From the IMG/VR virus record IMGVR_UViG_3300044675_003062, positions 1 to 53,298 of that record: a DNA stretch of 53,298 nt, one strand, 5' to 3'. A program made the translations under genes and the position numbers. Within the stretch, counting starts at the first letter, position 1; every line of letters starts with the position of its first letter. The stretch comes from a virus. The notes under the pieces are model-generated. The model did not search any database. It was given only the letters and a program-made list of their open reading frames with translations, and was not told where the DNA came from. Positions 1 to 53,298 of the stretch are shown here, piece by piece.

Positions 1-126
1 GCTCCAGCCCTGACGGATCGGAGCGCCCGTATAGGCGACGATCCTGAATTTCTTGCCAGCCGGTGCCGAATCGCCTTCGGCTGCTTGCAGAAACTCGACG
101 CCTGAATCCAACTTGATTGCGTTCAT
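1..126 (-). CDS. capsid maturation protease-like protein, N-terminal fragment (second phage module)
   Basis: The gene starts with an ATG at 126 whose ATGA overlaps the stop of the lambda-type portal gene, and it runs off the left edge after 42 codons. The visible protein reads MNAIKLDSGVEFLQ, then a segment containing KKFRIVAYTGAPI. An early beta strand ending in AYTG followed by a small-residue turn is typical of the phage prohead proteases that sit directly downstream of portal genes. Position supports this: gpW-like, portal, protease is the classical lambda-type order. Catalytic residues lie outside the window, so the family assignment is an inference from context and about 20 residues. 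The overlap implies translational coupling to the portal. Confidence 0.5.
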   Translation of the reverse strand, partial: MNAIKLDSGVEFLQAAEGDSAPAGKKFRIVAYTGAPIRQGWS

Positions 127-1571
127 TTGTCGAATACCTCATCAGCTTGTTCAGGTGTTGAGCCGGGATAGTTGCCATCCGGCTGGAGATCGACGAACAA
201 TCCGAGTTCTTTCATCAGCGCCACTTCAGCGGCACGCTGTCGCAGTTCGACATCCCACTGCTTGCCAGCCTTGGCGTACTCACTCGCCAGCGTCGTCGTG
301 TGCGTTCGCAGGCGTGTCTCTGCGGCGTTGGCTTCCTTTGCGGGATCGACGTGTTCCTTGCCGTCCCACTGCCACGACCAATCCCACTCTGAGAACGGCG
401 GGATGCCTTCGGGCAGAACACCGGCAAGCGTGGCTTCGTTGACCCATGCGGCAAGCACACGGTCGAGCATCACTCGCTCAAGATCGTCACGCATGACGCG
501 GCGATGAGCCTCGACCGTTTGACCGTCAAGCCGGGCTGACGAGTAGTTGTAGTCCTCGCTCGACAGCCGGGCGACGTTGCCAGGGCACTGCAAGCAGCGG
601 GCAATCTCGTTCAAGACTTCCTTCTTGAACTCGCGGTACGTGCTCGTCGGCTGCTCGGCCTTCAACTGCTCAAACGTCCAACCGTCTGGCAGCGTGACCA
701 TCGTTCTTTTTTCGATGGGCATCTCGGCAAACGCTTCGACTTCGTCCACCTCGGCGGCAGGCGAGTTCGTCCGCAGGAAGCCAGCAAAGTCGGCTGCACT
801 CTCAGCCGCAGCAATCACCGCTTCGGTGTACCGCCGCAGTTGTGCGAACAGCTTCAAAGCCGGTGCCACTTCCGGCAGGCCACGGTGTTGACCAGGCCGA
901 ATGGGCCGGAACCAGTGAATCATCTGGGCAGCAGGCACGCGCTGAAATTGCAGAGTGTTGACGCGGAAATTACTGCCAGGATGGAAGTTCAAAACTTGAT
1001 AGGCGACGACGTTGCCGACAGCGTCAAACTCCATGCCGTCAACCGTCGAGCCGTCAGGCGTAATCGTCTCGCTCATGAGTTCCGTAGGCGTGGCGACCAT
1101 CTCGGCTTCGACAAGCCGCAGGTCAAGCTGCACGCCCGGCAGGCGAGGGTTGGAAATCATCAGCGCGAACGCTTCGCCGTCCACGACGAGAGCCTCACGC
1201 ATCGTCCGCAGCTTCGCCGGCAAGTCGATCTGCCAGCCCCAATCGAAGAACGCACGCTCCACCAAGCGGGACGACTCGTCGTCGCCAAACTGCAACTGAA
1301 GGCGTGGACCCGTGCCAACTAGGTCGTTGGCAAGCGTTGCCGACATGCCAGCCAGATAGCTGTTGCTGGTCCGCTCGTAGCGAGCACGGTTCCGCATTGT
1401 GCGGCGTGCCATAGGCGAGAGCGACGCATCAGCCGAGAAGGCGTCGGCGTTCTGCCAGTGGCGGTAATCGTCGCCCCGCTCGGCAGCATCAAACTTGGCA
1501 CGGACACGCACTGGCACCGCCGCAGGCTGCGGCCTGTTCCCACGCGAAAACAGGTTGCCAAGCAGTCCCAC
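123..1571 (-). CDS. phage portal protein, lambda (gpB) family
   Basis: A 482-residue portal protein, which would form the dodecameric ring at the capsid vertex through which DNA is packaged and ejected. The N-terminal region with RARYERTSNSYLAGM and a following NDLVGTG is a lambda-family portal hallmark, as are the central P-R-GQ-RG-PEVAPAL segment and the adjacent alanine-rich helix. Length fits the family (about 480-550). The start is GTG at 1571, directly after the TAA of the upstream gpW-like gene, with a purine-rich stretch as ribosome site. This is a different portal family from the HK97-type portal at 36396..37889, so two unrelated head modules are present in the window. Confidence 0.88.
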   Translation of the reverse strand: MGLLGNLFSRGNRPQPAAVPVRVRAKFDAAERGDDYRHWQNADAFSADASLSPMARRTMRNRARYERTSNSYLAGMSATLANDLVGTGPRLQLQFGDDESSRLVERAFFDWGWQIDLPAKLRTMREALVVDGEAFALMISNPRLPGVQLDLRLVEAEMVATPTELMSETITPDGSTVDGMEFDAVGNVVAYQVLNFHPGSNFRVNTLQFQRVPAAQMIHWFRPIRPGQHRGLPEVAPALKLFAQLRRYTEAVIAAAESAADFAGFLRTNSPAAEVDEVEAFAEMPIEKRTMVTLPDGWTFEQLKAEQPTSTYREFKKEVLNEIARCLQCPGNVARLSSEDYNYSSARLDGQTVEAHRRVMRDDLERVMLDRVLAAWVNEATLAGVLPEGIPPFSEWDWSWQWDGKEHVDPAKEANAAETRLRTHTTTLASEYAKAGKQWDVELRQRAAEVALMKELGLFVDLQPDGNYPGSTPEQADEVFDK

Positions 1572-1805
1572 TTAGATCGTCCCCGGAGGGATCAGCTTGT
1601 TGAACCGCAGTCCACGCCGCGTATTGCTGACGGTGCCCGTGGCGGCGTTCTTGCCAGCCAGGTACTTGTCAGCCTCAATCATTGAGGCGACATCCTGTGC
1701 CTCAACTTCGCCGGCGTCGGTACGCACCCTCTTCGGGCCGGATGCAACATCAGCGATCTTGTCGCGCAGTTCGTCGCTCATGCGAGCAACGCTACGGGAG
1801 ATCAC
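1572..1805 (-). CDS. gpW-like head-completion candidate
   Basis: A small protein of 77 residues, mostly predicted helix followed by a basic and glycine-rich tail ending in KLIPPGTI. Its size and its position immediately upstream of a lambda-type portal match the gpW/head-tail joining slot in lambda-like phages, but the sequence itself is not a clear match. Start is uncertain: GTG at 1805 or ATG at 1781 (MSDELRDK), neither with a strong Shine-Dalgarno sequence. It could also be an unrelated small structural or DNA-binding protein. Confidence 0.5.
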   Translation of the reverse strand: MISRSVARMSDELRDKIADVASGPKRVRTDAGEVEAQDVASMIEADKYLAGKNAATGTVSNTRRGLRFNKLIPPGTI

Positions 1806-1829
1806 CCGCGAATCAGACCGGGTATGCCG

Positions 1830-2246
1830 TCAGACTTCCGCCCAATCCGCACCGCGACGCTCGAAGAGAACGACGTCGGTAAAGCCACGCTTGCGGGCTA
1901 TGCCTGCGGTGAACGGCGAGAACACGGCAAGCGGCTTGTCAGCGATGAGCACGCCCACGGACAACAGGAACGACGTGAGCGTTGTCGCCTTGCCAGTGTT
2001 GCGGTAGCGTTCCTCGACGTACTGCTCAAGAGTCTGCATCCCACGCCAGACGTGCGAGCACGCCCAGGCGATCATGGCACCGTCAGCGTGCCACACGGCG
2101 ACCGGCGTGCAGCTGCTTGCGTCACCCTCAAGCACCTGGGCAACCTCAAGCTGAAACTCGCTGCCCTGCTTCGTCAGCCGCGAGCGGATGGCAAGCATGT
2201 CCCGAGGCTCTAGACCGTCGATGGTTGCGAGGGTGATTTGATTCAT
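1830..2246 (-). CDS. putative GNAT-fold acetyltransferase-like protein
   Basis: 138 residues from ATG 2246, two bases after the TGA of the PP-loop gene, with GGGAACTGAA as ribosome site. The order of elements resembles a compact GNAT: a strand followed by WACSHVWRGMQTLEQYV, a turn RNTGKATTL in the place of the acetyl-CoA loop, a hydrophobic helix, then a strand and ARKRGFTDVVLF, which looks like the usual C-terminal 'YEKxGF' segment. The canonical Q/R-x-x-G-x-G/A loop is only partly kept (NTGKA), so enzymatic activity is uncertain. It lies between the PP-loop gene and the second phage's head genes. It could be an inactive GNAT-fold structural protein. Confidence 0.45.
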   Translation of the reverse strand: MNQITLATIDGLEPRDMLAIRSRLTKQGSEFQLEVAQVLEGDASSCTPVAVWHADGAMIAWACSHVWRGMQTLEQYVEERYRNTGKATTLTSFLLSVGVLIADKPLAVFSPFTAGIARKRGFTDVVLFERRGADWAEV

Positions 2247-2247
2247 T

Positions 2248-3114
2248 TCAGTTCCCGCAGTAGCCTTCGCACTCGTCCTGAAATCCGCTGAACAAGTGCC
2301 GCTGCCCACTCTTCTCGTCGGCTGGCCGCAGGTCTACTTGGTCAAGCGGGACGCACGCCTTGTGCAGATACCGATGAGAGTCCGGCCCTGTTCCAGTGCG
2401 GCACACCTTGTCGATATGCACGGCACGATCCCAGCCTGCGGAATCTTCATCCCGCAGACGCCTCCACTCAGCGTCAGACTTGAACGGGCAAAACACGCAC
2501 GCAGACCGTGGCACTTCGTAAGGCAGTCGCGCCTTGAGGTATGCAACGCATTCAGAGCGTGTCATCTCCATTTCCCAAAGCGGGAAGTGAACTCGCCAAT
2601 TTGATGGCTTGGCAAGAAACCGTTGCCTGACGCGAATCACCCGCTTCGGTTCGTCGTAAGACAGGCCCATGTACTGATGAACGATGGTTTCCTTGGGAAG
2701 CGGCCTGCCGAACTGCCCTCCGCACAGTTCTCTGATGAGACGCTCTATCGGCTTGACCTTGAAGTCTGCCGTGCATTGCCGCTGAATGATTCCCTTGTCT
2801 CCGGTCTGCGGGTTGAGCGTGTAGGCAGGGATGGAAATAAAGTGCCCGCCGTCCGTTCGCTTGTTGCCGTTCACGTCGCTTCCACGTTCCAAGGCGTCTC
2901 CGAGCCTGCCTGCCGTCGTGACGATTATCGGCGGGCCGCCAAGCGTCTTGAGGTACTCAAGGTGCTTGTAGACTTCCTCTGGCTCTTCTTGAACGTCGGC
3001 GAAGATGGCCGCGTCAAACTTCGGCACCTCTGGCTCGTCGCCGTCGATGCTCATCAGGTACAGCGCCGTGGACTGAACGCCAGCACCGAGGTTAAGGAAA
3101 TGATGCTCAGGCAT
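2248..3114 (-). CDS. PP-loop ATPase, phosphoadenosine phosphosulfate reductase (PAPS reductase)-like, copy 1
   Basis: Adenine-nucleotide alpha-hydrolase-fold protein of 288 residues. The PP-loop variant LGAGVQSTAL is near the N terminus, followed by FADVQEEPEEVYKHL (the family's 'FADTGxE' region). IQRQCTADFKVKPI is the substrate-binding segment, and the C-terminal CVFCPFKS and CEGYC cysteines may carry a metal or FeS ligand. Phage members of this family are common and their substrate is generally unknown; true sulfate assimilation is unlikely here. ATG 3114 is preferred over ATG 3123 because AAGGA lies about nine bases upstream. The gene overlaps the preceding one by eight bases. From about 2317 onward it is nearly identical to the copy at 52579..53298, while the last 20 or so codons have diverged. 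Confidence 0.82.
   Translation of the reverse strand: MPEHHFLNLGAGVQSTALYLMSIDGDEPEVPKFDAAIFADVQEEPEEVYKHLEYLKTLGGPPIIVTTAGRLGDALERGSDVNGNKRTDGGHFISIPAYTLNPQTGDKGIIQRQCTADFKVKPIERLIRELCGGQFGRPLPKETIVHQYMGLSYDEPKRVIRVRQRFLAKPSNWRVHFPLWEMEMTRSECVAYLKARLPYEVPRSACVFCPFKSDAEWRRLRDEDSAGWDRAVHIDKVCRTGTGPDSHRYLHKACVPLDQVDLRPADEKSGQRHLFSGFQDECEGYCGN
2251..2967. repeat. near-identical long direct repeat, left copy
   Basis: This stretch matches 52582..53298 base for base at a constant offset of 50,331. I count about nine mismatches in the first 60 bases (the C-terminal codons of the PP-loop gene) and only two in the remaining roughly 650. The match runs to the right edge of the window, so its full length is unknown. 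The flanks on the low-coordinate side are unrelated. Confidence 0.95.
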
Positions 3115-3439
3115 TGACTGCATTCCTTGCTTTCAGATATTCCGCAATCCGTTCGCGGAGAGTGTCGTTGTGAACCGCTAGGTGCTCCAGATACTTGCGG
3201 CCATTCGGCTGCGTGTCTGCCTCGGCCAGCGTCATGCCGACGAACCGCCCGAACTTGAATCGGAACTCGGTCGTGTCACGCTGCGTGGCTGGCTCTGCTG
3301 CCAGACGCTTTGGTGCCTTGCACCATTCCATCGCCCCGCAGAAGCAGCACTCGGCAAGCACTTCGCCCCTCCGTTCGTCGATAGCGTCGTGAACCGACGC
3401 CCCGCAGCGGTCGCACGTTAGGTGGCCGTTGAGTCTCAT
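3107..3439 (-). CDS. zinc-ribbon protein with exonuclease-X-C-like (DUF3820-type) domain
   Basis: 110 residues from ATG 3439, in an ATGA overlap with the recombinase-domain gene. The N-terminal half has a four-cysteine ribbon (CDRC ... CCFC). The C-terminal half, FRFKFGRFVGMTLAEAD then YLEHLAVHNDTLRERIAEYL, matches the 'FGKYKGxxxxEVPxxYLxWL' signature found at the end of exonuclease X and in small phage DUF3820 proteins. It probably binds DNA or a replication partner. It is co-transcribed with two helicases and a primase-polymerase, which suggests a replication or recombination accessory role. No catalytic site is visible. Confidence 0.6.
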   Translation of the reverse strand: MRLNGHLTCDRCGASVHDAIDERRGEVLAECCFCGAMEWCKAPKRLAAEPATQRDTTEFRFKFGRFVGMTLAEADTQPNGRKYLEHLAVHNDTLRERIAEYLKARNAVNA

Positions 3440-3789
3440 GCCAATGCCCGCAGGATGCTTGTGAGTTTCGCTTCGCTTTCTATGGCGAACGAAGCACATT
3501 GCCGCAGGCGAATCGCGTCGTCGCGTAACGTCTCGTCTGCTGCGAACCTTGTCCACCTGTCAATCGCCTCAACGTAGATCGGGCATCCCAACCGCTTCGC
3601 GTGTTCGATTGCTAGTTCGCGCTGCGGCAGTGGCCCTCCTGACCCGCTGGCAATGTCAACGTAGACGCCAAGCACACCGGCCCTATCTGCTTTAGCACGA
3701 TGCTGACAGGTCTCGATCTGACGCACGATGCCATGCCCCCAGGATTGCGTCCGCGAACTGACCCTTGCATAAATCACACACCTTGCCAT
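3436..3789 (-). CDS. stand-alone serine recombinase (resolvase) catalytic-domain protein
   Basis: 117 residues from ATG 3789, which overlaps the helicase stop (TGATG) and has GGAGG seven bases upstream. The N terminus CVIYARVSSRTQ carries the catalytic serine region of the resolvase/invertase family, followed by QIETC (the QxxxC helix), a YVDIASG strand and AIDRWTRF, corresponding to the family's DRLxR region. Only the catalytic core is present. The helix-turn-helix DNA-binding domain and the long C-terminal domain of large serine integrases are absent, and the protein ends about 20 residues after the core. It might act with another DNA-binding partner or be a non-recombinase regulator. The integrase of this phage is the separate tyrosine enzyme. 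Confidence 0.7.
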   Translation of the reverse strand: MARCVIYARVSSRTQSWGHGIVRQIETCQHRAKADRAGVLGVYVDIASGSGGPLPQRELAIEHAKRLGCPIYVEAIDRWTRFAADETLRDDAIRLRQCASFAIESEAKLTSILRALA

Positions 3790-5435
3790 CACAGCACCTC
3801 CATGCGTGGCGCACCCTGCCGCCCCTCGTTTATCACAAATAGATTCCGCCTCGTTCGCGTCACTGCGACGTAGGCAATACGGCATTCCTCGTCGTGCTGC
3901 ACGGCGTCCTCGTCAGCCTGCTCGACGCGGCGGCTCGTCGTCGTCAGCAGTGCCACGTTGTCAGCCTCCGCACCTTTCACCGAATGAATCGTGCCGACCC
4001 GTACCTTAGGCTCCGCTGCAAGCTCCGCTCCCCACTTGTCTGCCTGCCGTCGCCACTCCGCTCCGCGGTCAACCAAGGCAACCCACTGGCCGGAAGCGAT
4101 AGCGGCTTGCAGCATCTCGGTCGCACCGACGTCCTCAAGCTCGTTCGGAAAAATCAAATCCCACGCCGCCACCGTCTCGGGTTTCTTCCAAGCCGTCTTG
4201 GTGCCGCGTGCGATGACTGTCTCCTTCTCGCGGTTCTTCTGCGGGAGCAGCTCCAACGCCCGGCTCCACTGCACGCCCGTCACCGGCTCGCCTTTCTCCA
4301 AGGCGTAGAGAGCCTGCAGGCCAAGCGACCGGGATGTTGGCCCATCTGTGCTGCTCGTCCACTTAGCGGGCTTGCCTTGCAACGCCATCTCGGAGAACAG
4401 ACGGTTGGCTTGGTAGTTCGTGCGGGCGATCAGCAGCCAGTCCTCGCGAGGGTCAACGCGGTGAATGGCGTCCTCGATGGTGCCCAGTTCCGTGATGCTG
4501 CCCGCGTGGTCTGCCGGGGCGATCTTCCGGTCGAAGTATCCGGTGTGCATTCGCCGCAAGCACTTCTCGCCTAGCTCAAGGATCGGGGCAGGGCAGCGGT
4601 AGCTCTTTGGCATCGTCCGCTTCTTGACCGCGTCCCACGCAAGGAAGCACTCGCTGGTCGATCCAGCGAAGCCGTAGATAGCCTGGAACGGGTCGCCCAC
4701 GACGTAGCACCACTTGACTGTCGGTGCCGATGTGAGCCGCTTGCACGCCGCGTCGAGCAGCGGGCTGGCATCCTGCTGCTCGTCGAAAAGCCACGCCGAT
4801 ACCTCGGGCAAGTCGCCCTCTGGCGTGCGGTGGAACACGCCCTCGGTCGGGCTGACGCCCACCCCTGCAAACCTCATGAGCATGTCGGTGAAATCCATGC
4901 GGTCATCGAGACGCTTTTTCGTCTCAAAGCGTTCGGCTATCCGAACAATCGCCGCATAGTCTGGCACCGAGTCATCGACGCGGCGTGCCCGTCGCACCAC
5001 ATCGTCCAGCGGCTGAAGCGACGAGCGGCACAGCGACCAGCAATTCAATGCCGCCGCTACGGTGGGGTCGCCGATGTAGCTCTGCCGCCCTGAGTCGTCG
5101 TCCAGTTGCGTGCCCAGCTTCACACCGAGAGCCTCCGAAAGCCACTCGATGTCGGCCTGCTTCTCAGACAGCAACGCCCCTGCGGAAACGCCGAGGCAGC
5201 GGTACGCGGTGCTGTGAACGGTGCGGAACCAGCCCCGCACAGCCAGCAGGCTTTCGTCCACGCCCCACGCCTTCGCCGCCCGCGTCACGGCCTCGGCTCT
5301 CGCTGCCCGCGTGAAGGATGCGAAGCCCAGCTTGAGCGGGTCGCCGCCCAAAGACTCCAACGCGGCTTCCATGATCCGCAGCAACTCGGTCGTCTTGCCT
5401 GTCCCGGCACCGCCGATCAGTTGGGCAATTTGCAT
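3789..5435 (-). CDS. UvrD/PcrA-like superfamily 1 DNA helicase
   Basis: 548 residues, with the Walker A motif almost at the N terminus (GGAGTGKT, residues 8-15). The Q-rich segment and FASFTRAAR (motif Ia) follow, then LFDEQQDAS (motif II, DEQQD), VVGDPFQAIYGF (motif III), SYRCP (motif IV), VRVGTIHSVKGAEAD (motif V) and AYVAVTRTRRNL (motif VI). It is shorter than full UvrD because the 1B/2B insertions are reduced, as is usual for phage forms. It likely unwinds DNA during replication or recombination. ATG 5435 is the only sensible start because the Walker motif begins at once. It has no Shine-Dalgarno sequence and directly follows CCCTATAAT at the end of intergenic element A, which is unusual. 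Confidence 0.88.
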   Translation of the reverse strand: MQIAQLIGGAGTGKTTELLRIMEAALESLGGDPLKLGFASFTRAARAEAVTRAAKAWGVDESLLAVRGWFRTVHSTAYRCLGVSAGALLSEKQADIEWLSEALGVKLGTQLDDDSGRQSYIGDPTVAAALNCWSLCRSSLQPLDDVVRRARRVDDSVPDYAAIVRIAERFETKKRLDDRMDFTDMLMRFAGVGVSPTEGVFHRTPEGDLPEVSAWLFDEQQDASPLLDAACKRLTSAPTVKWCYVVGDPFQAIYGFAGSTSECFLAWDAVKKRTMPKSYRCPAPILELGEKCLRRMHTGYFDRKIAPADHAGSITELGTIEDAIHRVDPREDWLLIARTNYQANRLFSEMALQGKPAKWTSSTDGPTSRSLGLQALYALEKGEPVTGVQWSRALELLPQKNREKETVIARGTKTAWKKPETVAAWDLIFPNELEDVGATEMLQAAIASGQWVALVDRGAEWRRQADKWGAELAAEPKVRVGTIHSVKGAEADNVALLTTTSRRVEQADEDAVQHDEECRIAYVAVTRTRRNLFVINEGRQGAPRMEVL

Positions 5436-5651
5436 ATTATAGGGAGCCTTTTTTGAAGGTGCCGAACACAAAAAGGCGGGCCGACCCCCTGCCTTCGAAG
5501 GAACCAGATCGTATAAAACCATTCTCCAGCGGTTTTTCTCGGCAGCGTTTGCCCTTTGTTTCGTAGAGCGAAACGCTCCTTGCCGAGAAAACCGACCTCT
5601 TGCGAACCTCAAACGGGCACACTGTTTTTCGCCTATATAACAGGGAGGATT
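5436..5651 (-). ncRNA. intergenic element A: structured leader with terminator (homologous to B and C)
   Basis: A 216-base gap between the primase-polymerase stop and the helicase start. Read on the minus strand it begins with a hairpin (plus coordinates 5622..5643) whose loop contains ATATAGGCGAA. A conserved box TTTGAGGTTCGCAAG follows (5599..5613), then a 13-14 bp hairpin GGTTTTCTCGGCA / TGCCGAGAAAAACC (5531..5593), a terminator (5470..5493) and CCCTATAAT abutting the helicase ATG. The same order occurs in element B, and the 3' half in element C. Open frames cross it but resemble no known protein. It may be a regulatory RNA leader, a small RNA, or an operon-boundary module; the function is not known. 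Confidence 0.45.
5470..5493 (-). terminator. Rho-independent terminator in element A
   Basis: On the minus strand GGC(A)GGG pairs with CCCGCC with one bulged A, followed at once by TTTTTG. It lies downstream of the primase-polymerase gene and upstream of the helicase, so it would separate two transcription units or attenuate read-through. Confidence 0.6.
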
Positions 5652-7358
5652 TCAAGCCCGGTCGGACTCGTTCGCCAGACGGTCGAGGGCAGCGAACTCT
5701 GCCTTGCCCCAGACGACGTAGCTTTTCCGCGTTCCGCCGAGGTGCCGGAACTCGGAATGCGTGAAGTCTTTGACCTCGTCGCCAACCAAAGAGAGCAGCC
5801 GCCGCTTGAATGCCAGCCGCTCGCCCTCGTTGACCCTGTGCTGCCGTTCGATGTCCTCCCAGACTTTCCCCCACGCGAACCACAGCGTGCCGTCCTGACG
5901 CCACGCAGCGCGTCCTGTGGGGTCTGGGATGTCATCGTCGCTCGGCTGGGAAGCCTGGGCCAGCCGGTCATAGAGCCAACCGGCCAGAAGCACATACCGC
6001 AGGCTAGATGCTCCCGGCCATTCGTGCGTCACGTCGTCCAGCAGCTTGGCCTTCACGCCCCGTGCCGTCCGCTTCTTGGGGTTCTGGCTGCTCTTGTTGT
6101 CCTGCACTTTGTAGCCGCCGTCCCAGATTCGTTTCCAGCGGGCTGGCTCGTCGTCGAGCATGACTACCCCGGTCGCGGCCAGCACCGCCGCCGCCACCTT
6201 GGCTGCGGAGCGGTATTGGTCAACCGTCAGCGAGACGTTCCCGGTGCCGCTCGGCGTCCACTTCTTCCAAGCAGGAACGTGCAGCCGGTACTCAAGCGGG
6301 TCGCTGTGGACAACGGTGAGTTGCCATTCGCCCGGCCCCCACTCGGGATCGGAGTCGGAGTCTGGCACCAGCGGGGCGAAGCTCAAACCGATCTCGGTGA
6401 ACACCTTGGTGGCAGACGGTGCCTTGCTCGCCTTCTTGGCCTCGGCCACCGCCTGCGGCTGCTCGTCTGCCTGCTGGATGGCTGCGGCTTGATCCATGCC
6501 GCTGGCCCGCGTCTTGCGGACGAACGAAATGGCCGAGCGGAAGATCGCCACCACCTCGTCGTCAGCCATCGGCGGCTTGCACTGCAGAGTGTTGACCATC
6601 CTGACCTTCACCAAGAGGTCTTGCTGCTCTAGCTCGTCGTCGAGGTTCGGGCCGCTGCGGAACGCTTCGCGGATAGCAAACCGCCGCACCTCTTCGTTCC
6701 GCTCGCCAGACTTCACCGGCTGCTGGAGAACCAGCCGCGACGGCTTCCGCCCCGTGCCGACTCGCTGCCCGGTGCCGTCGTCGTTCCAGAGCAGATTGAC
6801 CAGCCGCTCGGGGAGAGGCTGTAGCTCCACGTCCTCGGGTGTCATGCCCGGCACCCACTCGTATAGCTTGCCCGTGTGGTGCGTGCTGGGCGGGATGACC
6901 GACTGCGCCGCGTTGCCGCCGTTGCCGATCCGCACCTCGATGCCCAGCACCTTTCGCACCGCGACGGCTGGCAGTTCTTCCGACCAGCGGAACAGCCGGT
7001 GCGGCCCGCGTCCTGCGGTGTAGGTTGGCGTCCAGATTTCTCCCAGCCCCAAGTCGTTCCACGCCTTGATCGCTTCAGGCCCGTCAAGCTCAACGTCAAC
7101 GACGCCGCTTCGCGGGCCAAGTAGCAGGCCGATATTGAGGGGCTTGCCAGCGTCGAACCACGACAGCACCTCGTCCTCGTCGCTCGTCGTGCGTAGCTGC
7201 CACTGATCGCCGACCGGGTGCTTACCCGGTGTCGCACAGTCGCGGCCCTTCCAGCAAGTGCAGACAGCCGGTTCGCTGACACCCCATAGCTTGACGATCT
7301 GCCAGCCGCGCGAGGCATACGCCGCAGCCAGTTGTCCAATACCTGTAGCCATTGCCAT
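5652..7358 (-). CDS. bifunctional primase-polymerase (Prim-Pol) protein
   Basis: 568 residues. The N-terminal AEP-type Prim-Pol domain shows WQIVKLWG, a cysteine cluster ending in GKHPVGD (about residues 28-50), the acidic catalytic strand VVDVELDG, GRGPHRLFRW and the late SVIPPSTHHTGKLYEW motif. A helical PriCT-like segment follows (NEEVRRFAIREAF ... VNTLQCKPPMADDEVVAIFRS). The remaining C-terminal 220 residues have no helicase motifs and are not recognised. It would synthesise primers for phage replication. The start chosen is ATG 7358 with GGAGG four bases away; ATG 7352 is an alternative. A strong terminator lies just upstream, so the gene must be read from its own promoter or by read-through. 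Confidence 0.85.
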   Translation of the reverse strand: MAMATGIGQLAAAYASRGWQIVKLWGVSEPAVCTCWKGRDCATPGKHPVGDQWQLRTTSDEDEVLSWFDAGKPLNIGLLLGPRSGVVDVELDGPEAIKAWNDLGLGEIWTPTYTAGRGPHRLFRWSEELPAVAVRKVLGIEVRIGNGGNAAQSVIPPSTHHTGKLYEWVPGMTPEDVELQPLPERLVNLLWNDDGTGQRVGTGRKPSRLVLQQPVKSGERNEEVRRFAIREAFRSGPNLDDELEQQDLLVKVRMVNTLQCKPPMADDEVVAIFRSAISFVRKTRASGMDQAAAIQQADEQPQAVAEAKKASKAPSATKVFTEIGLSFAPLVPDSDSDPEWGPGEWQLTVVHSDPLEYRLHVPAWKKWTPSGTGNVSLTVDQYRSAAKVAAAVLAATGVVMLDDEPARWKRIWDGGYKVQDNKSSQNPKKRTARGVKAKLLDDVTHEWPGASSLRYVLLAGWLYDRLAQASQPSDDDIPDPTGRAAWRQDGTLWFAWGKVWEDIERQHRVNEGERLAFKRRLLSLVGDEVKDFTHSEFRHLGGTRKSYVVWGKAEFAALDRLANESDRA

Positions 7359-7377
7359 CAGTCCTCCGTGTGCGGTG

Positions 7378-7420
7378 AAAAGAAAAGCCGGGGCGGTATG
7401 GTTCCACCGCACCGCCCCGG
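7378..7420 (-). terminator. Rho-independent terminator after the 7441..8214 gene
   Basis: Perfect 10-bp inverted repeat CCGGGGCGGT / ACCGCCCCGG (7388..7397 with 7411..7420), followed on the minus strand by CTTTTCTTTT. It ends the transcription unit that contains the SNF2-type helicase. Confidence 0.85.
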
Positions 7421-7440
7421 CGAAGAGCATCCCTGCCGTA

Positions 7441-8214
7441 CTAGGCATCCTGCCCAGCGTCAAACGTCGTCGCGATCCGCGTGAGCGGGTCGGTGTAGAG
7501 GCTCTTGATGACGAGTCCCTCTTCGCGGCTGATCGTGCCGATGAGTTCCGGCACGATCTGCGAGTAGTCGATGCCGCCCTTACTCGCCACCTTCTGCAGC
7601 GTCAGCGAGACGTTGACCCGAAAGTGTGCGACCTTCAGCCGCTTCACGAACGGGCAAACCGTCGCGAGCGATCCGGCCCCGACTGACAGCAGCACAGGCC
7701 ACGCTTCGCCCGGCTGGAGAATCGCAAGCGTGCGAGACTCCTTGATCCGCCGACCGACGCCGCCCTTGCCGCTGCCCCAGCCAAACGGCGAACCCTCCTT
7801 GCCCATCGCCTCCCAATCGTAGGTGCGGTCGCCGATGCGAAACGCAGCCAACTGCTCGGGGTCAATGTCGCCCAGCGAGTCGTTGGTGCGAATCGCCGTC
7901 TTGAGGTCATAGCTCGTCAGCACCGGACGCTGCCCCTTCGTGGGGTTGTCGCTGCCCCACAGTTGCCCGATAGGGGCGTAGTAGACAAGCAGGCCAGTGA
8001 TCGCCTTGCACTCCACTTCCACGCCGTCGCCGTTGACGTACTGCCACGTCCGACCGCCGCCCGCAGGGGTCTTAATGCGAATCAAGTCGCTGACTTGAAT
8101 CGTCTCGCCCGTCGCGAGATTGGCCTGCATCGCTTCCTTGAAATCACTGTCGCCGTGCAGGGCAAGAAATCCGGCTGCTGGCTCCAGCACTGCAATGTCA
8201 TTCTTCTTGGTCAT
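7441..8214 (-). CDS. conserved phage protein of the replication module (possible DNA-binding protein)
   Basis: 257 residues. The pattern DLIRIKTPAGGGRTWQYVNGDG followed by a 'GLLVYYAPIGQLW' strand and then PEQLAAF is seen in a widespread family of phage proteins encoded next to helicase and primase genes. A glycine-rich segment WGSGKGGVGRRIKES is conserved with it. The family has no experimentally established role that I can name; single-stranded DNA binding has been suspected because of its gene neighbourhood. It lies in one operon with the SNF2 helicase and a coiled-coil protein, and is followed by a strong terminator. Confidence 0.55.
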   Translation of the reverse strand: MTKKNDIAVLEPAAGFLALHGDSDFKEAMQANLATGETIQVSDLIRIKTPAGGGRTWQYVNGDGVEVECKAITGLLVYYAPIGQLWGSDNPTKGQRPVLTSYDLKTAIRTNDSLGDIDPEQLAAFRIGDRTYDWEAMGKEGSPFGWGSGKGGVGRRIKESRTLAILQPGEAWPVLLSVGAGSLATVCPFVKRLKVAHFRVNVSLTLQKVASKGGIDYSQIVPELIGTISREEGLVIKSLYTDPLTRIATTFDAGQDA

Positions 8215-8239
8215 GTCGATCCGTCCTTTCAGAAGTTCA

Positions 8240-8255
8240 GAATCCTAAACAATCA
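8240..8255 (-). repeat. gene-end motif, copy 1
   Basis: Minus-strand TGATTGTTTAGGATTC; the TGA is the stop codon of the 8253..8693 gene. One of seven copies of the TGATTGTTyGGATACCC-like motif. Confidence 0.65.
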
Positions 8256-8693
8256 AGCCACAGTTCGACTACGCAGCCGAACCTCCACAAATTGCCCAAC
8301 CAATCCTTCAAACCGCGTGCCCTTGACCGCATCCTCTAGCGGGCAGTCTTTCTCCTTTGCACGCTCGACCAACCACGCCTTCACCGTCGCCGGATTCAGC
8401 GTCACAGCGTCCTCAAGCTTTTCAGCTTTCGCGGCCTTGATGAGTTCCTCGCGGTTTGCACCGGCCAGGGACAACCTCAACGCCTCGTCGATCCACCACG
8501 TCTTGCCAGCAACTCGGCACCCGTCGAGGCCGCTCAGTCCAAGCTGCTCCGCAGCCTGCGACTCAAGTTCTTCAAGCTCCTTGTCCATCGCTTTCAACTT
8601 CCCCGCGACAACGTCGCGTGCAGTCTGCTGCTCGACCAGCCGTGCCAGCAGGGCGGAAAGCCCTTCCGGCGGGGCCAGTTCTTCGACACTCAT
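8253..8693 (-). CDS. coiled-coil hypothetical protein of the replication operon
   Basis: 146 residues from ATG 8693, in an ATGA overlap with the helicase stop and with AAAGGAG seven bases upstream. The first 60 residues form a charged coiled coil (LLARLVEQQTARDVVAGKL ... KELEELESQAAEQLG). A small alpha/beta region follows. The stop codon sits inside one copy of the recurrent gene-end motif. Its tight coupling to the SNF2-type helicase suggests a partner or loader, but no family was recognised. Confidence 0.6.
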   Translation of the reverse strand: MSVEELAPPEGLSALLARLVEQQTARDVVAGKLKAMDKELEELESQAAEQLGLSGLDGCRVAGKTWWIDEALRLSLAGANREELIKAAKAEKLEDAVTLNPATVKAWLVERAKEKDCPLEDAVKGTRFEGLVGQFVEVRLRSRTVA

Positions 8694-10063
8694 GCCACCG
8701 CTCCTTTCCTTGGCGATAGTTTGATCAGCACCGCATCGACAACATTTCGACGCTCGCGAAGTGCCCCGTACACCTGTTCGTCCACCGTACCTTGCGTGAC
8801 AAGGTGGTAGTAACGGACGCAACGTGTCTGGCCCGGTCGCCGCAGCCGGGCCAAGGATTGTTCGTACTCGCCGAGTGAGAAGCCGAGCGAGTAGTAGAAG
8901 CAGTACGCGGAGCGACTCAGGTCGATGCCCGCCCCGCCGCTTTGAATCTGCACGCCGATGATCGTGGCGTTGCCAGCCTGCCATTCAGCAAGCTGATTGT
9001 GCTCGCCAGACAGCTCGGCGTAGGTTCTGCCCAGCCGCCTTGCCATCGCACCGACTTCGTTCAAGTCGGTTCTGAAGCGACAGAACACGACCACCGGCTC
9101 AAGCTCCGACAAGTCGCCAAGTCGATCCTCAAGCGTGGCTGCCTTGCTTGGCATCCCGTCGATCAGCACCGTGCCCGCCTCATCGGTGCGAGCGTAGCCG
9201 CCGGTCGCCTGCTGCAGCCGCAGCAGCTTGGTCAATGCGTTGCTGACCGTCACTGTGCCAGCGTCAATCTCGGCGGTCATGTCCCGCTCAAGGTCGCGGT
9301 AGTATCTCGCCGCCTTGCCGTCGAGCGGCACCGGCAGCACTTCGTGAATCGCCTCGGGGAGATCAAGCACGTCGTCGATGTTGACACGCCAGATGTACGG
9401 GTCGGTCTTGGCTGCAAGCTCGTCTTGCTTCAACCACTTCTTGACCTTGGAAGGGAACCGCTGGTCGCAGTCCGCATAGCGGCGGCGGTACGCGACGTAG
9501 CTCGGGCCGAACACCTCGGGCCTCAAGAATCGGAACTGCCCATAGAAGTCGAGCGGGCTGTGCGGGATTGGCGTGCCGGTGAGGCAAAGCCGCTTCGCCT
9601 GCGGTTGTGCCTGGGCGAACTTCCACAGCCATCTGCTCGCTCGCCCGGTCGGGCTTTTGATTCGGTGCGACTCGTCAATGATGATCGCGTCCCACTTGAT
9701 CCCGCCGATTGCCTTGGCAAGGTCGCCTCGCCAGACTGAATCGACGTTCACGATGGCACACAAGCCTCGGCTCGATGCACCGCTGCACCGCATCGCCTCG
9801 GCCTTGAGCCGCTTCGCTCTCGTCGCCGTGGAGCCGTCAACCAGCAGCACGGGGTGAAGCGGGCCGCAGCCCAACGCCAGCAGGCTTGTGATGCTCTTGC
9901 CCGTGCCCATGTCCATCGCCAGCATCGCGGCGTCCATCTCGCTGGCCCATCTGGCCGCCGCGGTTTGGTGCTGCCACGGGATGACCGAGCCAGTTTCTAG
10001 CAGGCCGATCTGCTTGACCCACGCCGGGCCAACCGCAATCGGGCACACAATCAGAATGTTCAT
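8690..10063 (-). CDS. SNF2/DEAD-type superfamily 2 helicase with displaced motif Ia
   Basis: 457 residues. Seen in order: NILIVCPIAVGPAWVKQIG at the very N terminus, Q-type region PWQHQTAAARW, Walker A MDMGTGKS, IIIDESHRIKSP (motif II, DESH), LTGTPIPHSPLDFYGQF (motif III), VVVFCRFR (motif IV), IQSGGAGIDL (motif V) and QSLARLRRPGQ (motif VI). In related phage helicases the 'VLIVCPxxVxxxW' strand normally follows Walker A. Here it precedes it, and only VLLVDGSTATRAKRL follows. Start is ATG 10063 with AAAGGAG six bases upstream. It probably remodels or unwinds DNA at replication forks. Confidence 0.85.
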   Translation of the reverse strand: MNILIVCPIAVGPAWVKQIGLLETGSVIPWQHQTAAARWASEMDAAMLAMDMGTGKSITSLLALGCGPLHPVLLVDGSTATRAKRLKAEAMRCSGASSRGLCAIVNVDSVWRGDLAKAIGGIKWDAIIIDESHRIKSPTGRASRWLWKFAQAQPQAKRLCLTGTPIPHSPLDFYGQFRFLRPEVFGPSYVAYRRRYADCDQRFPSKVKKWLKQDELAAKTDPYIWRVNIDDVLDLPEAIHEVLPVPLDGKAARYYRDLERDMTAEIDAGTVTVSNALTKLLRLQQATGGYARTDEAGTVLIDGMPSKAATLEDRLGDLSELEPVVVFCRFRTDLNEVGAMARRLGRTYAELSGEHNQLAEWQAGNATIIGVQIQSGGAGIDLSRSAYCFYYSLGFSLGEYEQSLARLRRPGQTRCVRYYHLVTQGTVDEQVYGALRERRNVVDAVLIKLSPRKGAVA

Positions 10064-10311
10064 CCGCCACTCCTTTGCTCATCTCTGTCTGCCTCAGTGA
10101 TCTGATCCTCGGTCATGCGTCCGACCGGCGTGCCGGTCGGCGCGCGGTAGGGCGGAACGTCACTCAACCCCAGCCGCCGGAAAGACTCCGACAGCTTGGT
10201 TCCCCAGAGGGACGGCAGCGGCGTGTGCCGCACGCTGCCGTCCTCGTAGGTTTCGGTGATCGTCCCCGACGAGTCGGCGTGCCGCTCGTAGGTGGAACTG
10301 ATGACCTTCAT
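10060..10311 (-). CDS. hypothetical protein upstream of the SNF2-type helicase
   Basis: 83 residues, ATGA overlaps at both ends with its neighbours, which supports a real coupled gene. The N-terminal half looks like beta strands (ISSTYERHADSSGTITETYEDG) and the C-terminal half is charged and proline-rich. No family recognised. Confidence 0.55.
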   Translation of the reverse strand: MKVISSTYERHADSSGTITETYEDGSVRHTPLPSLWGTKLSESFRRLGLSDVPPYRAPTGTPVGRMTEDQITEADRDEQRSGG

Positions 10312-10595
10312 GCTGCCACCTCTTCAGTGGTAAGCGATTCGTGCAGCATCTCGTCGCGGAGCGTGTCGAGCTTCGCTTGCAGTTCACCGATCTGGCGGGC
10401 CAGCCCCGTGACAACGTCTGCCTTGGCACCGGCCTTCGTCGCGTGCCACCGGTCTGTCAGCGGGACGAGCGAGTCGAACCACCGCACAAGCGGCACGCCG
10501 TCCACAACGATCTCGCTGACTGTGCCCTCATCGAACCAGTAGTTGCCGGGCGTCGTCGCAACGTATGCCCGGTAGACCGTCGTTCCCTTGTCCAT
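10308..10595 (-). CDS. hypothetical protein, first gene of the helicase operon
   Basis: 95 residues from ATG 10595 with AAGGAGGACTGAAC as ribosome site. A compact beta-rich N-terminal half (YRAYVATTPGNYWFDEGTV) precedes a 30-residue coiled coil (ARQIGELQAKLDTLRDEML). It stands directly after a strong terminator, so a promoter for the helicase operon may lie in the short gap 10596..10621, although I see no clear -35/-10 pair there. No family recognised. Confidence 0.55.
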   Translation of the reverse strand: MDKGTTVYRAYVATTPGNYWFDEGTVSEIVVDGVPLVRWFDSLVPLTDRWHATKAGAKADVVTGLARQIGELQAKLDTLRDEMLHESLTTEEVAA

Positions 10596-10621
10596 GTTCA
10601 GTCCTCCTTGGTTCCGTTCAT

Positions 10622-10673
10622 TGAAAAAAGAGAGCCGGGGTGAGCGGGGAACGGAGGAAACCGCCCACCCCGG
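10622..10673 (-). terminator. Rho-independent terminator after the DUF932 gene
   Basis: A 13-bp stem (10635..10647 with 10661..10673; CCGGGGTGRGCGG type, one G-U pair on the minus strand) followed by CTCTCTTTTTT. It closes the DUF932 transcription unit. Confidence 0.88.
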
Positions 10674-10705
10674 CGACTGCCGCTTTCGCGGCGTCTGGCG
10701 GCGGA

Positions 10706-11719
10706 CTAGACCGCCAACTCAATCGCATTGGCCCACGCCCGCTCTTTGAAAGCGTGCGAGGAACCGAAAAGCACAGAGCGGAACTTCCGCTCGGCACGAA
10801 CGTCGCCCTTGCCGGTGACGCGGAGTTCGTGGTCAGCCCACTCGCTCGCCGCGTTGTAGGCCGTCCAGACGTTGGCCCCGTGGTTGCCCTCGTTGGTTGG
10901 CATGGCGAACCGATCCCAGAGGGCGGTCACCAGCTTGCCTCGGCTCTTGTCGCTACGGTTGCCGACCAGATCGCTGAAGTAGTCCGACACCTGCTGTGTC
11001 GAGACCGACTTCGCCATCATCTGCCGAGCCGCGAGGCCGAACCCCTCATGGCAGTTGTTGATGACGCCGAGGCACTCGCGAGCCTTCTCCACACGGCGGG
11101 ACAAGCCGCCCGCCGTGTGAAACAGCTTGAGTCCCAGCGGCAAGCCGTCCGCATTCTTGGCCTTGTCGGCCATCCCGATAGCGAGCCGCAGCGTGTTGGC
11201 ACAGACGACCCGCACGCTGGTCGGAAACAACCGCACCGCGCCGGTGCCGTCGTGGCTGTTGGTGATGAGAACGTACTTCTCCAGCACGTCGCGGTCGGTC
11301 ACCTCGACGTGGCCGGGGAGCTTGGCGAGCATCCAGACCTTGCGGCCCTGCCGCAGCGAGCCGCAGGTGTGCCACATTGCCATTGGATCATCGCCGCCCA
11401 CTACCTCATCCATCCATGCGAACGCTTCGCGGTTCTGAAGCGGCTGGTACCGCAGGCCGACAGCACCCAGAGCCATGCCGGTGTCGGCACGGTAGGTCGC
11501 CCGGTGCGTGCTGATCGGCAGATACCGCTGGTCAGCACCTTCGCCCATGTCAGCGGCGAGGTCGGTCAGTCGAACGTCCCAGTCCAGCCCGGCGATCCGC
11601 AAGGCGTCAGCCGAGGTCTGAGCCTCGCCAACCACCGTGCCAAACCCGTGCCAAGCTGGCTTGTAGGCGAACATCGCCGAGCCTTGGGCCTGCGTCGTGA
11701 AGTCAATTTCGTGAGCCAT
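10706..11719 (-). CDS. DUF932 phage/plasmid-like protein
   Basis: 337 residues. The N-terminal PAWHGFGTVV, the central YQPLQNREAFAWMD, the LPGHVEVTDRDVLEKYVLITNSHDGTGA block and RVVCANTLRLA are the signature of the DUF932 family (phage/plasmid-like protein), found in many tailed phages, plasmids and integrative elements. Its biochemical role is unknown. Ribosome site GAGGACTACGAAA precedes ATG 11719. It is followed by a strong terminator and preceded by two copies of the gene-end motif, so it may be read as the last gene from the promoter at 12118..12145. Confidence 0.85.
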   Translation of the reverse strand: MAHEIDFTTQAQGSAMFAYKPAWHGFGTVVGEAQTSADALRIAGLDWDVRLTDLAADMGEGADQRYLPISTHRATYRADTGMALGAVGLRYQPLQNREAFAWMDEVVGGDDPMAMWHTCGSLRQGRKVWMLAKLPGHVEVTDRDVLEKYVLITNSHDGTGAVRLFPTSVRVVCANTLRLAIGMADKAKNADGLPLGLKLFHTAGGLSRRVEKARECLGVINNCHEGFGLAARQMMAKSVSTQQVSDYFSDLVGNRSDKSRGKLVTALWDRFAMPTNEGNHGANVWTAYNAASEWADHELRVTGKGDVRAERKFRSVLFGSSHAFKERAWANAIELAV

Positions 11720-11738
11720 TTTCGTAGTCCTCGTTTGT

Positions 11739-11757
11739 GTCCAAACCTAAACAATCA
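11739..11757 (-). repeat. gene-end motif, copy 2
   Basis: Minus-strand TGATTGTTTAGGTTTGGAC, 20 bases upstream of the DUF932 start; here the TGA is not the stop of a recognised gene. Confidence 0.6.
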
Positions 11758-11794
11758 GTCCAGCGGCACGGTCAACGCGACCGGGCCGCAAGTC

Positions 11795-11810
11795 GGGTAT
11801 CCAAACAATC
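11795..11810 (-). repeat. gene-end motif, copy 3
   Basis: Minus-strand GATTGTTTGGATACCC just after the stop codon of the 11813..12064 gene. The 93-base gap 11720..11812 holds copies 2 and 3 and nothing else I recognise. Confidence 0.65.
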
Positions 11811-11812
11811 GG

Positions 11813-12064
11813 TCAGGCGTTCTCTTTGTCGGCGAGGTTGAACCAGCCCTCGACCGTGTCTTTGATCAGACCGTCACCGGCCCGCGTCAGCCGCGTGCCA
11901 AGCTCGTCCTCGCAGAAGTTGACTAGCGAATAGACCTCGTCCAGCATTGCAATCACGTCGTCGCTGGTCGTGCCGTTGTCCATCAGCCCGCCGTCGCCGC
12001 AGGCGAGATGCTCAAGGGCCTCGGTCACGTCGGCCAGCTTCGCGGTCAGTTGCTTGATCGTCAT
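11813..12064 (-). CDS. small early protein, first gene after promoter P-D
   Basis: 83 residues, acidic, with a leucine-patterned helix (LADVTEALEHLACG) and a second acidic helical region. Start ATG 12064 follows ACGGAGAACGAACG, a leader shared almost base for base with the gene at 14604..14867. The upstream sequence is an excellent sigma70-like promoter with an operator-like dyad, so this is probably an early regulated gene. No family recognised. Confidence 0.6.
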   Translation of the reverse strand: MTIKQLTAKLADVTEALEHLACGDGGLMDNGTTSDDVIAMLDEVYSLVNFCEDELGTRLTRAGDGLIKDTVEGWFNLADKENA

Positions 12065-12091
12065 CGTTCGTTCTCCGTTTCGTTGTCCTGT

Positions 12092-12107
12092 CGCGGTGTC
12101 CGCCGCG
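12092..12107 (-). promoter_or_regulatory. conserved 5' leader hairpin (P-D transcript)
   Basis: CGCGG / CCGCG stem with a six-base loop, located between the predicted start site and the ATG at 12064. An identical hairpin occupies the same place after promoter P-B (14894..14909), although the flanking bases differ, which suggests the hairpin itself is kept. Confidence 0.55.
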
Positions 12108-12117
12108 TCATGGTTTC

Positions 12118-12145
12118 ATTATAGCCTATCGGCTTTTGGCGTCAA
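12118..12145 (-). promoter_or_regulatory. sigma70-like promoter P-D with operator-like dyad
   Basis: Minus strand: TTGACG (12145..12140), 16-base spacer, TATAAT (12123..12118). A 7-bp inverted repeat AGCCTAT / ATAGGCT overlaps both hexamers, as an operator would. An AT-rich tract AAAAATATTTTTTGG lies just upstream in the position of an UP element. Promoter P-B has the same architecture and nearly the same spacer. Confidence 0.8.
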
Positions 12146-12189
12146 TAGGCTTTCCAAAAAATATTTTTGGGTCGTTTTCCCCGGTGTTT

Positions 12190-12321
12190 TCACCGGATCA
12201 GCCTCAGGACGGTGTCGATTGCCTCGGCTACGAGGGGGGCCAGCCGCCCCCCGGTGCCCAGCTCCTGGCCGAACCGAACCAGCGAGAGGGCCAGCACGGC
12301 GTTGTTCCAAGTCAGCTTCAT
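12190..12321 (-). CDS. very small hypothetical protein
   Basis: 43 residues from ATG 12321 in an ATGA overlap with the gene upstream. Amphipathic helix MKLTWNNAVLALSLVRFGQ followed by a second helix. The overlap and a CCGGTG / CACCGG hairpin directly after the stop suggest it is the last gene of this operon. Function unknown. Confidence 0.45.
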   Translation of the reverse strand: MKLTWNNAVLALSLVRFGQELGTGGRLAPLVAEAIDTVLRLIR

Positions 12322-12602
12322 TGCTTCTGCTCCTTCGCGGCCTGCCTCGCAGCCTTGCGTGCCGCCGCCTTCGCCTGTCGGGCGAGCAACGTGTCGGCCT
12401 GCTGCGAGAGCCACGCTGCGAAGCCCTGCGCCTCATGCGGCGTCATGTAGATGGACGCTGGCTCGCTGTATTGCTCAGTCACAGAACGCGACGGGTGAAT
12501 CCTCACCGCGACCGTCTCGGAGCAGCGGTGTGCCTCGATAGCGGCGGGAATGCGAACCCACTTCGACTGCGGCTTGAAGAAATGCTTTGAAGTCCGTCTC
12601 AT
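12318..12602 (-). CDS. hypothetical basic protein
   Basis: 94 residues with ATGA overlaps at both ends. The N-terminal two thirds look like a small alpha/beta domain (KWVRIPAAIEAHR, VAVRIHPSR). The C terminus is an alanine/lysine/arginine-rich helix (AKAAARKAARQAAKEQKQ) that could bind nucleic acid. No family recognised. Confidence 0.55.
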   Translation of the reverse strand: MRRTSKHFFKPQSKWVRIPAAIEAHRCSETVAVRIHPSRSVTEQYSEPASIYMTPHEAQGFAAWLSQQADTLLARQAKAAARKAARQAAKEQKQ

Positions 12603-13105
12603 GCCATCACCTCATTGTTGATCGGCCAGACATACGGAAGGTCATCTGGCTCGGCCCATCCGAATCGGCCATACCACGCCGCGTCTTTGCGGAGAAGGTT
12701 GCTGCGATGGCTGGCGTGGAAGCCATGCAAGCCGAGCCACGGCGGCGACGATACAGACGTGCCTTTCTTGCCGTACACGAACTCTTGAGCGTCGTCGTCA
12801 TATCGAAGGTCGTTCAGCCAATCGTAGACCGCAACGAATTGATCGAGCAGCGAGTCCTTGTAGCCTCTTGCTCGCCACTCTTTGCACACGATCTGACCGT
12901 AGACCGCGAGCGACATCTCATGCCCTTGCCATATCCTCGCCGCGGGGTGGTTGGCCCACGACGATTTCTTTGGCTGGTGCTGACCGACCGGCACGCCGAG
13001 AGCGAGTAGCAACTGCTTCGTCTCGACTCGCTGCTTGCCAAGCCGCTTTGTGTCGAGGCACGCTGCGGAGTTGCGGAACGATGGATAGGGGAGGAAGGTT
13101 TGAAT
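12599..13105 (-). CDS. pyrimidine-dimer DNA glycosylase/MSMEG_6728-like protein with an ATT start codon
   Basis: 168 residues. The N terminus [start]QTFLPYPSF, then SAACLDTKRLGKQRVETKQL, is the signature of the MSMEG_6728/T4 endonuclease V-related family, whose members normally begin M-x-TFLPYPxF. At the position of the methionine this gene has ATT (13105..13103), with AAAGGAG eight bases upstream. The reading frame is open from there, and the nearest in-frame ATG or GTG comes after the conserved motif. The upstream HNH stop (TAA) is two bases before the ATT, so coupling is likely. HPAARIWQGHE and the C-terminal WYGRFGW follow as expected. The role may be repair of damaged pyrimidines; activity is not certain. 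Confidence 0.75.
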   Translation of the reverse strand: MQTFLPYPSFRNSAACLDTKRLGKQRVETKQLLLALGVPVGQHQPKKSSWANHPAARIWQGHEMSLAVYGQIVCKEWRARGYKDSLLDQFVAVYDWLNDLRYDDDAQEFVYGKKGTSVSSPPWLGLHGFHASHRSNLLRKDAAWYGRFGWAEPDDLPYVWPINNEVMA

Positions 13106-13120
13106 GATTATGTCTCCTTT
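13103..13120 (-). promoter_or_regulatory. ribosome binding site deciding the ATT start
   Basis: Minus strand AAAGGAG (13120..13114), eight-base spacer containing the HNH gene's TAA stop, then ATT (13105..13103). The spacing is ideal for initiation at ATT and for no other start-like codon apart from the neighbouring ATA and ATC. Confidence 0.65.
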
Positions 13121-13527
13121 GAAAGATGCCAGCGGATCGTGGAATGATCCAGACCTAGCGACTTGGCAATCCCGTACATTGATGAACCGCTCTTGCGCAT
13201 TGCGATCATTCGGCTTGCTAGCGGATGCCGTTTTGAAGGCCTGCCGACTGGCCTGCCTTTTGCGACTGCATCACGCATGTTGTCGACTTGTGTTCCAACA
13301 AAAAGGTGCGAGGGGTTGACGCACATTGGGTTGTCGCACTTGTGGCAAAGCATTTCGCCCTTAGAAAGGGCTCCGATAACTAACTCGTAGATGTATCGGT
13401 ACGCCGGTTTGTTTCTGAAGTACGGGCGTCGGTGCTTTTTGTTGCGGGACGTACCGCCCGCCCACAGCCAACACGCATCTGGTTTTGCTATCAGAACAAA
13501 CCGAGAGCATTCGTCTGGCAGTTGCAT
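13108..13527 (-). CDS. free-standing HNH homing-type endonuclease
   Basis: 139 residues from ATG 13527 (overlapping the upstream stop as TGATG). The HNH core is LCHKCDNPMCVNPSHLFVGTQVDNMRDAVAKGR, with the zinc-binding cysteines and catalytic histidine of the phage group-I-type HNH family. The C-terminal MIAMRKSGSSMYGIAKSLGLDHSTIRWHL is a helix-turn-helix for DNA recognition. Bases here are less GC-rich than in the neighbours, which fits a mobile nuclease inserted into the early operon. Its last codons supply the ribosome site of the next gene, which now starts at ATT. Confidence 0.85.
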   Translation of the reverse strand: MQLPDECSRFVLIAKPDACWLWAGGTSRNKKHRRPYFRNKPAYRYIYELVIGALSKGEMLCHKCDNPMCVNPSHLFVGTQVDNMRDAVAKGRPVGRPSKRHPLASRMIAMRKSGSSMYGIAKSLGLDHSTIRWHLSKET

Positions 13528-13796
13528 CACTTGTCCCCCTTGTCGAAAGCCTCGGTGATCGTCTGCACCACATCGGCCACGGCATCCTCATGAGCGAGGC
13601 AATCCAGCCGCAAGTATTCACTGTCGCTCGTCGCGTGCTGTGCCAGCGTGGCTTCCAAGTCATCCATCGCACCAAGCAGATCGCAGTCAACGCAGCCTTG
13701 ATCGACTAGCCGCAAGGCGGCAAGCACCGCCTCGGCACGGTCGTTGTCTGGCGTCTGGTAGTTGCTGTTGCGAATCACGGGGTAGGGTTTGGTCAT
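13527..13796 (-). CDS. hypothetical acidic early protein
   Basis: 89 residues from ATG 13796 (ATGA overlap with the preceding gene). Mostly helical and acidic, with the pattern AEAVLAALRLVDQG then DDLEATLAQH and a C-terminal helix VVQTITEAFDKGDK. No family recognised. Overlaps on both sides support that it is real. Confidence 0.5.
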   Translation of the reverse strand: MTKPYPVIRNSNYQTPDNDRAEAVLAALRLVDQGCVDCDLLGAMDDLEATLAQHATSDSEYLRLDCLAHEDAVADVVQTITEAFDKGDK

Positions 13797-14032
13797 GCCG
13801 TCACCTCCGAATCGCTGCGAATCTGCTCGGCCCACGTTTCAATCTCAGCCGTCTTGCCATTGGCAACCCATCGCAGATGCTCGGCGTCGTCCGCGTAGCC
13901 GTCGCTCAAGATGATGTCAAGGTATTCTCGCAGCCGCCGCGAGTGCAGCACGCGGTGCTTTGCCTCTGCGTACAGACCGGCGCGGTCGAAGTGAATCAAG
14001 CCGCCGGGGTGAACTCGCCACATATCAGTCAT
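13793..14032 (-). CDS. hypothetical early protein
   Basis: 79 residues from ATG 14032, preceded by ACGGAGGACTGACG. Contains two predicted helices (ILSDGYADDAEHLRW and TAEIETWAEQIRSD). It follows a copy of the gene-end motif at the stop of the previous gene. Function unknown. Confidence 0.55.
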   Translation of the reverse strand: MTDMWRVHPGGLIHFDRAGLYAEAKHRVLHSRRLREYLDIILSDGYADDAEHLRWVANGKTAEIETWAEQIRSDSEVTA

Positions 14033-14048
14033 CGTCAGTCCTCCGTTT

Positions 14049-14065
14049 GGGTTTCCGAACAATCA
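14049..14065 (-). repeat. gene-end motif, copy 4
   Basis: Minus-strand TGATTGTTCGGAAACCC; TGA is the stop of the 14063..14254 gene. Confidence 0.7.
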
Positions 14066-14254
14066 GCCCCACGCTCCGTATAGCTCGTCGCAGAACGAGC
14101 AATACGCCTGCTCGTCGATCAGCTTGGCAAGCCTCGCCAGCCCTGCAATCGTGATCGTCGTCGCCTCGTCGCGAGTGTCTGTGGCGATGCCACGCAGCAC
14201 GTCGCGGAGTTGGTCAGCCGTGAGGCTGGCGATTCTAGTTTCGAGGTTGGTCAT
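14063..14254 (-). CDS. hypothetical early protein
   Basis: 63 residues from ATG 14254, preceded by AGCGGAGACGCGACG. Helical throughout (IASLTADQLRDVLRGIATD), with a CSFC pair near the C terminus. Its stop codon is the first three bases of a gene-end motif copy. Function unknown. Confidence 0.55.
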   Translation of the reverse strand: MTNLETRIASLTADQLRDVLRGIATDTRDEATTITIAGLARLAKLIDEQAYCSFCDELYGAWG

Positions 14255-14270
14255 CGTCGCGTCTCCGCTT

Positions 14271-14287
14271 GGGTGTTTGAACAATCA
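14271..14287 (-). repeat. gene-end motif, copy 5
   Basis: Minus-strand TGATTGTTCAAACACCC; TGA is the stop of the 14285..14533 gene. Confidence 0.68.
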
Positions 14288-14533
14288 GCTAGCCAGTATT
14301 TTTTCCGCCGCTTCCTTCGCGACCTTGACACTTCTGCAAGAACGCCCCCGCGACGTTGTGCCGTCAGCGTTTATGACGACAACGTCGTAGAAGCGAGTCT
14401 TACGCCAGCCTCGGAGGTTGTCGCCAATCGTGCCCCAGCTTCCGCTCACGGCAACCTTGCCGCTGGCGTGCCGATACCACGGGCCGCTGCCCGGTGTCCA
14501 CTCGTCGTGCTTCGTCCAAGCCTTGCTGGTCAT
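14285..14533 (-). CDS. hypothetical early protein, possible small beta-barrel
   Basis: 82 residues from ATG 14533 (AAGGGACGAACG upstream). The sequence alternates short strands (GKVAVSGSWGTIGDN, TRFYDVVVINADG) before a C-terminal helix (VAKEAAEKIL), consistent with a small beta domain. The stop lies in a gene-end motif. No family recognised. Confidence 0.55.
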   Translation of the reverse strand: MTSKAWTKHDEWTPGSGPWYRHASGKVAVSGSWGTIGDNLRGWRKTRFYDVVVINADGTTSRGRSCRSVKVAKEAAEKILAS

Positions 14534-14561
14534 CGTTCGTCCCTTGTGTCTTGAGTCGTGC

Positions 14562-14588
14562 AGCCCCGCCGCCCTGTGCGGCGGGGCT
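14562..14588. repeat. GC-rich intergenic hairpin
   Basis: Perfect 11-bp inverted repeat AGCCCCGCCGC / GCGGCGGGGCT with a five-base loop, between the gene-end motif copy 6 and the start at 14533. No T-run follows on either strand, so it is not a typical terminator; it may stabilise or process the early mRNA. Confidence 0.6.
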
Positions 14589-14589
14589 T

Positions 14590-14606
14590 GGGTATCCGAA
14601 CAATCA
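14590..14606 (-). repeat. gene-end motif, copy 6
   Basis: Minus-strand TGATTGTTCGGATACCC; TGA is the stop of the 14604..14867 gene. Taken here as the consensus form. Confidence 0.72.
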
Positions 14607-14867
14607 CCAGATGCGAACCGCTTGTGCCTGCTTCTGCGAAGCAGCGTGGGGGTCGCGGCTGATCGCTTCCAGCGTCGTCGCCAGCGTGTCGAGGATTGCA
14701 TTCAGCCGGGGCAGCACGTCGGTCTCGGCGTTGACCATGTTCGACTTGCTGCCGTCGCCGTAGGGGGCGGCAATCTTCCGCAGGATGGCCGCCCGCATTG
14801 CAATCAAGTCGCAGCCCGCATCCTCAATCGCCTCGACCAGCGTGTCGCGTTGTTCGTTGAGTCGCAT
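14604..14867 (-). CDS. hypothetical helical early protein, first gene after promoter P-B
   Basis: 87 residues, predicted all-helical (DTLVEAIEDAGCDLIAMRAAIL; LPRLNAILDTLATTLEAIS). The leader ACGGAGAACGAACG before ATG 14867 is the same as that of the gene at 11813..12064, and both follow the same promoter type. Probably the first gene expressed from P-B. No family recognised. Confidence 0.6.
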   Translation of the reverse strand: MRLNEQRDTLVEAIEDAGCDLIAMRAAILRKIAAPYGDGSKSNMVNAETDVLPRLNAILDTLATTLEAISRDPHAASQKQAQAVRIW

Positions 14868-14893
14868 CGTTCGTTCTCCGTTTCAAGGCGTCT

Positions 14894-14909
14894 CGCGGTG
14901 TCCGCCGCG
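14894..14909 (-). promoter_or_regulatory. conserved 5' leader hairpin (P-B transcript)
   Basis: CGCGG / CCGCG stem with the same loop as at 12092..12107, between promoter P-B and the ATG at 14867. Confidence 0.55.
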
Positions 14910-14920
14910 TTGACCCCTAC

Positions 14921-14948
14921 ATCATACCCTATCGGCTTTTGGAGTCCA
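14921..14948 (-). promoter_or_regulatory. sigma70-like promoter P-B, paralogue of P-D
   Basis: Minus strand: TGGACT (14948..14943), 16-base spacer, TATGAT (14926..14921). The spacer CCAAAAGCCGATAGG is shared with P-D. The left dyad arm AGCCTAT is kept and the right arm is imperfect (ATAGGGT). AAAAATATTTTTGG lies upstream like an UP element. It looks weaker than P-D. Confidence 0.7.
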
Positions 14949-14969
14949 TAGGCTAAACCAAAAATATTT

Positions 14970-15193
14970 TTCCCCTATAAATAAGGGCTTTTTCGAGGCA
15001 GGGGAGGGCAAAAAGGGGGCGGACGCCCACCCCCTGCAAAACCGGGATCGGCAAAAACCATTGTCGCGGGGGTTTTCTCGGGTCGCCAAACCCCTGCCGC
15101 CAAACAGGTTAGGCACGCTGCCGCGAAAACCTATCCCTTGCGAACCTCAAATGGCCCCTCTGCGATTCGCCTATATACAAGAGGGATTTTCGC
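14970..15193 (-). ncRNA. intergenic element B: structured leader with terminator (homologous to A)
   Basis: Together with P-B this fills the 326-base gap 14868..15193, which has no convincing gene. On the minus strand the order matches element A. First comes a hairpin (15156..15185) with CCCTCT / AGAGGG arms and the same ATATAGGCGAA loop. Then come the box TTTGAGGTTCGCAAG (15137..15151), GGTTTTCGCGGCA with a partner CCGAGAAAACC, ATGGTTTTT, and a terminator (15010..15034). The first hairpin arms differ between A and B yet still pair, which argues for RNA structure. Function unknown. Confidence 0.45.
15010..15034 (-). terminator. Rho-independent terminator in element B
   Basis: Minus strand GGGGGTGG pairs with CCGCCCCC (one U-G pair), four-base loop, then TTTTTG. 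Downstream of the HTH regulator gene at 15194..15439. Confidence 0.75.
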
Positions 15194-15439
15194 TCAGGCC
15201 CGCTTCTTTCGCCGCCGGGGCGTCTTGCCCGCCGCGATCCAGACCGGGTTGCCGCTGGTCTCATGGATGTGCGGCTTGAGCAGCGGTAGCTCATGCTCGG
15301 CCACCGCCACGATCCGCGTGCCGTCCGCGAGGATGCCGACGCCGTGAGCCTTCGCTACTCGTCGCACCGTTGGCGATGAGCAGCCAAGCCGCTTCGCCGC
15401 TACTGCCATTGAAAGGTACACCACGCTGCCGTCTCCCAT
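15194..15439 (-). CDS. small helix-turn-helix DNA-binding protein
   Basis: 81 residues from ATG 15439, preceded by GGAGGTG six bases upstream. LSMAVAAKRLGCSSPTVRRVAKAHG is a clear winged or MerR-type helix-turn-helix. The C terminus GKTPRRRKKRA is strongly basic. A small regulator located between the integrase region and the early promoters is a reasonable candidate for binding the AGCCTAT / ATAGGCT dyads, but this is inference from position. It is transcribed toward the early genes and followed by element B. Confidence 0.7.
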   Translation of the reverse strand: MGDGSVVYLSMAVAAKRLGCSSPTVRRVAKAHGVGILADGTRIVAVAEHELPLLKPHIHETSGNPVWIAAGKTPRRRKKRA

Positions 15440-15486
15440 GCCGTTCACCTCCATTCGTAGCATCGCGTCAATAGGAAAGCAAGTCG

Positions 15487-15708
15487 TCAGCCGAGCTTCG
15501 ACCGCTTGCGTCCCGACAGGGTGGGGTCGCGTTCCAGATACTCCTTGAGATTCTTCGCAACCGACTTGCGGCTGACGGCCCAGGCTCGACCGTTCAAACG
15601 GAACCCCTCCAGCGTTCCGTTCTGGATCATTTTTATGCACCAAACATCCGTGCAGCCAAGCATTTCCGCTGCGACCGGAACCGAAATCCAATCGGGGGCA
15701 GTTTGCAT
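15487..15708 (-). CDS. excisionase-like helix-turn-helix protein
   Basis: 73 residues from ATG 15708. WISVPVAAEMLGCTDVWCIKMIQNGTLEGFRLNGRAWAVSRKSV has the excisionase/MerR-type winged helix layout: helix, turn, recognition helix, then a beta wing ending in an R-x-W segment. A KNLKEYLERDP tail follows. It is divergent from, and next to, the integrase gene, which is the usual place for a recombination directionality factor. The sister HTH gene lies 48 bases downstream. It may also repress the divergent integrase promoter. Confidence 0.7.
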   Translation of the reverse strand: MQTAPDWISVPVAAEMLGCTDVWCIKMIQNGTLEGFRLNGRAWAVSRKSVAKNLKEYLERDPTLSGRKRSKLG

Positions 15709-15743
15709 TGTTCTGATTCCCGTGCTATCGACACGTACAGACT

Positions 15744-15770
15744 GCCCGCCCCTCACAATGAAGGGCGGGC
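15744..15770. promoter_or_regulatory. dyad in the int/xis divergent intergenic region
   Basis: Perfect 8-bp inverted repeat GCCCGCCC / GGGCGGGC with an 11-base loop, between the xis-like gene (start 15708) and the integrase start (15872). Could be an operator or a bidirectional structural element; there is no T-run. The rest of the 163-base gap shows no strong promoter. Confidence 0.5.
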
Positions 15771-15871
15771 ATCTGAATGGCGGGGACAGGATTCCGCGCC
15801 GGGAGGGTTGCTTACGCACGAAGCGTGTCCTACTTCTGGGGTACACCTCAGAGAAAGAAACTGGATTCGCC

Positions 15872-16729
15872 ATGCTTCTCACTGACCTGTTCGCCAATTA
15901 CTACCGCCCGCTCCGATTGCGAGGACGTTCAGACCAAACGTGCCGACTTTACTTCTGCACAATCCGCACATTCGGCAAGTGGCTGCAGTACCCACCGACT
16001 GTGGATGACCTGTCCGATCTTATGCTCAGTCGCTTCTTGGAAGAGCGAGCCGCGACTCGCAGCCCCTACACCGCTGAGAAGGAACGCACGCAGCTTGTAT
16101 CGCTCGCACGGTTTGCGCGGGATCGTGGGATTATCCAGACGATGCCGGAAGTACCGCCCGCTCCGCTGCCCGAGCGGGTGCCGCGTGCGTTCACACTGCC
16201 CGAGCTGCAAGGCATCATGCGTGCCGCTGCAGCGACTCGCGGAACGGTAGGACACGTCGCGGCTGGCGTCTGGTTCACCGCGTTGGTCAGTGTCCTTTGG
16301 GAGACGGCAGAGCGGATCGGTGCGGTGCTTGAGTGCGTGCCGGGAGACTTCACCGAGCCGCATCTTCTCGTCCGTGCCGAGGTGCGGAAGGGCGGGAAGC
16401 GGGACAAGGCGTACAGATTGTCCGAACGCACCGCTGCCTTGGTGCGTCAGGCGTCTGGCGAGCGGCGTATCTTTGAGTGGCCGCAGGCCCGCACCTACCT
16501 GTGGGCCAAGTACGCCGACATCGTGGCCCGTGCTGGGCTAGGGAAGGGCAGGCACCTGTCGTTCCATGCCCTACGCCGCTCGGCGGCATCTCACTTCCAG
16601 AGTCTCGGCGGCGATGCCGTAGCCCTGCTTGATCATTCCAACCCGCGCATCACGCACCGCTGGTATCTCGACCGTCGCATGACTGATCGAGGCCCGCAGC
16701 CGTGCGACTTGCTGCCTGACATATGGTGA
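15872..16729 (+). CDS. int: tyrosine recombinase (phage integrase)
   Basis: 285 residues and the only protein gene on the plus strand. The N-terminal 90 residues form a SAM-like core-binding domain (FANYYRPLRLRGRSDQTCRLY). The catalytic domain shows ETAERIGAVL with Arg148, a lysine hairpin around residues 173-177, HALRR with His232 and Arg235, DHSNPRITHRWY with His255, and nucleophile Tyr265. All catalytic positions are intact. The start is ATG 15872, where homology begins; in-frame upstream codons overlap the divergent regulator and are unlikely to be coding. It would integrate the phage at an attachment site, probably the tRNA-like locus 160 bases downstream. Confidence 0.9.
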   Translation: MLLTDLFANYYRPLRLRGRSDQTCRLYFCTIRTFGKWLQYPPTVDDLSDLMLSRFLEERAATRSPYTAEKERTQLVSLARFARDRGIIQTMPEVPPAPLPERVPRAFTLPELQGIMRAAAATRGTVGHVAAGVWFTALVSVLWETAERIGAVLECVPGDFTEPHLLVRAEVRKGGKRDKAYRLSERTAALVRQASGERRIFEWPQARTYLWAKYADIVARAGLGKGRHLSFHALRRSAASHFQSLGGDAVALLDHSNPRITHRWYLDRRMTDRGPQPCDLLPDIW

Positions 16730-16802
16730 GGCGTTCCATATTCGCGAATCTGGAAAAAGGATGTGTCGCCCATGAGCGAAAATCGCAACACGTCGCTGGG
16801 TC

Positions 16803-16845
16803 GTGTCGATCTCCGCGACACTTTCGCCGCTGCGCGAGCGAAAGT
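16803..16845. repeat. two adjacent dyads between integrase and tRNA-like gene
   Basis: GTGTCG / CGACAC (16803..16808 with 16816..16821) is followed immediately by ACTTTCGC / GCGAAAGT (16820..16827 with 16838..16845). They end exactly where the tRNA -35 box begins. They could be integrase terminators, integrase or Xis arm-binding sites, or a regulatory site for the tRNA-like gene. Confidence 0.5.
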
Positions 16846-16875
16846 TTGCAGCAGACAGCTGCGAAACGGTACAGT
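16846..16875 (+). promoter_or_regulatory. candidate promoter of the tRNA-like gene
   Basis: TTGCAG (16846..16851), 18-base spacer, TACAGT (16870..16875), placing the start about ten bases before the tRNA 5' end. Confidence 0.5.
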
Positions 16876-16885
16876 ACAACGCATC

Positions 16886-16992
16886 GGTGGGTGTGGCCGA
16901 GATGGACTCGGTGGCTGATCGTAAATCAGTCGCTACTCCTAGAGCGTGCGCACGCTCCTGTAGCCAGCCGTTCGATTCGGCCCCCACCACTA
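16886..16992 (+). tRNA. tRNA-Tyr(GUA)-like gene with very long palindromic variable arm
   Basis: It starts GGTGGG and ends CCCCCACCACTA, as bacterial tRNA-Tyr does apart from ACTA instead of ACCA. The anticodon arm is GCTGA-TCGTAAA-TCAGT with anticodon GTA at 16921..16923. A T-loop TTCGATT lies between GCCG and CGGC. The variable arm is about 35 bases and contains GCTAC / GTAGC around a perfect 16-base palindrome GAGCGTGCGCACGCTC. Geometry is irregular: one extra base before the D arm, one base short between T stem and acceptor, and a T-C mismatch at the acceptor base. It may be a functional but unusual class II tRNA, or a relic captured with the attachment site. Confidence 0.65.
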
Positions 16993-17085
16993 AAGTCTGC
17001 CCGCACGTTTGCGGCACCGTTGCGCGGCACTGCAGTTTGAACTTCATGCTCCGCTCGCTGCTGGCTCGCCTCGCCTGACTCGGCA

Positions 17086-17136
17086 CACGGGGGCGGCAAG
17101 GGTGAAAGGTAGAAGCCCCTCGCCGCCGCACCCGTG
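17086..17136 (-). terminator. hairpin at the end of the 17139 gene, candidate terminator
   Basis: CACGGG (17086..17091) pairs with CCCGTG (17131..17136) and the interior GCGGCGG / CCGCC continues the stem; no clear T-run. It lies between convergent units (integrase/tRNA and the minus-strand tail operon). The remaining bases of the 16730..17138 gap show nothing beyond the dyads, promoter and tRNA-like gene already listed. Confidence 0.4.
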
Positions 17137-17138
17137 GC

Positions 17139-17336
17139 CTAGTCGTGCGGCTTGTACCAATACAGCCCCGCCTTCTCGGCGTTGCGTGCCAGTTCAGCCA
17201 GGAGTCTTTGCCGCTCTTTGAGCAGCCGTATCACGTCCGCTGCGAGCGTGCCAGACGTGCCGGTGTACGCACCGGAGAATCGGCGTGCCCGGTGTTCCAT
17301 CTGTGCGAGGTCGTCCTCGGCGAGCGGCTGCGTCAC
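17139..17336 (-). CDS. hypothetical protein, last gene of the late operon
   Basis: 65 residues with a GTG start at 17336 in a GTGA overlap with the DUF1599 gene. A helix AADVIRLLKERQRLLAELARNAEKAG dominates. Function unknown. Confidence 0.5.
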   Translation of the reverse strand: MTQPLAEDDLAQMEHRARRFSGAYTGTSGTLAADVIRLLKERQRLLAELARNAEKAGLYWYKPHD

Positions 17337-17788
17337 TTGCTTTGTTCCTCCCTGTACAGCACCAGTGCCAGCAGCGAGTACGAAGCGAGGTCGAGTAGCG
17401 TGTCCTCGACTCCTTCAAAGTGCAGCTTGCCGGTCGCGTTGAATGTAGCGAGGCGCGTGACCTTGTCGCTGAGTCTCACCATCGCCGCCTTGAACGCTGG
17501 GATGCCGACAAACTTTGCCCCGTTGCGGATGTTGGCGAGCGGGTCAGTGCCAGAGGGGCACCCGTAGTCGCTTGATTTGCTGAGATGCAACTCGCGAATC
17601 GTGTCGAGCAAGTCGATGAACGCTTGCGACGTCGGATGAATGTCCGACGCGGTGAGCAGGCTGTCACCCGTCAACCGCTCGGCGTGATACTTCGCCGCGC
17701 TGGCCTGCGTGATTTCACGCCACGCAGTCCCAATCTCGTCGGGCGTGGTTTGACACTCGCCGCCGTCTACGCATCTGCACAGCTTCAT
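17333..17788 (-). CDS. DUF1599 (nucleotide modification associated domain 1)-like protein
   Basis: 151 residues from ATG 17788 (ATGA overlap). The segment LHLSKSSDYGCPSGTDPLANIRNGAKFVG is followed by MVRLSDKVTRLATF and VEDTLLDLASYSLLALVLY. This fits the DUF1599 pattern: 'K..DYG', an asparagine-rich turn, 'R..DK..RL', then 'E...D...DL..Y'. The fold is related to all-alpha NTP pyrophosphohydrolases, and the family has been linked by genome context to modified nucleotides in phages. An N-terminal CRCVDGGEC may bind metal. It probably acts on a free nucleotide; the substrate is unknown. Confidence 0.75.
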   Translation of the reverse strand: MKLCRCVDGGECQTTPDEIGTAWREITQASAAKYHAERLTGDSLLTASDIHPTSQAFIDLLDTIRELHLSKSSDYGCPSGTDPLANIRNGAKFVGIPAFKAAMVRLSDKVTRLATFNATGKLHFEGVEDTLLDLASYSLLALVLYREEQSK

Positions 17789-18861
17789 TTGTTTCCCTTT
17801 CGTAGGTCTCTATCGCAGTAGATTGGCATGGCTTTCGTGACTTCATTCCGCCCGTGGTCGATCACGATTGCGGCTTGGCAAGGCGGCTCGAAACTCGCCT
17901 TGATCCTCACAGCGTATGCCGAGTGTCCAATCACCGAGCCGTTGGAAACGTAGCGGCCAGCACGGCCCCAACTGAACTGGTGCCAGTGCCCGAGGCACGT
18001 CAAGTCAGCACGCTCCGTCGCATCCCACGCTGCGATACTCTTGTTGAGCGGTACGTGTATGCCGCCGATGCCACCCTGGTATCGAACGGCATGGCCGTGG
18101 TGAAACCGAATGCGAAAGCCATCGACATTCACATAGTTCAAGTAGCCGCTGCCAACTTGCCACTGCACATTGTCGCGTCGTTCCTCGGCCTGCATGACCA
18201 AGTACAGGTCTTGCTCAAACGAGTGCTCCATCTCGGTGCCGATGCGGAGCTTGTCCGTGCTGCGACCGTGGTTGCCGCTGTTCGTTGCTACGATGACCGA
18301 CTGCGCCGCATCGGATACGGAGTCGATGAACGCTCGCAGCCTCTCGCCGATCCACCGCTTCGCCGCCAGCGGAGCAAGCTGTGCAAGCTCTGCTGTGTCG
18401 TCGTGGATATGCCCCGAGATAAAATCGCCGCCAAGCCAGATGACGACGCGGTCGATGTCGGCAAGCTGCCGCTCATGCTCAAGCAGTCTGAAGAAACGCT
18501 CTTGCAACTCGTCAAGCCGTGCTTGGCACACGTCGAGCGAGTAGTCGTTCAAGCCGTTGACCGTCCTAGGGTCAACACGCTCTTCGCAGTGCACATCGGA
18601 GAGCAGCACGACCATCGTGGCGGCGTGCCTTTTCCCTTTGACAGACTTGGGCAAAGGCCGCTTGGCAGCCTTGATCCCCTGCAACTGCAGCAGCGAGTCG
18701 CCACGCTCACGCTCCCGGTCGATTTGGGCCAAGGCAGCCTTGTACCGGCTGCGGTATGTCGCCAGTTCTGACCGCAGCCGTGCGAGTTCAGCGTCGGCAG
18801 CCAACTGCTGCGAGTGGCTTACGTCCTCAACGACCTCGTCTTTCAAGCTGCGTCGAGCCAT
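17785..18861 (-). CDS. calcineurin-like metallophosphoesterase
   Basis: 358 residues from ATG 18861 (AGGGGG upstream). The N-terminal 60 residues form a coiled coil (LAADAELARLRSELATYRSRYKAAL...). All metal-binding motifs of the family follow: LLSDVHCEE (DxH), IWLGGDFISGHIHDD (GD), ATNSGNHGR (GNH), FHHGHAVR (GH) and CLGHWHQF (GHxH). Phage homologues are found near tail or nucleotide genes and may hydrolyse phosphodiesters or nucleotides. It overlaps the upstream gene by 19 bases and is coupled to the DUF1599 gene. Confidence 0.85.
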   Translation of the reverse strand: MARRSLKDEVVEDVSHSQQLAADAELARLRSELATYRSRYKAALAQIDRERERGDSLLQLQGIKAAKRPLPKSVKGKRHAATMVVLLSDVHCEERVDPRTVNGLNDYSLDVCQARLDELQERFFRLLEHERQLADIDRVVIWLGGDFISGHIHDDTAELAQLAPLAAKRWIGERLRAFIDSVSDAAQSVIVATNSGNHGRSTDKLRIGTEMEHSFEQDLYLVMQAEERRDNVQWQVGSGYLNYVNVDGFRIRFHHGHAVRYQGGIGGIHVPLNKSIAAWDATERADLTCLGHWHQFSWGRAGRYVSNGSVIGHSAYAVRIKASFEPPCQAAIVIDHGRNEVTKAMPIYCDRDLRKGNK

Positions 18862-19115
18862 GCGATAACCCCCTGTTCGCCAACGTCGGAGATGCCACGC
18901 TCTTTTAGCCGTGCTGAGATTGTGCGGGCCAAAGTCTTTCTGCGTGTGCCGAGTTCCCCGGCCAGCCAAGCGGCTTTGATCGCAGCAAGCTCGGCTTGGT
19001 GCTCGGCGTCAACCTTCTCGTACCATCGTTTGCTACCGAGGCGGACGTTTGCCATCGCCTCGCGAACGTCGTCGAGCAGGCCGCTTTGGCTTTTCTTCGC
19101 CTTCACGCTTGGCAT
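18843..19115 (-). CDS. hypothetical protein upstream of the phosphoesterase, possible HTH
   Basis: 90 residues from ATG 19115 (AAAAGGATG context). A basic N terminus, then RWYEKVDAEHQAELAAIKAAWLAGELG and TLARTISARLKERGISDVGEQGVIAWL, a helical arrangement resembling a small terminase-like or HTH protein. Overlaps at both ends are in different frames. Function unknown. Confidence 0.55.
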   Translation of the reverse strand: MPSVKAKKSQSGLLDDVREAMANVRLGSKRWYEKVDAEHQAELAAIKAAWLAGELGTRRKTLARTISARLKERGISDVGEQGVIAWLDAA

Positions 19116-19242
19116 CCTTTTCTTGGAGATGAATCCAGCCGTCGTCGTCGGGGATTCCGCCACCAGCGTGCTCCTCGTCGTCGTCCAACTCGGGCGGCAG
19201 GATGACCGCCTCGGGCTGTGGCTTGGATTTGGCGCGTCCCAT
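19033..19242 (-). CDS. hypothetical acidic/basic small protein overlapping its downstream gene
   Basis: 69 residues from ATG 19242. An acidic first half (LPPELDDDEEHAGGG) and a very basic second half (KPKRPARRRSRGDGKRPPR). It overlaps the following gene by 83 bases in another frame. It is retained because it fills an otherwise empty stretch and has a plausible acidic linker followed by a basic tail; it could be spurious in its second half. Confidence 0.4.
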   Translation of the reverse strand: MGRAKSKPQPEAVILPPELDDDEEHAGGGIPDDDGWIHLQEKDAKREGEEKPKRPARRRSRGDGKRPPR

Positions 19243-19263
19243 GCCAACAGGGTGGCAGGGCTG

Positions 19264-19719
19264 TCAAGCGGATGGAGCCTTGCCCCACTTCCCGGCAGGG
19301 CATTCCTGATCCGCCCAACTGAGTTTGCTCACGTACCCAGCCGCCCGCGACACGGGGCATCCGCAGAGGTTGCAGGCGTCGTTGACGAGATGCTCGCACG
19401 TCAGGCAGATGTCGTGCCTGCGGATGATCTCGGCGTCGTCGCACATAGGCATCCCGGCGGCGACGTGCGAAACGGCTGCGGACGCGAAGTTTTTGACCTT
19501 GGTCAGGAACGATGGGGCGTCGGTGCGGGCGAGGTCGGGCTGCGTTGCGGTCGGCTGCGGCTCATGGCCAGCCTTTGGCGTGCGAGGATACGCCGGATGC
19601 TCCACGTCAATCGTCCACTCGTCGCCGTCCTGCGCGACAACGCACGGCATCACCTCGTCGAGCGTGTAGCCACGCTCAGTGCATCGCTGCGCGAGGTCTG
19701 ACCTCTGGCATTGAATCAT
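19264..19719 (-). CDS. cysteine-rich zinc-binding phage protein
   Basis: 151 residues from ATG 19719 (ATGA overlap). The C-terminal third has CLTCEHLVNDACNLCGCPVSRA and later CPAGKWG, the 'CxxCxxxxxxxCxxCGCxxxxK...CPxxKW' small zinc domain found in many phage proteins encoded after tail-fibre genes. The first 100 residues are not recognised. Probably a structural or assembly factor; no enzymatic motif. Confidence 0.65.
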   Translation of the reverse strand: MIQCQRSDLAQRCTERGYTLDEVMPCVVAQDGDEWTIDVEHPAYPRTPKAGHEPQPTATQPDLARTDAPSFLTKVKNFASAAVSHVAAGMPMCDDAEIIRRHDICLTCEHLVNDACNLCGCPVSRAAGYVSKLSWADQECPAGKWGKAPSA

Positions 19720-20417
19720 GGCAGCGGGTTCTCGCACACGTCCCTGCAATCGTTTATGTTCTGGTATGGGCCGCTGACGGCAGGGAAGCCCCGCTGATCA
19801 AATGCTGTAGCTCCAAAGCCACTTAGGCACTTCGTCCCTCGTCCAGTCTGGACAAGAGAGAGATTTGGCTGCTCTAGCCTTAAAGCGTCCAGTCCTTCAA
19901 TGAAATCATTGCAAGTGTTGGGAAGAGGCCCAAGCCCAATGTTGGGTTCAAGGATATTCGTATAAGTGTCGCTTGCCTTTGCTATCGTAGAGGTCGTCTT
20001 TGTAATCGTGTAATTCCACGGCACATAGAAGCCACCATAAAAACCGCTGCCCGGCCCCATTAGCGCATACGAAATCGCCACGGTAATCGTGCCCGACACT
20101 GAGAAATCATCCGCTACGGTTAGGCTTTCTGTGCATACAGGATTAAATGCGAGCCGGGAATCACTAAGGCCGACAACGGGACGACCGATCATCAGCGTGA
20201 TCCTCGCACCGTACATGCCGGTGTATATGATTCCATTGAGGTTCCCAGGCGGAAATGTGCAGCTCGTGTCGTCCCTAGTAAAAAACCAATCAGTCAAGCC
20301 GGGCCGTCGCGATACTGGGCGGGTGACCGAAAAATCAGCCCACTCCACTTTTAGTAGCTCATACTTCGAGCATGGATCGTGGTAGCAGTAATAAAAAGTG
20401 CAACACGGACAGGCCAT
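19716..20417 (-). CDS. hypothetical cysteine-containing protein after tail-fibre module 1
   Basis: 233 residues, beginning with a CPCC pair then YYCYHDPC. The rest is beta-rich with glycine, threonine and serine (SVSGTITVAISYALMGPGSGFYGGFYV), suggesting a secreted or virion protein with a beta-sandwich. It is less GC-rich than its neighbours, a sign of recent exchange. Likely part of the tail-tip or receptor region. No family recognised. Confidence 0.55.
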   Translation of the reverse strand: MACPCCTFYYCYHDPCSKYELLKVEWADFSVTRPVSRRPGLTDWFFTRDDTSCTFPPGNLNGIIYTGMYGARITLMIGRPVVGLSDSRLAFNPVCTESLTVADDFSVSGTITVAISYALMGPGSGFYGGFYVPWNYTITKTTSTIAKASDTYTNILEPNIGLGPLPNTCNDFIEGLDALRLEQPNLSLVQTGRGTKCLSGFGATAFDQRGFPAVSGPYQNINDCRDVCENPLP

Positions 20418-20428
20418 GCGTGACGTCC

Positions 20429-21190
20429 TTACTGCATTTCAAGAGTCATAAAGCTCGACGTGTATGTGCTTGTGAGCATCGTCAGCGTGACAGTCCCAGC
20501 CAGCGACACTATGGTAGCCGTCTGCGTACCAGCGAGCGACACTATGGTAGCCGTCTGCGTACCAGCGAGCGACACCGACGCCGCAGTGACGGTCTGCGAC
20601 TTGACGGCTACTACCACAGACTTGGATTGAGTGTTAGCGGTAACTGTGATTGAGCAGTTTGAGGTGTTGAGGACAGCGGAGACGCTTGTAAGAAATGTGA
20701 TTGTCTCGCTCTCAGGAGTCACGCTGCCTATGTAGTTGAGCGTGGACGTACTGCCAGAGGGTATGAACGTGATGCTTTTCGTGCTTGCAGATGGTATGTA
20801 GGTGATGGTAGACGTGCTGCCCGCGCCGAATACAGTCTCCGTCGCCGTCTTTCCCGCAAACACAGCCGTCCGTTCGTTGAACGGAACGTCGATCAAGTGC
20901 CATGCCGTCCCGATTTTGGCAACGGCACACTCGCGGGTATGCGTGCCGGGCACGGGGAAAAACAAGTTGTACGAAATAGCAGTACGGTCAGTGCCCCTGA
21001 AGGTGATGACGTTCTCGGTGTTTTTCGGCCACGGGCCAAGGAACGACGCGAGCTTGACCGCTCGCGTGTTGTCCATCACCTGTCGGCGGAATCCGAGCGG
21101 CCCGCCCGCTGGCCGCGCGTTCTCAACGGCCCGCACGACTCGCGCTATCCGCTCGACGGCAGGGCGTGTGAATGAGATACGGTCAGCCAT
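20429..21190 (-). CDS. probable tail-tip or minor structural protein with C-terminal tandem repeats
   Basis: 253 residues. The N-terminal 60 residues (FTRPAVERIARVVRAVENAR) look like a conserved adaptor. The middle is beta-rich, with two related segments (STSTITYIPS and STSTLNYIG). The C terminus carries repeats of SLAGTQTATIV produced by 33-base DNA repeats. The likely role is tail fibre or baseplate decoration; this rests on composition and position between fibre genes. Confidence 0.5.
   Translation of the reverse strand: MADRISFTRPAVERIARVVRAVENARPAGGPLGFRRQVMDNTRAVKLASFLGPWPKNTENVITFRGTDRTAISYNLFFPVPGTHTRECAVAKIGTAWHLIDVPFNERTAVFAGKTATETVFGAGSTSTITYIPSASTKSITFIPSGSTSTLNYIGSVTPESETITFLTSVSAVLNTSNCSITVTANTQSKSVVVAVKSQTVTAASVSLAGTQTATIVSLAGTQTATIVSLAGTVTLTMLTSTYTSSFMTLEMQ
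20503..20568. repeat. 33-base tandem repeat inside a structural gene
   Basis: Two perfect 33-base units plus a partial third (unit begins GCGACACTATGGTAGCC), in frame, coding for 11-residue SLAGTQTATIV repeats. Confidence 0.9.
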
Positions 21191-21193
21191 CGC

Positions 21194-21355
21194 TCACTCC
21201 GGTTCGCCTATCGCGTCGATCTCTCGCCGTCTCTCAACCGCCATCCGCACAACCGCTTGAGCCTCTGCAATAACGCGGGGCATCAGAACCGCGCACCGCA
21301 GAACGCAGTAGGTGCCGATACAGCCGCAGACGAGGAACTCGATGAGGTGTTTCAT
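21194..21355 (-). CDS. small membrane protein
   Basis: 53 residues from ATG 21355 (ATGA overlap). One predicted membrane helix (LIEFLVCGCIGTYCVLRCAVL, cysteine-rich) followed by a charged cytoplasmic tail VRMAVERRREID. Could be a holin-like or envelope protein encoded among tail genes. Confidence 0.5.
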   Translation of the reverse strand: MKHLIEFLVCGCIGTYCVLRCAVLMPRVIAEAQAVVRMAVERRREIDAIGEPE

Positions 21356-22419
21356 GACGTTGGGAACGCCGCCGTGGGGACGGTGATGGTGCGGGCCACG
21401 CCCTTTGTGATTCTGATGTCGTCGATGTAGCCGTATGTGTTCTCGGCGGATGTCAACACGTTTGAGCCGATTGTCAGACCGCATGACGACCCCGCATCAC
21501 CGCCGTTTGTGAACGTGATCACGCTTGAACCGTTCAGGTACAGCGTGTTCGCGCCGCCACTACGCACCCACGCAATATGATTCCATGCGTTCAAGTTCAT
21601 TGATCCGCCAGTGCGGACGCTTGAGCCGTCGTAGCACCGCACAGCACCAGAAGAGGATTTGCCAAGCACCAGCCACGCCGAACTGTCGGAAGGTCGCGTG
21701 TCAATGTGCGTTTCATTGCCAGTGTTCTGAAGAGGGTAATGCCAGTATTCAATTGTGAAATCGCCCGTGCCGAAACCAAACGCAGAGCTTGATGGAACTG
21801 TCAGATAGTCACCGCTGCCATCGAAGTACGCGCTTTTGCCACCCCACCTGCTTTCAGCCGTGCTCTGCGTAGCCCCCACGGCCGCTACTTCTTTTGGCGT
21901 TCCCGAAGAATCGACGAACGTGCTGCCGGCGCCATCCATGTGGAGCAGCAGGGCGACGTTGCTGAAGAACGGGTCTGGGATTACTGCCGTTGGCGTCAAC
22001 GCACTGCTCGCGGCCGTTGGCGTGCCGGTGCCAACGGCATTCACCGCTGCCACGCGGAACACATACGGCGTGCCGTTGGTCAGCCCAGTCACGATTGCAT
22101 TCGTCGCGGTGGATGCCGCACGGCTAAATGGCCCCCAATCCGCCGCCGCCGCAGTTTTGAACTGCACCGTGTAATCTGTGATTGGTGCCTGCGCGATCAC
22201 GCCAGTCGGTGCCGTCCACGACAGCGACACCTGCGCGTTGCCCACAGTTGCCGTGAGTCCGGTTGGCGCAGACGGCACAAAGATCGAGCGGAGCAGTGCG
22301 TCCTCGCCAGAGCCGCTCGCGGCGACGAGTTCCCATGCGTAGCCAGTCCAAGCGTACTGCCGCCCGTTCTGCGTGCTCGTTGCGCCGACTGCCGGTGATC
22401 CTGGAAATGAGAGTGGCAT
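21352..22419 (-). CDS. tail protein with fibronectin type III and LamG-like domains
   Basis: 355 residues. The N terminus (PGSPAVGATSTQNGRQYAWTG) is a short adaptor repeat. A fibronectin type III domain follows at about residues 50-140 (PSAPTGLTATVGNAQVSLSW ... GLTNGTPYVFRVAAVNAVGTG). A LamG/concanavalin-like domain follows at about 155-350 (LLLHMDGAGSTFVDSS, AYFDGSGDYLTVP, FTIEYWHYPL, WNHIAWVRSGGANTLYLNG, YIDDIRI). Such proteins bind carbohydrates at the host surface. It belongs to tail-fibre module 1 and is a likely receptor-binding component. Confidence 0.8.
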   Translation of the reverse strand: MPLSFPGSPAVGATSTQNGRQYAWTGYAWELVAASGSGEDALLRSIFVPSAPTGLTATVGNAQVSLSWTAPTGVIAQAPITDYTVQFKTAAAADWGPFSRAASTATNAIVTGLTNGTPYVFRVAAVNAVGTGTPTAASSALTPTAVIPDPFFSNVALLLHMDGAGSTFVDSSGTPKEVAAVGATQSTAESRWGGKSAYFDGSGDYLTVPSSSAFGFGTGDFTIEYWHYPLQNTGNETHIDTRPSDSSAWLVLGKSSSGAVRCYDGSSVRTGGSMNLNAWNHIAWVRSGGANTLYLNGSSVITFTNGGDAGSSCGLTIGSNVLTSAENTYGYIDDIRITKGVARTITVPTAAFPTS

Positions 22420-22432
22420 TATCTACCTCTAT

Positions 22433-24151
22433 TTACTGCGGCCCGAGTTCGACGTAGACGCTTCCCGACCACCGATACACCCGGCTCACGTCGGTGGCGA
22501 TGTAAATCGTTTGGCTGCCACCCGTCGCGGGGAAGCCTGCCGCGGTCGCGGCCTCGACGATTCCACTCGCACCCGCGGCAATCGTGATCGTGCTGCTGGC
22601 GGTCGAGACCGTCACGTTAGCACCAGCGGCAATCGTGATGCCCCCGGTGAGTGCATTGAGGGCCGATACCGTAGCTGGCAGACGCGCGGGGTCGATGGTG
22701 CCAGATGCAATCGCTGCGGCATCGTGGGTGTGCGTGGCTGCCGCTGCCGTGATGTCGGCGACGGTGGGCAACTTGTGGACGTGATCCTCACGGCTAGCGT
22801 TTCCAGACGAGCCAGCGGATGCAACGCCCAGAGCCAGCGGTGTCAGCGACCCAACTGCTAGGCCAGACGTGCCGCCCGCAAATGCAATCGTGATTTGCCC
22901 CGCCGCCGTGTCACGGCTGAACGACATCCCAGCGCCCTGCACAAGCACCGGGTTGACGATTGAATACCGATTCGTCCATGTCGCGTTCGTGCCGTCAGTC
23001 ACCAGCGGCCCAGCGTAGCCAGCCTGGGCAGGCAACCCTTGGTAGCCAATGATGTCGCCTGTAAAGTGCGTGTGCCCCGGCTGGCTGAATGCCGCCGTCA
23101 GTCCGACCACCTCGGTTGTCGAGTGGGTATGGGCACTCGGAGCAAACGTCGCCGGCACGTTACTCAGACTCGTATAGCTGCCACTGGTGGCAACGCCTGC
23201 CAGCCCGGCCACGTCAGCGGCTGCGAGGCTGATCGCCCCCGTGCGGCCTGCTACCGACTGTACCGGAGCCGCCGCCGCCGCGGCATCGGTGAACGCCACA
23301 ACGTCAGTGGTCGAGTGGGTATGGGCAGACGGTGCGAATGTGGCAGGCACGCCAGACAGAGCCGTGTAGCCAATCGTCGGGATGCGTGCGACGTCGAGCG
23401 TGCCGCTGGTCAATGCTGCGGCGTCGTGTGTATGGCCGACTTGGCTGAACGCAGCCGTAAGCCCGACGACATCGGCGGTCGAGTGGGTATGCACCTCGGC
23501 CGCTGCCGTCAGGTCAGTCCGCGTCAGCACGACCGCCCCCGTCCTCGATTGCACCGACTGCACCGGAGCCGCCGCAGACGCAGCGGCAGTGAATGCTACA
23601 ACGTCTGTAGTGGAGTGGGTGTGGGCAGACGGGGTGAACGTCGCAGGCGTGTTGCTGAGAGCGGTGTACGAGATGGTCGGGATGCGAGCAATCGACAGCG
23701 TGCCCGAGGCTACTGCGCTGGCGTCGTGGGTGTGGCTCGCGGGCGTGAACGCCGTTGGCACTCCAGACAAGGCGGTGTAGCCAATGGTCGGAATCCGACC
23801 GATGGCGAACGTGCCCGCCGTCACGTCGCTTGCCTGGAGCACGACCGTGCCAGTACGACCGGCCACACTCTGCACCGGGGCGAGACTCGAAACCGTGGTG
23901 CTCGGGTAGGACGAGATGAGGAACTGCCCATCGGCGGTGCTCACCGTGATGCCGTCGCCGGGCGCGATCTGGAACGTGCCGAAAGCCTGCGTCGATGTCC
24001 CCGGCACCGTGATGAATCCGGCCGGGCCGATGCCACCAGACGCGACGACGCTGGCTCCAGTGGATGCCGCAACGCTGACGCTGGCTCCAGTCGATGCCGC
24101 AACGCTGACGCTGACGGCAGTCTGGCCGACGACATTTACTGTGACGGACAT
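22433..24151 (-). CDS. repetitive tail fibre protein, module 1
   Basis: 572 residues. The N terminus has short repeats SVSVAAST, then GIGPAGFITVPGTSTQ. The body is built from several repeats of a 50-60 residue unit: 'SGTLDVARIPTIGYTALSGVPATFAPSAHTHSTTDVV.FTAA..AAAPVQSVAGRTGAVVL', split here for description. Each unit has HTH (His-x-His) motifs typical of metal-binding trimeric phage fibres. The start overlaps the stop of the preceding gene (TGATG). Probably a trimeric side or central fibre. Confidence 0.75.
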   Translation of the reverse strand: MSVTVNVVGQTAVSVSVAASTGASVSVAASTGASVVASGGIGPAGFITVPGTSTQAFGTFQIAPGDGITVSTADGQFLISSYPSTTVSSLAPVQSVAGRTGTVVLQASDVTAGTFAIGRIPTIGYTALSGVPTAFTPASHTHDASAVASGTLSIARIPTISYTALSNTPATFTPSAHTHSTTDVVAFTAAASAAAPVQSVQSRTGAVVLTRTDLTAAAEVHTHSTADVVGLTAAFSQVGHTHDAAALTSGTLDVARIPTIGYTALSGVPATFAPSAHTHSTTDVVAFTDAAAAAAPVQSVAGRTGAISLAAADVAGLAGVATSGSYTSLSNVPATFAPSAHTHSTTEVVGLTAAFSQPGHTHFTGDIIGYQGLPAQAGYAGPLVTDGTNATWTNRYSIVNPVLVQGAGMSFSRDTAAGQITIAFAGGTSGLAVGSLTPLALGVASAGSSGNASREDHVHKLPTVADITAAAATHTHDAAAIASGTIDPARLPATVSALNALTGGITIAAGANVTVSTASSTITIAAGASGIVEAATAAGFPATGGSQTIYIATDVSRVYRWSGSVYVELGPQ

Positions 24152-24531
24152 CAGGGCACCTTCACGCTGACGTCACCGGCCAAGATCGTTCGCGTCACGT
24201 TACCGGGGGTAATTGTCTTGAACCACCAGCGGTACTCCGCTCCAGCAGTCAGCGTGTTTGTCTGCGTCTCTGTCAGAGACAAATTGACCTGCCCCGAGGT
24301 AAGGTTGACGGGCGTTACGGTGAACGCCACGACCGTCTCACCAGCGGCCGAGGCCACGCCCGCACCAAGGCCGCCGCCAACTTCGACGGTAGTTAGGCTG
24401 TAGATTTTCGTGTCGTAGGCGTAGCCGGTCAGGTCGGTTGCATCGACTGACAGCACCATCCCAAACTCGTCGCCCTTGATGAACGCGAGGTCGAGCTCGG
24501 CGGGCAGGATTTCATACGTTGGGTCAGCCAT
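24151..24531 (-). CDS. tail-fibre adaptor-like protein, paralogue of 45067..45393
   Basis: 126 residues. Pattern: acidic N terminus LAFIKGDEFGMVLSVDATDLTGY, a beta-sandwich with VSLTETQT-like turn (LSLTETQTNTLTAGAEYRWWF), then a final strand. The gene at 45067 shows the same layout (FRRGDDF ... VSLTDTQTASLAAGTYGWRL). This is similar to the N-terminal BppU-like adaptor domains of siphovirus baseplates. It precedes the fibre gene, so it likely anchors the fibre. Confidence 0.6.
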   Translation of the reverse strand: MADPTYEILPAELDLAFIKGDEFGMVLSVDATDLTGYAYDTKIYSLTTVEVGGGLGAGVASAAGETVVAFTVTPVNLTSGQVNLSLTETQTNTLTAGAEYRWWFKTITPGNVTRTILAGDVSVKVP

Positions 24532-24570
24532 GTTTTCACTCTACGTTTTTGATGCGGTGCTCTGGCAGAA

Positions 24571-25443
24571 TCAGACTGGAGGACTGCCAAACAAGCTCGA
24601 AAAAGATACTTCTGGAAGCACTCGCCGACTCAAGATGGCAGGGTAGCCGCCGGTCAAGCCTCCACTGCCATCAAGCCCTAGCGGCCCGGCACTCGGAATC
24701 CATTCGGCGTTCTCAAAATCGAACACCATAGCGCGACGCTTTTCGCCGCCTGATATGTAATTGAAGCCCACGTCGGGCAGTTGTAGGTTCCAGCCGCTCG
24801 GGCGGAACAGCACCTGAGACTCCGCGCGCCAGTAGCTGTATCGCACGTTCCCCCATAACTCTTCGACCTTCTCGACTTTGGAGCCTTCGTGCTTGCAGTG
24901 GTGAACCGCCGCGCCGCTGAAGGCATCGCTGTTGAGAAAGCCAAAAGAGTTGATGATCCCAGTAGGTCGGCTCGCGAAGTTTCGCTTGATCGTCACTCGG
25001 GTCAGCGACTCGGGAACGGTCAGCCCCTCGAAATAGTCGTAGGCTGAGTTAGTCAGTGGCCGCCTAGTTGCGCCGTCGTAGAAAAACAGTGCCGGTAATT
25101 GATCACCGGGCACTGCTTCGTACACCCACTCGGCAGGCCGGAAGAGTGGGCCAAGAAGAAGGCTCGACGCGATCACGCCGTACTCAAGCGTGACCTCAAC
25201 GTGGTACGGGTTGTCGCCAAAAGTTTCGGCCATCGTCGCCTTGCGAAGGCGAAGGAACGAAAACTCAGGGTGTGCTACGCCCCAGGTGCCACCGCCAACA
25301 GCATCTATGACTTGAAGATTCGCAGTCGGTGTGACCGTTGCGTTGTCGTCGAGGATCACAACAAACCGTCGCTTGGCGACAGTCGTCCCGCCGACCTCGC
25401 CTTCCAGGGTTCTGCCGAGTTCGCGAAACGACGAAACAGCCAT
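24571..25443 (-). CDS. distal tail or baseplate protein downstream of tape measure
   Basis: 290 residues starting at ATG 25443, which overlaps the tape-measure stop (TGATG). Beta-rich; no clear family signature. The place directly after the tape measure is that of the distal tail protein in siphoviruses, and the size fits. Segments such as FFYDGATRRPLTNSAYDYFEG suggest an interface protein. Confidence 0.55.
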   Translation of the reverse strand: MAVSSFRELGRTLEGEVGGTTVAKRRFVVILDDNATVTPTANLQVIDAVGGGTWGVAHPEFSFLRLRKATMAETFGDNPYHVEVTLEYGVIASSLLLGPLFRPAEWVYEAVPGDQLPALFFYDGATRRPLTNSAYDYFEGLTVPESLTRVTIKRNFASRPTGIINSFGFLNSDAFSGAAVHHCKHEGSKVEKVEELWGNVRYSYWRAESQVLFRPSGWNLQLPDVGFNYISGGEKRRAMVFDFENAEWIPSAGPLGLDGSGGLTGGYPAILSRRVLPEVSFSSLFGSPPV

Positions 25444-28400
25444 CAGAAAATCTCCGCAACGGTGCCAGTAAAGCCAGACACGGCATTGGTAATCGCCGTG
25501 CGAATGCCAGACAGTTGCTTCGTCTGGAGCCGTGCCTCGACCAGATTCGGGTCTTGTGCCGCAGCCCCGAGGCCCAGCACCAGCGCAGCACCTTCTGCCG
25601 TGCGGACGTCAGCCGTCGAGACCGTTCCCGCCACAGGGCGGTTTAGTGCCTGCTGCCGGGCAAGCTCGGCAGCGACGGCGTTGGCTTGGTTGAGTGACGC
25701 ACTCGCTGCGGTATATGTTCCCGAAAACGCTCGCAGGAAGTTGTCGTTTGTTTGGGCAATGCGACTTTGAAACTGCTCGGCCTGACGGAGTCCGCCAGCA
25801 AGGCCGGATGCTTGGCTGCGTGCGGCGTTGGTGCGGCCGTCAGCGATGCGTTGCTCGGCAACTTGAGCCTGCTTGAGCGTCTTTAGCTCACCGGCTCTGG
25901 CTCTAGCAGACTTTAAGTCGCCAGCGTCTCTCGCTGCCTGCACGGACTGTTCTTGAACGGCAATTCTTTGCTCGATGGCTGCGACGTTTTCAAGTGCCCT
26001 TTGCCTTCGGTTCGCAGCTTCCTCTTGGCGAGCGATCTCAAACTTCGTTCGCTCATCAATCTTGCCTCTGAGAAACTCTTCGACGCGAACATTCGCCGCC
26101 TGCTTTGCCTCTGCAATTCGACGCTGGTTCTCTTGCTCTCGCTTTATTGCTTCGTCAAAAAAGCCTTGCTGCCGGGCAAGCTCCTTGTCGTATTCAGCCT
26201 TGCTTAGAAATCCTGCACGGGCACGCTCCTGCAAAACGGCAACGGCTTGAGCTAGTTCAAGCTGGGCACGCACGCCAACCTTGCCAAACTCTGCCGCCTT
26301 GGCCCGTGCTGCATCAATCGACTTTGCTGTTTCGTCGAACTGCTTTGTGAAACCGTCCAAAAATCCTTGGCTCGCAGCCTGCCGTGTTTCCTTGAGCTTC
26401 GCCTCAATCTGGTCAAGGCTGGCGAGGCTTGCCGCAGCGGCGTCCGCTTGTGCCTGTGACGCCCTGCGATCAGACTCTGACAGCGACAGCGACGATGCCT
26501 CGCGGGCGGCTTGCAACTGCTCCCGAACGCGGGCCTGCTCCCGCTCGATGACGGCGATGTCCTCGGCAAGTTTCGTTTGAGCGTCACTCGCTTTTGTCAA
26601 TTCAGCGATTCGCTTCGTGTCGGATTCGGCCTGAGCGATAGCGGCATCTGCAATCTGCCTTCGTGCCCCCAGTTCTTGATCCATCGCACGGTTGACCTTC
26701 TCCTGCTCTGCGTTGATGCGAGCAATCTCGTCCGCCGTGATATTGAGCGGGTCAATAACAGCCGCCGCAGCCGCCTCGAAACCACGCATCGCTTGGGTAA
26801 CGGCACTGCTTTGATCGACGACGCCACTGAAGAACGAGTCGAATCGCTCGCGGGTCTGCTCAATGTCGGTCTCGATCTTGAACTGCGGCGACCGCTCTTG
26901 CTCGATCTGTGCCCGCAAGCCTTCCAGATACGTCGTTGCCGCACTCGTCGCGGCAGACTGTTGCTCGGCGGCGTTGCCAAAAACAGCCTGCGTCGTGCCG
27001 TTGATAATCTGCTGGCCCGCAGCCTCAAGCTCGGCAAGGTTCTGCTGTAGCTGCGAACTTGCGTTCAACTGCAAGTCACGCCCGAACGCTTCTAGGTCGG
27101 TGCTGACGTAGCTGCCAATCGCTTCCAGAGCCTTGCCGAGTGCTACCGCGATGCCGTTGCCGATAATCTCAAACGTGTTGAAGATGCTTCTGAACACGCC
27201 GCTAAGAACGTCCAGCGTGCCGGAAATCTGGTTGAAGGTCTCACCGGCTGTGTTCAAGGCACCAGTAAAGCCACCAAAGTATTCGACGTACTCGTCAAAG
27301 ATGCCAGCGAAATACTCCGCCCCTCGCAGCAGCGTGTCGGTGATCGCGCTGGCGATGCCAGTGCCTCCCTGCCCATCGACCCCAGCGAACTCTTCCACGA
27401 ACCGCAAGAACTGATTCGTGACATCAGTGACCGCCGGGGCAAGGTTGCCAATCACTTGCCCGGTGATGCCTTGCACCGTAGCGGCAACGAGATCGAAGGC
27501 GTCGTTCATGCTCGTGACGTTGTTGACCTGCGTCTCGTCAACAATCACTCCAAGCCTTTCGGCACGGGCTTGCAGTTCCTCGATGCTGGCCGCGCCCTGA
27601 CGAAACAGCGGCGCGAGTGCAGCACCCTGCTTACCGAATATCTCGACGGCAGCGGCAGCACGATCCGCAACGGTCGGCAGCGTCGAGATAGCATTACCGA
27701 TGGCTGAGAACTGCTGCTCTGGTGCTAATGCACGCAGCTCAACGACGGACAGATTGATCGCTCGCAGCGACTTGTCGAGTGCGTCACCGGGTGCGGCCTT
27801 GCCAATGTTCACCGCGAGCTTCTGGACGGCCGTTCCGAATTGCTCCGTATCGACGCCAGCTAGTTTCGCGGCGAGCGAGTACCCCTGCAAAGACTCTACG
27901 CCGATGCCTGTACGCTGGGCAAAATCGTCAAGCTGGTTGATCGAAGCGTTGGCAGACGTCACCAGCCCAGCGATCTGATTCTGCACGCTCGCGAAAGCAT
28001 TGCCGAGGGCACGCACGCCGTCGAACACCAGCCTGCCGATTTCGACATTCTTCAAGAAGTTGACGTTTTTGTTGAGTTGCTCAATGTTTTTGTCGGCCTT
28101 GCCTGCTTCCTTGCCGATCCCGTCGAGGTCAGTCTTTGCCTTCTGGGCGGCACGGTTGAACTGATCCTGCGACAGCCGTCCCGCATCAAGGTGCCCTGTC
28201 AACTCCTGCATCTGCTGCGAGTATCGCTCTTGCGGTGTCAGGTTCGCGGCGATGATACGAGCCGCCGACGCGGCGGCATCGGCACGCTCCTTCTCGACGC
28301 CCGTCGCCTTCTCAGAAGCACGAACGAACGTCTCCTGCGAAATCGCCCCTTGCGACAGCAGCCCCTCCAGCTTCGCTAGCTCAGTCACCCGCCGCTCTTC

Positions 28401-28736
28401 GACGGTGCGGAGTTGCTCGGTGATGCGGAGTCCTTCCTCGAAAGCAGCAGCCGACGCCTTGGCTTCCTCGGTCAACCGACCGAACGCAGCCGCGTATTCC
28501 TGCGGCCCGATGACGTTGTCCCGCAACTGATCGGCGAGCGTGGAAAACTTCGCGGCAAACTCTTCCTGTGCCCGCCCAGCCTCTGCCGTCTTTTCGGCGA
28601 ACGGCGTAAAGACGTTCGTCGCCTTCTCGGCCTGGGCAGCGAGCTTGTCGAGCGCACGATCGACCGGCGTGAGCGACTTTGCCAAGCCGCTCGCATCGCC
28701 CGTGACCTTCAGTGCTAGCCCGAGAATGTTCGCCAT
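25443..28736 (-). CDS. tape measure protein
   Basis: 1097 residues, the longest gene. Predominantly alpha-helical and rich in alanine, glutamine and glutamate, with long coiled coils (residues about 1-230 and 590-1000) and a central hydrophobic region (GNAFASVQNQIAGLVTS ... ITGQVIGNLAPAV) of the kind that becomes membrane-active on DNA ejection. The N-terminal ALKVTGDASGLAKSL is the usual lambda-H/TMP motif. It sets tail length; at about 1.5 angstrom per residue the tail would be roughly 165 nm. It lies immediately after the tail chaperones. Confidence 0.93.
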   Translation of the reverse strand: MANILGLALKVTGDASGLAKSLTPVDRALDKLAAQAEKATNVFTPFAEKTAEAGRAQEEFAAKFSTLADQLRDNVIGPQEYAAAFGRLTEEAKASAAAFEEGLRITEQLRTVEERRVTELAKLEGLLSQGAISQETFVRASEKATGVEKERADAAASAARIIAANLTPQERYSQQMQELTGHLDAGRLSQDQFNRAAQKAKTDLDGIGKEAGKADKNIEQLNKNVNFLKNVEIGRLVFDGVRALGNAFASVQNQIAGLVTSANASINQLDDFAQRTGIGVESLQGYSLAAKLAGVDTEQFGTAVQKLAVNIGKAAPGDALDKSLRAINLSVVELRALAPEQQFSAIGNAISTLPTVADRAAAAVEIFGKQGAALAPLFRQGAASIEELQARAERLGVIVDETQVNNVTSMNDAFDLVAATVQGITGQVIGNLAPAVTDVTNQFLRFVEEFAGVDGQGGTGIASAITDTLLRGAEYFAGIFDEYVEYFGGFTGALNTAGETFNQISGTLDVLSGVFRSIFNTFEIIGNGIAVALGKALEAIGSYVSTDLEAFGRDLQLNASSQLQQNLAELEAAGQQIINGTTQAVFGNAAEQQSAATSAATTYLEGLRAQIEQERSPQFKIETDIEQTRERFDSFFSGVVDQSSAVTQAMRGFEAAAAAVIDPLNITADEIARINAEQEKVNRAMDQELGARRQIADAAIAQAESDTKRIAELTKASDAQTKLAEDIAVIEREQARVREQLQAAREASSLSLSESDRRASQAQADAAAASLASLDQIEAKLKETRQAASQGFLDGFTKQFDETAKSIDAARAKAAEFGKVGVRAQLELAQAVAVLQERARAGFLSKAEYDKELARQQGFFDEAIKREQENQRRIAEAKQAANVRVEEFLRGKIDERTKFEIARQEEAANRRQRALENVAAIEQRIAVQEQSVQAARDAGDLKSARARAGELKTLKQAQVAEQRIADGRTNAARSQASGLAGGLRQAEQFQSRIAQTNDNFLRAFSGTYTAASASLNQANAVAAELARQQALNRPVAGTVSTADVRTAEGAALVLGLGAAAQDPNLVEARLQTKQLSGIRTAITNAVSGFTGTVAEIF

Positions 28737-29050
28737 TACTGACCACCTAGTGCTGCTTGCAAGGCCCGTATCTGTGTCAGCATCTGATCGCCATGCTGCG
28801 GAGCTTTTTCGATTGGGTTGAAGTCATCGGCACTCGGGCACTTGCCTCGCGGCGAGTGCGGCGCGAGCATCGCACTCACCTCAAGACCTGTCTGCCGCCA
28901 CGGATCGGGGAGAGCTTGGTAGTAGCGTGTGTACGCCATCCACTCGGTCAACTCCCGCGAATCCATGCGGCGAGACAGTTCGCCAACCGTCATGCCAAGG
29001 TGCCCCGCTAACGCGAACATAAACCGTCGCGTCGGCGAGACGCCTAGGCT
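28736..29050 (-). CDS. tail assembly chaperone, -1 frameshift extension (gpT-like)
   Basis: Open in the -1 frame from the slippery site to the stop at 28736, which overlaps the tape-measure start. It adds 104 residues (beginning SLGVSPTRRFMFALAGHLGM) to residue 113 of the chaperone gene to give a 217-residue fusion. The extension contains SRRMDSRELTEWMAYTRYYQALPDPW, a conserved feature of gpGT-type extensions. An ATG at 29020 lies in the frame, but it has no ribosome site, so expression by frameshifting is more likely. Confidence 0.75.
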   Translation of the reverse strand, partial: SLGVSPTRRFMFALAGHLGMTVGELSRRMDSRELTEWMAYTRYYQALPDPWRQTGLEVSAMLAPHSPRGKCPSADDFNPIEKAPQHGDQMLTQIRALQAALGGQ

Positions 29051-29388
29051 TTTCCCAACTGCTCGACATCCGCCTCCGTCATGTTGTTATGCGCGAGAGC
29101 CTCATCGAAGAGTCGCCCCATCACCGCGCCAGACTTGTTTGCCAACGCTGAAATCTGTTCACGGGTGAAAAGCAGCTCGCCCTTCTCGTTGCACAAGACG
29201 CGGGCGAGGTACTCCGTGCGGAAGTTATCGACGCCGGTTTCTCGCTTGCCGATCCAAAGACGCTCATACGCATCCCGCTCGCCGACGCTCATCATGCGGA
29301 TGAACACTTCGCCGTTCCATTCGCGAACCGGTACTTGCTTCAGCCCAAGATCGTCAGCCGCCAAAATCTGATCTGCCGTCAGTGCCAT
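29044..29388 (-). CDS. tail assembly chaperone (gpG-like)
   Basis: 114 residues from ATG 29388 with AGGAG upstream. Pattern LGLKQVPVREWNGEVFIRMMSVGERDAYERL, characteristic of phage tail assembly chaperones (the 'vpvpeWgg.v.vr.ls..er..fe' family). A helical C terminus follows. It ends with GGGAAAAGCCTAG. It coats the tape measure together with the frameshifted product during tail assembly. Confidence 0.82.
   Translation of the reverse strand: MALTADQILAADDLGLKQVPVREWNGEVFIRMMSVGERDAYERLWIGKRETGVDNFRTEYLARVLCNEKGELLFTREQISALANKSGAVMGRLFDEALAHNNMTEADVEQLGKA
29050..29056 (-). promoter_or_regulatory. programmed -1 ribosomal frameshift site GGGAAAA
   Basis: The canonical X-XXY-YYZ heptamer read G-GGA-AAA in the zero frame, one codon before the TAG stop at 29044..29046. 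The -1 frame after it is open to 28736. This matches the lambda G/GT arrangement. Confidence 0.82.
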
Positions 29389-29398
29389 AAAGAAACTC

Positions 29399-29728
29399 CT
29401 ACGATGGTGAGAAGCGGAGCGTCACGGTGTGTCGCTGCACATCGTTGACCTTCTTCTCGACCGCAAGTCGCTGGAAGATCGCCTTGTGCGTAAACACGAC
29501 GCCCGGCCCGGCCACTTGAAACGTGGCACGCTTGCCGTAGTTGGTCAGCGTGCAGTTCGCAGTGCCCAGGCACACTACATCTATAGTGCCGAGGTCAAGC
29601 GCAAACGGCGATCCGTTGCCACCGCGAGAGATTGGCAGGTCACCGCCGTGCAGCACCTTCAAGTCAACGACCTCTTGGAACGCAACGCTGTTCCAAGAGA
29701 CGGTGACACCGGCAGCATAAGTTGCCAT
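29399..29728 (-). CDS. minor tail tube-like protein
   Basis: 109 residues from ATG 29728 (GGAGG upstream). Beta-rich (ALDLGTIDVVCLGTANCTLTNYG) and ending in TVTLRFSPS. The position between the tail tube protein and the chaperone indicates a tail tube paralogue or tail completion protein. No signature sequence. Confidence 0.55.
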   Translation of the reverse strand: MATYAAGVTVSWNSVAFQEVVDLKVLHGGDLPISRGGNGSPFALDLGTIDVVCLGTANCTLTNYGKRATFQVAGPGVVFTHKAIFQRLAVEKKVNDVQRHTVTLRFSPS

Positions 29729-29751
29729 GACGGGATGCCTCCGTCACGCTA

Positions 29752-30132
29752 TCAGCGAGCGACCTTGAAAACTGCGGTGCCCTTGACCACATCGTTCAAC
29801 GCGAACGTCACAGACGAGCTAACGACGGTCGACGGCTTCGACAAGAACGCCGCACCGGCGTGAGTGATGACCAGCGTGCCAGTCGCAGCGTCGGCGATGA
29901 TGTCCTTGCCGAGATACTCAATCGTGACCTGTCGCCCCGTATCCGTTGCGTTGCCGGTCAGCGGGCGATCCTGAGTCAGCACCGAGTTGCCAGCAGTCAG
30001 CCCGAGGTGCGATACGTCGATGGTGTTATCGGTCGCCGGATCAGCGAGGTTGTAGACGATGTTCGTGACCGTGTAACCGCTGCTCGCGAACGTGAACACT
30101 GTGCCGGTCGAATCATGGGGCGTAATCGCCAT
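29752..30132 (-). CDS. major tail tube protein candidate
   Basis: 126 residues from ATG 30132. 'PHDSTGTVFTFASSGYTVTNI' and 'TIDVSHLGLTAG' match the beta-sandwich core of siphovirus tail tubes (the 'l.v..lg...g.....' pattern), followed by GRQVTIEYLGKDIIAD and a final strand. It lies between the tail terminator and the chaperone gene, as expected for the major tail protein. Confidence 0.68.
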   Translation of the reverse strand: MAITPHDSTGTVFTFASSGYTVTNIVYNLADPATDNTIDVSHLGLTAGNSVLTQDRPLTGNATDTGRQVTIEYLGKDIIADAATGTLVITHAGAAFLSKPSTVVSSSVTFALNDVVKGTAVFKVAR

Positions 30133-30134
30133 CT

Positions 30135-30551
30135 TTAACTCTCCTGCCAGAGGATGCCGTAAAGCTGCTGAACGGTGTAGACCGGCGGGAGGTCGCCACC
30201 GGCAAGCTGTGCGAACCCGTCGCTCTCGTTGTCGAGCGACACGTTGCTCACCGTTGTATTGTCGAAAGTGCCTCCCCACCCATCCAGAGACGCACGGCAC
30301 TGGTCAGCAATATCGCGGGCAGATTCGTAGGTCTCCGCAAAAATATCGACCGACAAGTTTACTGTCGGCACACCGACCGGCCCGGCAAGCGACTGCTGCC
30401 GCGTCACGCCCAGCCTCCGCCACGTGATGAATGGCAGGGCTGCAGTGGCAGGGGCGATGACGGGGTAGATTCTTGTCGAGACCAGTGCCGTCACGGCGGC
30501 TGTCGTTATGAGCCGGTTGCGGACAACGGCCTCTGGCGACTTGAAAGCCAT
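30135..30551 (-). CDS. tail terminator/completion protein (DUF3168-like)
   Basis: 138 residues. The N terminus AVVRNRLITTAAVTALVSTRIYPVIAPATAALPFITW is the characteristic start of DUF3168 and related tail completion proteins. A strand-rich middle (VNLSVDIFAETYESARDIADQCRASLDG) and the last strand follow. It would cap the tail tube and join it to the head connectors. Confidence 0.78.
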   Translation of the reverse strand: MAFKSPEAVVRNRLITTAAVTALVSTRIYPVIAPATAALPFITWRRLGVTRQQSLAGPVGVPTVNLSVDIFAETYESARDIADQCRASLDGWGGTFDNTTVSNVSLDNESDGFAQLAGGDLPPVYTVQQLYGILWQES

Positions 30552-30554
30552 GCG

Positions 30555-31355
30555 TCATTCTCCCGAGATCGTGCCCGTGGCACGGTAGGTGAGGGCGGAC
30601 AGGGCACGCTCCAGCGAAATGCGAAGCTCTTGCTGCAGGATCGCAGCCACCTGGGCCTGCGTTTGCTGAAACGCCGTGCGGATTGGCGGCTGGCCAGCCA
30701 CGCCACCCTCGGGCGTAGGCGGGATCACGATTGGGCTGGCTGACTTCTTGAAGTACGCACCCGGTGTTGGTGGGTCAGTGGCAAAGCCGCCGCCACGGAG
30801 CTTGACCATCTGGAACGGGCCGAGCGATTTGTAGCTCGATGCGATGTAGGCGTTCTGCCCTTTGACGGTGTGAACGACGCCCTTGCCGCGAACCACTTCT
30901 TGCTTTCCCATTCGCGTCCGCACGAACGGCACTGAGGGGCTTTTCCGCTGGTAAGGCGTGTTGCTGAACTTGCTGACGACACGTGCTCGCGTGCCGTATT
31001 CGATCAGCCACTGGTGATACGCCCGATCTCCCACCTTGCCCGACGAGACTCGCACCCTGCCGCCAGCGGCGTCCTCCGAGCCACGATTGCCGCTGCGCCG
31101 GTAGCCGATCAGCCCGACCGCGTTGCCGTTCTTCGTGTACGCCTTCGCCAGCGACATCACAGCGGCCCGCAGATTGCCCGTAGGGCCGATGGGCGTCAGT
31201 TCCCGTAGCCGCGTTTCGGCAGGCACTATCGCCTTCTGGAGGGCATCCTTGAGGGCCACGGCAGTGAAACGCTTGTCGCCGAGGTTGCGAATTGCATCGC
31301 CAACCTCCTTGAGGTCTGGGAAGTCCGCCGTGATGACGATGCCTGCCGTAGCCAT
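30555..31355 (-). CDS. HK97 gp10-like minor tail/connector protein, extended
   Basis: 266 residues; start ATG 31355 overlaps the preceding stop. DAIRNLGDKRFTAVALKDALQKAIVPAETRLRELTPIGPTGNLRAAV is the gp10-family helix and 'P..tG.L......' motif. Then comes GRVRVSSGKVGDRAYHQWLIEYGTR with the usual 'H..l.E.Gt'. Family members are usually 110-150 residues. The additional 120 residues at the C terminus contain proline-rich linkers and a helical end. Confidence 0.75.
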   Translation of the reverse strand: MATAGIVITADFPDLKEVGDAIRNLGDKRFTAVALKDALQKAIVPAETRLRELTPIGPTGNLRAAVMSLAKAYTKNGNAVGLIGYRRSGNRGSEDAAGGRVRVSSGKVGDRAYHQWLIEYGTRARVVSKFSNTPYQRKSPSVPFVRTRMGKQEVVRGKGVVHTVKGQNAYIASSYKSLGPFQMVKLRGGGFATDPPTPGAYFKKSASPIVIPPTPEGGVAGQPPIRTAFQQTQAQVAAILQQELRISLERALSALTYRATGTISGE

Positions 31356-31672
31356 CAGACGTTCTCCTGGCAGATGACTTCATGCTCGCTGCGGTTGTTG
31401 TGCTCTAGCAGGCTGACAATCTCCAGCGTGCGAGACCGCCACGAAAGCCGGTGCGACTGCGTGAGGCCCGGCAGATACCGCATCCGCACACGGTGACTAA
31501 TTGCCACTTGGCTCTGCCCAGAGAGCAGTTGCTCGCGGGCCGAAACGCCATCGACGCTGGCCCACACAGCAGATGAGTCAGCCCACGTCATCACCAGTTC
31601 GCCAACGGAGTTTGTGACGCCGCTGGCGACTTGCACCGTTACCCGCTCACGCAGTTTGCCGGGGTCGATCAT
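31355..31672 (-). CDS. head-tail adaptor (stopper) protein, SPP1 gp16/HK97 family
   Basis: 105 residues. MIDPGKLRERVTVQ, 'WADSSAVWASVDGVSAREQLLSGQ', 'HRVRMRYLPGL' and 'RTLEIVSLLEHNNR' match the phage head-tail joining/adaptor family in order. The stopper closes the portal after packaging and recruits the tail. Confidence 0.85.
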   Translation of the reverse strand: MIDPGKLRERVTVQVASGVTNSVGELVMTWADSSAVWASVDGVSAREQLLSGQSQVAISHRVRMRYLPGLTQSHRLSWRSRTLEIVSLLEHNNRSEHEVICQENV

Positions 31673-32307
31673 CAGTACGATCCCCAGCGGTGTGCATCGA
31701 GCAACGCTTTGACGCCGTAAGGGGTGTCGTTCAGCGAGCCGCTATCAGCCGCGAGTCGCCTCTCGTAGTAATGCCCGACGAGCATCAAGATCGCGTTGCG
31801 GACGCCTTGCGGCACGCTCGATCCAGACTCACCACGGCCCGCCCACCATGTCACGGTCACGGAGTTGTAGTCGGTCAAGTGCCCCGGCCACGCCCCGCCG
31901 TAGGTGTTGCGGATCACGCCCGGCTTCGTGTCGCGGTCAACACGATAAGTCGATGACGACAAGGCAGCGGTCGCCCCCGATACATCAGACGTAAACGTGA
32001 CGCTGACAGCCGTCGCCGTGCCAGACGTCGCCATCGGGGGCCGCGGCAGTTCAATCTCGGCTGGGAATCCATCGAGCCGCATCACAAGCTGCTGGTGAAT
32101 CAAAGCCTCGTCCATGTAGGCCTCGACCCACTCGCGAGCCGCCGTGATGAGCGAGACGATGTAGAAGTCGTCAGCGTCGGAATCAATGCGGCAGTGGGCC
32201 TTCGCCTCTGCCAGAGACACAGGCTCCACGACCGGCTGCGTCAGCGTCCGCAGGCTGCGGTACCGCATCGGCTTGCCGTCATACACCGGGCGAGGATAGT
32301 CCATCAC
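31672..32307 (-). CDS. head-tail connector protein (gp6/phiE125 gp8-like)
   Basis: 211 residues. PVVEPVSLAEAKAHCRID, then IVSLITAAREWVEAYMDEALIHQQL is the family's helical core; the middle is a beta insertion; VRNAILMLVGHYYERR closes the domain. It forms the ring under the portal. The gene overlaps its neighbours at both ends. Confidence 0.85.
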   Translation of the reverse strand: MMDYPRPVYDGKPMRYRSLRTLTQPVVEPVSLAEAKAHCRIDSDADDFYIVSLITAAREWVEAYMDEALIHQQLVMRLDGFPAEIELPRPPMATSGTATAVSVTFTSDVSGATAALSSSTYRVDRDTKPGVIRNTYGGAWPGHLTDYNSVTVTWWAGRGESGSSVPQGVRNAILMLVGHYYERRLAADSGSLNDTPYGVKALLDAHRWGSY

Positions 32308-32507
32308 ATCCCTCTTGGTGAGCGGCGGCGTGGCGTGAGGTCGGCAGACTCGCCGCCTAGCTCAACGCTTGCCGTCTCGATCAAGTCAATCTGTTTCTCT
32401 GGGATCGCACGCCCCTCGGCAATCAGCCGCTGGGCTACATCGCTGTCACACTCGGTCACGTCGCCGGGGCGATAGGTCGAGTAGTTGGCGGTGAACTTGA
32501 TTTTCAT
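32304..32507 (-). CDS. small head-region hypothetical protein
   Basis: 67 residues from ATG 32507 (ATGA overlap with the glycosyltransferase-like gene). KIKFTANYSTYRPGDVTECDSDVAQRLIAEGRA resembles the short 'Y.pGe...f....a..Li..G.A' head proteins found next to connectors in HK97-like phages. Probably a minor head or connector accessory. Confidence 0.6.
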   Translation of the reverse strand: MKIKFTANYSTYRPGDVTECDSDVAQRLIAEGRAIPEKQIDLIETASVELGGESADLTPRRRSPRGM

Positions 32508-33241
32508 GATTGGGGCACACTCCATGCAGTGTCGGGGCGGGTGAGCTTGGTCGTGAAGTCAGTCGTCCACTGGAACACGGGTGCTTGCAGATTCTTCCCC
32601 GGCCATGTGACGACGTACTCGCCGTGGCCGAGAACGACACGCGGTGAGATGAACACGCGATTGCCGCTCTCTCGCCAGTTGCGCCAGAAGAAAATATCGT
32701 CATCGACGCGGCCCTCGTTCCACGAATCATCGGGGCCGGGCTTGCTCCAAAACCAAGGCTTCTTGCATCGCTTCAACGCAGCCGTGGAAATGACCGTCAG
32801 CCCAAAGTGAGCCGAATCAACTTCCTGCACCGGCTCGGCAAACCAATCGGCAGGCACCGTCGAACTGCCACTAGCAGGCGGATCGTCAAGCGTGCCCTTG
32901 AGCGTCAGCATCGGGCGACCGTCCTCACGCTTCGTCTGCAGTCCCGTGATCGCATCGCACTGGAACGTCAACGCCATCGCGAACAGATGCTCGACGTCGG
33001 CCTTCGTGAAGAATGTGTCGTAGTCGATGGTGAGTAGGTACTCGCACTTGTCGATGAACTGCTCGAAAATACGGGTATTCACCTGTGACCAGAACGCACC
33101 CGTGCCCATCGTCGGCCGGATACCCAGCGGCATCAGAGCCTGCGCCCACGCGAAGTGGTTGGACGTGAACGACAGTCGCGGCATCGAAAGCACGGCCTCG
33201 ACGCGAATGTCAACCTCTGTACCGCCGACTTTGACAATCAC
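32504..33241 (-). CDS. glycosyltransferase-like protein inside the head gene cluster
   Basis: 245 residues. A GT-A-like arrangement: SFTSNHFAWAQALMPLGI, a long helix, YLLTIDYDTFFTKADVEHL (DYDT as the DxD metal site), CDAITGLQTKRED, then DSAHFGLTVISTAALKR and a late acidic VDDDIFFWRNWRESG. It lies in the head operon between the connector genes and a capsid-associated gene, with a terminator just upstream. It may glycosylate a virion protein, but could have lost activity. Two further glycosyltransferase-like genes lie at 48833..50288. Confidence 0.68.
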   Translation of the reverse strand: MIVKVGGTEVDIRVEAVLSMPRLSFTSNHFAWAQALMPLGIRPTMGTGAFWSQVNTRIFEQFIDKCEYLLTIDYDTFFTKADVEHLFAMALTFQCDAITGLQTKREDGRPMLTLKGTLDDPPASGSSTVPADWFAEPVQEVDSAHFGLTVISTAALKRCKKPWFWSKPGPDDSWNEGRVDDDIFFWRNWRESGNRVFISPRVVLGHGEYVVTWPGKNLQAPVFQWTTDFTTKLTRPDTAWSVPQS

Positions 33242-33248
33242 TAGAGCT

Positions 33249-33292
33249 ACTCCAAAAGGAAACGGCTGGCGGGGATCGCTTCCCGCCAGCCG
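33249..33292 (-). terminator. Rho-independent terminator after the capsid genes
   Basis: 11-bp stem CGGCTGGCGGG / CCCGCCAGCCG (33263..33273 with 33282..33292), followed on the minus strand by TTTCCTTTT. It probably lowers expression of the connector and tail genes relative to the capsid protein. Confidence 0.82.
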
Positions 33293-33318
33293 TCCATGAT
33301 TGTCTGCGTGTCAAGCGA

Positions 33319-33768
33319 TTAGGCGTTGACCACGACCTGCACGCCCGAACTCGATGCGTCCGATGCACCGGCTTCGCCACGGCCCAGCCGGGCAACGCTC
33401 GCCACAACGCTCGCCGCAACCGGCGTGGCGTTGACCCGCAAGTACCGCTTGCGGCCCCGCGTGTCGAGGTTGATCCGCACGACGTTAGAGCCGCTGGTGC
33501 GGGAACCGCTCGACGGGATGGCGAACCCACCGACACCACCGCCAACGAGGGCCGTGACGTCAGCGAAGCCGCTGCCCGAGGCATCGGACTCTTCGATCTT
33601 CAGAGCACGGCAGATCGCGTCCGAGGTGGACGCAGCCGCCTCAAACACAACGTCGATGGACGCATAGGAAAACCCCAGCGTGTCGATGGTGTGCTGCGCA
33701 GTCTGAGCCGTGGTCGTGTCGGCCACGCCGATCATCGCGTCGGTCTTGGAATTGGCAAGGTGAAGCAT
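33319..33768 (-). CDS. capsid-associated (decoration-like) protein
   Basis: 149 residues from ATG 33768 (AGGAG upstream). Beta-rich and small-residue-rich. SYASIDVVFEAAASTSDAICRALKIEESDASGS and KRYLRVNATPVAASVVASVARLGRGEAG resemble the small capsid-associated proteins encoded after HK97-type major capsid genes. It is followed by a strong terminator, so it is made in amounts comparable to the capsid protein. Confidence 0.6.
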   Translation of the reverse strand: MLHLANSKTDAMIGVADTTTAQTAQHTIDTLGFSYASIDVVFEAAASTSDAICRALKIEESDASGSGFADVTALVGGGVGGFAIPSSGSRTSGSNVVRINLDTRGRKRYLRVNATPVAASVVASVARLGRGEAGASDASSSGVQVVVNA

Positions 33769-33795
33769 TAGCAGGGTACTCCTGAGTATTTGAAA

Positions 33796-35148
33796 TCAGC
33801 CGAACTTGAGGGCACACACCGGGCCTGCCTTGGCAGCACTGCCGAGATCGTGAGCAACCATCGCAACGCGAGCGGTGGCGAAGGTGAGAGTCTGGTCGTA
33901 CTCGATGAACCGGCTGGCGTCGGTCTTGATCGTCACGCCACGCCGCTCGCCGTAGGTCGCCGCTTGGCTCATGTCGCCGAACAGGCAGGCCACGGTGCCC
34001 GTGGTGCCGGTAAGGGCCGACTGGAGCGGATGGCACAGCACCACCGGGAAGCCGAGGAACTGAAGGTTCGCACCGCCAGCGATGTCGGCAGCGTTGTTGC
34101 CCGCGTGGGAAACCATCAGCCGCAGCATCGAGGAACCGTAGCCAGCAGGCGAGATGAAAAACTTCGCATTCCGGCGGGCGAACAGCGGTGCCCTCGCAAC
34201 GAGCGAGGTGAAGTCGGTCAGCGTCAGAGCGTCGAACGTCTGGCGGCCGGTCGCCGTCACCACGCTAGCCGCGTGCGTGCCATCGACCACCGAGGTGGCA
34301 ACACCGACCGTGCCGTGGTACGCCGCGCCGCCGTCGCCGATCAGGCCCGCGTTGTCGAACGCTTCCGCGAACGACTGAGCCACTTCGACTGCCATCGCGT
34401 CGGCGAGGTCGATGACCGAATCTTCCAGCAGGCTGTTGGGCACGCGGTTGTCGATGCCCCACAGCTTCGCGATCAGGTTGACGTTGTCGAAGGTCACGTC
34501 GCTCGTCGAGGGAGCAGCGTTCTCGCCAATCGGCCGAGCCGACAGGCCCGACGTCCTGCGAGCCACCAGCATCGAGTCGGTGTTCATGCTCACCCGGCGA
34601 AACTCGCTAGGCACCACGCCGAACTCTTCGACGAGGCGGATGATCTCAGACGACAGCTCGTCGCTGACGAGCACGCCACCGAGCGAGTTGATCGAGCCAG
34701 CCTGGGCACGGCTCTCGACGCCGTGATCGACGCACCACCGGCGAGCCTCGGCATCGCCAAGCTGGTAGCCCTTGAGGTGCATACCGGCACGGTACGCACG
34801 CTCTTCGGCGTTCGGCCCCTTGAAAGCCTTGAGGCGACCGCTGGCACGGGGGACGGCGTAGCTGCGATTTTCCACGGCGGGGGTCTCCTTGACCTCGGGG
34901 GCTTCGACGGCCTTGGCGGGAGCAGCCCGCTCAATGACGGCACGCAGTTCGGTCTGCTTGGCTTCGATCCGCTGGAGCAGTTCGATCTGCTCACGCAGCT
35001 TGGCGGCTCGGGTTTCGAGCGAGCGGAGGGACGCCTCTTGCTCTTCGCTCATCGCGGGGGCATCGCCCTCGGCGGGCGTCTCGGAGGTCGCTTCCATTTC
35101 AGCGACCACGGCGGCGAGTTCGTCGAGCAGCTTCTTGAGCTTGTCCAC
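33796..35148 (-). CDS. major capsid protein, HK97 fold, with N-terminal scaffolding region
   Basis: 450 residues. Start is GTG 35148 with AGGAG eight bases upstream. The N-terminal 110 residues are a charged coiled coil (delta/scaffold domain: DKLKKLLDELAAVVAEMEA and EASLRSLETRAAKLREQIELL), cleaved by the protease in related phages. The mature domain has LGGVLVSDELSSEIIRLVEEFGVV, NAAPSTSDVTFDNVNLIAKLWGIDNRVPNSLLEDS, FFISPAGYGSSMLRL and LFGDMSQAATYGERRG, in family order. This is the building block of the capsid shell. Confidence 0.93.
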   Translation of the reverse strand: MDKLKKLLDELAAVVAEMEATSETPAEGDAPAMSEEQEASLRSLETRAAKLREQIELLQRIEAKQTELRAVIERAAPAKAVEAPEVKETPAVENRSYAVPRASGRLKAFKGPNAEERAYRAGMHLKGYQLGDAEARRWCVDHGVESRAQAGSINSLGGVLVSDELSSEIIRLVEEFGVVPSEFRRVSMNTDSMLVARRTSGLSARPIGENAAPSTSDVTFDNVNLIAKLWGIDNRVPNSLLEDSVIDLADAMAVEVAQSFAEAFDNAGLIGDGGAAYHGTVGVATSVVDGTHAASVVTATGRQTFDALTLTDFTSLVARAPLFARRNAKFFISPAGYGSSMLRLMVSHAGNNAADIAGGANLQFLGFPVVLCHPLQSALTGTTGTVACLFGDMSQAATYGERRGVTIKTDASRFIEYDQTLTFATARVAMVAHDLGSAAKAGPVCALKFG

Positions 35149-35244
35149 TTGTAGACTCCTGTGTGCGGGACGCGGGCGGCCAACGCTGCCCACACACTGA
35201 AGCTACGAGCCGCAGCCCACACCCATCCAGACGAGAGTAAAGAA

Positions 35245-35415
35245 CTAGCCCCGCATCCGCCGCACCTCGACGGCATTCAGAACGTGCTTGCCAGTGCAGC
35301 CGCATGAGTCGCAACGCAAGTACCGAATTTGGTACTCGCCCTGCCGCTGGCTGCTCGCGACTTGCAGCCGCCCGCCTCGGCACCTTGTGCACGAATCGCC
35401 TGTCTTAGCGGCCAT
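35245..35415 (-). CDS. small zinc-ribbon protein
   Basis: 56 residues from ATG 35415, overlapping the protease gene by 11 bases. Two CxxC pairs (CTRCRGG and CDSCGCTG) form a zinc ribbon with an arginine-rich end. Role unknown; it lies between protease and capsid genes. The 96-base gap 35149..35244 shows nothing notable. Confidence 0.55.
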   Translation of the reverse strand: MAAKTGDSCTRCRGGRLQVASSQRQGEYQIRYLRCDSCGCTGKHVLNAVEVRRMRG

Positions 35416-36409
35416 GCTTGCGGAGGTACTCGCGGAGGGCTGTGGTTTTCTTTGCCATCTCAATCCATGCCGTCGTCGACACTGCTGTCTGCTGACGGTA
35501 CGAATCGAACGAACGCTTCGCCACGCTCACATCAGCATCGGGGTAGGCAGGAAAGGTCACTGGCCCGACGTCGATCAGGCTGTCAATCTTCGTCACGGTG
35601 CGGATGCTGCGGCCATCTTCCACGCTCCACGACTCGCCGCCGGGGGCGATCTGGAAGCTGAACGAACTACCACGCACGATGCCCGCGTCGATGTTGCTGG
35701 CAAGGTCGCGGCCGTAGGTTGTGTCGGGCACCTTGAACTCGTACCGCAGGCCGATCTCGTCCACGTTCATCCGCAGCGTGCCGGGGTAGCGGGCGAGCGG
35801 ATAGTTTGCGTCGTGATTGAACAGTGCCCGCGTCTCTAGCGGTCGCTTGCGGCCACGCCGCTCGGCAACGATGCCGAATGCGTCGGGGGCAATTCGCTCC
35901 GTGAACTCACCCAGGTCGAGCGAATTGACGCCGAACTTGGCAGCGTAGCCGACGATCCACCGGCTCTCGCCCGCGTCGCCTTCCTCGCTGCGAGACTCCA
36001 CATGGAGCAGCGGTAGGGAGTCCGAACCCTCTTCGTACAAGCTGCGTCGTTCAATCATGCTACGGTTTTCCTCATCTGCGGCGTTTAGTTGCTCAACTAG
36101 TTTTCGTGCCCATGCGTAGCCGGGGTCTGATCCCCACAACGCCCACGCAATGCGGCCGTTGCTCGGGAAGCCTTCGTCGCCGGGCGACCATCCCTTGCCC
36201 TGCTTGTCTACTTCGTGGCGGTCGAAATACGCTTTCATCCTTCGTGCGGTATCGGGCGAAATGTTTGTGCCGTTGCTCAGGTCGCGTGCCCGTGCGATGC
36301 CGACCGCCGTGCCACCGCGACCATACTCGCTGCGCCAGTCAAGCCCCTTCTGGGCCTCGCTTCGCACGCCAGCCGGGGGCGTGAAGTCGATGTGGTCATA
36401 CTTCGCCAT
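35405..36409 (-). CDS. HK97-type prohead protease with N-terminal accessory domain
   Basis: 334 residues. The N-terminal 110 residues (FTPPAGVRSEAQKGLDWRSEYGRGGTAVGIARARDL ... NGRIAWALWGSDPGYAWARKL) form an accessory domain often fused to phage head-maturation proteins. The protease domain follows: ESRWIVGYAAKFGVNSLDLGEFTERIAPDAF, then LFNHDANYPLARYPGTLRM with the catalytic histidine, and GIVRGSSFSFQI with the catalytic serine, ending SLIDVGPVTFPAYPDADVSVA. It cleaves the capsid scaffold. It overlaps the portal gene by 14 bases. Confidence 0.9.
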   Translation of the reverse strand: MAKYDHIDFTPPAGVRSEAQKGLDWRSEYGRGGTAVGIARARDLSNGTNISPDTARRMKAYFDRHEVDKQGKGWSPGDEGFPSNGRIAWALWGSDPGYAWARKLVEQLNAADEENRSMIERRSLYEEGSDSLPLLHVESRSEEGDAGESRWIVGYAAKFGVNSLDLGEFTERIAPDAFGIVAERRGRKRPLETRALFNHDANYPLARYPGTLRMNVDEIGLRYEFKVPDTTYGRDLASNIDAGIVRGSSFSFQIAPGGESWSVEDGRSIRTVTKIDSLIDVGPVTFPAYPDADVSVAKRSFDSYRQQTAVSTTAWIEMAKKTTALREYLRKHGR

Positions 36410-37889
36410 CGTCAGCCTTTCGCTCTGTCAGCGGGTCGATTGCCGCCGGAGCCGACTCGCTCACTCCTGCGAGAATCGACGCAACCTGTGCGGCAGTGAT
36501 GCTTGGGAACGACGCGGCGATCAGTGCTGCCGCCCCGTCCTTCGTGATGAGGCCCGCAGGCACTTGCTGCAGGATTGCGATAAGCCCCGTGATCTGTGCC
36601 CCATTGAGCGAAACGTCGGCAACCTGCGCAGCAACAGGCTCGCCTTGCTCTGCCGCTGCCACTCCACCCTCGACCGCTTGGCCGTCGATGCCGCTGCCCG
36701 GCTGCTGCTGGGCCAGCACGTCATCGACCGATGGCATCGCACCCAGCGTGCCCATGTTGAGCGGGCGGTACCGCTCGTCGCCACCGTCCACCGGGTCAAG
36801 GTTCTCGCTGGCTCTGATGTCGTTGGTGCTGACCACGCCGATGTCCCACATGGCACGGTAGTAGGCCGACCGGCTCGCGGCATCGCCGCGCAGCAAGCCC
36901 CGCACGTCAAACTCGGCGAGGTACTTCTCGTCGTCAACAATCAAGTCTCGCAGGAACGCCGACTCGAAACGACGAAGCCACGGCATGATCGTGTGCGTGA
37001 CGAATTGAATCTCGCTCTGTGGCGATCCCTGCTCAAGGCCGAGCAGATAGCCGGGAATGCGGAACAGCCTTGCGATCTCGCGAAGCTGATGCTCGCGTAG
37101 CTCTAGGTACTGCGAGTCGGAGTTGCTGGCGTAGGGTACCTCGTAAGGCTTCAGGCCGCCCGTGAGTACCGCCGTTTCGTGAGCGTTGTGCGGGCCGCGA
37201 TGCTTGCGGTTCCAGTTCTCGGCCAACTCGCGGCGAGCCTCGGCGTTCAACTGGTTCTCGGTGGACAGGATGAATCCCGGCCGGGCACCGGCACCAAAGA
37301 ATCTGGCCCCGTGAACCTCGCACGCCCGAGCCAACGCAATCGCCTCGCGGCACTCTTCCACAATCGAGATGCCGTGAACGCCGTCGTCGCTCGGCCCACG
37401 CATGTGCAGAATCTGCTCGTCGGAGTAGACCGTCTGGCGCCCACCTGCCTCGCGGTACGAATACCGCAGCCTACTGTTCTCCAGCGTCTCGACCTTCATC
37501 CGACTCGGGTGCAGCGGCACGATCTGGTCGATGGCACCAGACGCCCCAGGCACGAGCTCAGAGTAGGCATCGCCCCACAGTCCGACGTGCATCACTGCCT
37601 GCTCACGCCACTCAAAGCTCGTCTGCCAGTTGTTTGGCTGGCTGTGCAGCCTGCGGTAGAGCGGCAGTTCACGGGCGAGCCGCTTGCCGCCGCTCGCTGT
37701 CCGCTCAAGCAGATGCAGCGGCAGACCGGCCACCGTCTCGGCAAGGATTCGCAGGCATGAAAACACAGCCGCCACCGACGTCGCATTCTCGGGGGTGATC
37801 CGCACGCCTGCGGGTGACCGGCCACCACCGTCGTCGCCCCACGAACGCTCTTCGCCGGGGAGCCACAGAATGCGATTTTCGGCAATCAT
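36396..37889 (-). CDS. phage portal protein, HK97 family
   Basis: 497 residues from ATG 37889 (ATGA overlap with the terminase stop). PENATSVAAVFSCLRILAETVAGLPLHLLER, HPLYRRLHSQPN-type segment, WREQAVMHVGLWGDAYSEL, 'IVPLHPSRMKVE' and 'IARLFRIPGYLLGLEQGS' are the diagnostic HK97-portal motifs in the right order. The C-terminal 110 residues are low-complexity and helical, ending in a highly charged tail. It differs in family from the lambda-type portal at 123..1571. Confidence 0.94.
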   Translation of the reverse strand: MIAENRILWLPGEERSWGDDGGGRSPAGVRITPENATSVAAVFSCLRILAETVAGLPLHLLERTASGGKRLARELPLYRRLHSQPNNWQTSFEWREQAVMHVGLWGDAYSELVPGASGAIDQIVPLHPSRMKVETLENSRLRYSYREAGGRQTVYSDEQILHMRGPSDDGVHGISIVEECREAIALARACEVHGARFFGAGARPGFILSTENQLNAEARRELAENWNRKHRGPHNAHETAVLTGGLKPYEVPYASNSDSQYLELREHQLREIARLFRIPGYLLGLEQGSPQSEIQFVTHTIMPWLRRFESAFLRDLIVDDEKYLAEFDVRGLLRGDAASRSAYYRAMWDIGVVSTNDIRASENLDPVDGGDERYRPLNMGTLGAMPSVDDVLAQQQPGSGIDGQAVEGGVAAAEQGEPVAAQVADVSLNGAQITGLIAILQQVPAGLITKDGAAALIAASFPSITAAQVASILAGVSESAPAAIDPLTERKADDGEV

Positions 37890-39493
37890 ATGAAAAAGAT
37901 TTCGGAGGTTGAGGCGGGCGACTGCTCGCTGCCGATCCAAGTTCCTATTCCCTGGCACAAAGCGACAACGCCGTCGATCCGCTCCGTAGACTTTGACTTG
38001 CTCGGGTAGATGTTTCCGTACCGATCCTCATGAACGGCCGCGTTGCCAGCACACCATGACAAGACCGGATGCCCGTTGTGTCTGACTTTCGAGTTCGCAA
38101 GTAGGTTCTCAAGTGCTTTCGCGGGGCCGCTCATGGCCCGGCCGCCTTGCGGGTATCCTCTCACCTCAATGCCGTCCCCTTGCAGCATGTTTGCCAGCAT
38201 CTGCCCGTTGAACTTCAAGTCAACGCCGACCAGCCGAACGGAATACTGCTCGCAGATTTGCGTGATGTCCCGATGCAAAACCGTGTAGTCAGTCACGTTT
38301 CCCTCGGTCGTGCGGATATGTCCGTCGCGAATCCAGCCGAGGTAGTCCACCTTGTCTCGCTGCGTTCGCTCCACGGCGTTCGCCTCGGGAATCCAGAAGA
38401 ACGGCAGCACGTCCACGCTGCCGTCGCTCGGGTCTGGGCAGACCAGCACTAGGGCCGAAAGGTCGTAAGTGGTCGCAAGGTCAAGCCCGGCGTATACGGG
38501 CCGGTCGCCAAAGTCGCGAAGCGGCACAGACCCCTGCTGCCAAGTTTCCGGCGACAACCAGCGAACGTCGGAGGTCGTCCATGTGTTGAGCCGGTATCGC
38601 AAAAAAGAGTTGAGCTTCGTTGGCGACTGCTCGGCCTCTTTGGCGTCGAGAGCGAAGTCGTCTGGCTTGATCGTGACACCCCAGGACGGGTTCGCCTGCG
38701 GCCACACGTCGGGGTCTTTCCAATCGCCGTCCTGCTCCATTTCGTAAATGCAGGAAAAGAACGTCGGGTCGTATTGCCAGTTCGCCGCAACAGCCTTGGC
38801 GTATTGGTACTGCTCGTAGCAGATGCCCTTGCGGTCATAGCCAGCCGTCGTGATCGAACACAGTAGCGGCTGCTCGCGGGCCGCACCGCCGTAGCGAAGG
38901 GCATCCCAGAGGCGGCGGTCTTTCTGGGCATGTAGCTCATCGAAAAGCAGCCCGTGAATATTCAAGCCTTCTGCTCGAAACGCATCAGCGGACAGGACGC
39001 GATAGAACGACGCCTCTTTGCGATACGCAATCGTGCGACGGGAGTCGATCACCTCAAGCTGCTGCGAGAGCAGGGGGGAGGCTCGCACCATGCTTGCCGC
39101 TTCGCGGAACACGACCGACGCCTGTTCGCGATCCGCAGCCGCGCCATAGACTTCCGCCCCGTTCTCGCCGTCCATGACGAGCAGATACAAGCCGATGCCT
39201 GCAAGGATCGTCGACTTGCCAGACTTCTTGGCCGTCGAGATATAGGCCACGCGGTAGCGGCGTAGGTCGTCGGCAACACGCACCCAGCCGAATAGCTCCG
39301 CGATCATTTCCTTCTGCCAATCAAGCAGCAGGAAAGGCTGCTTGGCGAACTTGCCCTTGCTATGCCGCAGCCAGTTTTCAAAAAACTCTATGGCATGAAC
39401 GGCCCGCTCGGGGTCGAACCAGTAGTCAAGCCCCTGTTTTTGAGCCTCGCTTTTGGACAAAGGCTGCAATCTGATCTGATTCTGCATTGCCAT
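37886..39493 (-). CDS. terminase large subunit
   Basis: 535 residues. The ATPase domain has AYISTAKKSGKSTILAGIGLY (Walker A-type AKKSGKST) and GLLFDELHAQKDRRLWDAL (Walker B with catalytic Glu). The nuclease domain has YAGLDLATTYDLSALVL with the first acidic residue, VGVDLKFNGQMLAN, and a late ERIDGVVALCQGIG acidic segment. HK97/Terminase_1 type. The start ATG 39493 has only a weak ribosome site and overlaps the small-subunit gene by 68 bases; no better start is seen before the first conserved block. Confidence 0.92.
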   Translation of the reverse strand: MAMQNQIRLQPLSKSEAQKQGLDYWFDPERAVHAIEFFENWLRHSKGKFAKQPFLLLDWQKEMIAELFGWVRVADDLRRYRVAYISTAKKSGKSTILAGIGLYLLVMDGENGAEVYGAAADREQASVVFREAASMVRASPLLSQQLEVIDSRRTIAYRKEASFYRVLSADAFRAEGLNIHGLLFDELHAQKDRRLWDALRYGGAAREQPLLCSITTAGYDRKGICYEQYQYAKAVAANWQYDPTFFSCIYEMEQDGDWKDPDVWPQANPSWGVTIKPDDFALDAKEAEQSPTKLNSFLRYRLNTWTTSDVRWLSPETWQQGSVPLRDFGDRPVYAGLDLATTYDLSALVLVCPDPSDGSVDVLPFFWIPEANAVERTQRDKVDYLGWIRDGHIRTTEGNVTDYTVLHRDITQICEQYSVRLVGVDLKFNGQMLANMLQGDGIEVRGYPQGGRAMSGPAKALENLLANSKVRHNGHPVLSWCAGNAAVHEDRYGNIYPSKSKSTERIDGVVALCQGIGTWIGSEQSPASTSEIFFI

Positions 39494-39953
39494 TGGTCGT
39501 GCTTACCTGTGACCTACTGCTCGGCGTCATGCCGAACTCCTGCTCTATCCGCAGCATCGCAGCGTGATGCCGGTGCATCTGCGTAGCCCACGGCGCGACC
39601 TGGGTGTATTTGATTCGCAGCCGCCCGTCAGTTCGGTTTGGGTCTGGCTCCCAGTGCGTGTATTCCTCGCCGCCTACTTTCACTTTCTCATAGCAGGCAA
39701 GGTAAAGAGCCGATTCGATGCAGTACCGCGTCAGCGTCGGCACGTCGGCCTCGGTCAGCACTCGCATCCGTGCGAGCTTCGGTACCATGTCGTTCCAGAC
39801 CTCGATGCCCTTGGCGTCAAGCGTCTTGGGCGGCGGGAAGTCTTGCTGGACGAGTGCCGGTGTCGGCTCGCTCGACGGCAGCGACTCTTTCGACGGGTTG
39901 CCGCGAATGTACTTCAGAATCGAAGGCTCGGGGGCGGGGCCGCGTTTTCCCAT
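39426..39953 (-). CDS. terminase small subunit, P27 family
   Basis: 175 residues from ATG 39953 (AAGGAG about eight bases upstream). GKRGPAPEPSILKYIRGNPSK is the exact start pattern of P27-type small terminases, followed by LDAKGIEVWNDMVPKLARMRVLTEADVPTLTRYC. It recognises packaging DNA and recruits the large subunit. The 3' end overlaps the large-subunit gene in another frame. Confidence 0.9.
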   Translation of the reverse strand: MGKRGPAPEPSILKYIRGNPSKESLPSSEPTPALVQQDFPPPKTLDAKGIEVWNDMVPKLARMRVLTEADVPTLTRYCIESALYLACYEKVKVGGEEYTHWEPDPNRTDGRLRIKYTQVAPWATQMHRHHAAMLRIEQEFGMTPSSRSQVSTTNGNAESDQIAAFVQKRGSKTGA

Positions 39954-39957
39954 TGGG

Positions 39958-41067
39958 TCACTCCTTCGACTTGAGCCATTGGTCAATCACTGCTCGTGCC
40001 ACTACTTCTGTCATTCGCGGCGGCACGCTCATGCCGATCATGTATTTTCCGATGCCGTCAGTTTTTGCTTCGTAATCGTCTGGAAAAGATCCAAGCCGCT
40101 TCCATTCCCTGAACGTCAGCTTTCGCGGCTGAACCCAATGCGAAAACATTTGATGATGTGCGGCCATCGTAGGGGCGGGAGAAGTAGCCGAAAGCCTGTA
40201 CCAATTAAAGCAACTGTTTTTTCCGGTGTGTTGAAAGCACGCTTTTGAGTAGTTGCTCCCGGGACTCGTTCGATGCCACCATTTCTTGTCGACGCCCGTA
40301 TGACGAGTGTCTGCGAGTTCGCTTTTCGTAATTTCAGACAAGTCTCGCGTTGCTTCGCTTGCGGTAATCCAGCGATGCTTCGGCTCAAGCTCTAGCTTCG
40401 TACTGCTAACGTCTTCTCGTACAGCGCAGAAAAACACTCGCTCTCGACGCTGCGGGACACCGCAATCAGCGGCGTTCACAAGAAACAGTTGCGCGCGGTA
40501 TCCGAGCTCTTTAAATCGCTGCATCACCAACTTCGTATAGCCTTTAGCGTTTCCGAGGATCATGCCTTTGACGTTTTCGGCAATCGCCACTTTGGGACGC
40601 AGCCTGCCAACGAGGTCGAGATAATCGAAAAACAAGTCGGACAGCACTTGCTTCGCCTGCCCTTCTCGGAAATGCTTGTCTTTCCCCCAGGCGTCTTCGC
40701 GACTTCCCGCCATGCTAAACGTCGAGCAAGGCGGCGAGCCGTCAAGGATGTCCAGCGAAAACAACTCGTCTGGCAAGTTTGCCGTAAGCAAGTCTCGTAT
40801 CGGGCAAAGGTAGTATCGCGGCGGCTTGATGTTTTGCTGGTAGTGCCACGCCATCTCCGGGTCAATGTCGTTCGCGGCAACAACGGTGCAGCCAGCCCGC
40901 TTGTATCCCATTGACGAGCCGCCGCCGCACGCAAACGTAGACATGACCTTGACGCCGTTCTGGGGAACGTACTTGAGATCAGTCAAGTTCCACGCGCACT
41001 CAGGCCGCTTCGCCGTTGAATTCAAAGCCACACTTCGGGCATTTGTGCTGCAAGTCGAAGTTGTCAA
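39958..41067 (-). CDS. C5 cytosine DNA methyltransferase (Dcm-like)
   Basis: Up to 369 residues. Motif I STFACGGGSSMGYKRAG, motif IV DGSPPCSTFSMAG with the catalytic Cys in PPC, motif VI AENVKG, motif VIII QRRERVFF, and motifs IX/X (RKLTFREWKRLGSFPDDY; IGMSVPP). All essential motifs are intact. The start is uncertain: TTG 41067 has GAGGAG seven bases upstream but lies inside the ParB-like gene. The conserved region begins near WNLTDLKYVPQNGVKV (about 41028), and the first in-frame ATG is only at the motif I strand. It lies between ParB-like and terminase genes, and probably modifies phage DNA. Confidence 0.9.
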   Translation of the reverse strand: MTTSTCSTNARSVALNSTAKRPECAWNLTDLKYVPQNGVKVMSTFACGGGSSMGYKRAGCTVVAANDIDPEMAWHYQQNIKPPRYYLCPIRDLLTANLPDELFSLDILDGSPPCSTFSMAGSREDAWGKDKHFREGQAKQVLSDLFFDYLDLVGRLRPKVAIAENVKGMILGNAKGYTKLVMQRFKELGYRAQLFLVNAADCGVPQRRERVFFCAVREDVSSTKLELEPKHRWITASEATRDLSEITKSELADTRHTGVDKKWWHRTSPGSNYSKACFQHTGKNSCFNWYRLSATSPAPTMAAHHQMFSHWVQPRKLTFREWKRLGSFPDDYEAKTDGIGKYMIGMSVPPRMTEVVARAVIDQWLKSKE

Positions 41068-41536
41068 TGTCGATCTCCTCTGTGCTTGATTCTGGCTCTT
41101 CTGCCGTCGGCCCGTCGATAGCTTCGTACAGCCCAGCCTCCGAGGCCGTCGAGGCGGCGAGTTGCTGCAGGGCTTCGCTGCTGCTGTTGAACGTCCGCAG
41201 CAGTTCGTCGAGTTTGCCAGCGTCCGTCTCGGCCATCGCCGCCAGCGGGTCGAGCGTAGCGAGCAGCTTGTCGGCCTCGGCTTCGTTCACATCGAGGACA
41301 AGAACCGGCACGTCGCCGTCGCCAAGCGTCTCAGCTCGGAGATGCCCGTCGATCAGCATGAGGGAGCCGTCAGGTAGCTCGCGGGCCAGCACCGCGTCAG
41401 CCATGCCTACCTCGGCCAGAATGCCCCGTAGGGCGTCCCGCTGGGCCGCAGGATGCGTCCTCCAGTTCTTTGGGTTAGGACGCAAGTCAGACGCCGGGAC
41501 GTGGCGCAGCTCCTTTACGCGGTTGCGGATGTTCAC
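41000..41536 (-). CDS. ParB/sulfiredoxin-fold protein with C-terminal zinc ribbon
   Basis: 178 residues from GTG 41536 (AAGGAG nine bases upstream; TTG 41542 is an alternative). The N-terminal ParB domain has ELRHVPASDLRPNPKNWRTHPAAQRDALRGILAEVG, then MLIDGHLRAETL (the family's DGHhR) and a C-terminal leucine-rich helix. A CPKCGFEF ribbon ends the protein. Phage ParB-like proteins next to methyltransferases are common and may bind or nick DNA. It is the first gene after element C. Confidence 0.82.
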   Translation of the reverse strand: MNIRNRVKELRHVPASDLRPNPKNWRTHPAAQRDALRGILAEVGMADAVLARELPDGSLMLIDGHLRAETLGDGDVPVLVLDVNEAEADKLLATLDPLAAMAETDAGKLDELLRTFNSSSEALQQLAASTASEAGLYEAIDGPTAEEPESSTEEIDIDNFDLQHKCPKCGFEFNGEAA

Positions 41537-41542
41537 GGTCAA

Positions 41543-41684
41543 AAACTCCTTATTATATAGGGCTTTTTTTCAGGAGGGCTAAAACAAAAGGCCGGGCCGA
41601 CCCCACCCCCCGAAAACCTCCGGCCACGCTTACACAAGGGGAACATATGGTTTTCCTCGTTGCCCAAAATCGTAGCACACCCCC
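41543..41684 (-). ncRNA. intergenic element C: terminator plus AT-rich segment (partial homologue of A)
   Basis: On the minus strand GGTTTTCGGGGGG, GTCGGCCCGGCC with TTTTGTTTT, CCTCCTGAAAAAAAGCCC and TATATAATAAGGAG align in order with the 3' half of element A. The 5' conserved hairpin and the TTTGAGG box are missing or degraded. It separates the HNH and ParB-like genes and supplies the ribosome site AAGGAG of the latter. Confidence 0.4.
41581..41625 (-). terminator. Rho-independent terminator in element C
   Basis: GGCCGG / CCGGCC stem (41590..41595 with 41620..41625), followed on the minus strand by TTTTGTTTT. A second palindrome CCCCCTAGGGGG at 41681..41692 contains the stop codon of the HNH gene. 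Confidence 0.6.
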
Positions 41685-42011
41685 CTAGGGGGTCGGCCTT
41701 TCTGAACGCTGCTCCGAAACCGTCTTGCGTGAATGGCACGACGCACAAAGGCACTGGCCGTTCGCTATGTCGTATCGCAAGTCTGGCCTCGCCACGACCG
41801 CGATGATGTGGTCAGCATGGGCCTCACGCCGCTTGGCACACACGCGACCGCAGGCACGGCACTGCCAGTTGTCACGCTCCAGCACAGCCAGCCGCCACGC
41901 CTTGTGTTGCGGCGAGCAGTAGCCACGCTGGTGAGCGTTTGGCCCCGTGGCTCGCCTAACGATCTTGTAGTTCGCCCTGGCCGGTCGCAGCATCTCTACT
42001 CGCTGTGGCAT
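41685..42011 (-). CDS. HNH endonuclease of the packaging module
   Basis: 108 residues. CSPQHKAWRLAVLERDNWQCRACG, then EAHADHIIAVVARPDLRYDIANGQCLCASCHSRKT is a complete HNH motif with four zinc cysteines (CxxC ... CxxC) and catalytic HADHI. HNH genes near terminase genes assist cos cleavage in HK97-like phages. Its stop codon is within the palindrome CCCCCTAGGGGG. It follows the tail-fibre module. Confidence 0.88.
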   Translation of the reverse strand: MPQRVEMLRPARANYKIVRRATGPNAHQRGYCSPQHKAWRLAVLERDNWQCRACGRVCAKRREAHADHIIAVVARPDLRYDIANGQCLCASCHSRKTVSEQRSERPTP

Positions 42012-42364
42012 CAGATCACCGCCGCCTCAACAAACGCCTGATCGACTTGCTGCTCAGTCAGTCCCAGAGCCGCCGCGAGAGGCACTAGCATGGGGTGCGA
42101 CCGCTCCACATAAGGGGCGTAGTCCCACTCGACCCGCACGGAGTCTCGCTGCAACTGCTCTGGGATCGCGTCGATAGCAGCATCGACCGCCGCAAGCGAG
42201 ACGCCGTTTCGCACAAGCCAGAGGCGTATCTGACGAGCAGAGACGCTTTCTGGCACGGGAGGAGTGAGGTCGGCTGTTTGATTAATTCCGACCAGTTCCC
42301 CCGCCTCGTCACGAACCTCGTAGGTGTGCAATCCGCCGATCACCCCGATGTAGGTTGTATTCAC
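42011..42364 (-). CDS. hypothetical protein after the tail fibre, possible fibre chaperone
   Basis: 117 residues from GTG 42364 (GTGA overlap with the fibre gene). The core SARQIRLWLVRNGVSLAAVDAAIDAIPEQLQRDSVRVEWDYAPYVERSHPMLVPLAAALGLTEQQVDQAFVEA matches the pattern of small phage proteins encoded after fibres ('R.qar.aL...gl.l..v...I...p........v.We.a......p.v'). Probably assists fibre folding or attachment. Confidence 0.6.
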   Translation of the reverse strand: MNTTYIGVIGGLHTYEVRDEAGELVGINQTADLTPPVPESVSARQIRLWLVRNGVSLAAVDAAIDAIPEQLQRDSVRVEWDYAPYVERSHPMLVPLAAALGLTEQQVDQAFVEAAVI

Positions 42365-44073
42365 GACAGCCTCGCGAATGGGTGCGCGGAAGTGATTTGC
42401 AACGCCGTAGACGATGACGGCAGCGACGTTTGCCCGTTAATAGTCATGGCTGTTTTCGGCGTAAGCCCCAGCATCCCGGCGGGGACGCCCTTGCCAGAAA
42501 GCACGGGCATCGTCGTGCCTGCTAGAAGCACCGCCACTCCATAGCGGGTACCGGCCTGCAATGTATACGTTGCAGGGAAGCCCCCAGTCGTGTTGAACGA
42601 CCTCGTGTAGGTTGTATTGATAGCCGTGAATAGCGTGGTGTCAGACGCGCACCTCGCCACAAGGGTCGCTGTTGTTTCGTCATACGAGTAAAGGCCCATC
42701 TGCGCAAACGTCAGGCCAGACGCCGCCACCGTGTTGCCCGTGACCATAGTGATCTGCGAAACAGTGATAGTCTGGAGCGGTGTGAAAAAAACTAAAAACA
42801 CGTTGCCGTTAGTGACGCTGACCGTGCCGCCTGTTACCTCAGTTCGCGGATAAACGTCGGCGGCTGATGTTAGACCGCCAAGATGCGGCAGCAATGATGC
42901 CACTGTGGCGACGTTGCTGCCGCCAATGGTAACCGCCCCAGTTGCATCTACCCGCAGCCTCTCCGTGCCGCCAGTCGCAAGTGCGAGCGTGTCCGCAGAC
43001 GGGAAAAACAGGCCCGTGTTTGCGTCGGACAAAAGGCTGATGGATGGAGACGCGGCAGAGCCGCTCACGCCCACTGAGAACCCCCTACTGTCAATGCGAG
43101 CGACATCGCTAGCGCTGGTGTAGAAGCGAAATGATCCAGAGCCTAAGAGGTTGTAGATGATCTGCGAGTCTGGAACGTAGTTGGTGATGTAGAGAAAGCC
43201 GCCCGCAGCCTGCGCAACCTGCGCCGTGCCGCCCGTCGCGGTCAGGTTCAGCGCGGCTCCGGCCGCAGCGGAGATCGTCGTCGCGCCCGTGAGCGTGCCT
43301 CCGCCAATAGGCAGATAGTCGCCCGACGCAGCGGTGGCAATCGTTCCGATGCCTAGCGTTGTGCGAGCCGCAGACGCAGAAGCGTCATCGAGCAGAGCGC
43401 GGCCAAATGCCGTGCAAGTGATCTCCTCCACCACGCCCTCGCCAGCCGACGAACGCCCCAGCAGCCGGTCGGTGGCTGAGACATTCTGAATCTTGGCGTA
43501 AGTGACGGCAGAGCTTGCGATGTCCGCCGTCACAACGGCGTTTGCATTGATCGTCCACGTTGCCCCGCTGGCCGACACTGTGATATCGCCCTTGCTGCCA
43601 TCTGCCACGACAGGAACCGTCACCGCGCCCGTGAGTCCGTTGACGCTGGCGACTGGGCCATACTTCGCCGCTTCCGTGGCGAAGTCCGTGATCGTTGCCG
43701 CCGCTTGCGTATGGGAGAGAGACGCCGCACCGATAGACTCAGGAGTGATGGCATCGCTGCCGCCAGTGGCGTGGGTGCTGGCGTGTGCTGCACCACCACC
43801 ACCCGAGACACCGACCTCAACGTAGACGCCGCTGGCGAACTGATAGGCCCGCGAGCTATCGACACTCAGGTACAAGACGTTCGCCAGACCAGTCAGGGGG
43901 AAGCTCGCAGTAGTCGCGTAGCTGGCGATCGATGAGAACGAAGTTACTACGCCCGCCGAGTTGCGATAAAACAGCTTCCCGTCCGCCTGCTGAACGGCGA
44001 TCTGGCCGTTCCCCAGCGACGCTGGCGTATTGCCAGCGACATTGCTGTACGGGTTGCGAAGGACGTTTGCCAC
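42361..44073 (-). CDS. tail fibre protein, module 2
   Basis: 570 residues from GTG 44073. The N-terminal ASLGNGQIAVQQADGKLFYRNSAGVV is the phage fibre adaptor of the 'L.nGElAvn..dgkly' type. The middle has beta-helix repeats (TKGDITVSASGATWTINANAVVTADIASSAVTYAKIQ; GFSVGVSGSAASPSISLLSDANTGLFFP). The C terminus is a beta-rich domain (VTGGTVSVTNGNVFLVFFTPLQTITVSQITM) that may be the receptor-binding head. A trimeric fibre is likely. Confidence 0.75.
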   Translation of the reverse strand: MANVLRNPYSNVAGNTPASLGNGQIAVQQADGKLFYRNSAGVVTSFSSIASYATTASFPLTGLANVLYLSVDSSRAYQFASGVYVEVGVSGGGGAAHASTHATGGSDAITPESIGAASLSHTQAAATITDFATEAAKYGPVASVNGLTGAVTVPVVADGSKGDITVSASGATWTINANAVVTADIASSAVTYAKIQNVSATDRLLGRSSAGEGVVEEITCTAFGRALLDDASASAARTTLGIGTIATAASGDYLPIGGGTLTGATTISAAAGAALNLTATGGTAQVAQAAGGFLYITNYVPDSQIIYNLLGSGSFRFYTSASDVARIDSRGFSVGVSGSAASPSISLLSDANTGLFFPSADTLALATGGTERLRVDATGAVTIGGSNVATVASLLPHLGGLTSAADVYPRTEVTGGTVSVTNGNVFLVFFTPLQTITVSQITMVTGNTVAASGLTFAQMGLYSYDETTATLVARCASDTTLFTAINTTYTRSFNTTGGFPATYTLQAGTRYGVAVLLAGTTMPVLSGKGVPAGMLGLTPKTAMTINGQTSLPSSSTALQITSAHPFARLS

Positions 44074-44074
44074 T

Positions 44075-44782
44075 TCAGAAGGTTCCTGAGTCGATCGTGA
44101 TATTGTCGATGGAACCGCCCGTGATGCTCACGTTGTCCGATGCCTGCAAAGCCATCGACCCGAGGCCGAGGTTCGTGCGGGCCGTGGTCGCGTCAGTCAG
44201 ATCACTGAGGTTCGACGCCTTGGCGAGCTTGCCGCCGATGCTGTTGCTGATCGTCGTGGAGAAGCTGGCGTCGTTCCCCAAGGCAGTCGCAAGCTCATTG
44301 AGCGTGTTGAGTGCTTCAGGGGCACTTGCCACCAGATTCGCCACAGCCGTCATGACGAACGAGGTGTTCGCGATCTTGGTGCTGGAGTCGCCCGCCGTGA
44401 CATTTGGCGAGGTCGGCGACCCCGTCAGTGCAGGCGATGCCAGAGGTGCATAGGTGCTGCTTGCAGACGACTGCGAGAGGTAGGTGCTGCTCGCAGACGA
44501 GATCGTCAGGTAAGTCGTCGCCGCATTCGCCGTGGTCAGGTAGTTGGCGAGTTGCGAGGACACGTCAACGGCAGCGACCGCCGAGGTGACATAGGACTTC
44601 GTAGCGAACACGCCGTCGCCGCCGATGGCGATCACGCTCGTTGCGTTGCCATCTTGGCCCAGCCCCTTGCCGTACCAGACGACGTTGTCGATTTCATTGA
44701 CGGCGACTTCACCGTTCAGCAGCGTTGCAGGGGCACCAGCATTCCCCGAAACTCGTCTTTTCAGTCTGACACGATTTGCCAT
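44075..44782 (-). CDS. tail fibre protein, second of module 2
   Basis: 235 residues from ATG 44782 (AGGAG upstream). The N terminus (GAPATLLNGEVAVNEIDNVVWYGKG) shares the fibre adaptor motif with the next gene. The middle has low-complexity SSASSTYLSQSSASSTYAPLASPALTG repeats. A C-terminal NLVASAPEALNTLNELATALGNDASFSTTI coiled-coil repeat continues to the end, as found in many phage fibres. Confidence 0.75.
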   Translation of the reverse strand: MANRVRLKRRVSGNAGAPATLLNGEVAVNEIDNVVWYGKGLGQDGNATSVIAIGGDGVFATKSYVTSAVAAVDVSSQLANYLTTANAATTYLTISSASSTYLSQSSASSTYAPLASPALTGSPTSPNVTAGDSSTKIANTSFVMTAVANLVASAPEALNTLNELATALGNDASFSTTISNSIGGKLAKASNLSDLTDATTARTNLGLGSMALQASDNVSITGGSIDNITIDSGTF

Positions 44783-44791
44783 GATTCACTC

Positions 44792-45070
44792 CTAGAAGTT
44801 TTGCCCGTCGATAACGATGTCGCTCTCGGGGTAGTTGCGCCATTTGCTTGACGAGTACCGCAGCACGTCGCCGTTCTGCACCGAGACGATCTGCACGTCG
44901 GCAAGCTGCCCAAGGTTCCCGCCGGTCGCCCCAGACGGCCCTTGCGGCCCGATACCGCCGCCTGCGTGTGCCGTGACGACTGATGAGCCAACGCTCGCCG
45001 TGATGGCCCCAGCCGCGCTGATGCTCGCCGTGATCGGCTGCGAGTTGACCGTCGCTGTGATCTGCGTCAT
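44792..45070 (-). CDS. small fibre-associated protein with short collagen-like segment
   Basis: 92 residues from ATG 45070 (ATGA overlap). Repeated beta segments (ATVNSQPITASISAAGAITASVG), then GGIGPQGPSGATGG, a short collagen-like stretch, then VLRYSSSKWRNYPESDIV. The N-terminal layout is like the start of the fibre gene at 22433..24151 (VNVVGQTAVSVSVAAST and GGIGPAGF). It probably acts as a fibre adaptor or trimerisation part. Confidence 0.6.
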   Translation of the reverse strand: MTQITATVNSQPITASISAAGAITASVGSSVVTAHAGGGIGPQGPSGATGGNLGQLADVQIVSVQNGDVLRYSSSKWRNYPESDIVIDGQNF

Positions 45071-45393
45071 GCGTAGACCTCGACAACGCCTTGCAACGCC
45101 GTTCGCTGCACGCCACCGGGGGCAATCCAATCAAGCCGCCAACCGTAGGTGCCCGCAGCCAGCGATGCCGTCTGCGTGTCTGTGAGACTGACAGCCACCA
45201 CCGCAGCGGCAGCGTCGGTGACGCTGGTCGTGATCGGCGACACCGTGCTGCCGGTGACGAGACTAGTGAGCGTGCTCGTCACCGTATAGCCGACAAGCGA
45301 CACGCCGCCGAAGTCGATGCTGGTGGCGAAGTCATCGCCACGCCGAAAGGCAAGGCTCATCGTGCCTGGAAGCTGCGTATAGGTCGTGCTCAC
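45067..45393 (-). CDS. tail-fibre adaptor-like protein, paralogue of 24151..24531
   Basis: 108 residues with a GTG start at 45393 (AGGAG seven bases upstream). FRRGDDFATSIDFGGVSLVGYTVTSTLTSL, then VSLTDTQTASLAAGTYGWRLDWIAPGGVQRTALQGVVEV corresponds block for block to the gene at 24151..24531. Both lie directly upstream of a fibre gene. Likely the anchor of the module 2 fibre. Confidence 0.62.
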   Translation of the reverse strand: MSTTYTQLPGTMSLAFRRGDDFATSIDFGGVSLVGYTVTSTLTSLVTGSTVSPITTSVTDAAAAVVAVSLTDTQTASLAAGTYGWRLDWIAPGGVQRTALQGVVEVYA

Positions 45394-45662
45394 TTGGTCG
45401 CTCCTGTCTTGCACTTGCACGACGGCGGGCAGGGGCACGCCGTGCGGTGGCCGTCGCCATGAACGATGTAGCCACGCCCGCCGCACTCGGTGCAGCAGCC
45501 CGGCTTGGGCGGTGCTGGCTCTGGCGTGGGCACCGGAGCCTTTTCCTGTGCCGTGGTGGCGTATGCCGCCGAGACAGCCGCCGAGGCTCTAGGTGCCTCT
45601 ACGTCTATTTGCGTTTGGTCAGCCGAGAGGCTAGCCAAGATTGCGAGTAGCCATTGCCACAT
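45390..45662 (-). CDS. membrane-anchored or secreted protein with DnaJ-type zinc segment
   Basis: 90 residues. The hydrophobic N terminus WQWLLAILASLSADQ could be a signal or anchor. A proline-rich linker (PVPTPEPAPPKPG) follows, then CCTECGGRGYIVHGDGHRTACPCPPSCKC, resembling one DnaJ zinc-finger unit (CxxCxGxG). Probably periplasmic; may be part of the lysis/envelope module. No exact family. Confidence 0.55.
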   Translation of the reverse strand: MWQWLLAILASLSADQTQIDVEAPRASAAVSAAYATTAQEKAPVPTPEPAPPKPGCCTECGGRGYIVHGDGHRTACPCPPSCKCKTGATK

Positions 45663-45665
45663 AGT

Positions 45666-45926
45666 TCACCATCCTTGCCCGTGGTTCAGAATCCTGTGCC
45701 CGTCGGCATCAACGCGAGCGTGTACCACATACTCCTGCTCGGCGGGCGGTTGCTCCGCGAACATCATCGCCCACAAGCCAAGCCGGGCTAGCCGCTGAAC
45801 GAATCGCAGCACGGGCCGCTGCGGCTCGGGCTTCACTGGGCTGTAGTCCGACGTCGCCGCCCACCAAGTCAGCATGACGGTCACCAAGCCGACGACGACG
45901 GCCGTCTGGATTTCTCTCTTGCTCAT
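45666..45926 (-). CDS. small membrane-anchored protein
   Basis: 86 residues. KREIQTAVVVGLVTVMLTWWAATSDYSP is a single N-terminal membrane helix with an exposed tail. It belongs to the cluster of membrane proteins 45390..48193. Function unknown; a spanin-like role is possible but not supported by sequence. Confidence 0.5.
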   Translation of the reverse strand: MSKREIQTAVVVGLVTVMLTWWAATSDYSPVKPEPQRPVLRFVQRLARLGLWAMMFAEQPPAEQEYVVHARVDADGHRILNHGQGW

Positions 45927-46150
45927 CGGTCGTCACTCCACAGCGAGTAGGCGAACATCACAGCCACGGCACCGATCACGCTGCCGATCAGCCCGGCGGG
46001 AGCGTCACCAAACGGCAGGCCGCCAGCGAGCGAACCGATGACGCCGAGTCCGATTGTCGGCACCCAGCCATCGGGGCACTTGCCGGGGTACAGCCATTTC
46101 GCAATGCCGCCAGCAACGGCACCGAATACGAGCCACGTGAGAAGCGACAT
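45923..46150 (-). CDS. GlsB/YeaQ/YmgE-like small membrane protein
   Basis: 75 residues from ATG 46150. Three membrane segments with the 'GAVAGGIAKWLYPG...GLGVIGSLAGG' small-residue pattern and a short loop containing GDAPAGLIGSVIGAVAV, as in transglycosylase-associated GlsB-type proteins. In a phage such proteins may work as a holin or envelope modifier. Confidence 0.62.
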   Translation of the reverse strand: MSLLTWLVFGAVAGGIAKWLYPGKCPDGWVPTIGLGVIGSLAGGLPFGDAPAGLIGSVIGAVAVMFAYSLWSDDR

Positions 46151-46159
46151 GGAGCACTC

Positions 46160-47299
46160 CTAGAGTCCGAGGGAATAGACGTCAGCGATGAGTCGAGCGG
46201 GCGACGGCGTGCGAGTCTGCGTCTCAGGCGGTGCGGGCTGGAGCCATCCACCGTGATCGAGGTTGCGGTACCGGAAATTGACCCCTGAGATGCTGAACGA
46301 GTCTTGCCCAGCGAGCATCGCGTCAACGGTCTCGCGAGATACCCAGAACGATCCGTCTGGCTGGTCAGACGGCCACTTCGGGCCTGCGTTGAACACGCCC
46401 CAGGAGTTGAGGCACAGCAGCCCGTCCCGCTTGCCTTCGCCCTTGGCGTAACGCACAGCGATGAAACACATGCAGTGCGCCCAAGAGCCAGACCTCGGTG
46501 CGAAGCCATCAGCGTCACGCTGCGACGAGAAGCCAACACCAGAACAGACCGGCACGGGGTAGCCCGACTCGATGCTTGCCGCAGCCTCGTCGAATGTGCG
46601 GACAAGTGCGACGTTCTTTGCTGTGTGTTTGTTGGCGAGCTTCGCCAGTGCGATGCCATTAGCACCACCACCGCACAACACGTTGCCCCACTCTTTTGCA
46701 CGACTCGGGTTGTACGTCGTCAAGTCAGCACCGGGATACTGCTGGCGAAACAGGATGCCGCCGACCGTGTTGTCCTTGCACTTCCCTGCCACCCAGCGTG
46801 CAGCCGCACCACCGTAGGAGCCGTCCGAGTAGCCAGCCTGAGTGACCGGCGGCAGCCTGCCAGCGGTGCGTGATCCCGAGTACAGCGGCTCGGTCGCGAC
46901 GAGCTTGGGCGGCTCGGGCAATTCACCTTCTGCCCAATCCACACACTGCCCAACATACGAACCCATGGCCCAGCCAAACGACACGCAGTCGCCGATTCCC
47001 TGCCGCCACGGGCCGAACGGCTTGCCGTAGACCTGACGGTGTGCCCGGTCAGCGTGGCGATATAGAAACGTGTCCTTCTGCTGCGACTTCTGCATGACTT
47101 CTTTGCCAGCGTCAGAGAAAAGCGGCTGGTCGAGTTCCGCAAGGAACCGCCGCGTCCCCTCTGGGTCTGGCGTATAGCCGAACTGTCCGTCAATCCGCGT
47201 GACGACCTTGTTCGTGGCTCTCTCAACGAGTGCCCCCAAGATCGCCATAACGACGACGAACGTAACGGCACCGATAGACCATTGATTACTTCGCGACAT
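46160..47299 (-). CDS. membrane-anchored papain-fold (C1A-like) cysteine peptidase
   Basis: 379 residues from ATG 47299. One membrane helix at about residues 9-27 (IGAVTFVVVMAILGALV), then a predicted extracytoplasmic catalytic domain. It has WRQGIGDCVSFGWAMG with the oxyanion Gln100 and the nucleophile Cys105, GSWAHCMCFIAVRY with His275, and LCLNSWG with Asn298. All four papain positions are present. Phage C1A-like enzymes are uncommon. It lies in the lysis/envelope cluster, so it may cut a host envelope protein or peptide crosslink; a virion role is also possible. The neighbouring gene overlaps it by 14 bases. Confidence 0.72.
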   Translation of the reverse strand: MSRSNQWSIGAVTFVVVMAILGALVERATNKVVTRIDGQFGYTPDPEGTRRFLAELDQPLFSDAGKEVMQKSQQKDTFLYRHADRAHRQVYGKPFGPWRQGIGDCVSFGWAMGSYVGQCVDWAEGELPEPPKLVATEPLYSGSRTAGRLPPVTQAGYSDGSYGGAAARWVAGKCKDNTVGGILFRQQYPGADLTTYNPSRAKEWGNVLCGGGANGIALAKLANKHTAKNVALVRTFDEAAASIESGYPVPVCSGVGFSSQRDADGFAPRSGSWAHCMCFIAVRYAKGEGKRDGLLCLNSWGVFNAGPKWPSDQPDGSFWVSRETVDAMLAGQDSFSISGVNFRYRNLDHGGWLQPAPPETQTRTPSPARLIADVYSLGL

Positions 47300-47840
47300 C
47301 GGCAGCAGCCCTCGCAAGGTCACGCAGTGCAGCCACCCACGCCGCCCGGCTCTCAGGCGTCACAGGCCCACCAGACGAGCCGACAGCATCGTCGAGAAAC
47401 TTGTGCACGGCGTCCCGCACTTGCGGTTGCCGGGCACCGATACTCTCGCCACGGCATCGCATCTCGCGGGCTGCGATCCGTAGCTCATCAAACGCCACGC
47501 CGGTTCGCAGCCTCTGGTCATGCTGCCCGTCGTACTCGATGCAGTCCGCAAGCTCTGCACACAAGGCAGATAGGGTCGCGGCGTCCGAGGCGGCTGACGG
47601 GCCGATGAACTTGCCCCGTAGCGTGAACGCATCCGGTGGCACGGGCACGGGCTGCGGCGTCGGTGCAGCCTTGCTTGGCATGAACGCAATCGCAGCAGCG
47701 ACGAGCAAGGCAACCGCCGCGAGGTGCTTGCCGTCGATGCTTGGCTTGCTTGCTGTGGCATACCACGCCTGCACCCGCTCGGTGATCTGCTGACCGGCGA
47801 GAGCGTACAACGCAAACGCCAGAAGGATCGCTGTAATCAT
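47286..47840 (-). CDS. membrane protein of the lysis/envelope cluster
   Basis: 184 residues from ATG 47840 (ATGA overlap). ITAILLAFALYALAGQQI and LAAVALLVAAAIAFMPS are two membrane segments. A proline linker then leads to a helical domain (ALCAELADCIEYDGQHDQRLRTGVAFDELRIAAREMR ... VHKFLDDAV), probably extracytoplasmic. Family unknown; it could support the peptidase or act in lysis. Confidence 0.55.
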   Translation of the reverse strand: MITAILLAFALYALAGQQITERVQAWYATASKPSIDGKHLAAVALLVAAAIAFMPSKAAPTPQPVPVPPDAFTLRGKFIGPSAASDAATLSALCAELADCIEYDGQHDQRLRTGVAFDELRIAAREMRCRGESIGARQPQVRDAVHKFLDDAVGSSGGPVTPESRAAWVAALRDLARAAADVAK

Positions 47841-48193
47841 TGTGCTCTCACAAGTGGAAGGATGGTTTCGATGGTTCCCGCAGCAATAGCCACGACCAAC
47901 GCCCGAGCCGGTGGCCGCACAATGAACCAGAACGGGTAGACGCTCATGGGCACGCACGCGATCGCCAGCGTGTCGAACAGCACACCCACAGACTCAAGCA
48001 CGATGTCTCGCTTTTGCGGCCCGGTCAGCGTCTGCACGGCGTCGAGCATTTCGACCGCAAGCCTGACAAGTGACGCAACCAGCGACCCAAACTCAGCCCA
48101 CGTCAGCCCGTCGCGTGCCTGCTCGCGGGCCGAGTCAAGGAACCGCTGGGCCGCGACGACGAACGCCGGTAGTGTGTTTTCGGCTGACGCCAT
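47837..48193 (-). CDS. holin-like membrane protein
   Basis: 118 residues from ATG 48193. An amphipathic N-terminal helix, then two hydrophobic segments (VGVLFDTLAIACVPMSVYPFWFIV and ALVVAIAAGTIETILPLV) with a short loop containing RPPAR. Size and topology are like class II holins, and the next genes are membrane proteins and a peptidase. Based on topology and position only. Confidence 0.5.
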   Translation of the reverse strand: MASAENTLPAFVVAAQRFLDSAREQARDGLTWAEFGSLVASLVRLAVEMLDAVQTLTGPQKRDIVLESVGVLFDTLAIACVPMSVYPFWFIVRPPARALVVAIAAGTIETILPLVRAQ

Positions 48194-48218
48194 GGGGCAC
48201 CTCGGGGAGCGGAACGAC

Positions 48219-48476
48219 TCACTTCGATTCTGGCGAATCACCCTGGCTGTCTGGCAGAGGCCAGACGATCACGTCTAGCAGCCACTGGTACACGTCCTGC
48301 CAGCAGTCATCGGCCTCCTGGCACGCCTCTTTGCGTTCAAGCAGGAACGGCTGCGTGAACACTTCCTCCCGCCCGCCAATGATCTTTCCGTCAACGTCTT
48401 GAAGGGTCAGATAGACGTACCGTCGTCCGTATTCGACGACGATCCGCCGCTCGATACCGTCGGGCCGCTCACTCAT
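48219..48476 (-). CDS. hypothetical protein
   Basis: 85 residues. Beta-rich N terminus (RRIVVEYGRRYVYLTLQDVDGKIIGGREEVF) and acidic helical C terminus with tryptophans. It overlaps the upstream HTH gene by eight bases. No family recognised. Confidence 0.5.
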   Translation of the reverse strand: MSERPDGIERRIVVEYGRRYVYLTLQDVDGKIIGGREEVFTQPFLLERKEACQEADDCWQDVYQWLLDVIVWPLPDSQGDSPESK

Positions 48477-48828
48477 CGGCGAACCCTTCCATCGCCTCGC
48501 GGGCTTCGTTGGTGAGTTCGATCCGTTTCAGTACGAACTGCCGGGGCTTGACCACTTGCCGCTCGCCTCGCGTCCGGTCATCCCACCGCGACTGAATCTC
48601 TAGGCAAGCCTTGCGAATCTCGCTGGGAGTGGGGTCAACCGACTCGCCGCGAGCAGGCTTGAATCGCAGCCGCCTGTCGTTTCGCAGCGGCAGATTCCAC
48701 ACGTCGCGAAGTCTCAGTACCTGATCCTTCGTGATGGTGAAGCGGGTGCAGAGGTCGGCAATCGGCATGTGCGTAGCCCAGTCGGCTGCGAACGACTCAA
48801 TGCTGATCGTTGCGGTGACGCCTGCCAT
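48469..48828 (-). CDS. homeodomain-like HTH protein
   Basis: 119 residues. DWATHMPIADLCTRFTITKDQVLRLRDVWNLPLRNDRR is a helix-turn-helix in which a small DNA-binding domain is followed by an arginine-rich extension. A second segment PTPSEIRKACLEIQSRWD resembles the end of the protein at 50724..50975 (PSPDELERLKKELRE). The two are probably related regulators. Target unknown. Confidence 0.58.
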   Translation of the reverse strand: MAGVTATISIESFAADWATHMPIADLCTRFTITKDQVLRLRDVWNLPLRNDRRLRFKPARGESVDPTPSEIRKACLEIQSRWDDRTRGERQVVKPRQFVLKRIELTNEAREAMEGFADE

Positions 48829-48832
48829 AGGT

Positions 48833-49705
48833 TCACTCCAGCCAATACATCACAGACCGCATCGCTGGGTCGAGGTACAGCCGATGCCCTGTCCTCTGGG
48901 CAATGGTCGCATGAAAGCCAACGTGCTCGCAGTCCGCACCGTCGTACGTTCCCGCGAGGTATGCCTGCGTCTCGTAGATAGCCAGCCCACCGAACGCGGA
49001 GCAGACCGGGATCGGCGGCGAGCCAACCGGCGGCACCCATGAATGTTTCCAGCCACCGAGGCCAGCGGTGTAGTCATCGAAGGTCGAGTTGAGTCTCAGT
49101 GCCCATGCGTCATAGTGCAGCCATGACTTTGTCCTCGCATGCTCCATGATCGACACGCTCGCCACGCCGTAGGCATCTTCAGTCGCTGCCAGCGACCCCA
49201 CGCCGTGCATCACGCCAACGTGGCTCCAGCCTCCCCACGCATCCCAATCAATGACGAGCGTGTAGGTCGAGTCTGGGCAGTGCTGCCGCACCCACTCCTG
49301 GCACGCGGTGCGGTACTCGGCTAGGGCAACCGTTCGCGGGCCTGCGAACTCTGCCGAGAACTGCTGACGGTTGAGCGTCTGAGTGTGAAACGTCGCCTGC
49401 GGGTGGGCATCGCAGAAGCTCGCCAGCACCGTTTCGGTGTCGTCCGTGTTGTCGTTCGTCTCGATGTGCAGCCGCCACGACCGGCAGTCGCCGACAAGCT
49501 GCAAGAGTCGCATCAGATTGGCGTCGAGCGATCGCCCGCAGTTCCTCGCCAGCCCGACGATAGCCACGTCGGCATCGGCCCATGCTTCGACGCCGACGGA
49601 ATGCACTCGCGCGAAGTCCGCTGCGAAGTGATCGAGCGGGTAAATCAGTTCGTCAGGCACCCGCTGCGATTTTGGCGAGCTTGGCAATGAGGCTGAGTCG
49701 GTCAT
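48833..49705 (-). CDS. glycosyltransferase-like protein (GT-A fold)
   Basis: 290 residues from ATG 49705. After a 40-residue leader, DVAIVGLARNCGRSLDANLMRLLQL, 'IETNDNTDDTETVLASFCDAHP' and 'YTLVIDWDAWGGWSH' (a DxD-like site) give a nucleotide-sugar binding core. 'AFGGLAIYETQAYLAGTYDGADCEHVGFHA' forms the acceptor side. It overlaps the next glycosyltransferase-like gene by 53 bases. Likely adds sugar to a phage or host surface structure. Confidence 0.72.
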   Translation of the reverse strand: MTDSASLPSSPKSQRVPDELIYPLDHFAADFARVHSVGVEAWADADVAIVGLARNCGRSLDANLMRLLQLVGDCRSWRLHIETNDNTDDTETVLASFCDAHPQATFHTQTLNRQQFSAEFAGPRTVALAEYRTACQEWVRQHCPDSTYTLVIDWDAWGGWSHVGVMHGVGSLAATEDAYGVASVSIMEHARTKSWLHYDAWALRLNSTFDDYTAGLGGWKHSWVPPVGSPPIPVCSAFGGLAIYETQAYLAGTYDGADCEHVGFHATIAQRTGHRLYLDPAMRSVMYWLE

Positions 49706-50288
49706 CGTATTGCGTGACGTGGACGAAGTAGGGCTTGTCTGGCTTGTTGATGTCGCCGGGGTGGTGATTCCAGACCGGCGGCAAAAACGTCGTCTGCCCG
49801 TAGAGTCTGGTGGGGCTGTCAAGTTTCCCGTGCGGCCCCGGCTCGACCACGTAGCCCATCAATCGCATGATGGCCGCTTGCTCCCACCACGGGTGGTGAA
49901 CGAACTCCGAGCCGTCCATCCAAGCCTGCTGCAGCGTCGGCCTCATCTCCTTTGACACGACCCACACGCCGCAGTTCGGGACGCGGCCGCACTCGGTAAG
50001 GTGCTCAACGACCGCTTGGCACTTCCCCGGCTGTAGTTCGGCAATGATGTCTGCACCCGGCCATGCGATCACGACATCAGCGTCGAGCCACGCCACCACG
50101 TCATACCGATTCAGGGCGGCATACATTGCTGGCAGTTTCTGCCATGACGCTGGCCGCTCGCCAATAAGACTCACGGCAATGAAGTCGTGGCCGTGCCGCT
50201 CGGCATACGCTTCCATCAGTGGTGCGGTGTGCTTTGCCATCGCGGCGTGCGTGGCACCGCTCCAGCCGGTGAGGATCAGAGACTGCAT
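49653..50288 (-). CDS. galactosyltransferase-like protein (GT34/GMA12-type)
   Basis: 211 residues from ATG 50288 (AGGAG upstream). Start MQSLILTGWSGATH, then HGHDFIAVSLIGERPASWQKLPAMYAALNRYDVVAWLDADVVI with the metal-binding DAD, NCGVWVVSKEMRP, and a late FVHVTQYDDRLSLI. This matches the short galactosyltransferase fold of the GMA12/MNN10 family. It probably acts with the adjacent GT-like enzyme in one glycan pathway. Confidence 0.75.
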   Translation of the reverse strand: MQSLILTGWSGATHAAMAKHTAPLMEAYAERHGHDFIAVSLIGERPASWQKLPAMYAALNRYDVVAWLDADVVIAWPGADIIAELQPGKCQAVVEHLTECGRVPNCGVWVVSKEMRPTLQQAWMDGSEFVHHPWWEQAAIMRLMGYVVEPGPHGKLDSPTRLYGQTTFLPPVWNHHPGDINKPDKPYFVHVTQYDDRLSLIAKLAKIAAGA

Positions 50289-50349
50289 GCGATGCTCCTG
50301 CCGCTGCCCGCCCCGCCGCTTGGGCAACGGGGGCGGGCAACGGGGCTTC

Positions 50350-50664
50350 TCAGTCGGCGTAGCGAATGACGGCGAACCAGACCCGCTTCGCAGGCGACCA
50401 TGCAACGCCCTTCTCGGCGATGCGGTACCGCCCGTAGTAGCAGCAGTTTTTCAACGCTGCGTCTGGGCCAGCCGATGACATGCCGATGCCCTCTCGCCGC
50501 CCGCCAGCACGGCCGCAATGCCGCAAGATTCCGGTGCGAGCCATGTGGTCTGCGTCGTCCTGTGCCGTGGTGATGTTCACCGTGTTGGCATGGATGACGT
50601 AGCCGTCGGCTTGAGCCGTGGCAGCACCGCAGCAGATCGCCAGAGTCAGGAAGAAACTTCGCAT
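50350..50664 (-). CDS. small secreted protein
   Basis: 104 residues from ATG 50664 (AAAGGA upstream). A Sec signal peptide MRSFFLTLAICCGAATAQA, with cleavage likely after AQA. The mature part contains HANTVNITTAQDDADHMARTG and four cysteines, ending with KRVWFAVIRYAD. Probably exported by the host, possibly changing the envelope. The 60 bases after the stop hold a GCCCGCCCC / GGGGCGGGC hairpin but no T-run. Confidence 0.65.
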   Translation of the reverse strand: MRSFFLTLAICCGAATAQADGYVIHANTVNITTAQDDADHMARTGILRHCGRAGGRREGIGMSSAGPDAALKNCCYYGRYRIAEKGVAWSPAKRVWFAVIRYAD

Positions 50665-50723
50665 ATGAATCCTTTCGCAACGGGGTTTCGATCCAATCAA
50701 CTCCACAAACACTAGAGAAGCTG

Positions 50724-50975
50724 TCAACCCAACGCCCGCATCTCGGCGAAGTGCTTTTCGCGTAGCTCCTTCTTCAGCCGCTCAAGCTCGTCTGGCGACG
50801 GGTCGCGGATGGATGGCGGGCGGTACTTCTGCCGCCGCATCGGGAGGTTGTGTCGCACTCGTAGCTGTGCGACATAGACCACCGGGCACCCAAGAGCGGA
50901 CGCAATCTGTGCGTGCGTCCGCCCTTGGCTCCACAGCTTCTTGAGCTTCTCAACGTCGTAAACAACCTCGCTCAT
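50724..50975 (-). CDS. homeodomain-like HTH regulator
   Basis: 83 residues from ATG 50975 (AAAGGA upstream). EKLKKLWSQGRTHAQIASALGCPVVYVAQLRVRHNLPMRRQKYRPPS is a homeodomain-like/GcrA-type helix-turn-helix, with a charged helical C terminus (DELERLKKELREKHFAEM). It follows the clamp gene and may regulate late transcription; partner unknown. Related in layout to the gene at 48469..48828. Confidence 0.68.
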   Translation of the reverse strand: MSEVVYDVEKLKKLWSQGRTHAQIASALGCPVVYVAQLRVRHNLPMRRQKYRPPSIRDPSPDELERLKKELREKHFAEMRALG

Positions 50976-50976
50976 C

Positions 50977-52113
50977 TCAATCCTTTGCAAGCGGCATGAT
51001 GACAGTGAACGCATCGTCGCAGCGAAGCAGCAGGGCGGCGGTGCCGCTCTCCGCTTCGATGTCTACCATCGCCGCACGGTCGAGCGACTCAAGCCACTCA
51101 ATCGCGAAGCCGGGGTTGATTTCCAATTCGCACTTCTGGCCCACCTCGACCAATTCGCACGAGGCCGACGACTCGCCGTACTCCGACGACTTGCCCGCCA
51201 GCTTCAGCCCTTTGTCGGTGAACGCCAACCGCGTCCCACGGCTGCTCTCGCTAGTGCAGATCGCCGCCATCTGGCAGGCATGGAGCAACGGCCCCACGCC
51301 CGCTACGGACTGCGTCACGTCGCGGTCTGGTAGCACCTTCCGCCATGCGGGAAAGTCACCCGCGACGAGCCGAGCCTGCACCACGACGCCGTCGATGTTG
51401 GCGATCAACTCCGTTCCCGCCGTTTCAAGCTGGATGGCGTCTCGACCGCCGCACAGCTTGCAGATCACGTCCACGGCCCGCCGGGGCACGAGCGTCTTGG
51501 AGGCGTCGAGGTCTTGATCCACCTCGCACTGCGCCCAGCACATTCGCCGACCATCAGACGCGACGAATGTCAGCTTGCCGTACTCGCTGTCCTTCTCGTT
51601 GGTGAACTCAATCAGCACACCCGTGTACGCTGGCCTGCCTGCCTTCGCGTCTGTGGCGAACTTCACGCTGCCCATCATGGACACGAACTGGTCTGCCGGA
51701 AGCCGGGAGATCGGACGCCCGACGCCTTCATGGGCATCGGGGAACTCGCTCACCGCCTCGGTCGGCAGTGACCATCGACCGCCAGCACAAGCCACCTTGC
51801 AGACTGAGCCGTCTACCGCAAGCGTCACCTCGGCGTCGTCGCTGCATGAGTTGAGAATCTGCAGCATCCTCGCGTGCGGCAGCAACACGGCTGGGCCGGT
51901 CGCACCGGGCAGCGGATACGTCACGCGTATCTCCAAGTCGGTCGCGGAGAGCGTGCCGTCCGAGCCGATCAACACGTTGCCCAGCACCGGGCGAGGCGAG
52001 CGAGCAGGCACCACGTCCTTCACCGCCGAGAACGCTGCCCGCAGTTCAGCGACGCTGAACTTGAGGGCGGTGCCACCACGTTGGGTCTTTGCGATCTTCT
52101 CTGCCGTAGTCAT
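50977..52113 (-). CDS. dnaN: DNA polymerase III sliding clamp (beta subunit)
   Basis: 378 residues, the standard length of bacterial beta clamps, from ATG 52113 (AAAGGA upstream). The three-fold repeat structure can be traced: domain 1 FSVAELRAAFSAVKDVVPARSPRPVLGNVLI with ATDLEIRV; domain 2 LPADQFVSMMGSVKFATDAKAGRPAYTGVLIEF with VASDGRRMCWA; domain 3 with FAIEWLESLDRAAMVDIEAESGTAALLLRCD and the C-terminal VIMPLAKD, which stands where bacterial clamps end in 'MPM(R/K)'. A phage clamp without a visible phage DNA polymerase in the window suggests use of the host replisome. The 5' end overlaps the small membrane gene by 68 bases. Confidence 0.92.
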   Translation of the reverse strand: MTTAEKIAKTQRGGTALKFSVAELRAAFSAVKDVVPARSPRPVLGNVLIGSDGTLSATDLEIRVTYPLPGATGPAVLLPHARMLQILNSCSDDAEVTLAVDGSVCKVACAGGRWSLPTEAVSEFPDAHEGVGRPISRLPADQFVSMMGSVKFATDAKAGRPAYTGVLIEFTNEKDSEYGKLTFVASDGRRMCWAQCEVDQDLDASKTLVPRRAVDVICKLCGGRDAIQLETAGTELIANIDGVVVQARLVAGDFPAWRKVLPDRDVTQSVAGVGPLLHACQMAAICTSESSRGTRLAFTDKGLKLAGKSSEYGESSASCELVEVGQKCELEINPGFAIEWLESLDRAAMVDIEAESGTAALLLRCDDAFTVIMPLAKD

Positions 52114-52210
52114 GTGATTCCTTTCGCTTGACCAAACCGACCATCACGCCCACCGTGAACGTCACGACGTTGGCGAGAAGTCCGAGTGCGATGAGTGCAA
52201 TGCTCGTCAT
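52046..52210 (-). CDS. small membrane protein
   Basis: 54 residues from ATG 52210 (ATGA overlap with the VRR-NUC gene). One membrane helix IALIALGLLANVVTFTVGVMVGLV then a charged tail (KRKESHDYGREDRKD). It overlaps the clamp gene start. Function unknown. Confidence 0.5.
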   Translation of the reverse strand: MTSIALIALGLLANVVTFTVGVMVGLVKRKESHDYGREDRKDPTWWHRPQVQRR

Positions 52211-52494
52211 TCGACGGCCTCCAAGAGTTCGCGTGCCTGTTCCTTGCTGGTCACGACGTGGCACGCCGCGCCGCCTTCCCGTTCGATTTCCGCCATGCGT
52301 CTTGCCTGCAGCGGGGTAGGTTTCTTCCCCGGCTGCTTCACCTCCATGAACATGGCGTTGCCGTTCTTCAGCAGCAGGAGGTCGGGGACACCGGCCAACT
52401 GGTACGGCCCGCCGTGAATCTTCATGACCCACCAGCCGTCTGCTTTGGCTACCCGAACAATGGCGGCGACGATGCTGGATTCAAGCTGTGGCAT
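52207..52494 (-). CDS. VRR-NUC domain nuclease
   Basis: 95 residues from ATG 52494 (GGGG seven bases upstream). SSIVAAIVRVAKADGWWVMKIHGG, GVPDLLLLKNGNAMFMEVKQPGKKPTPLQARRMAEIE has the PD-(D/E)xK core of VRR-NUC: the early Glu (LESS), the Asp of GVPD, the E-x-K of MEVK and the following Q. The family resolves or cleaves branched DNA and is common in phages next to replication genes. It is the first gene after the terminator and gene-end motif copy 7. Confidence 0.85.
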   Translation of the reverse strand: MPQLESSIVAAIVRVAKADGWWVMKIHGGPYQLAGVPDLLLLKNGNAMFMEVKQPGKKPTPLQARRMAEIEREGGAACHVVTSKEQARELLEAVE

Positions 52495-52515
52495 TCCTTT
52501 GCCCCGCTGAAAAGT

Positions 52516-52533
52516 GGTGTATCCAAACAATCA
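52516..52533 (-). repeat. gene-end motif, copy 7
   Basis: Minus-strand TGATTGTTTGGATACACC, 20 bases upstream of the VRR-NUC ribosome site. Here GTGTATC further upstream and GATACAC in the motif form a 7-bp inverted repeat. No gene ends at this TGA. Confidence 0.68.
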
Positions 52534-52554
52534 AAGCGGCATGATACACGCCTC

Positions 52555-52579
52555 AAAAAAAACCGCCAAGCCGGTTGGC
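52555..52579 (-). terminator. Rho-independent terminator after PP-loop copy 2
   Basis: Minus strand GCCAA / TTGGC stem with CCGGC loop directly after the TAG stop, followed by GG and eight T. Copy 1 of the gene has no such terminator and instead runs into the GNAT-like gene. Confidence 0.85.
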
Positions 52580-53298
52580 TAGTTCCCACAATACCCTTCG
52601 CACTCGTCTTGAAACCCGCCGAACAGGTGCTTCTGCCCACTCTTCTCGTCGGCTGGCCGCAGGTCTACTTGGTCAAGCGGGACGCACGCCTTGTGCAGAT
52701 ACCGATGAGAGTCCAGCCCTGTTCCAGTGCGGCACACCTTGTCGATATGCACGGCACGATCCCAGCCTGCGGAATCTTCATCCCGCAGACGCCTCCACTC
52801 AGCGTCAGACTTGAACGGGCAAAACACGCACGCAGACCGTGGCACTTCGTAAGGCAGTCGCGCCTTGAGGTATGCAACGCATTCAGAGCGTGTCATCTCC
52901 ATTTCCCAAAGCGGGAAGTGAACTCGCCAATTTGATGGCTTGGCAAGAAACCGTTGCCTGACGCGAATCACCCGCTTCGGTTCGTCGTAAGACAGGCCCA
53001 TGTACTGATGAACGATGGTTTCCTTGGGAAGCGGCCTGCCGAACTGCCCTCCGCACAGTTCTCTGATGAGACGCTCTATCGGCTTGACCTTGAAGTCTGC
53101 CGTGCATTGCCGCTGAATGATTCCCTTGTCTCCGGTCTGCGGGTTGAGCGTGTAGGCAGGGATGGAAATAAAGTGCCCGCCGTCCGTTCGCTTGTTGCCG
53201 TTCACGTCGCTTCCACGGTCCAAGGCGTCTCCGAGCCTGCCTGCCGTCGTGACGATTATCGGCGGGCCGCCAAGCGTCTTGAGGTACTCAAGGTGCTT
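52579..53298 (-). CDS. PP-loop ATPase (PAPS reductase-like), copy 2, truncated by window end
   Basis: The C-terminal 239 residues of the same protein as 2248..3114; the N-terminal PP-loop lies outside the window. It ends with TAG rather than TGA, and the last 20 or so codons differ (SGQKHLFGGFQDECEGYC versus the copy 1 version). The rest is nearly identical at the DNA level. It has IQRQCTADFKVKPI and CVFCPFKS as in copy 1. It stands upstream of the VRR-NUC/clamp operon, separated from it by a terminator. Confidence 0.85.
   Translation of the reverse strand, partial: KHLEYLKTLGGPPIIVTTAGRLGDALDRGSDVNGNKRTDGGHFISIPAYTLNPQTGDKGIIQRQCTADFKVKPIERLIRELCGGQFGRPLPKETIVHQYMGLSYDEPKRVIRVRQRFLAKPSNWRVHFPLWEMEMTRSECVAYLKARLPYEVPRSACVFCPFKSDAEWRRLRDEDSAGWDRAVHIDKVCRTGTGLDSHRYLHKACVPLDQVDLRPADEKSGQKHLFGGFQDECEGYCGN
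52582..53298. repeat. near-identical long direct repeat, right copy
   Basis: Match to 2251..2967; the repeat is cut by the window edge, so its true length is not known. Only two mismatches lie between 52648 and 53298 (in the context AGTCCAGCCC, and ACGGTCC versus ACGTTCC). Confidence 0.95.

Follow-up and report, generated by a model that had tools for sequence, protein, structure and literature searches.

Two similar sigma70-like promoters, here called P-D and P-B, lie in a linear IMG/VR virus record of 53,298 bases (the window, that is, the whole stretch of DNA that was analysed), and they raise the question of whether a single regulator controls both and which protein that would be. Besides a portal protein and an integrase, the window codes for helicases, a prim-pol and a DNA polymerase III beta clamp. 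We consider it likely, jointly with the explanation set out below as a whole, that an uncultured temperate phage uses the P-D/P-B region for its early control.

P-D and P-B head two early transcription units

The promoters and the genes that follow them are:

12118..12145, minus strand: P-D core promoter, TTGACG-16-TATAAT, 11/12 consensus
12157-12170, minus strand: A/T tract preceding P-D, resembling an UP element in position and composition only
12062..12077, minus strand: first P-D gene, Shine-Dalgarno with start codon
11813..12064, minus strand: first P-D gene, 83 aa, no family (ORF and family search)
10706-11719, minus strand: DUF932 gene, downstream of P-D
8690-10063, minus strand: SNF2-type helicase, downstream of P-D
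5652-7463, minus strand: prim-pol, downstream of P-D
3789-5612, minus strand: UvrD-type helicase, downstream of P-D
14921..14948, minus strand: P-B core promoter, TGGACT-16-TATGAT, 9/12 consensus
14958-14971, minus strand: A/T tract preceding P-B
14865..14880, minus strand: first P-B gene, Shine-Dalgarno with start codon, identical in sequence to those at P-D
14604..14867, minus strand: first P-B gene, 87 aa, no family
13108-13530: HNH endonuclease, among the small genes behind P-B
12599-13012: Pyr_excise match, among the small genes behind P-B

An earlier note on this DNA had described two sigma70-like promoters with 16-base spacers, the better hexamers at P-D, an upstream A/T tract and the ribosome site ACGGAGAACGAACGATG common to both first genes, and this description holds. 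P-D and P-B both have -35 and -10 hexamers at the sigma70-type distance of about 16-18 bp, and they are the sole matches in the window to a combined promoter/spacer pattern for which 0 matches are expected in shuffles. The 52-bp promoter repeat is 85% identical between the two and is a strong signal, the dyad within it being weak by itself; a 63-bp repeat that includes the gene starts is 71% identical. Among 68 candidate promoters, the mean A+T content upstream of the -35 box is 0.75.

Some 30 contigs of related uncultured phages carry such promoter-plus-leader units. These relatives were gathered through relatives of the DUF932 protein, a hairpin pattern scan, an HTHb profile scan and a looser leader scan; the hairpin scan is biased to the exact hairpin, a selection of which the DUF932 and HTHb loci are free, and the viral scan with the exact core mixes real promoters with chance matches. 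In a motif scan with a leader filter, exactly two units were found in the window and in each of five full-length relatives (G002, G014, G017, G021 and G022). Together with the position of P-D ahead of DUF932, helicase and prim-pol genes, this supports the two-promoter early regulon that had been proposed, in which P-D heads the replication genes and P-B the run of small genes. The layout is common, not the only one: the full-length, more diverged G007 has one unit, along with operator-like sites lacking that hairpin, and the shorter records L011, L008, L012 and L065 have three or four.

Elsewhere in the window, a DNA polymerase III beta clamp gene lies at 50977-52113 and a weak glycosyltransferase match, under cut-off, at 49653-50405, both on the minus strand. 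A recurrent junction element, TGATTGTTCGGA, often with a Shine-Dalgarno sequence and start codon right after it, occurs on the minus strand at 14054-14065 and 14595-14606, with variants at 4940-4951 and 52522-52533 (4 matches in the window vs 0.20 expected), and is also present in relatives.

Operators match within a phage and differ between phages

Each promoter carries a candidate operator:

12123..12151: P-D operator, AGCCTATTG-N11-CGATAGGCT, half-site CTATYG twice, inverted, over the -35 box, the spacer and the -10 edge
14926..14954: P-B operator, half-sites CTATGG (left, changed) and CGATAG (right)

The shared dyad AGCCTAT-N15-ATAGGCT of the earlier note is indeed present at both promoters, perfect at 12123-12151 and with one mismatch at 14926-14954, yet as a signal it is weak alone (3 matches at up to 3 mismatches in the window vs 0.76 expected). 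Across 28 phages and 58 operators, what is conserved is the core CTATTG-N11/12-CGATA, with N5 in some: CTATTG occurs in 52/58, CGATA in 52/58 and both in 49/58, and among these 49 the half-site spacing is 11 in 29, 12 in 11, 5 in 8 and 10 in 1. Perfect 7-bp arms are found in only 2/58 operators, so that a search for AGCCTAT-N15-ATAGGCT, as proposed earlier, would miss nearly all relatives. The same numbers leave unsupported the suggestion that a degraded right arm at P-B gives differential repression.

Operators differ between phages and match within a phage, with a distance in the first set of 0.267 within vs 0.487 between. The P-B operator lies at a distance of 0.252 from the P-D operator of the same phage vs 0.475 from those of other phages (permutation p = 1e-5). 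The early promoters of a given phage thus share their operator, as expected of a repressor-operator system. The next ~10 transcribed bases track the promoter locus instead, those of P-B being at 0.227 from P-B of other phages and at 0.743 within the same phage. Operators that match within a phage, next to first transcribed bases that follow the locus, thus point to one trans-acting regulator per phage that would read both operators, rather than to a simple or recent duplication. That P-D and P-B resemble each other as a tandem duplication of promoter and first gene, with no shared trans regulator, would fit the 71% identity of the 63-bp repeat, but the locus-specific transcribed bases and the tracking of HTHb by the operators (below) speak against it, and we give this reading little credence.

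HTHb is the candidate repressor

Upstream of P-B lie two small genes, an integrase gene and a non-coding stretch:

15194..15439, minus strand: HTHb (81 aa), a MerR/Xis-like winged helix and the proposed P-D/P-B repressor (co-variation, prediction, fold)
15454..15482, minus strand: weak HTHb promoter, TTGCTT-17-TACGAA, half-operator CCTATTG (15469-15475) in the spacer (by eye)
15487..15708, minus strand: HTHa, 73 aa, excisionase-like (place, and excisionase model below cut-off)
15872..16729, plus strand: tyrosine integrase, divergent from HTHa-HTHb
14975..15193: conserved non-coding stretch from HTHb to P-B, holding GTTTTCGCGG-type repeats and a core in the form of an imperfect inverted repeat

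The order integrase-HTHa-HTHb-P-B is kept across relatives. The start codon of HTHb was set by the Shine-Dalgarno sequence GGAGG. HTHa, which the integrase gene adjoins, scores 22.1 bits against the excisionase model TIGR01764 (cut-off 28.8) and is probably the excisionase (Xis), and the stretch at 14975-15193 is a possible attP.

Both HTH proteins had been named as the nearest repressor candidates, and of the two it is HTHb that the comparison retains. Distances between HTHb proteins correlate with those between operators (Mantel r = 0.45, p = 0.0005, n = 12), also when the integrase is given (partial Mantel r = 0.42, p = 0.0015) or HTHa is given, in tests on small sets of phages with common ancestry, with operators and distance measure picked by the analyst. 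Neither HTHa (p = 0.10) nor the integrase (p = 0.11) is significantly linked to the operators in the same 12 phages. When HTHb was scanned in sliding windows of 9 residues, the lowest p-values (0.001, r 0.45) fell in the HTH, while a window near the N terminus gave a higher r of 0.53 with p = 0.003, and other windows also reached p < 0.05. The HTH segment follows the operator in the expanded set as well (n = 20, r = 0.30, p = 0.0007), in which the phages with the closest operators differ, in several cases, in the recognition helix. In L096, HTHb shares only 59% with that of the window, yet the SSPTVRR segment is identical and the operators are close.

The recognition-helix classes of HTHb include SSPTVRR and APITVSR. 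Helix classes were also written down from operators before ten new HTHb sequences were read. The class was correct in G020, G021, G022, G416, G419 and G425 and partly right in G424, and G417 agreed with a prediction marked weak; this prediction is not independent of ancestry, since related phages have HTHb and operator in common. A specificity region that changes with the operator is thus seen by co-variation only. Taken together, these comparisons point to HTHb as a repressor that would read the P-D and P-B operators. CCTATTG is present at the HTHb promoter in 9/17 of the HTHa-HTHb junctions listed, and this half-operator in its own promoter suggests that HTHb may be autoregulated.

HTHb reached the curated cut-off of no family. 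Its predicted model (mean pLDDT 74.9) has the order beta-HTH-wing-helix, the same order of elements as in its nearest solved folds, the RacA, BldC and MerR regulators and Xis, to which it is matched with weak E-values (best Foldseek E 0.034). MerR-activated promoters have 19-20 bp spacers. An HTHb that worked as a MerR-type activator on the promoter spacer would agree with the MerR-like predicted fold and with a site over the spacer, but of 57 spacers counted here 44 have 16 bp, 12 have 17 bp and 1 has 15 bp, and the P-D hexamers are near consensus, so that we regard activation as still more improbable than duplication.

Small excisionase-type DNA-binding proteins that lie beside an integrase and act on early promoters are also found among P2-type phages, as Cox. 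The corresponding protein of phage 186, Apl, is both excisionase and transcription regulator, with direct-repeat sites one helix turn apart (PMC7498355). HTHb is similar in kind, size and place, and is predicted to act on early promoters. It might therefore be a Cox/Apl-like dual excisionase-regulator, or a lytic (Cro-like) repressor, the lysogeny repressor being another gene, and its weak match to TIGR01764 (20.4 bits, under the cut-off of 28.8) and the nearby integrase are in keeping with this. However, HTHa is the better excisionase candidate by place and model score and is separate from HTHb, and the CTATTG/CGATA half-sites, unlike the Apl sites, form an inverted pair within the promoter. 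Among the ORFs scanned in the window no HTH_3 match, as a CI/HTH_3-type repressor would give, passed the cut-off; as the scan covered a subset of all ORFs, another repressor could exist in the window. On balance we find the dual or Cro-like reading unlikely, although less so than activation or duplication.

A conserved hairpin at the inferred start of both transcripts

The leaders contain:

12092..12107, minus strand: P-D leader hairpin, CGCGG-CGGACA-CCGCG, from 10 nt past the -10 box, at ~+3/+4 of the inferred transcript
14894..14909, minus strand: P-B leader hairpin, identical 16 nt

The hairpin CGCGGCGGACACCGCG lies inside an identical 18-bp repeat (12091-12108 and 14893-14910), which bears out the identical leader hairpin reported before. 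Given little weight at that time, it is, judging from the alignment, among the most conserved and compensating parts of the system. Across the set it starts 9-11 nt past the -10 box; in 29 distinct hairpins 97.2% of cells pair, changes on both sides are found in 4/5 stem pairs, and 0/500 shuffles attain the covariation score, in an ungapped alignment from which six false candidates were removed by eye and in which related rows can inflate covariation. Folding energy alone is weak evidence for it (z = -2.33 at P-D and -0.89 at P-B). The hairpin matches no Rfam family at gathering score.

GGAC in the loop is mostly kept as stems change, and the CGGACA loop is retained on different stems in L097 and L098; other loops occur in L018, L102 and L108. 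The predicted place of the hairpin is the 5' end of the mRNA, where it may be a 5' stabiliser, a protein site or an antitermination site. Each early operon of lambda begins with a single short hairpin, that of nut/boxB. The resemblance is evident in the 5-bp stem, the 6-nt loop, the single copy heading each early operon and the GGAC mostly kept while stems vary, but here the hairpin is at the inferred 5' end, no boxA-like sequence was seen by eye beside it, neither operon has an arginine-rich first gene (by eye) and some relatives have other loops. An antitermination role like that of nut/boxB therefore seems unlikely to us, compared with that of a 5' stabiliser or a site for another RNA-binding factor. 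We also considered the GGA of the loop as a possible CsrA-type binding site; one leader has CAGACA instead.

The same leader hairpin is found in L059 near 8756, after a promoter whose spacer contains a different dyad, GTATTGCC-CGTC-GGCAATAC. Downstream of HTHb relatives in L102 and L108 there are, by eye, promoters and leaders able to form hairpins with other loops.

A model for early control

Comparison across the phages shows a conserved architecture, operators that match within a phage, co-variation of HTHb with the operator and compensatory changes in the hairpin. The explanation that we favour, and think likely as a whole, is that HTHb would bind the inverted half-site pair CTATTG ... CGATAG over the -35 box and spacer and block RNA polymerase at both early promoters, repressing rather than activating them. 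The P-B accessory early operon and the P-D replication operon would thereby both be held silent, in the lysogen most likely, and the lone half-site in the weak HTHb promoter may allow a weaker autoregulation. Upon loss or absence of HTHb both promoters would fire, giving mRNAs whose first ~20 nt would fold into the conserved hairpin, possibly with a function of its own, ahead of the shared ribosome site. Counting against this model, a half-site spacing that varies (11, 12 or 5) is unusual for a rigid dimer, and HTHb resembles excisionases, some of which are also transcription regulators.

Cluster A mycobacteriophages have immunity repressors with operators and stoperators and diversified specificities (PMC6550527, PMC9283540). 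As there, repressors and sites appear to diversify into immunity specificities. Unlike the stoperators, which are genome-wide, we found two promoter operators and a half-site, and HTHb is a different, small winged helix.

Host search and significance

A scan of genome contigs with the HTHb profile gave one weak match, without the leader, in a Fuerstiella record. Further searches in that record's phylum gave no support for a host there: the leader pattern had 4 matches vs 4 for the reversed control, the HTHb profile had none, and an integrase search of 392 of its genomes gave two matches at 30-35% identity. Integrase, HTHb and promoter had no match in the annotated phage records searched, and among the titles and opening lines of abstracts covered by a literature search none described a P-D/P-B/HTHb system. 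It is possible, if rather doubtful, that HTHb represents a family of winged-helix immunity repressors of ~80 aa that is new, and the hairpin an uncatalogued 5'-terminal GGAC-loop element read by a phage or host RNA-binding factor.

For these uncultured temperate phages a candidate repressor, an operator code and targets are now proposed. The comparison has also brought to light a leader RNA that is conserved among them. Natural specificity variants make the recognition of DNA by this repressor directly testable.
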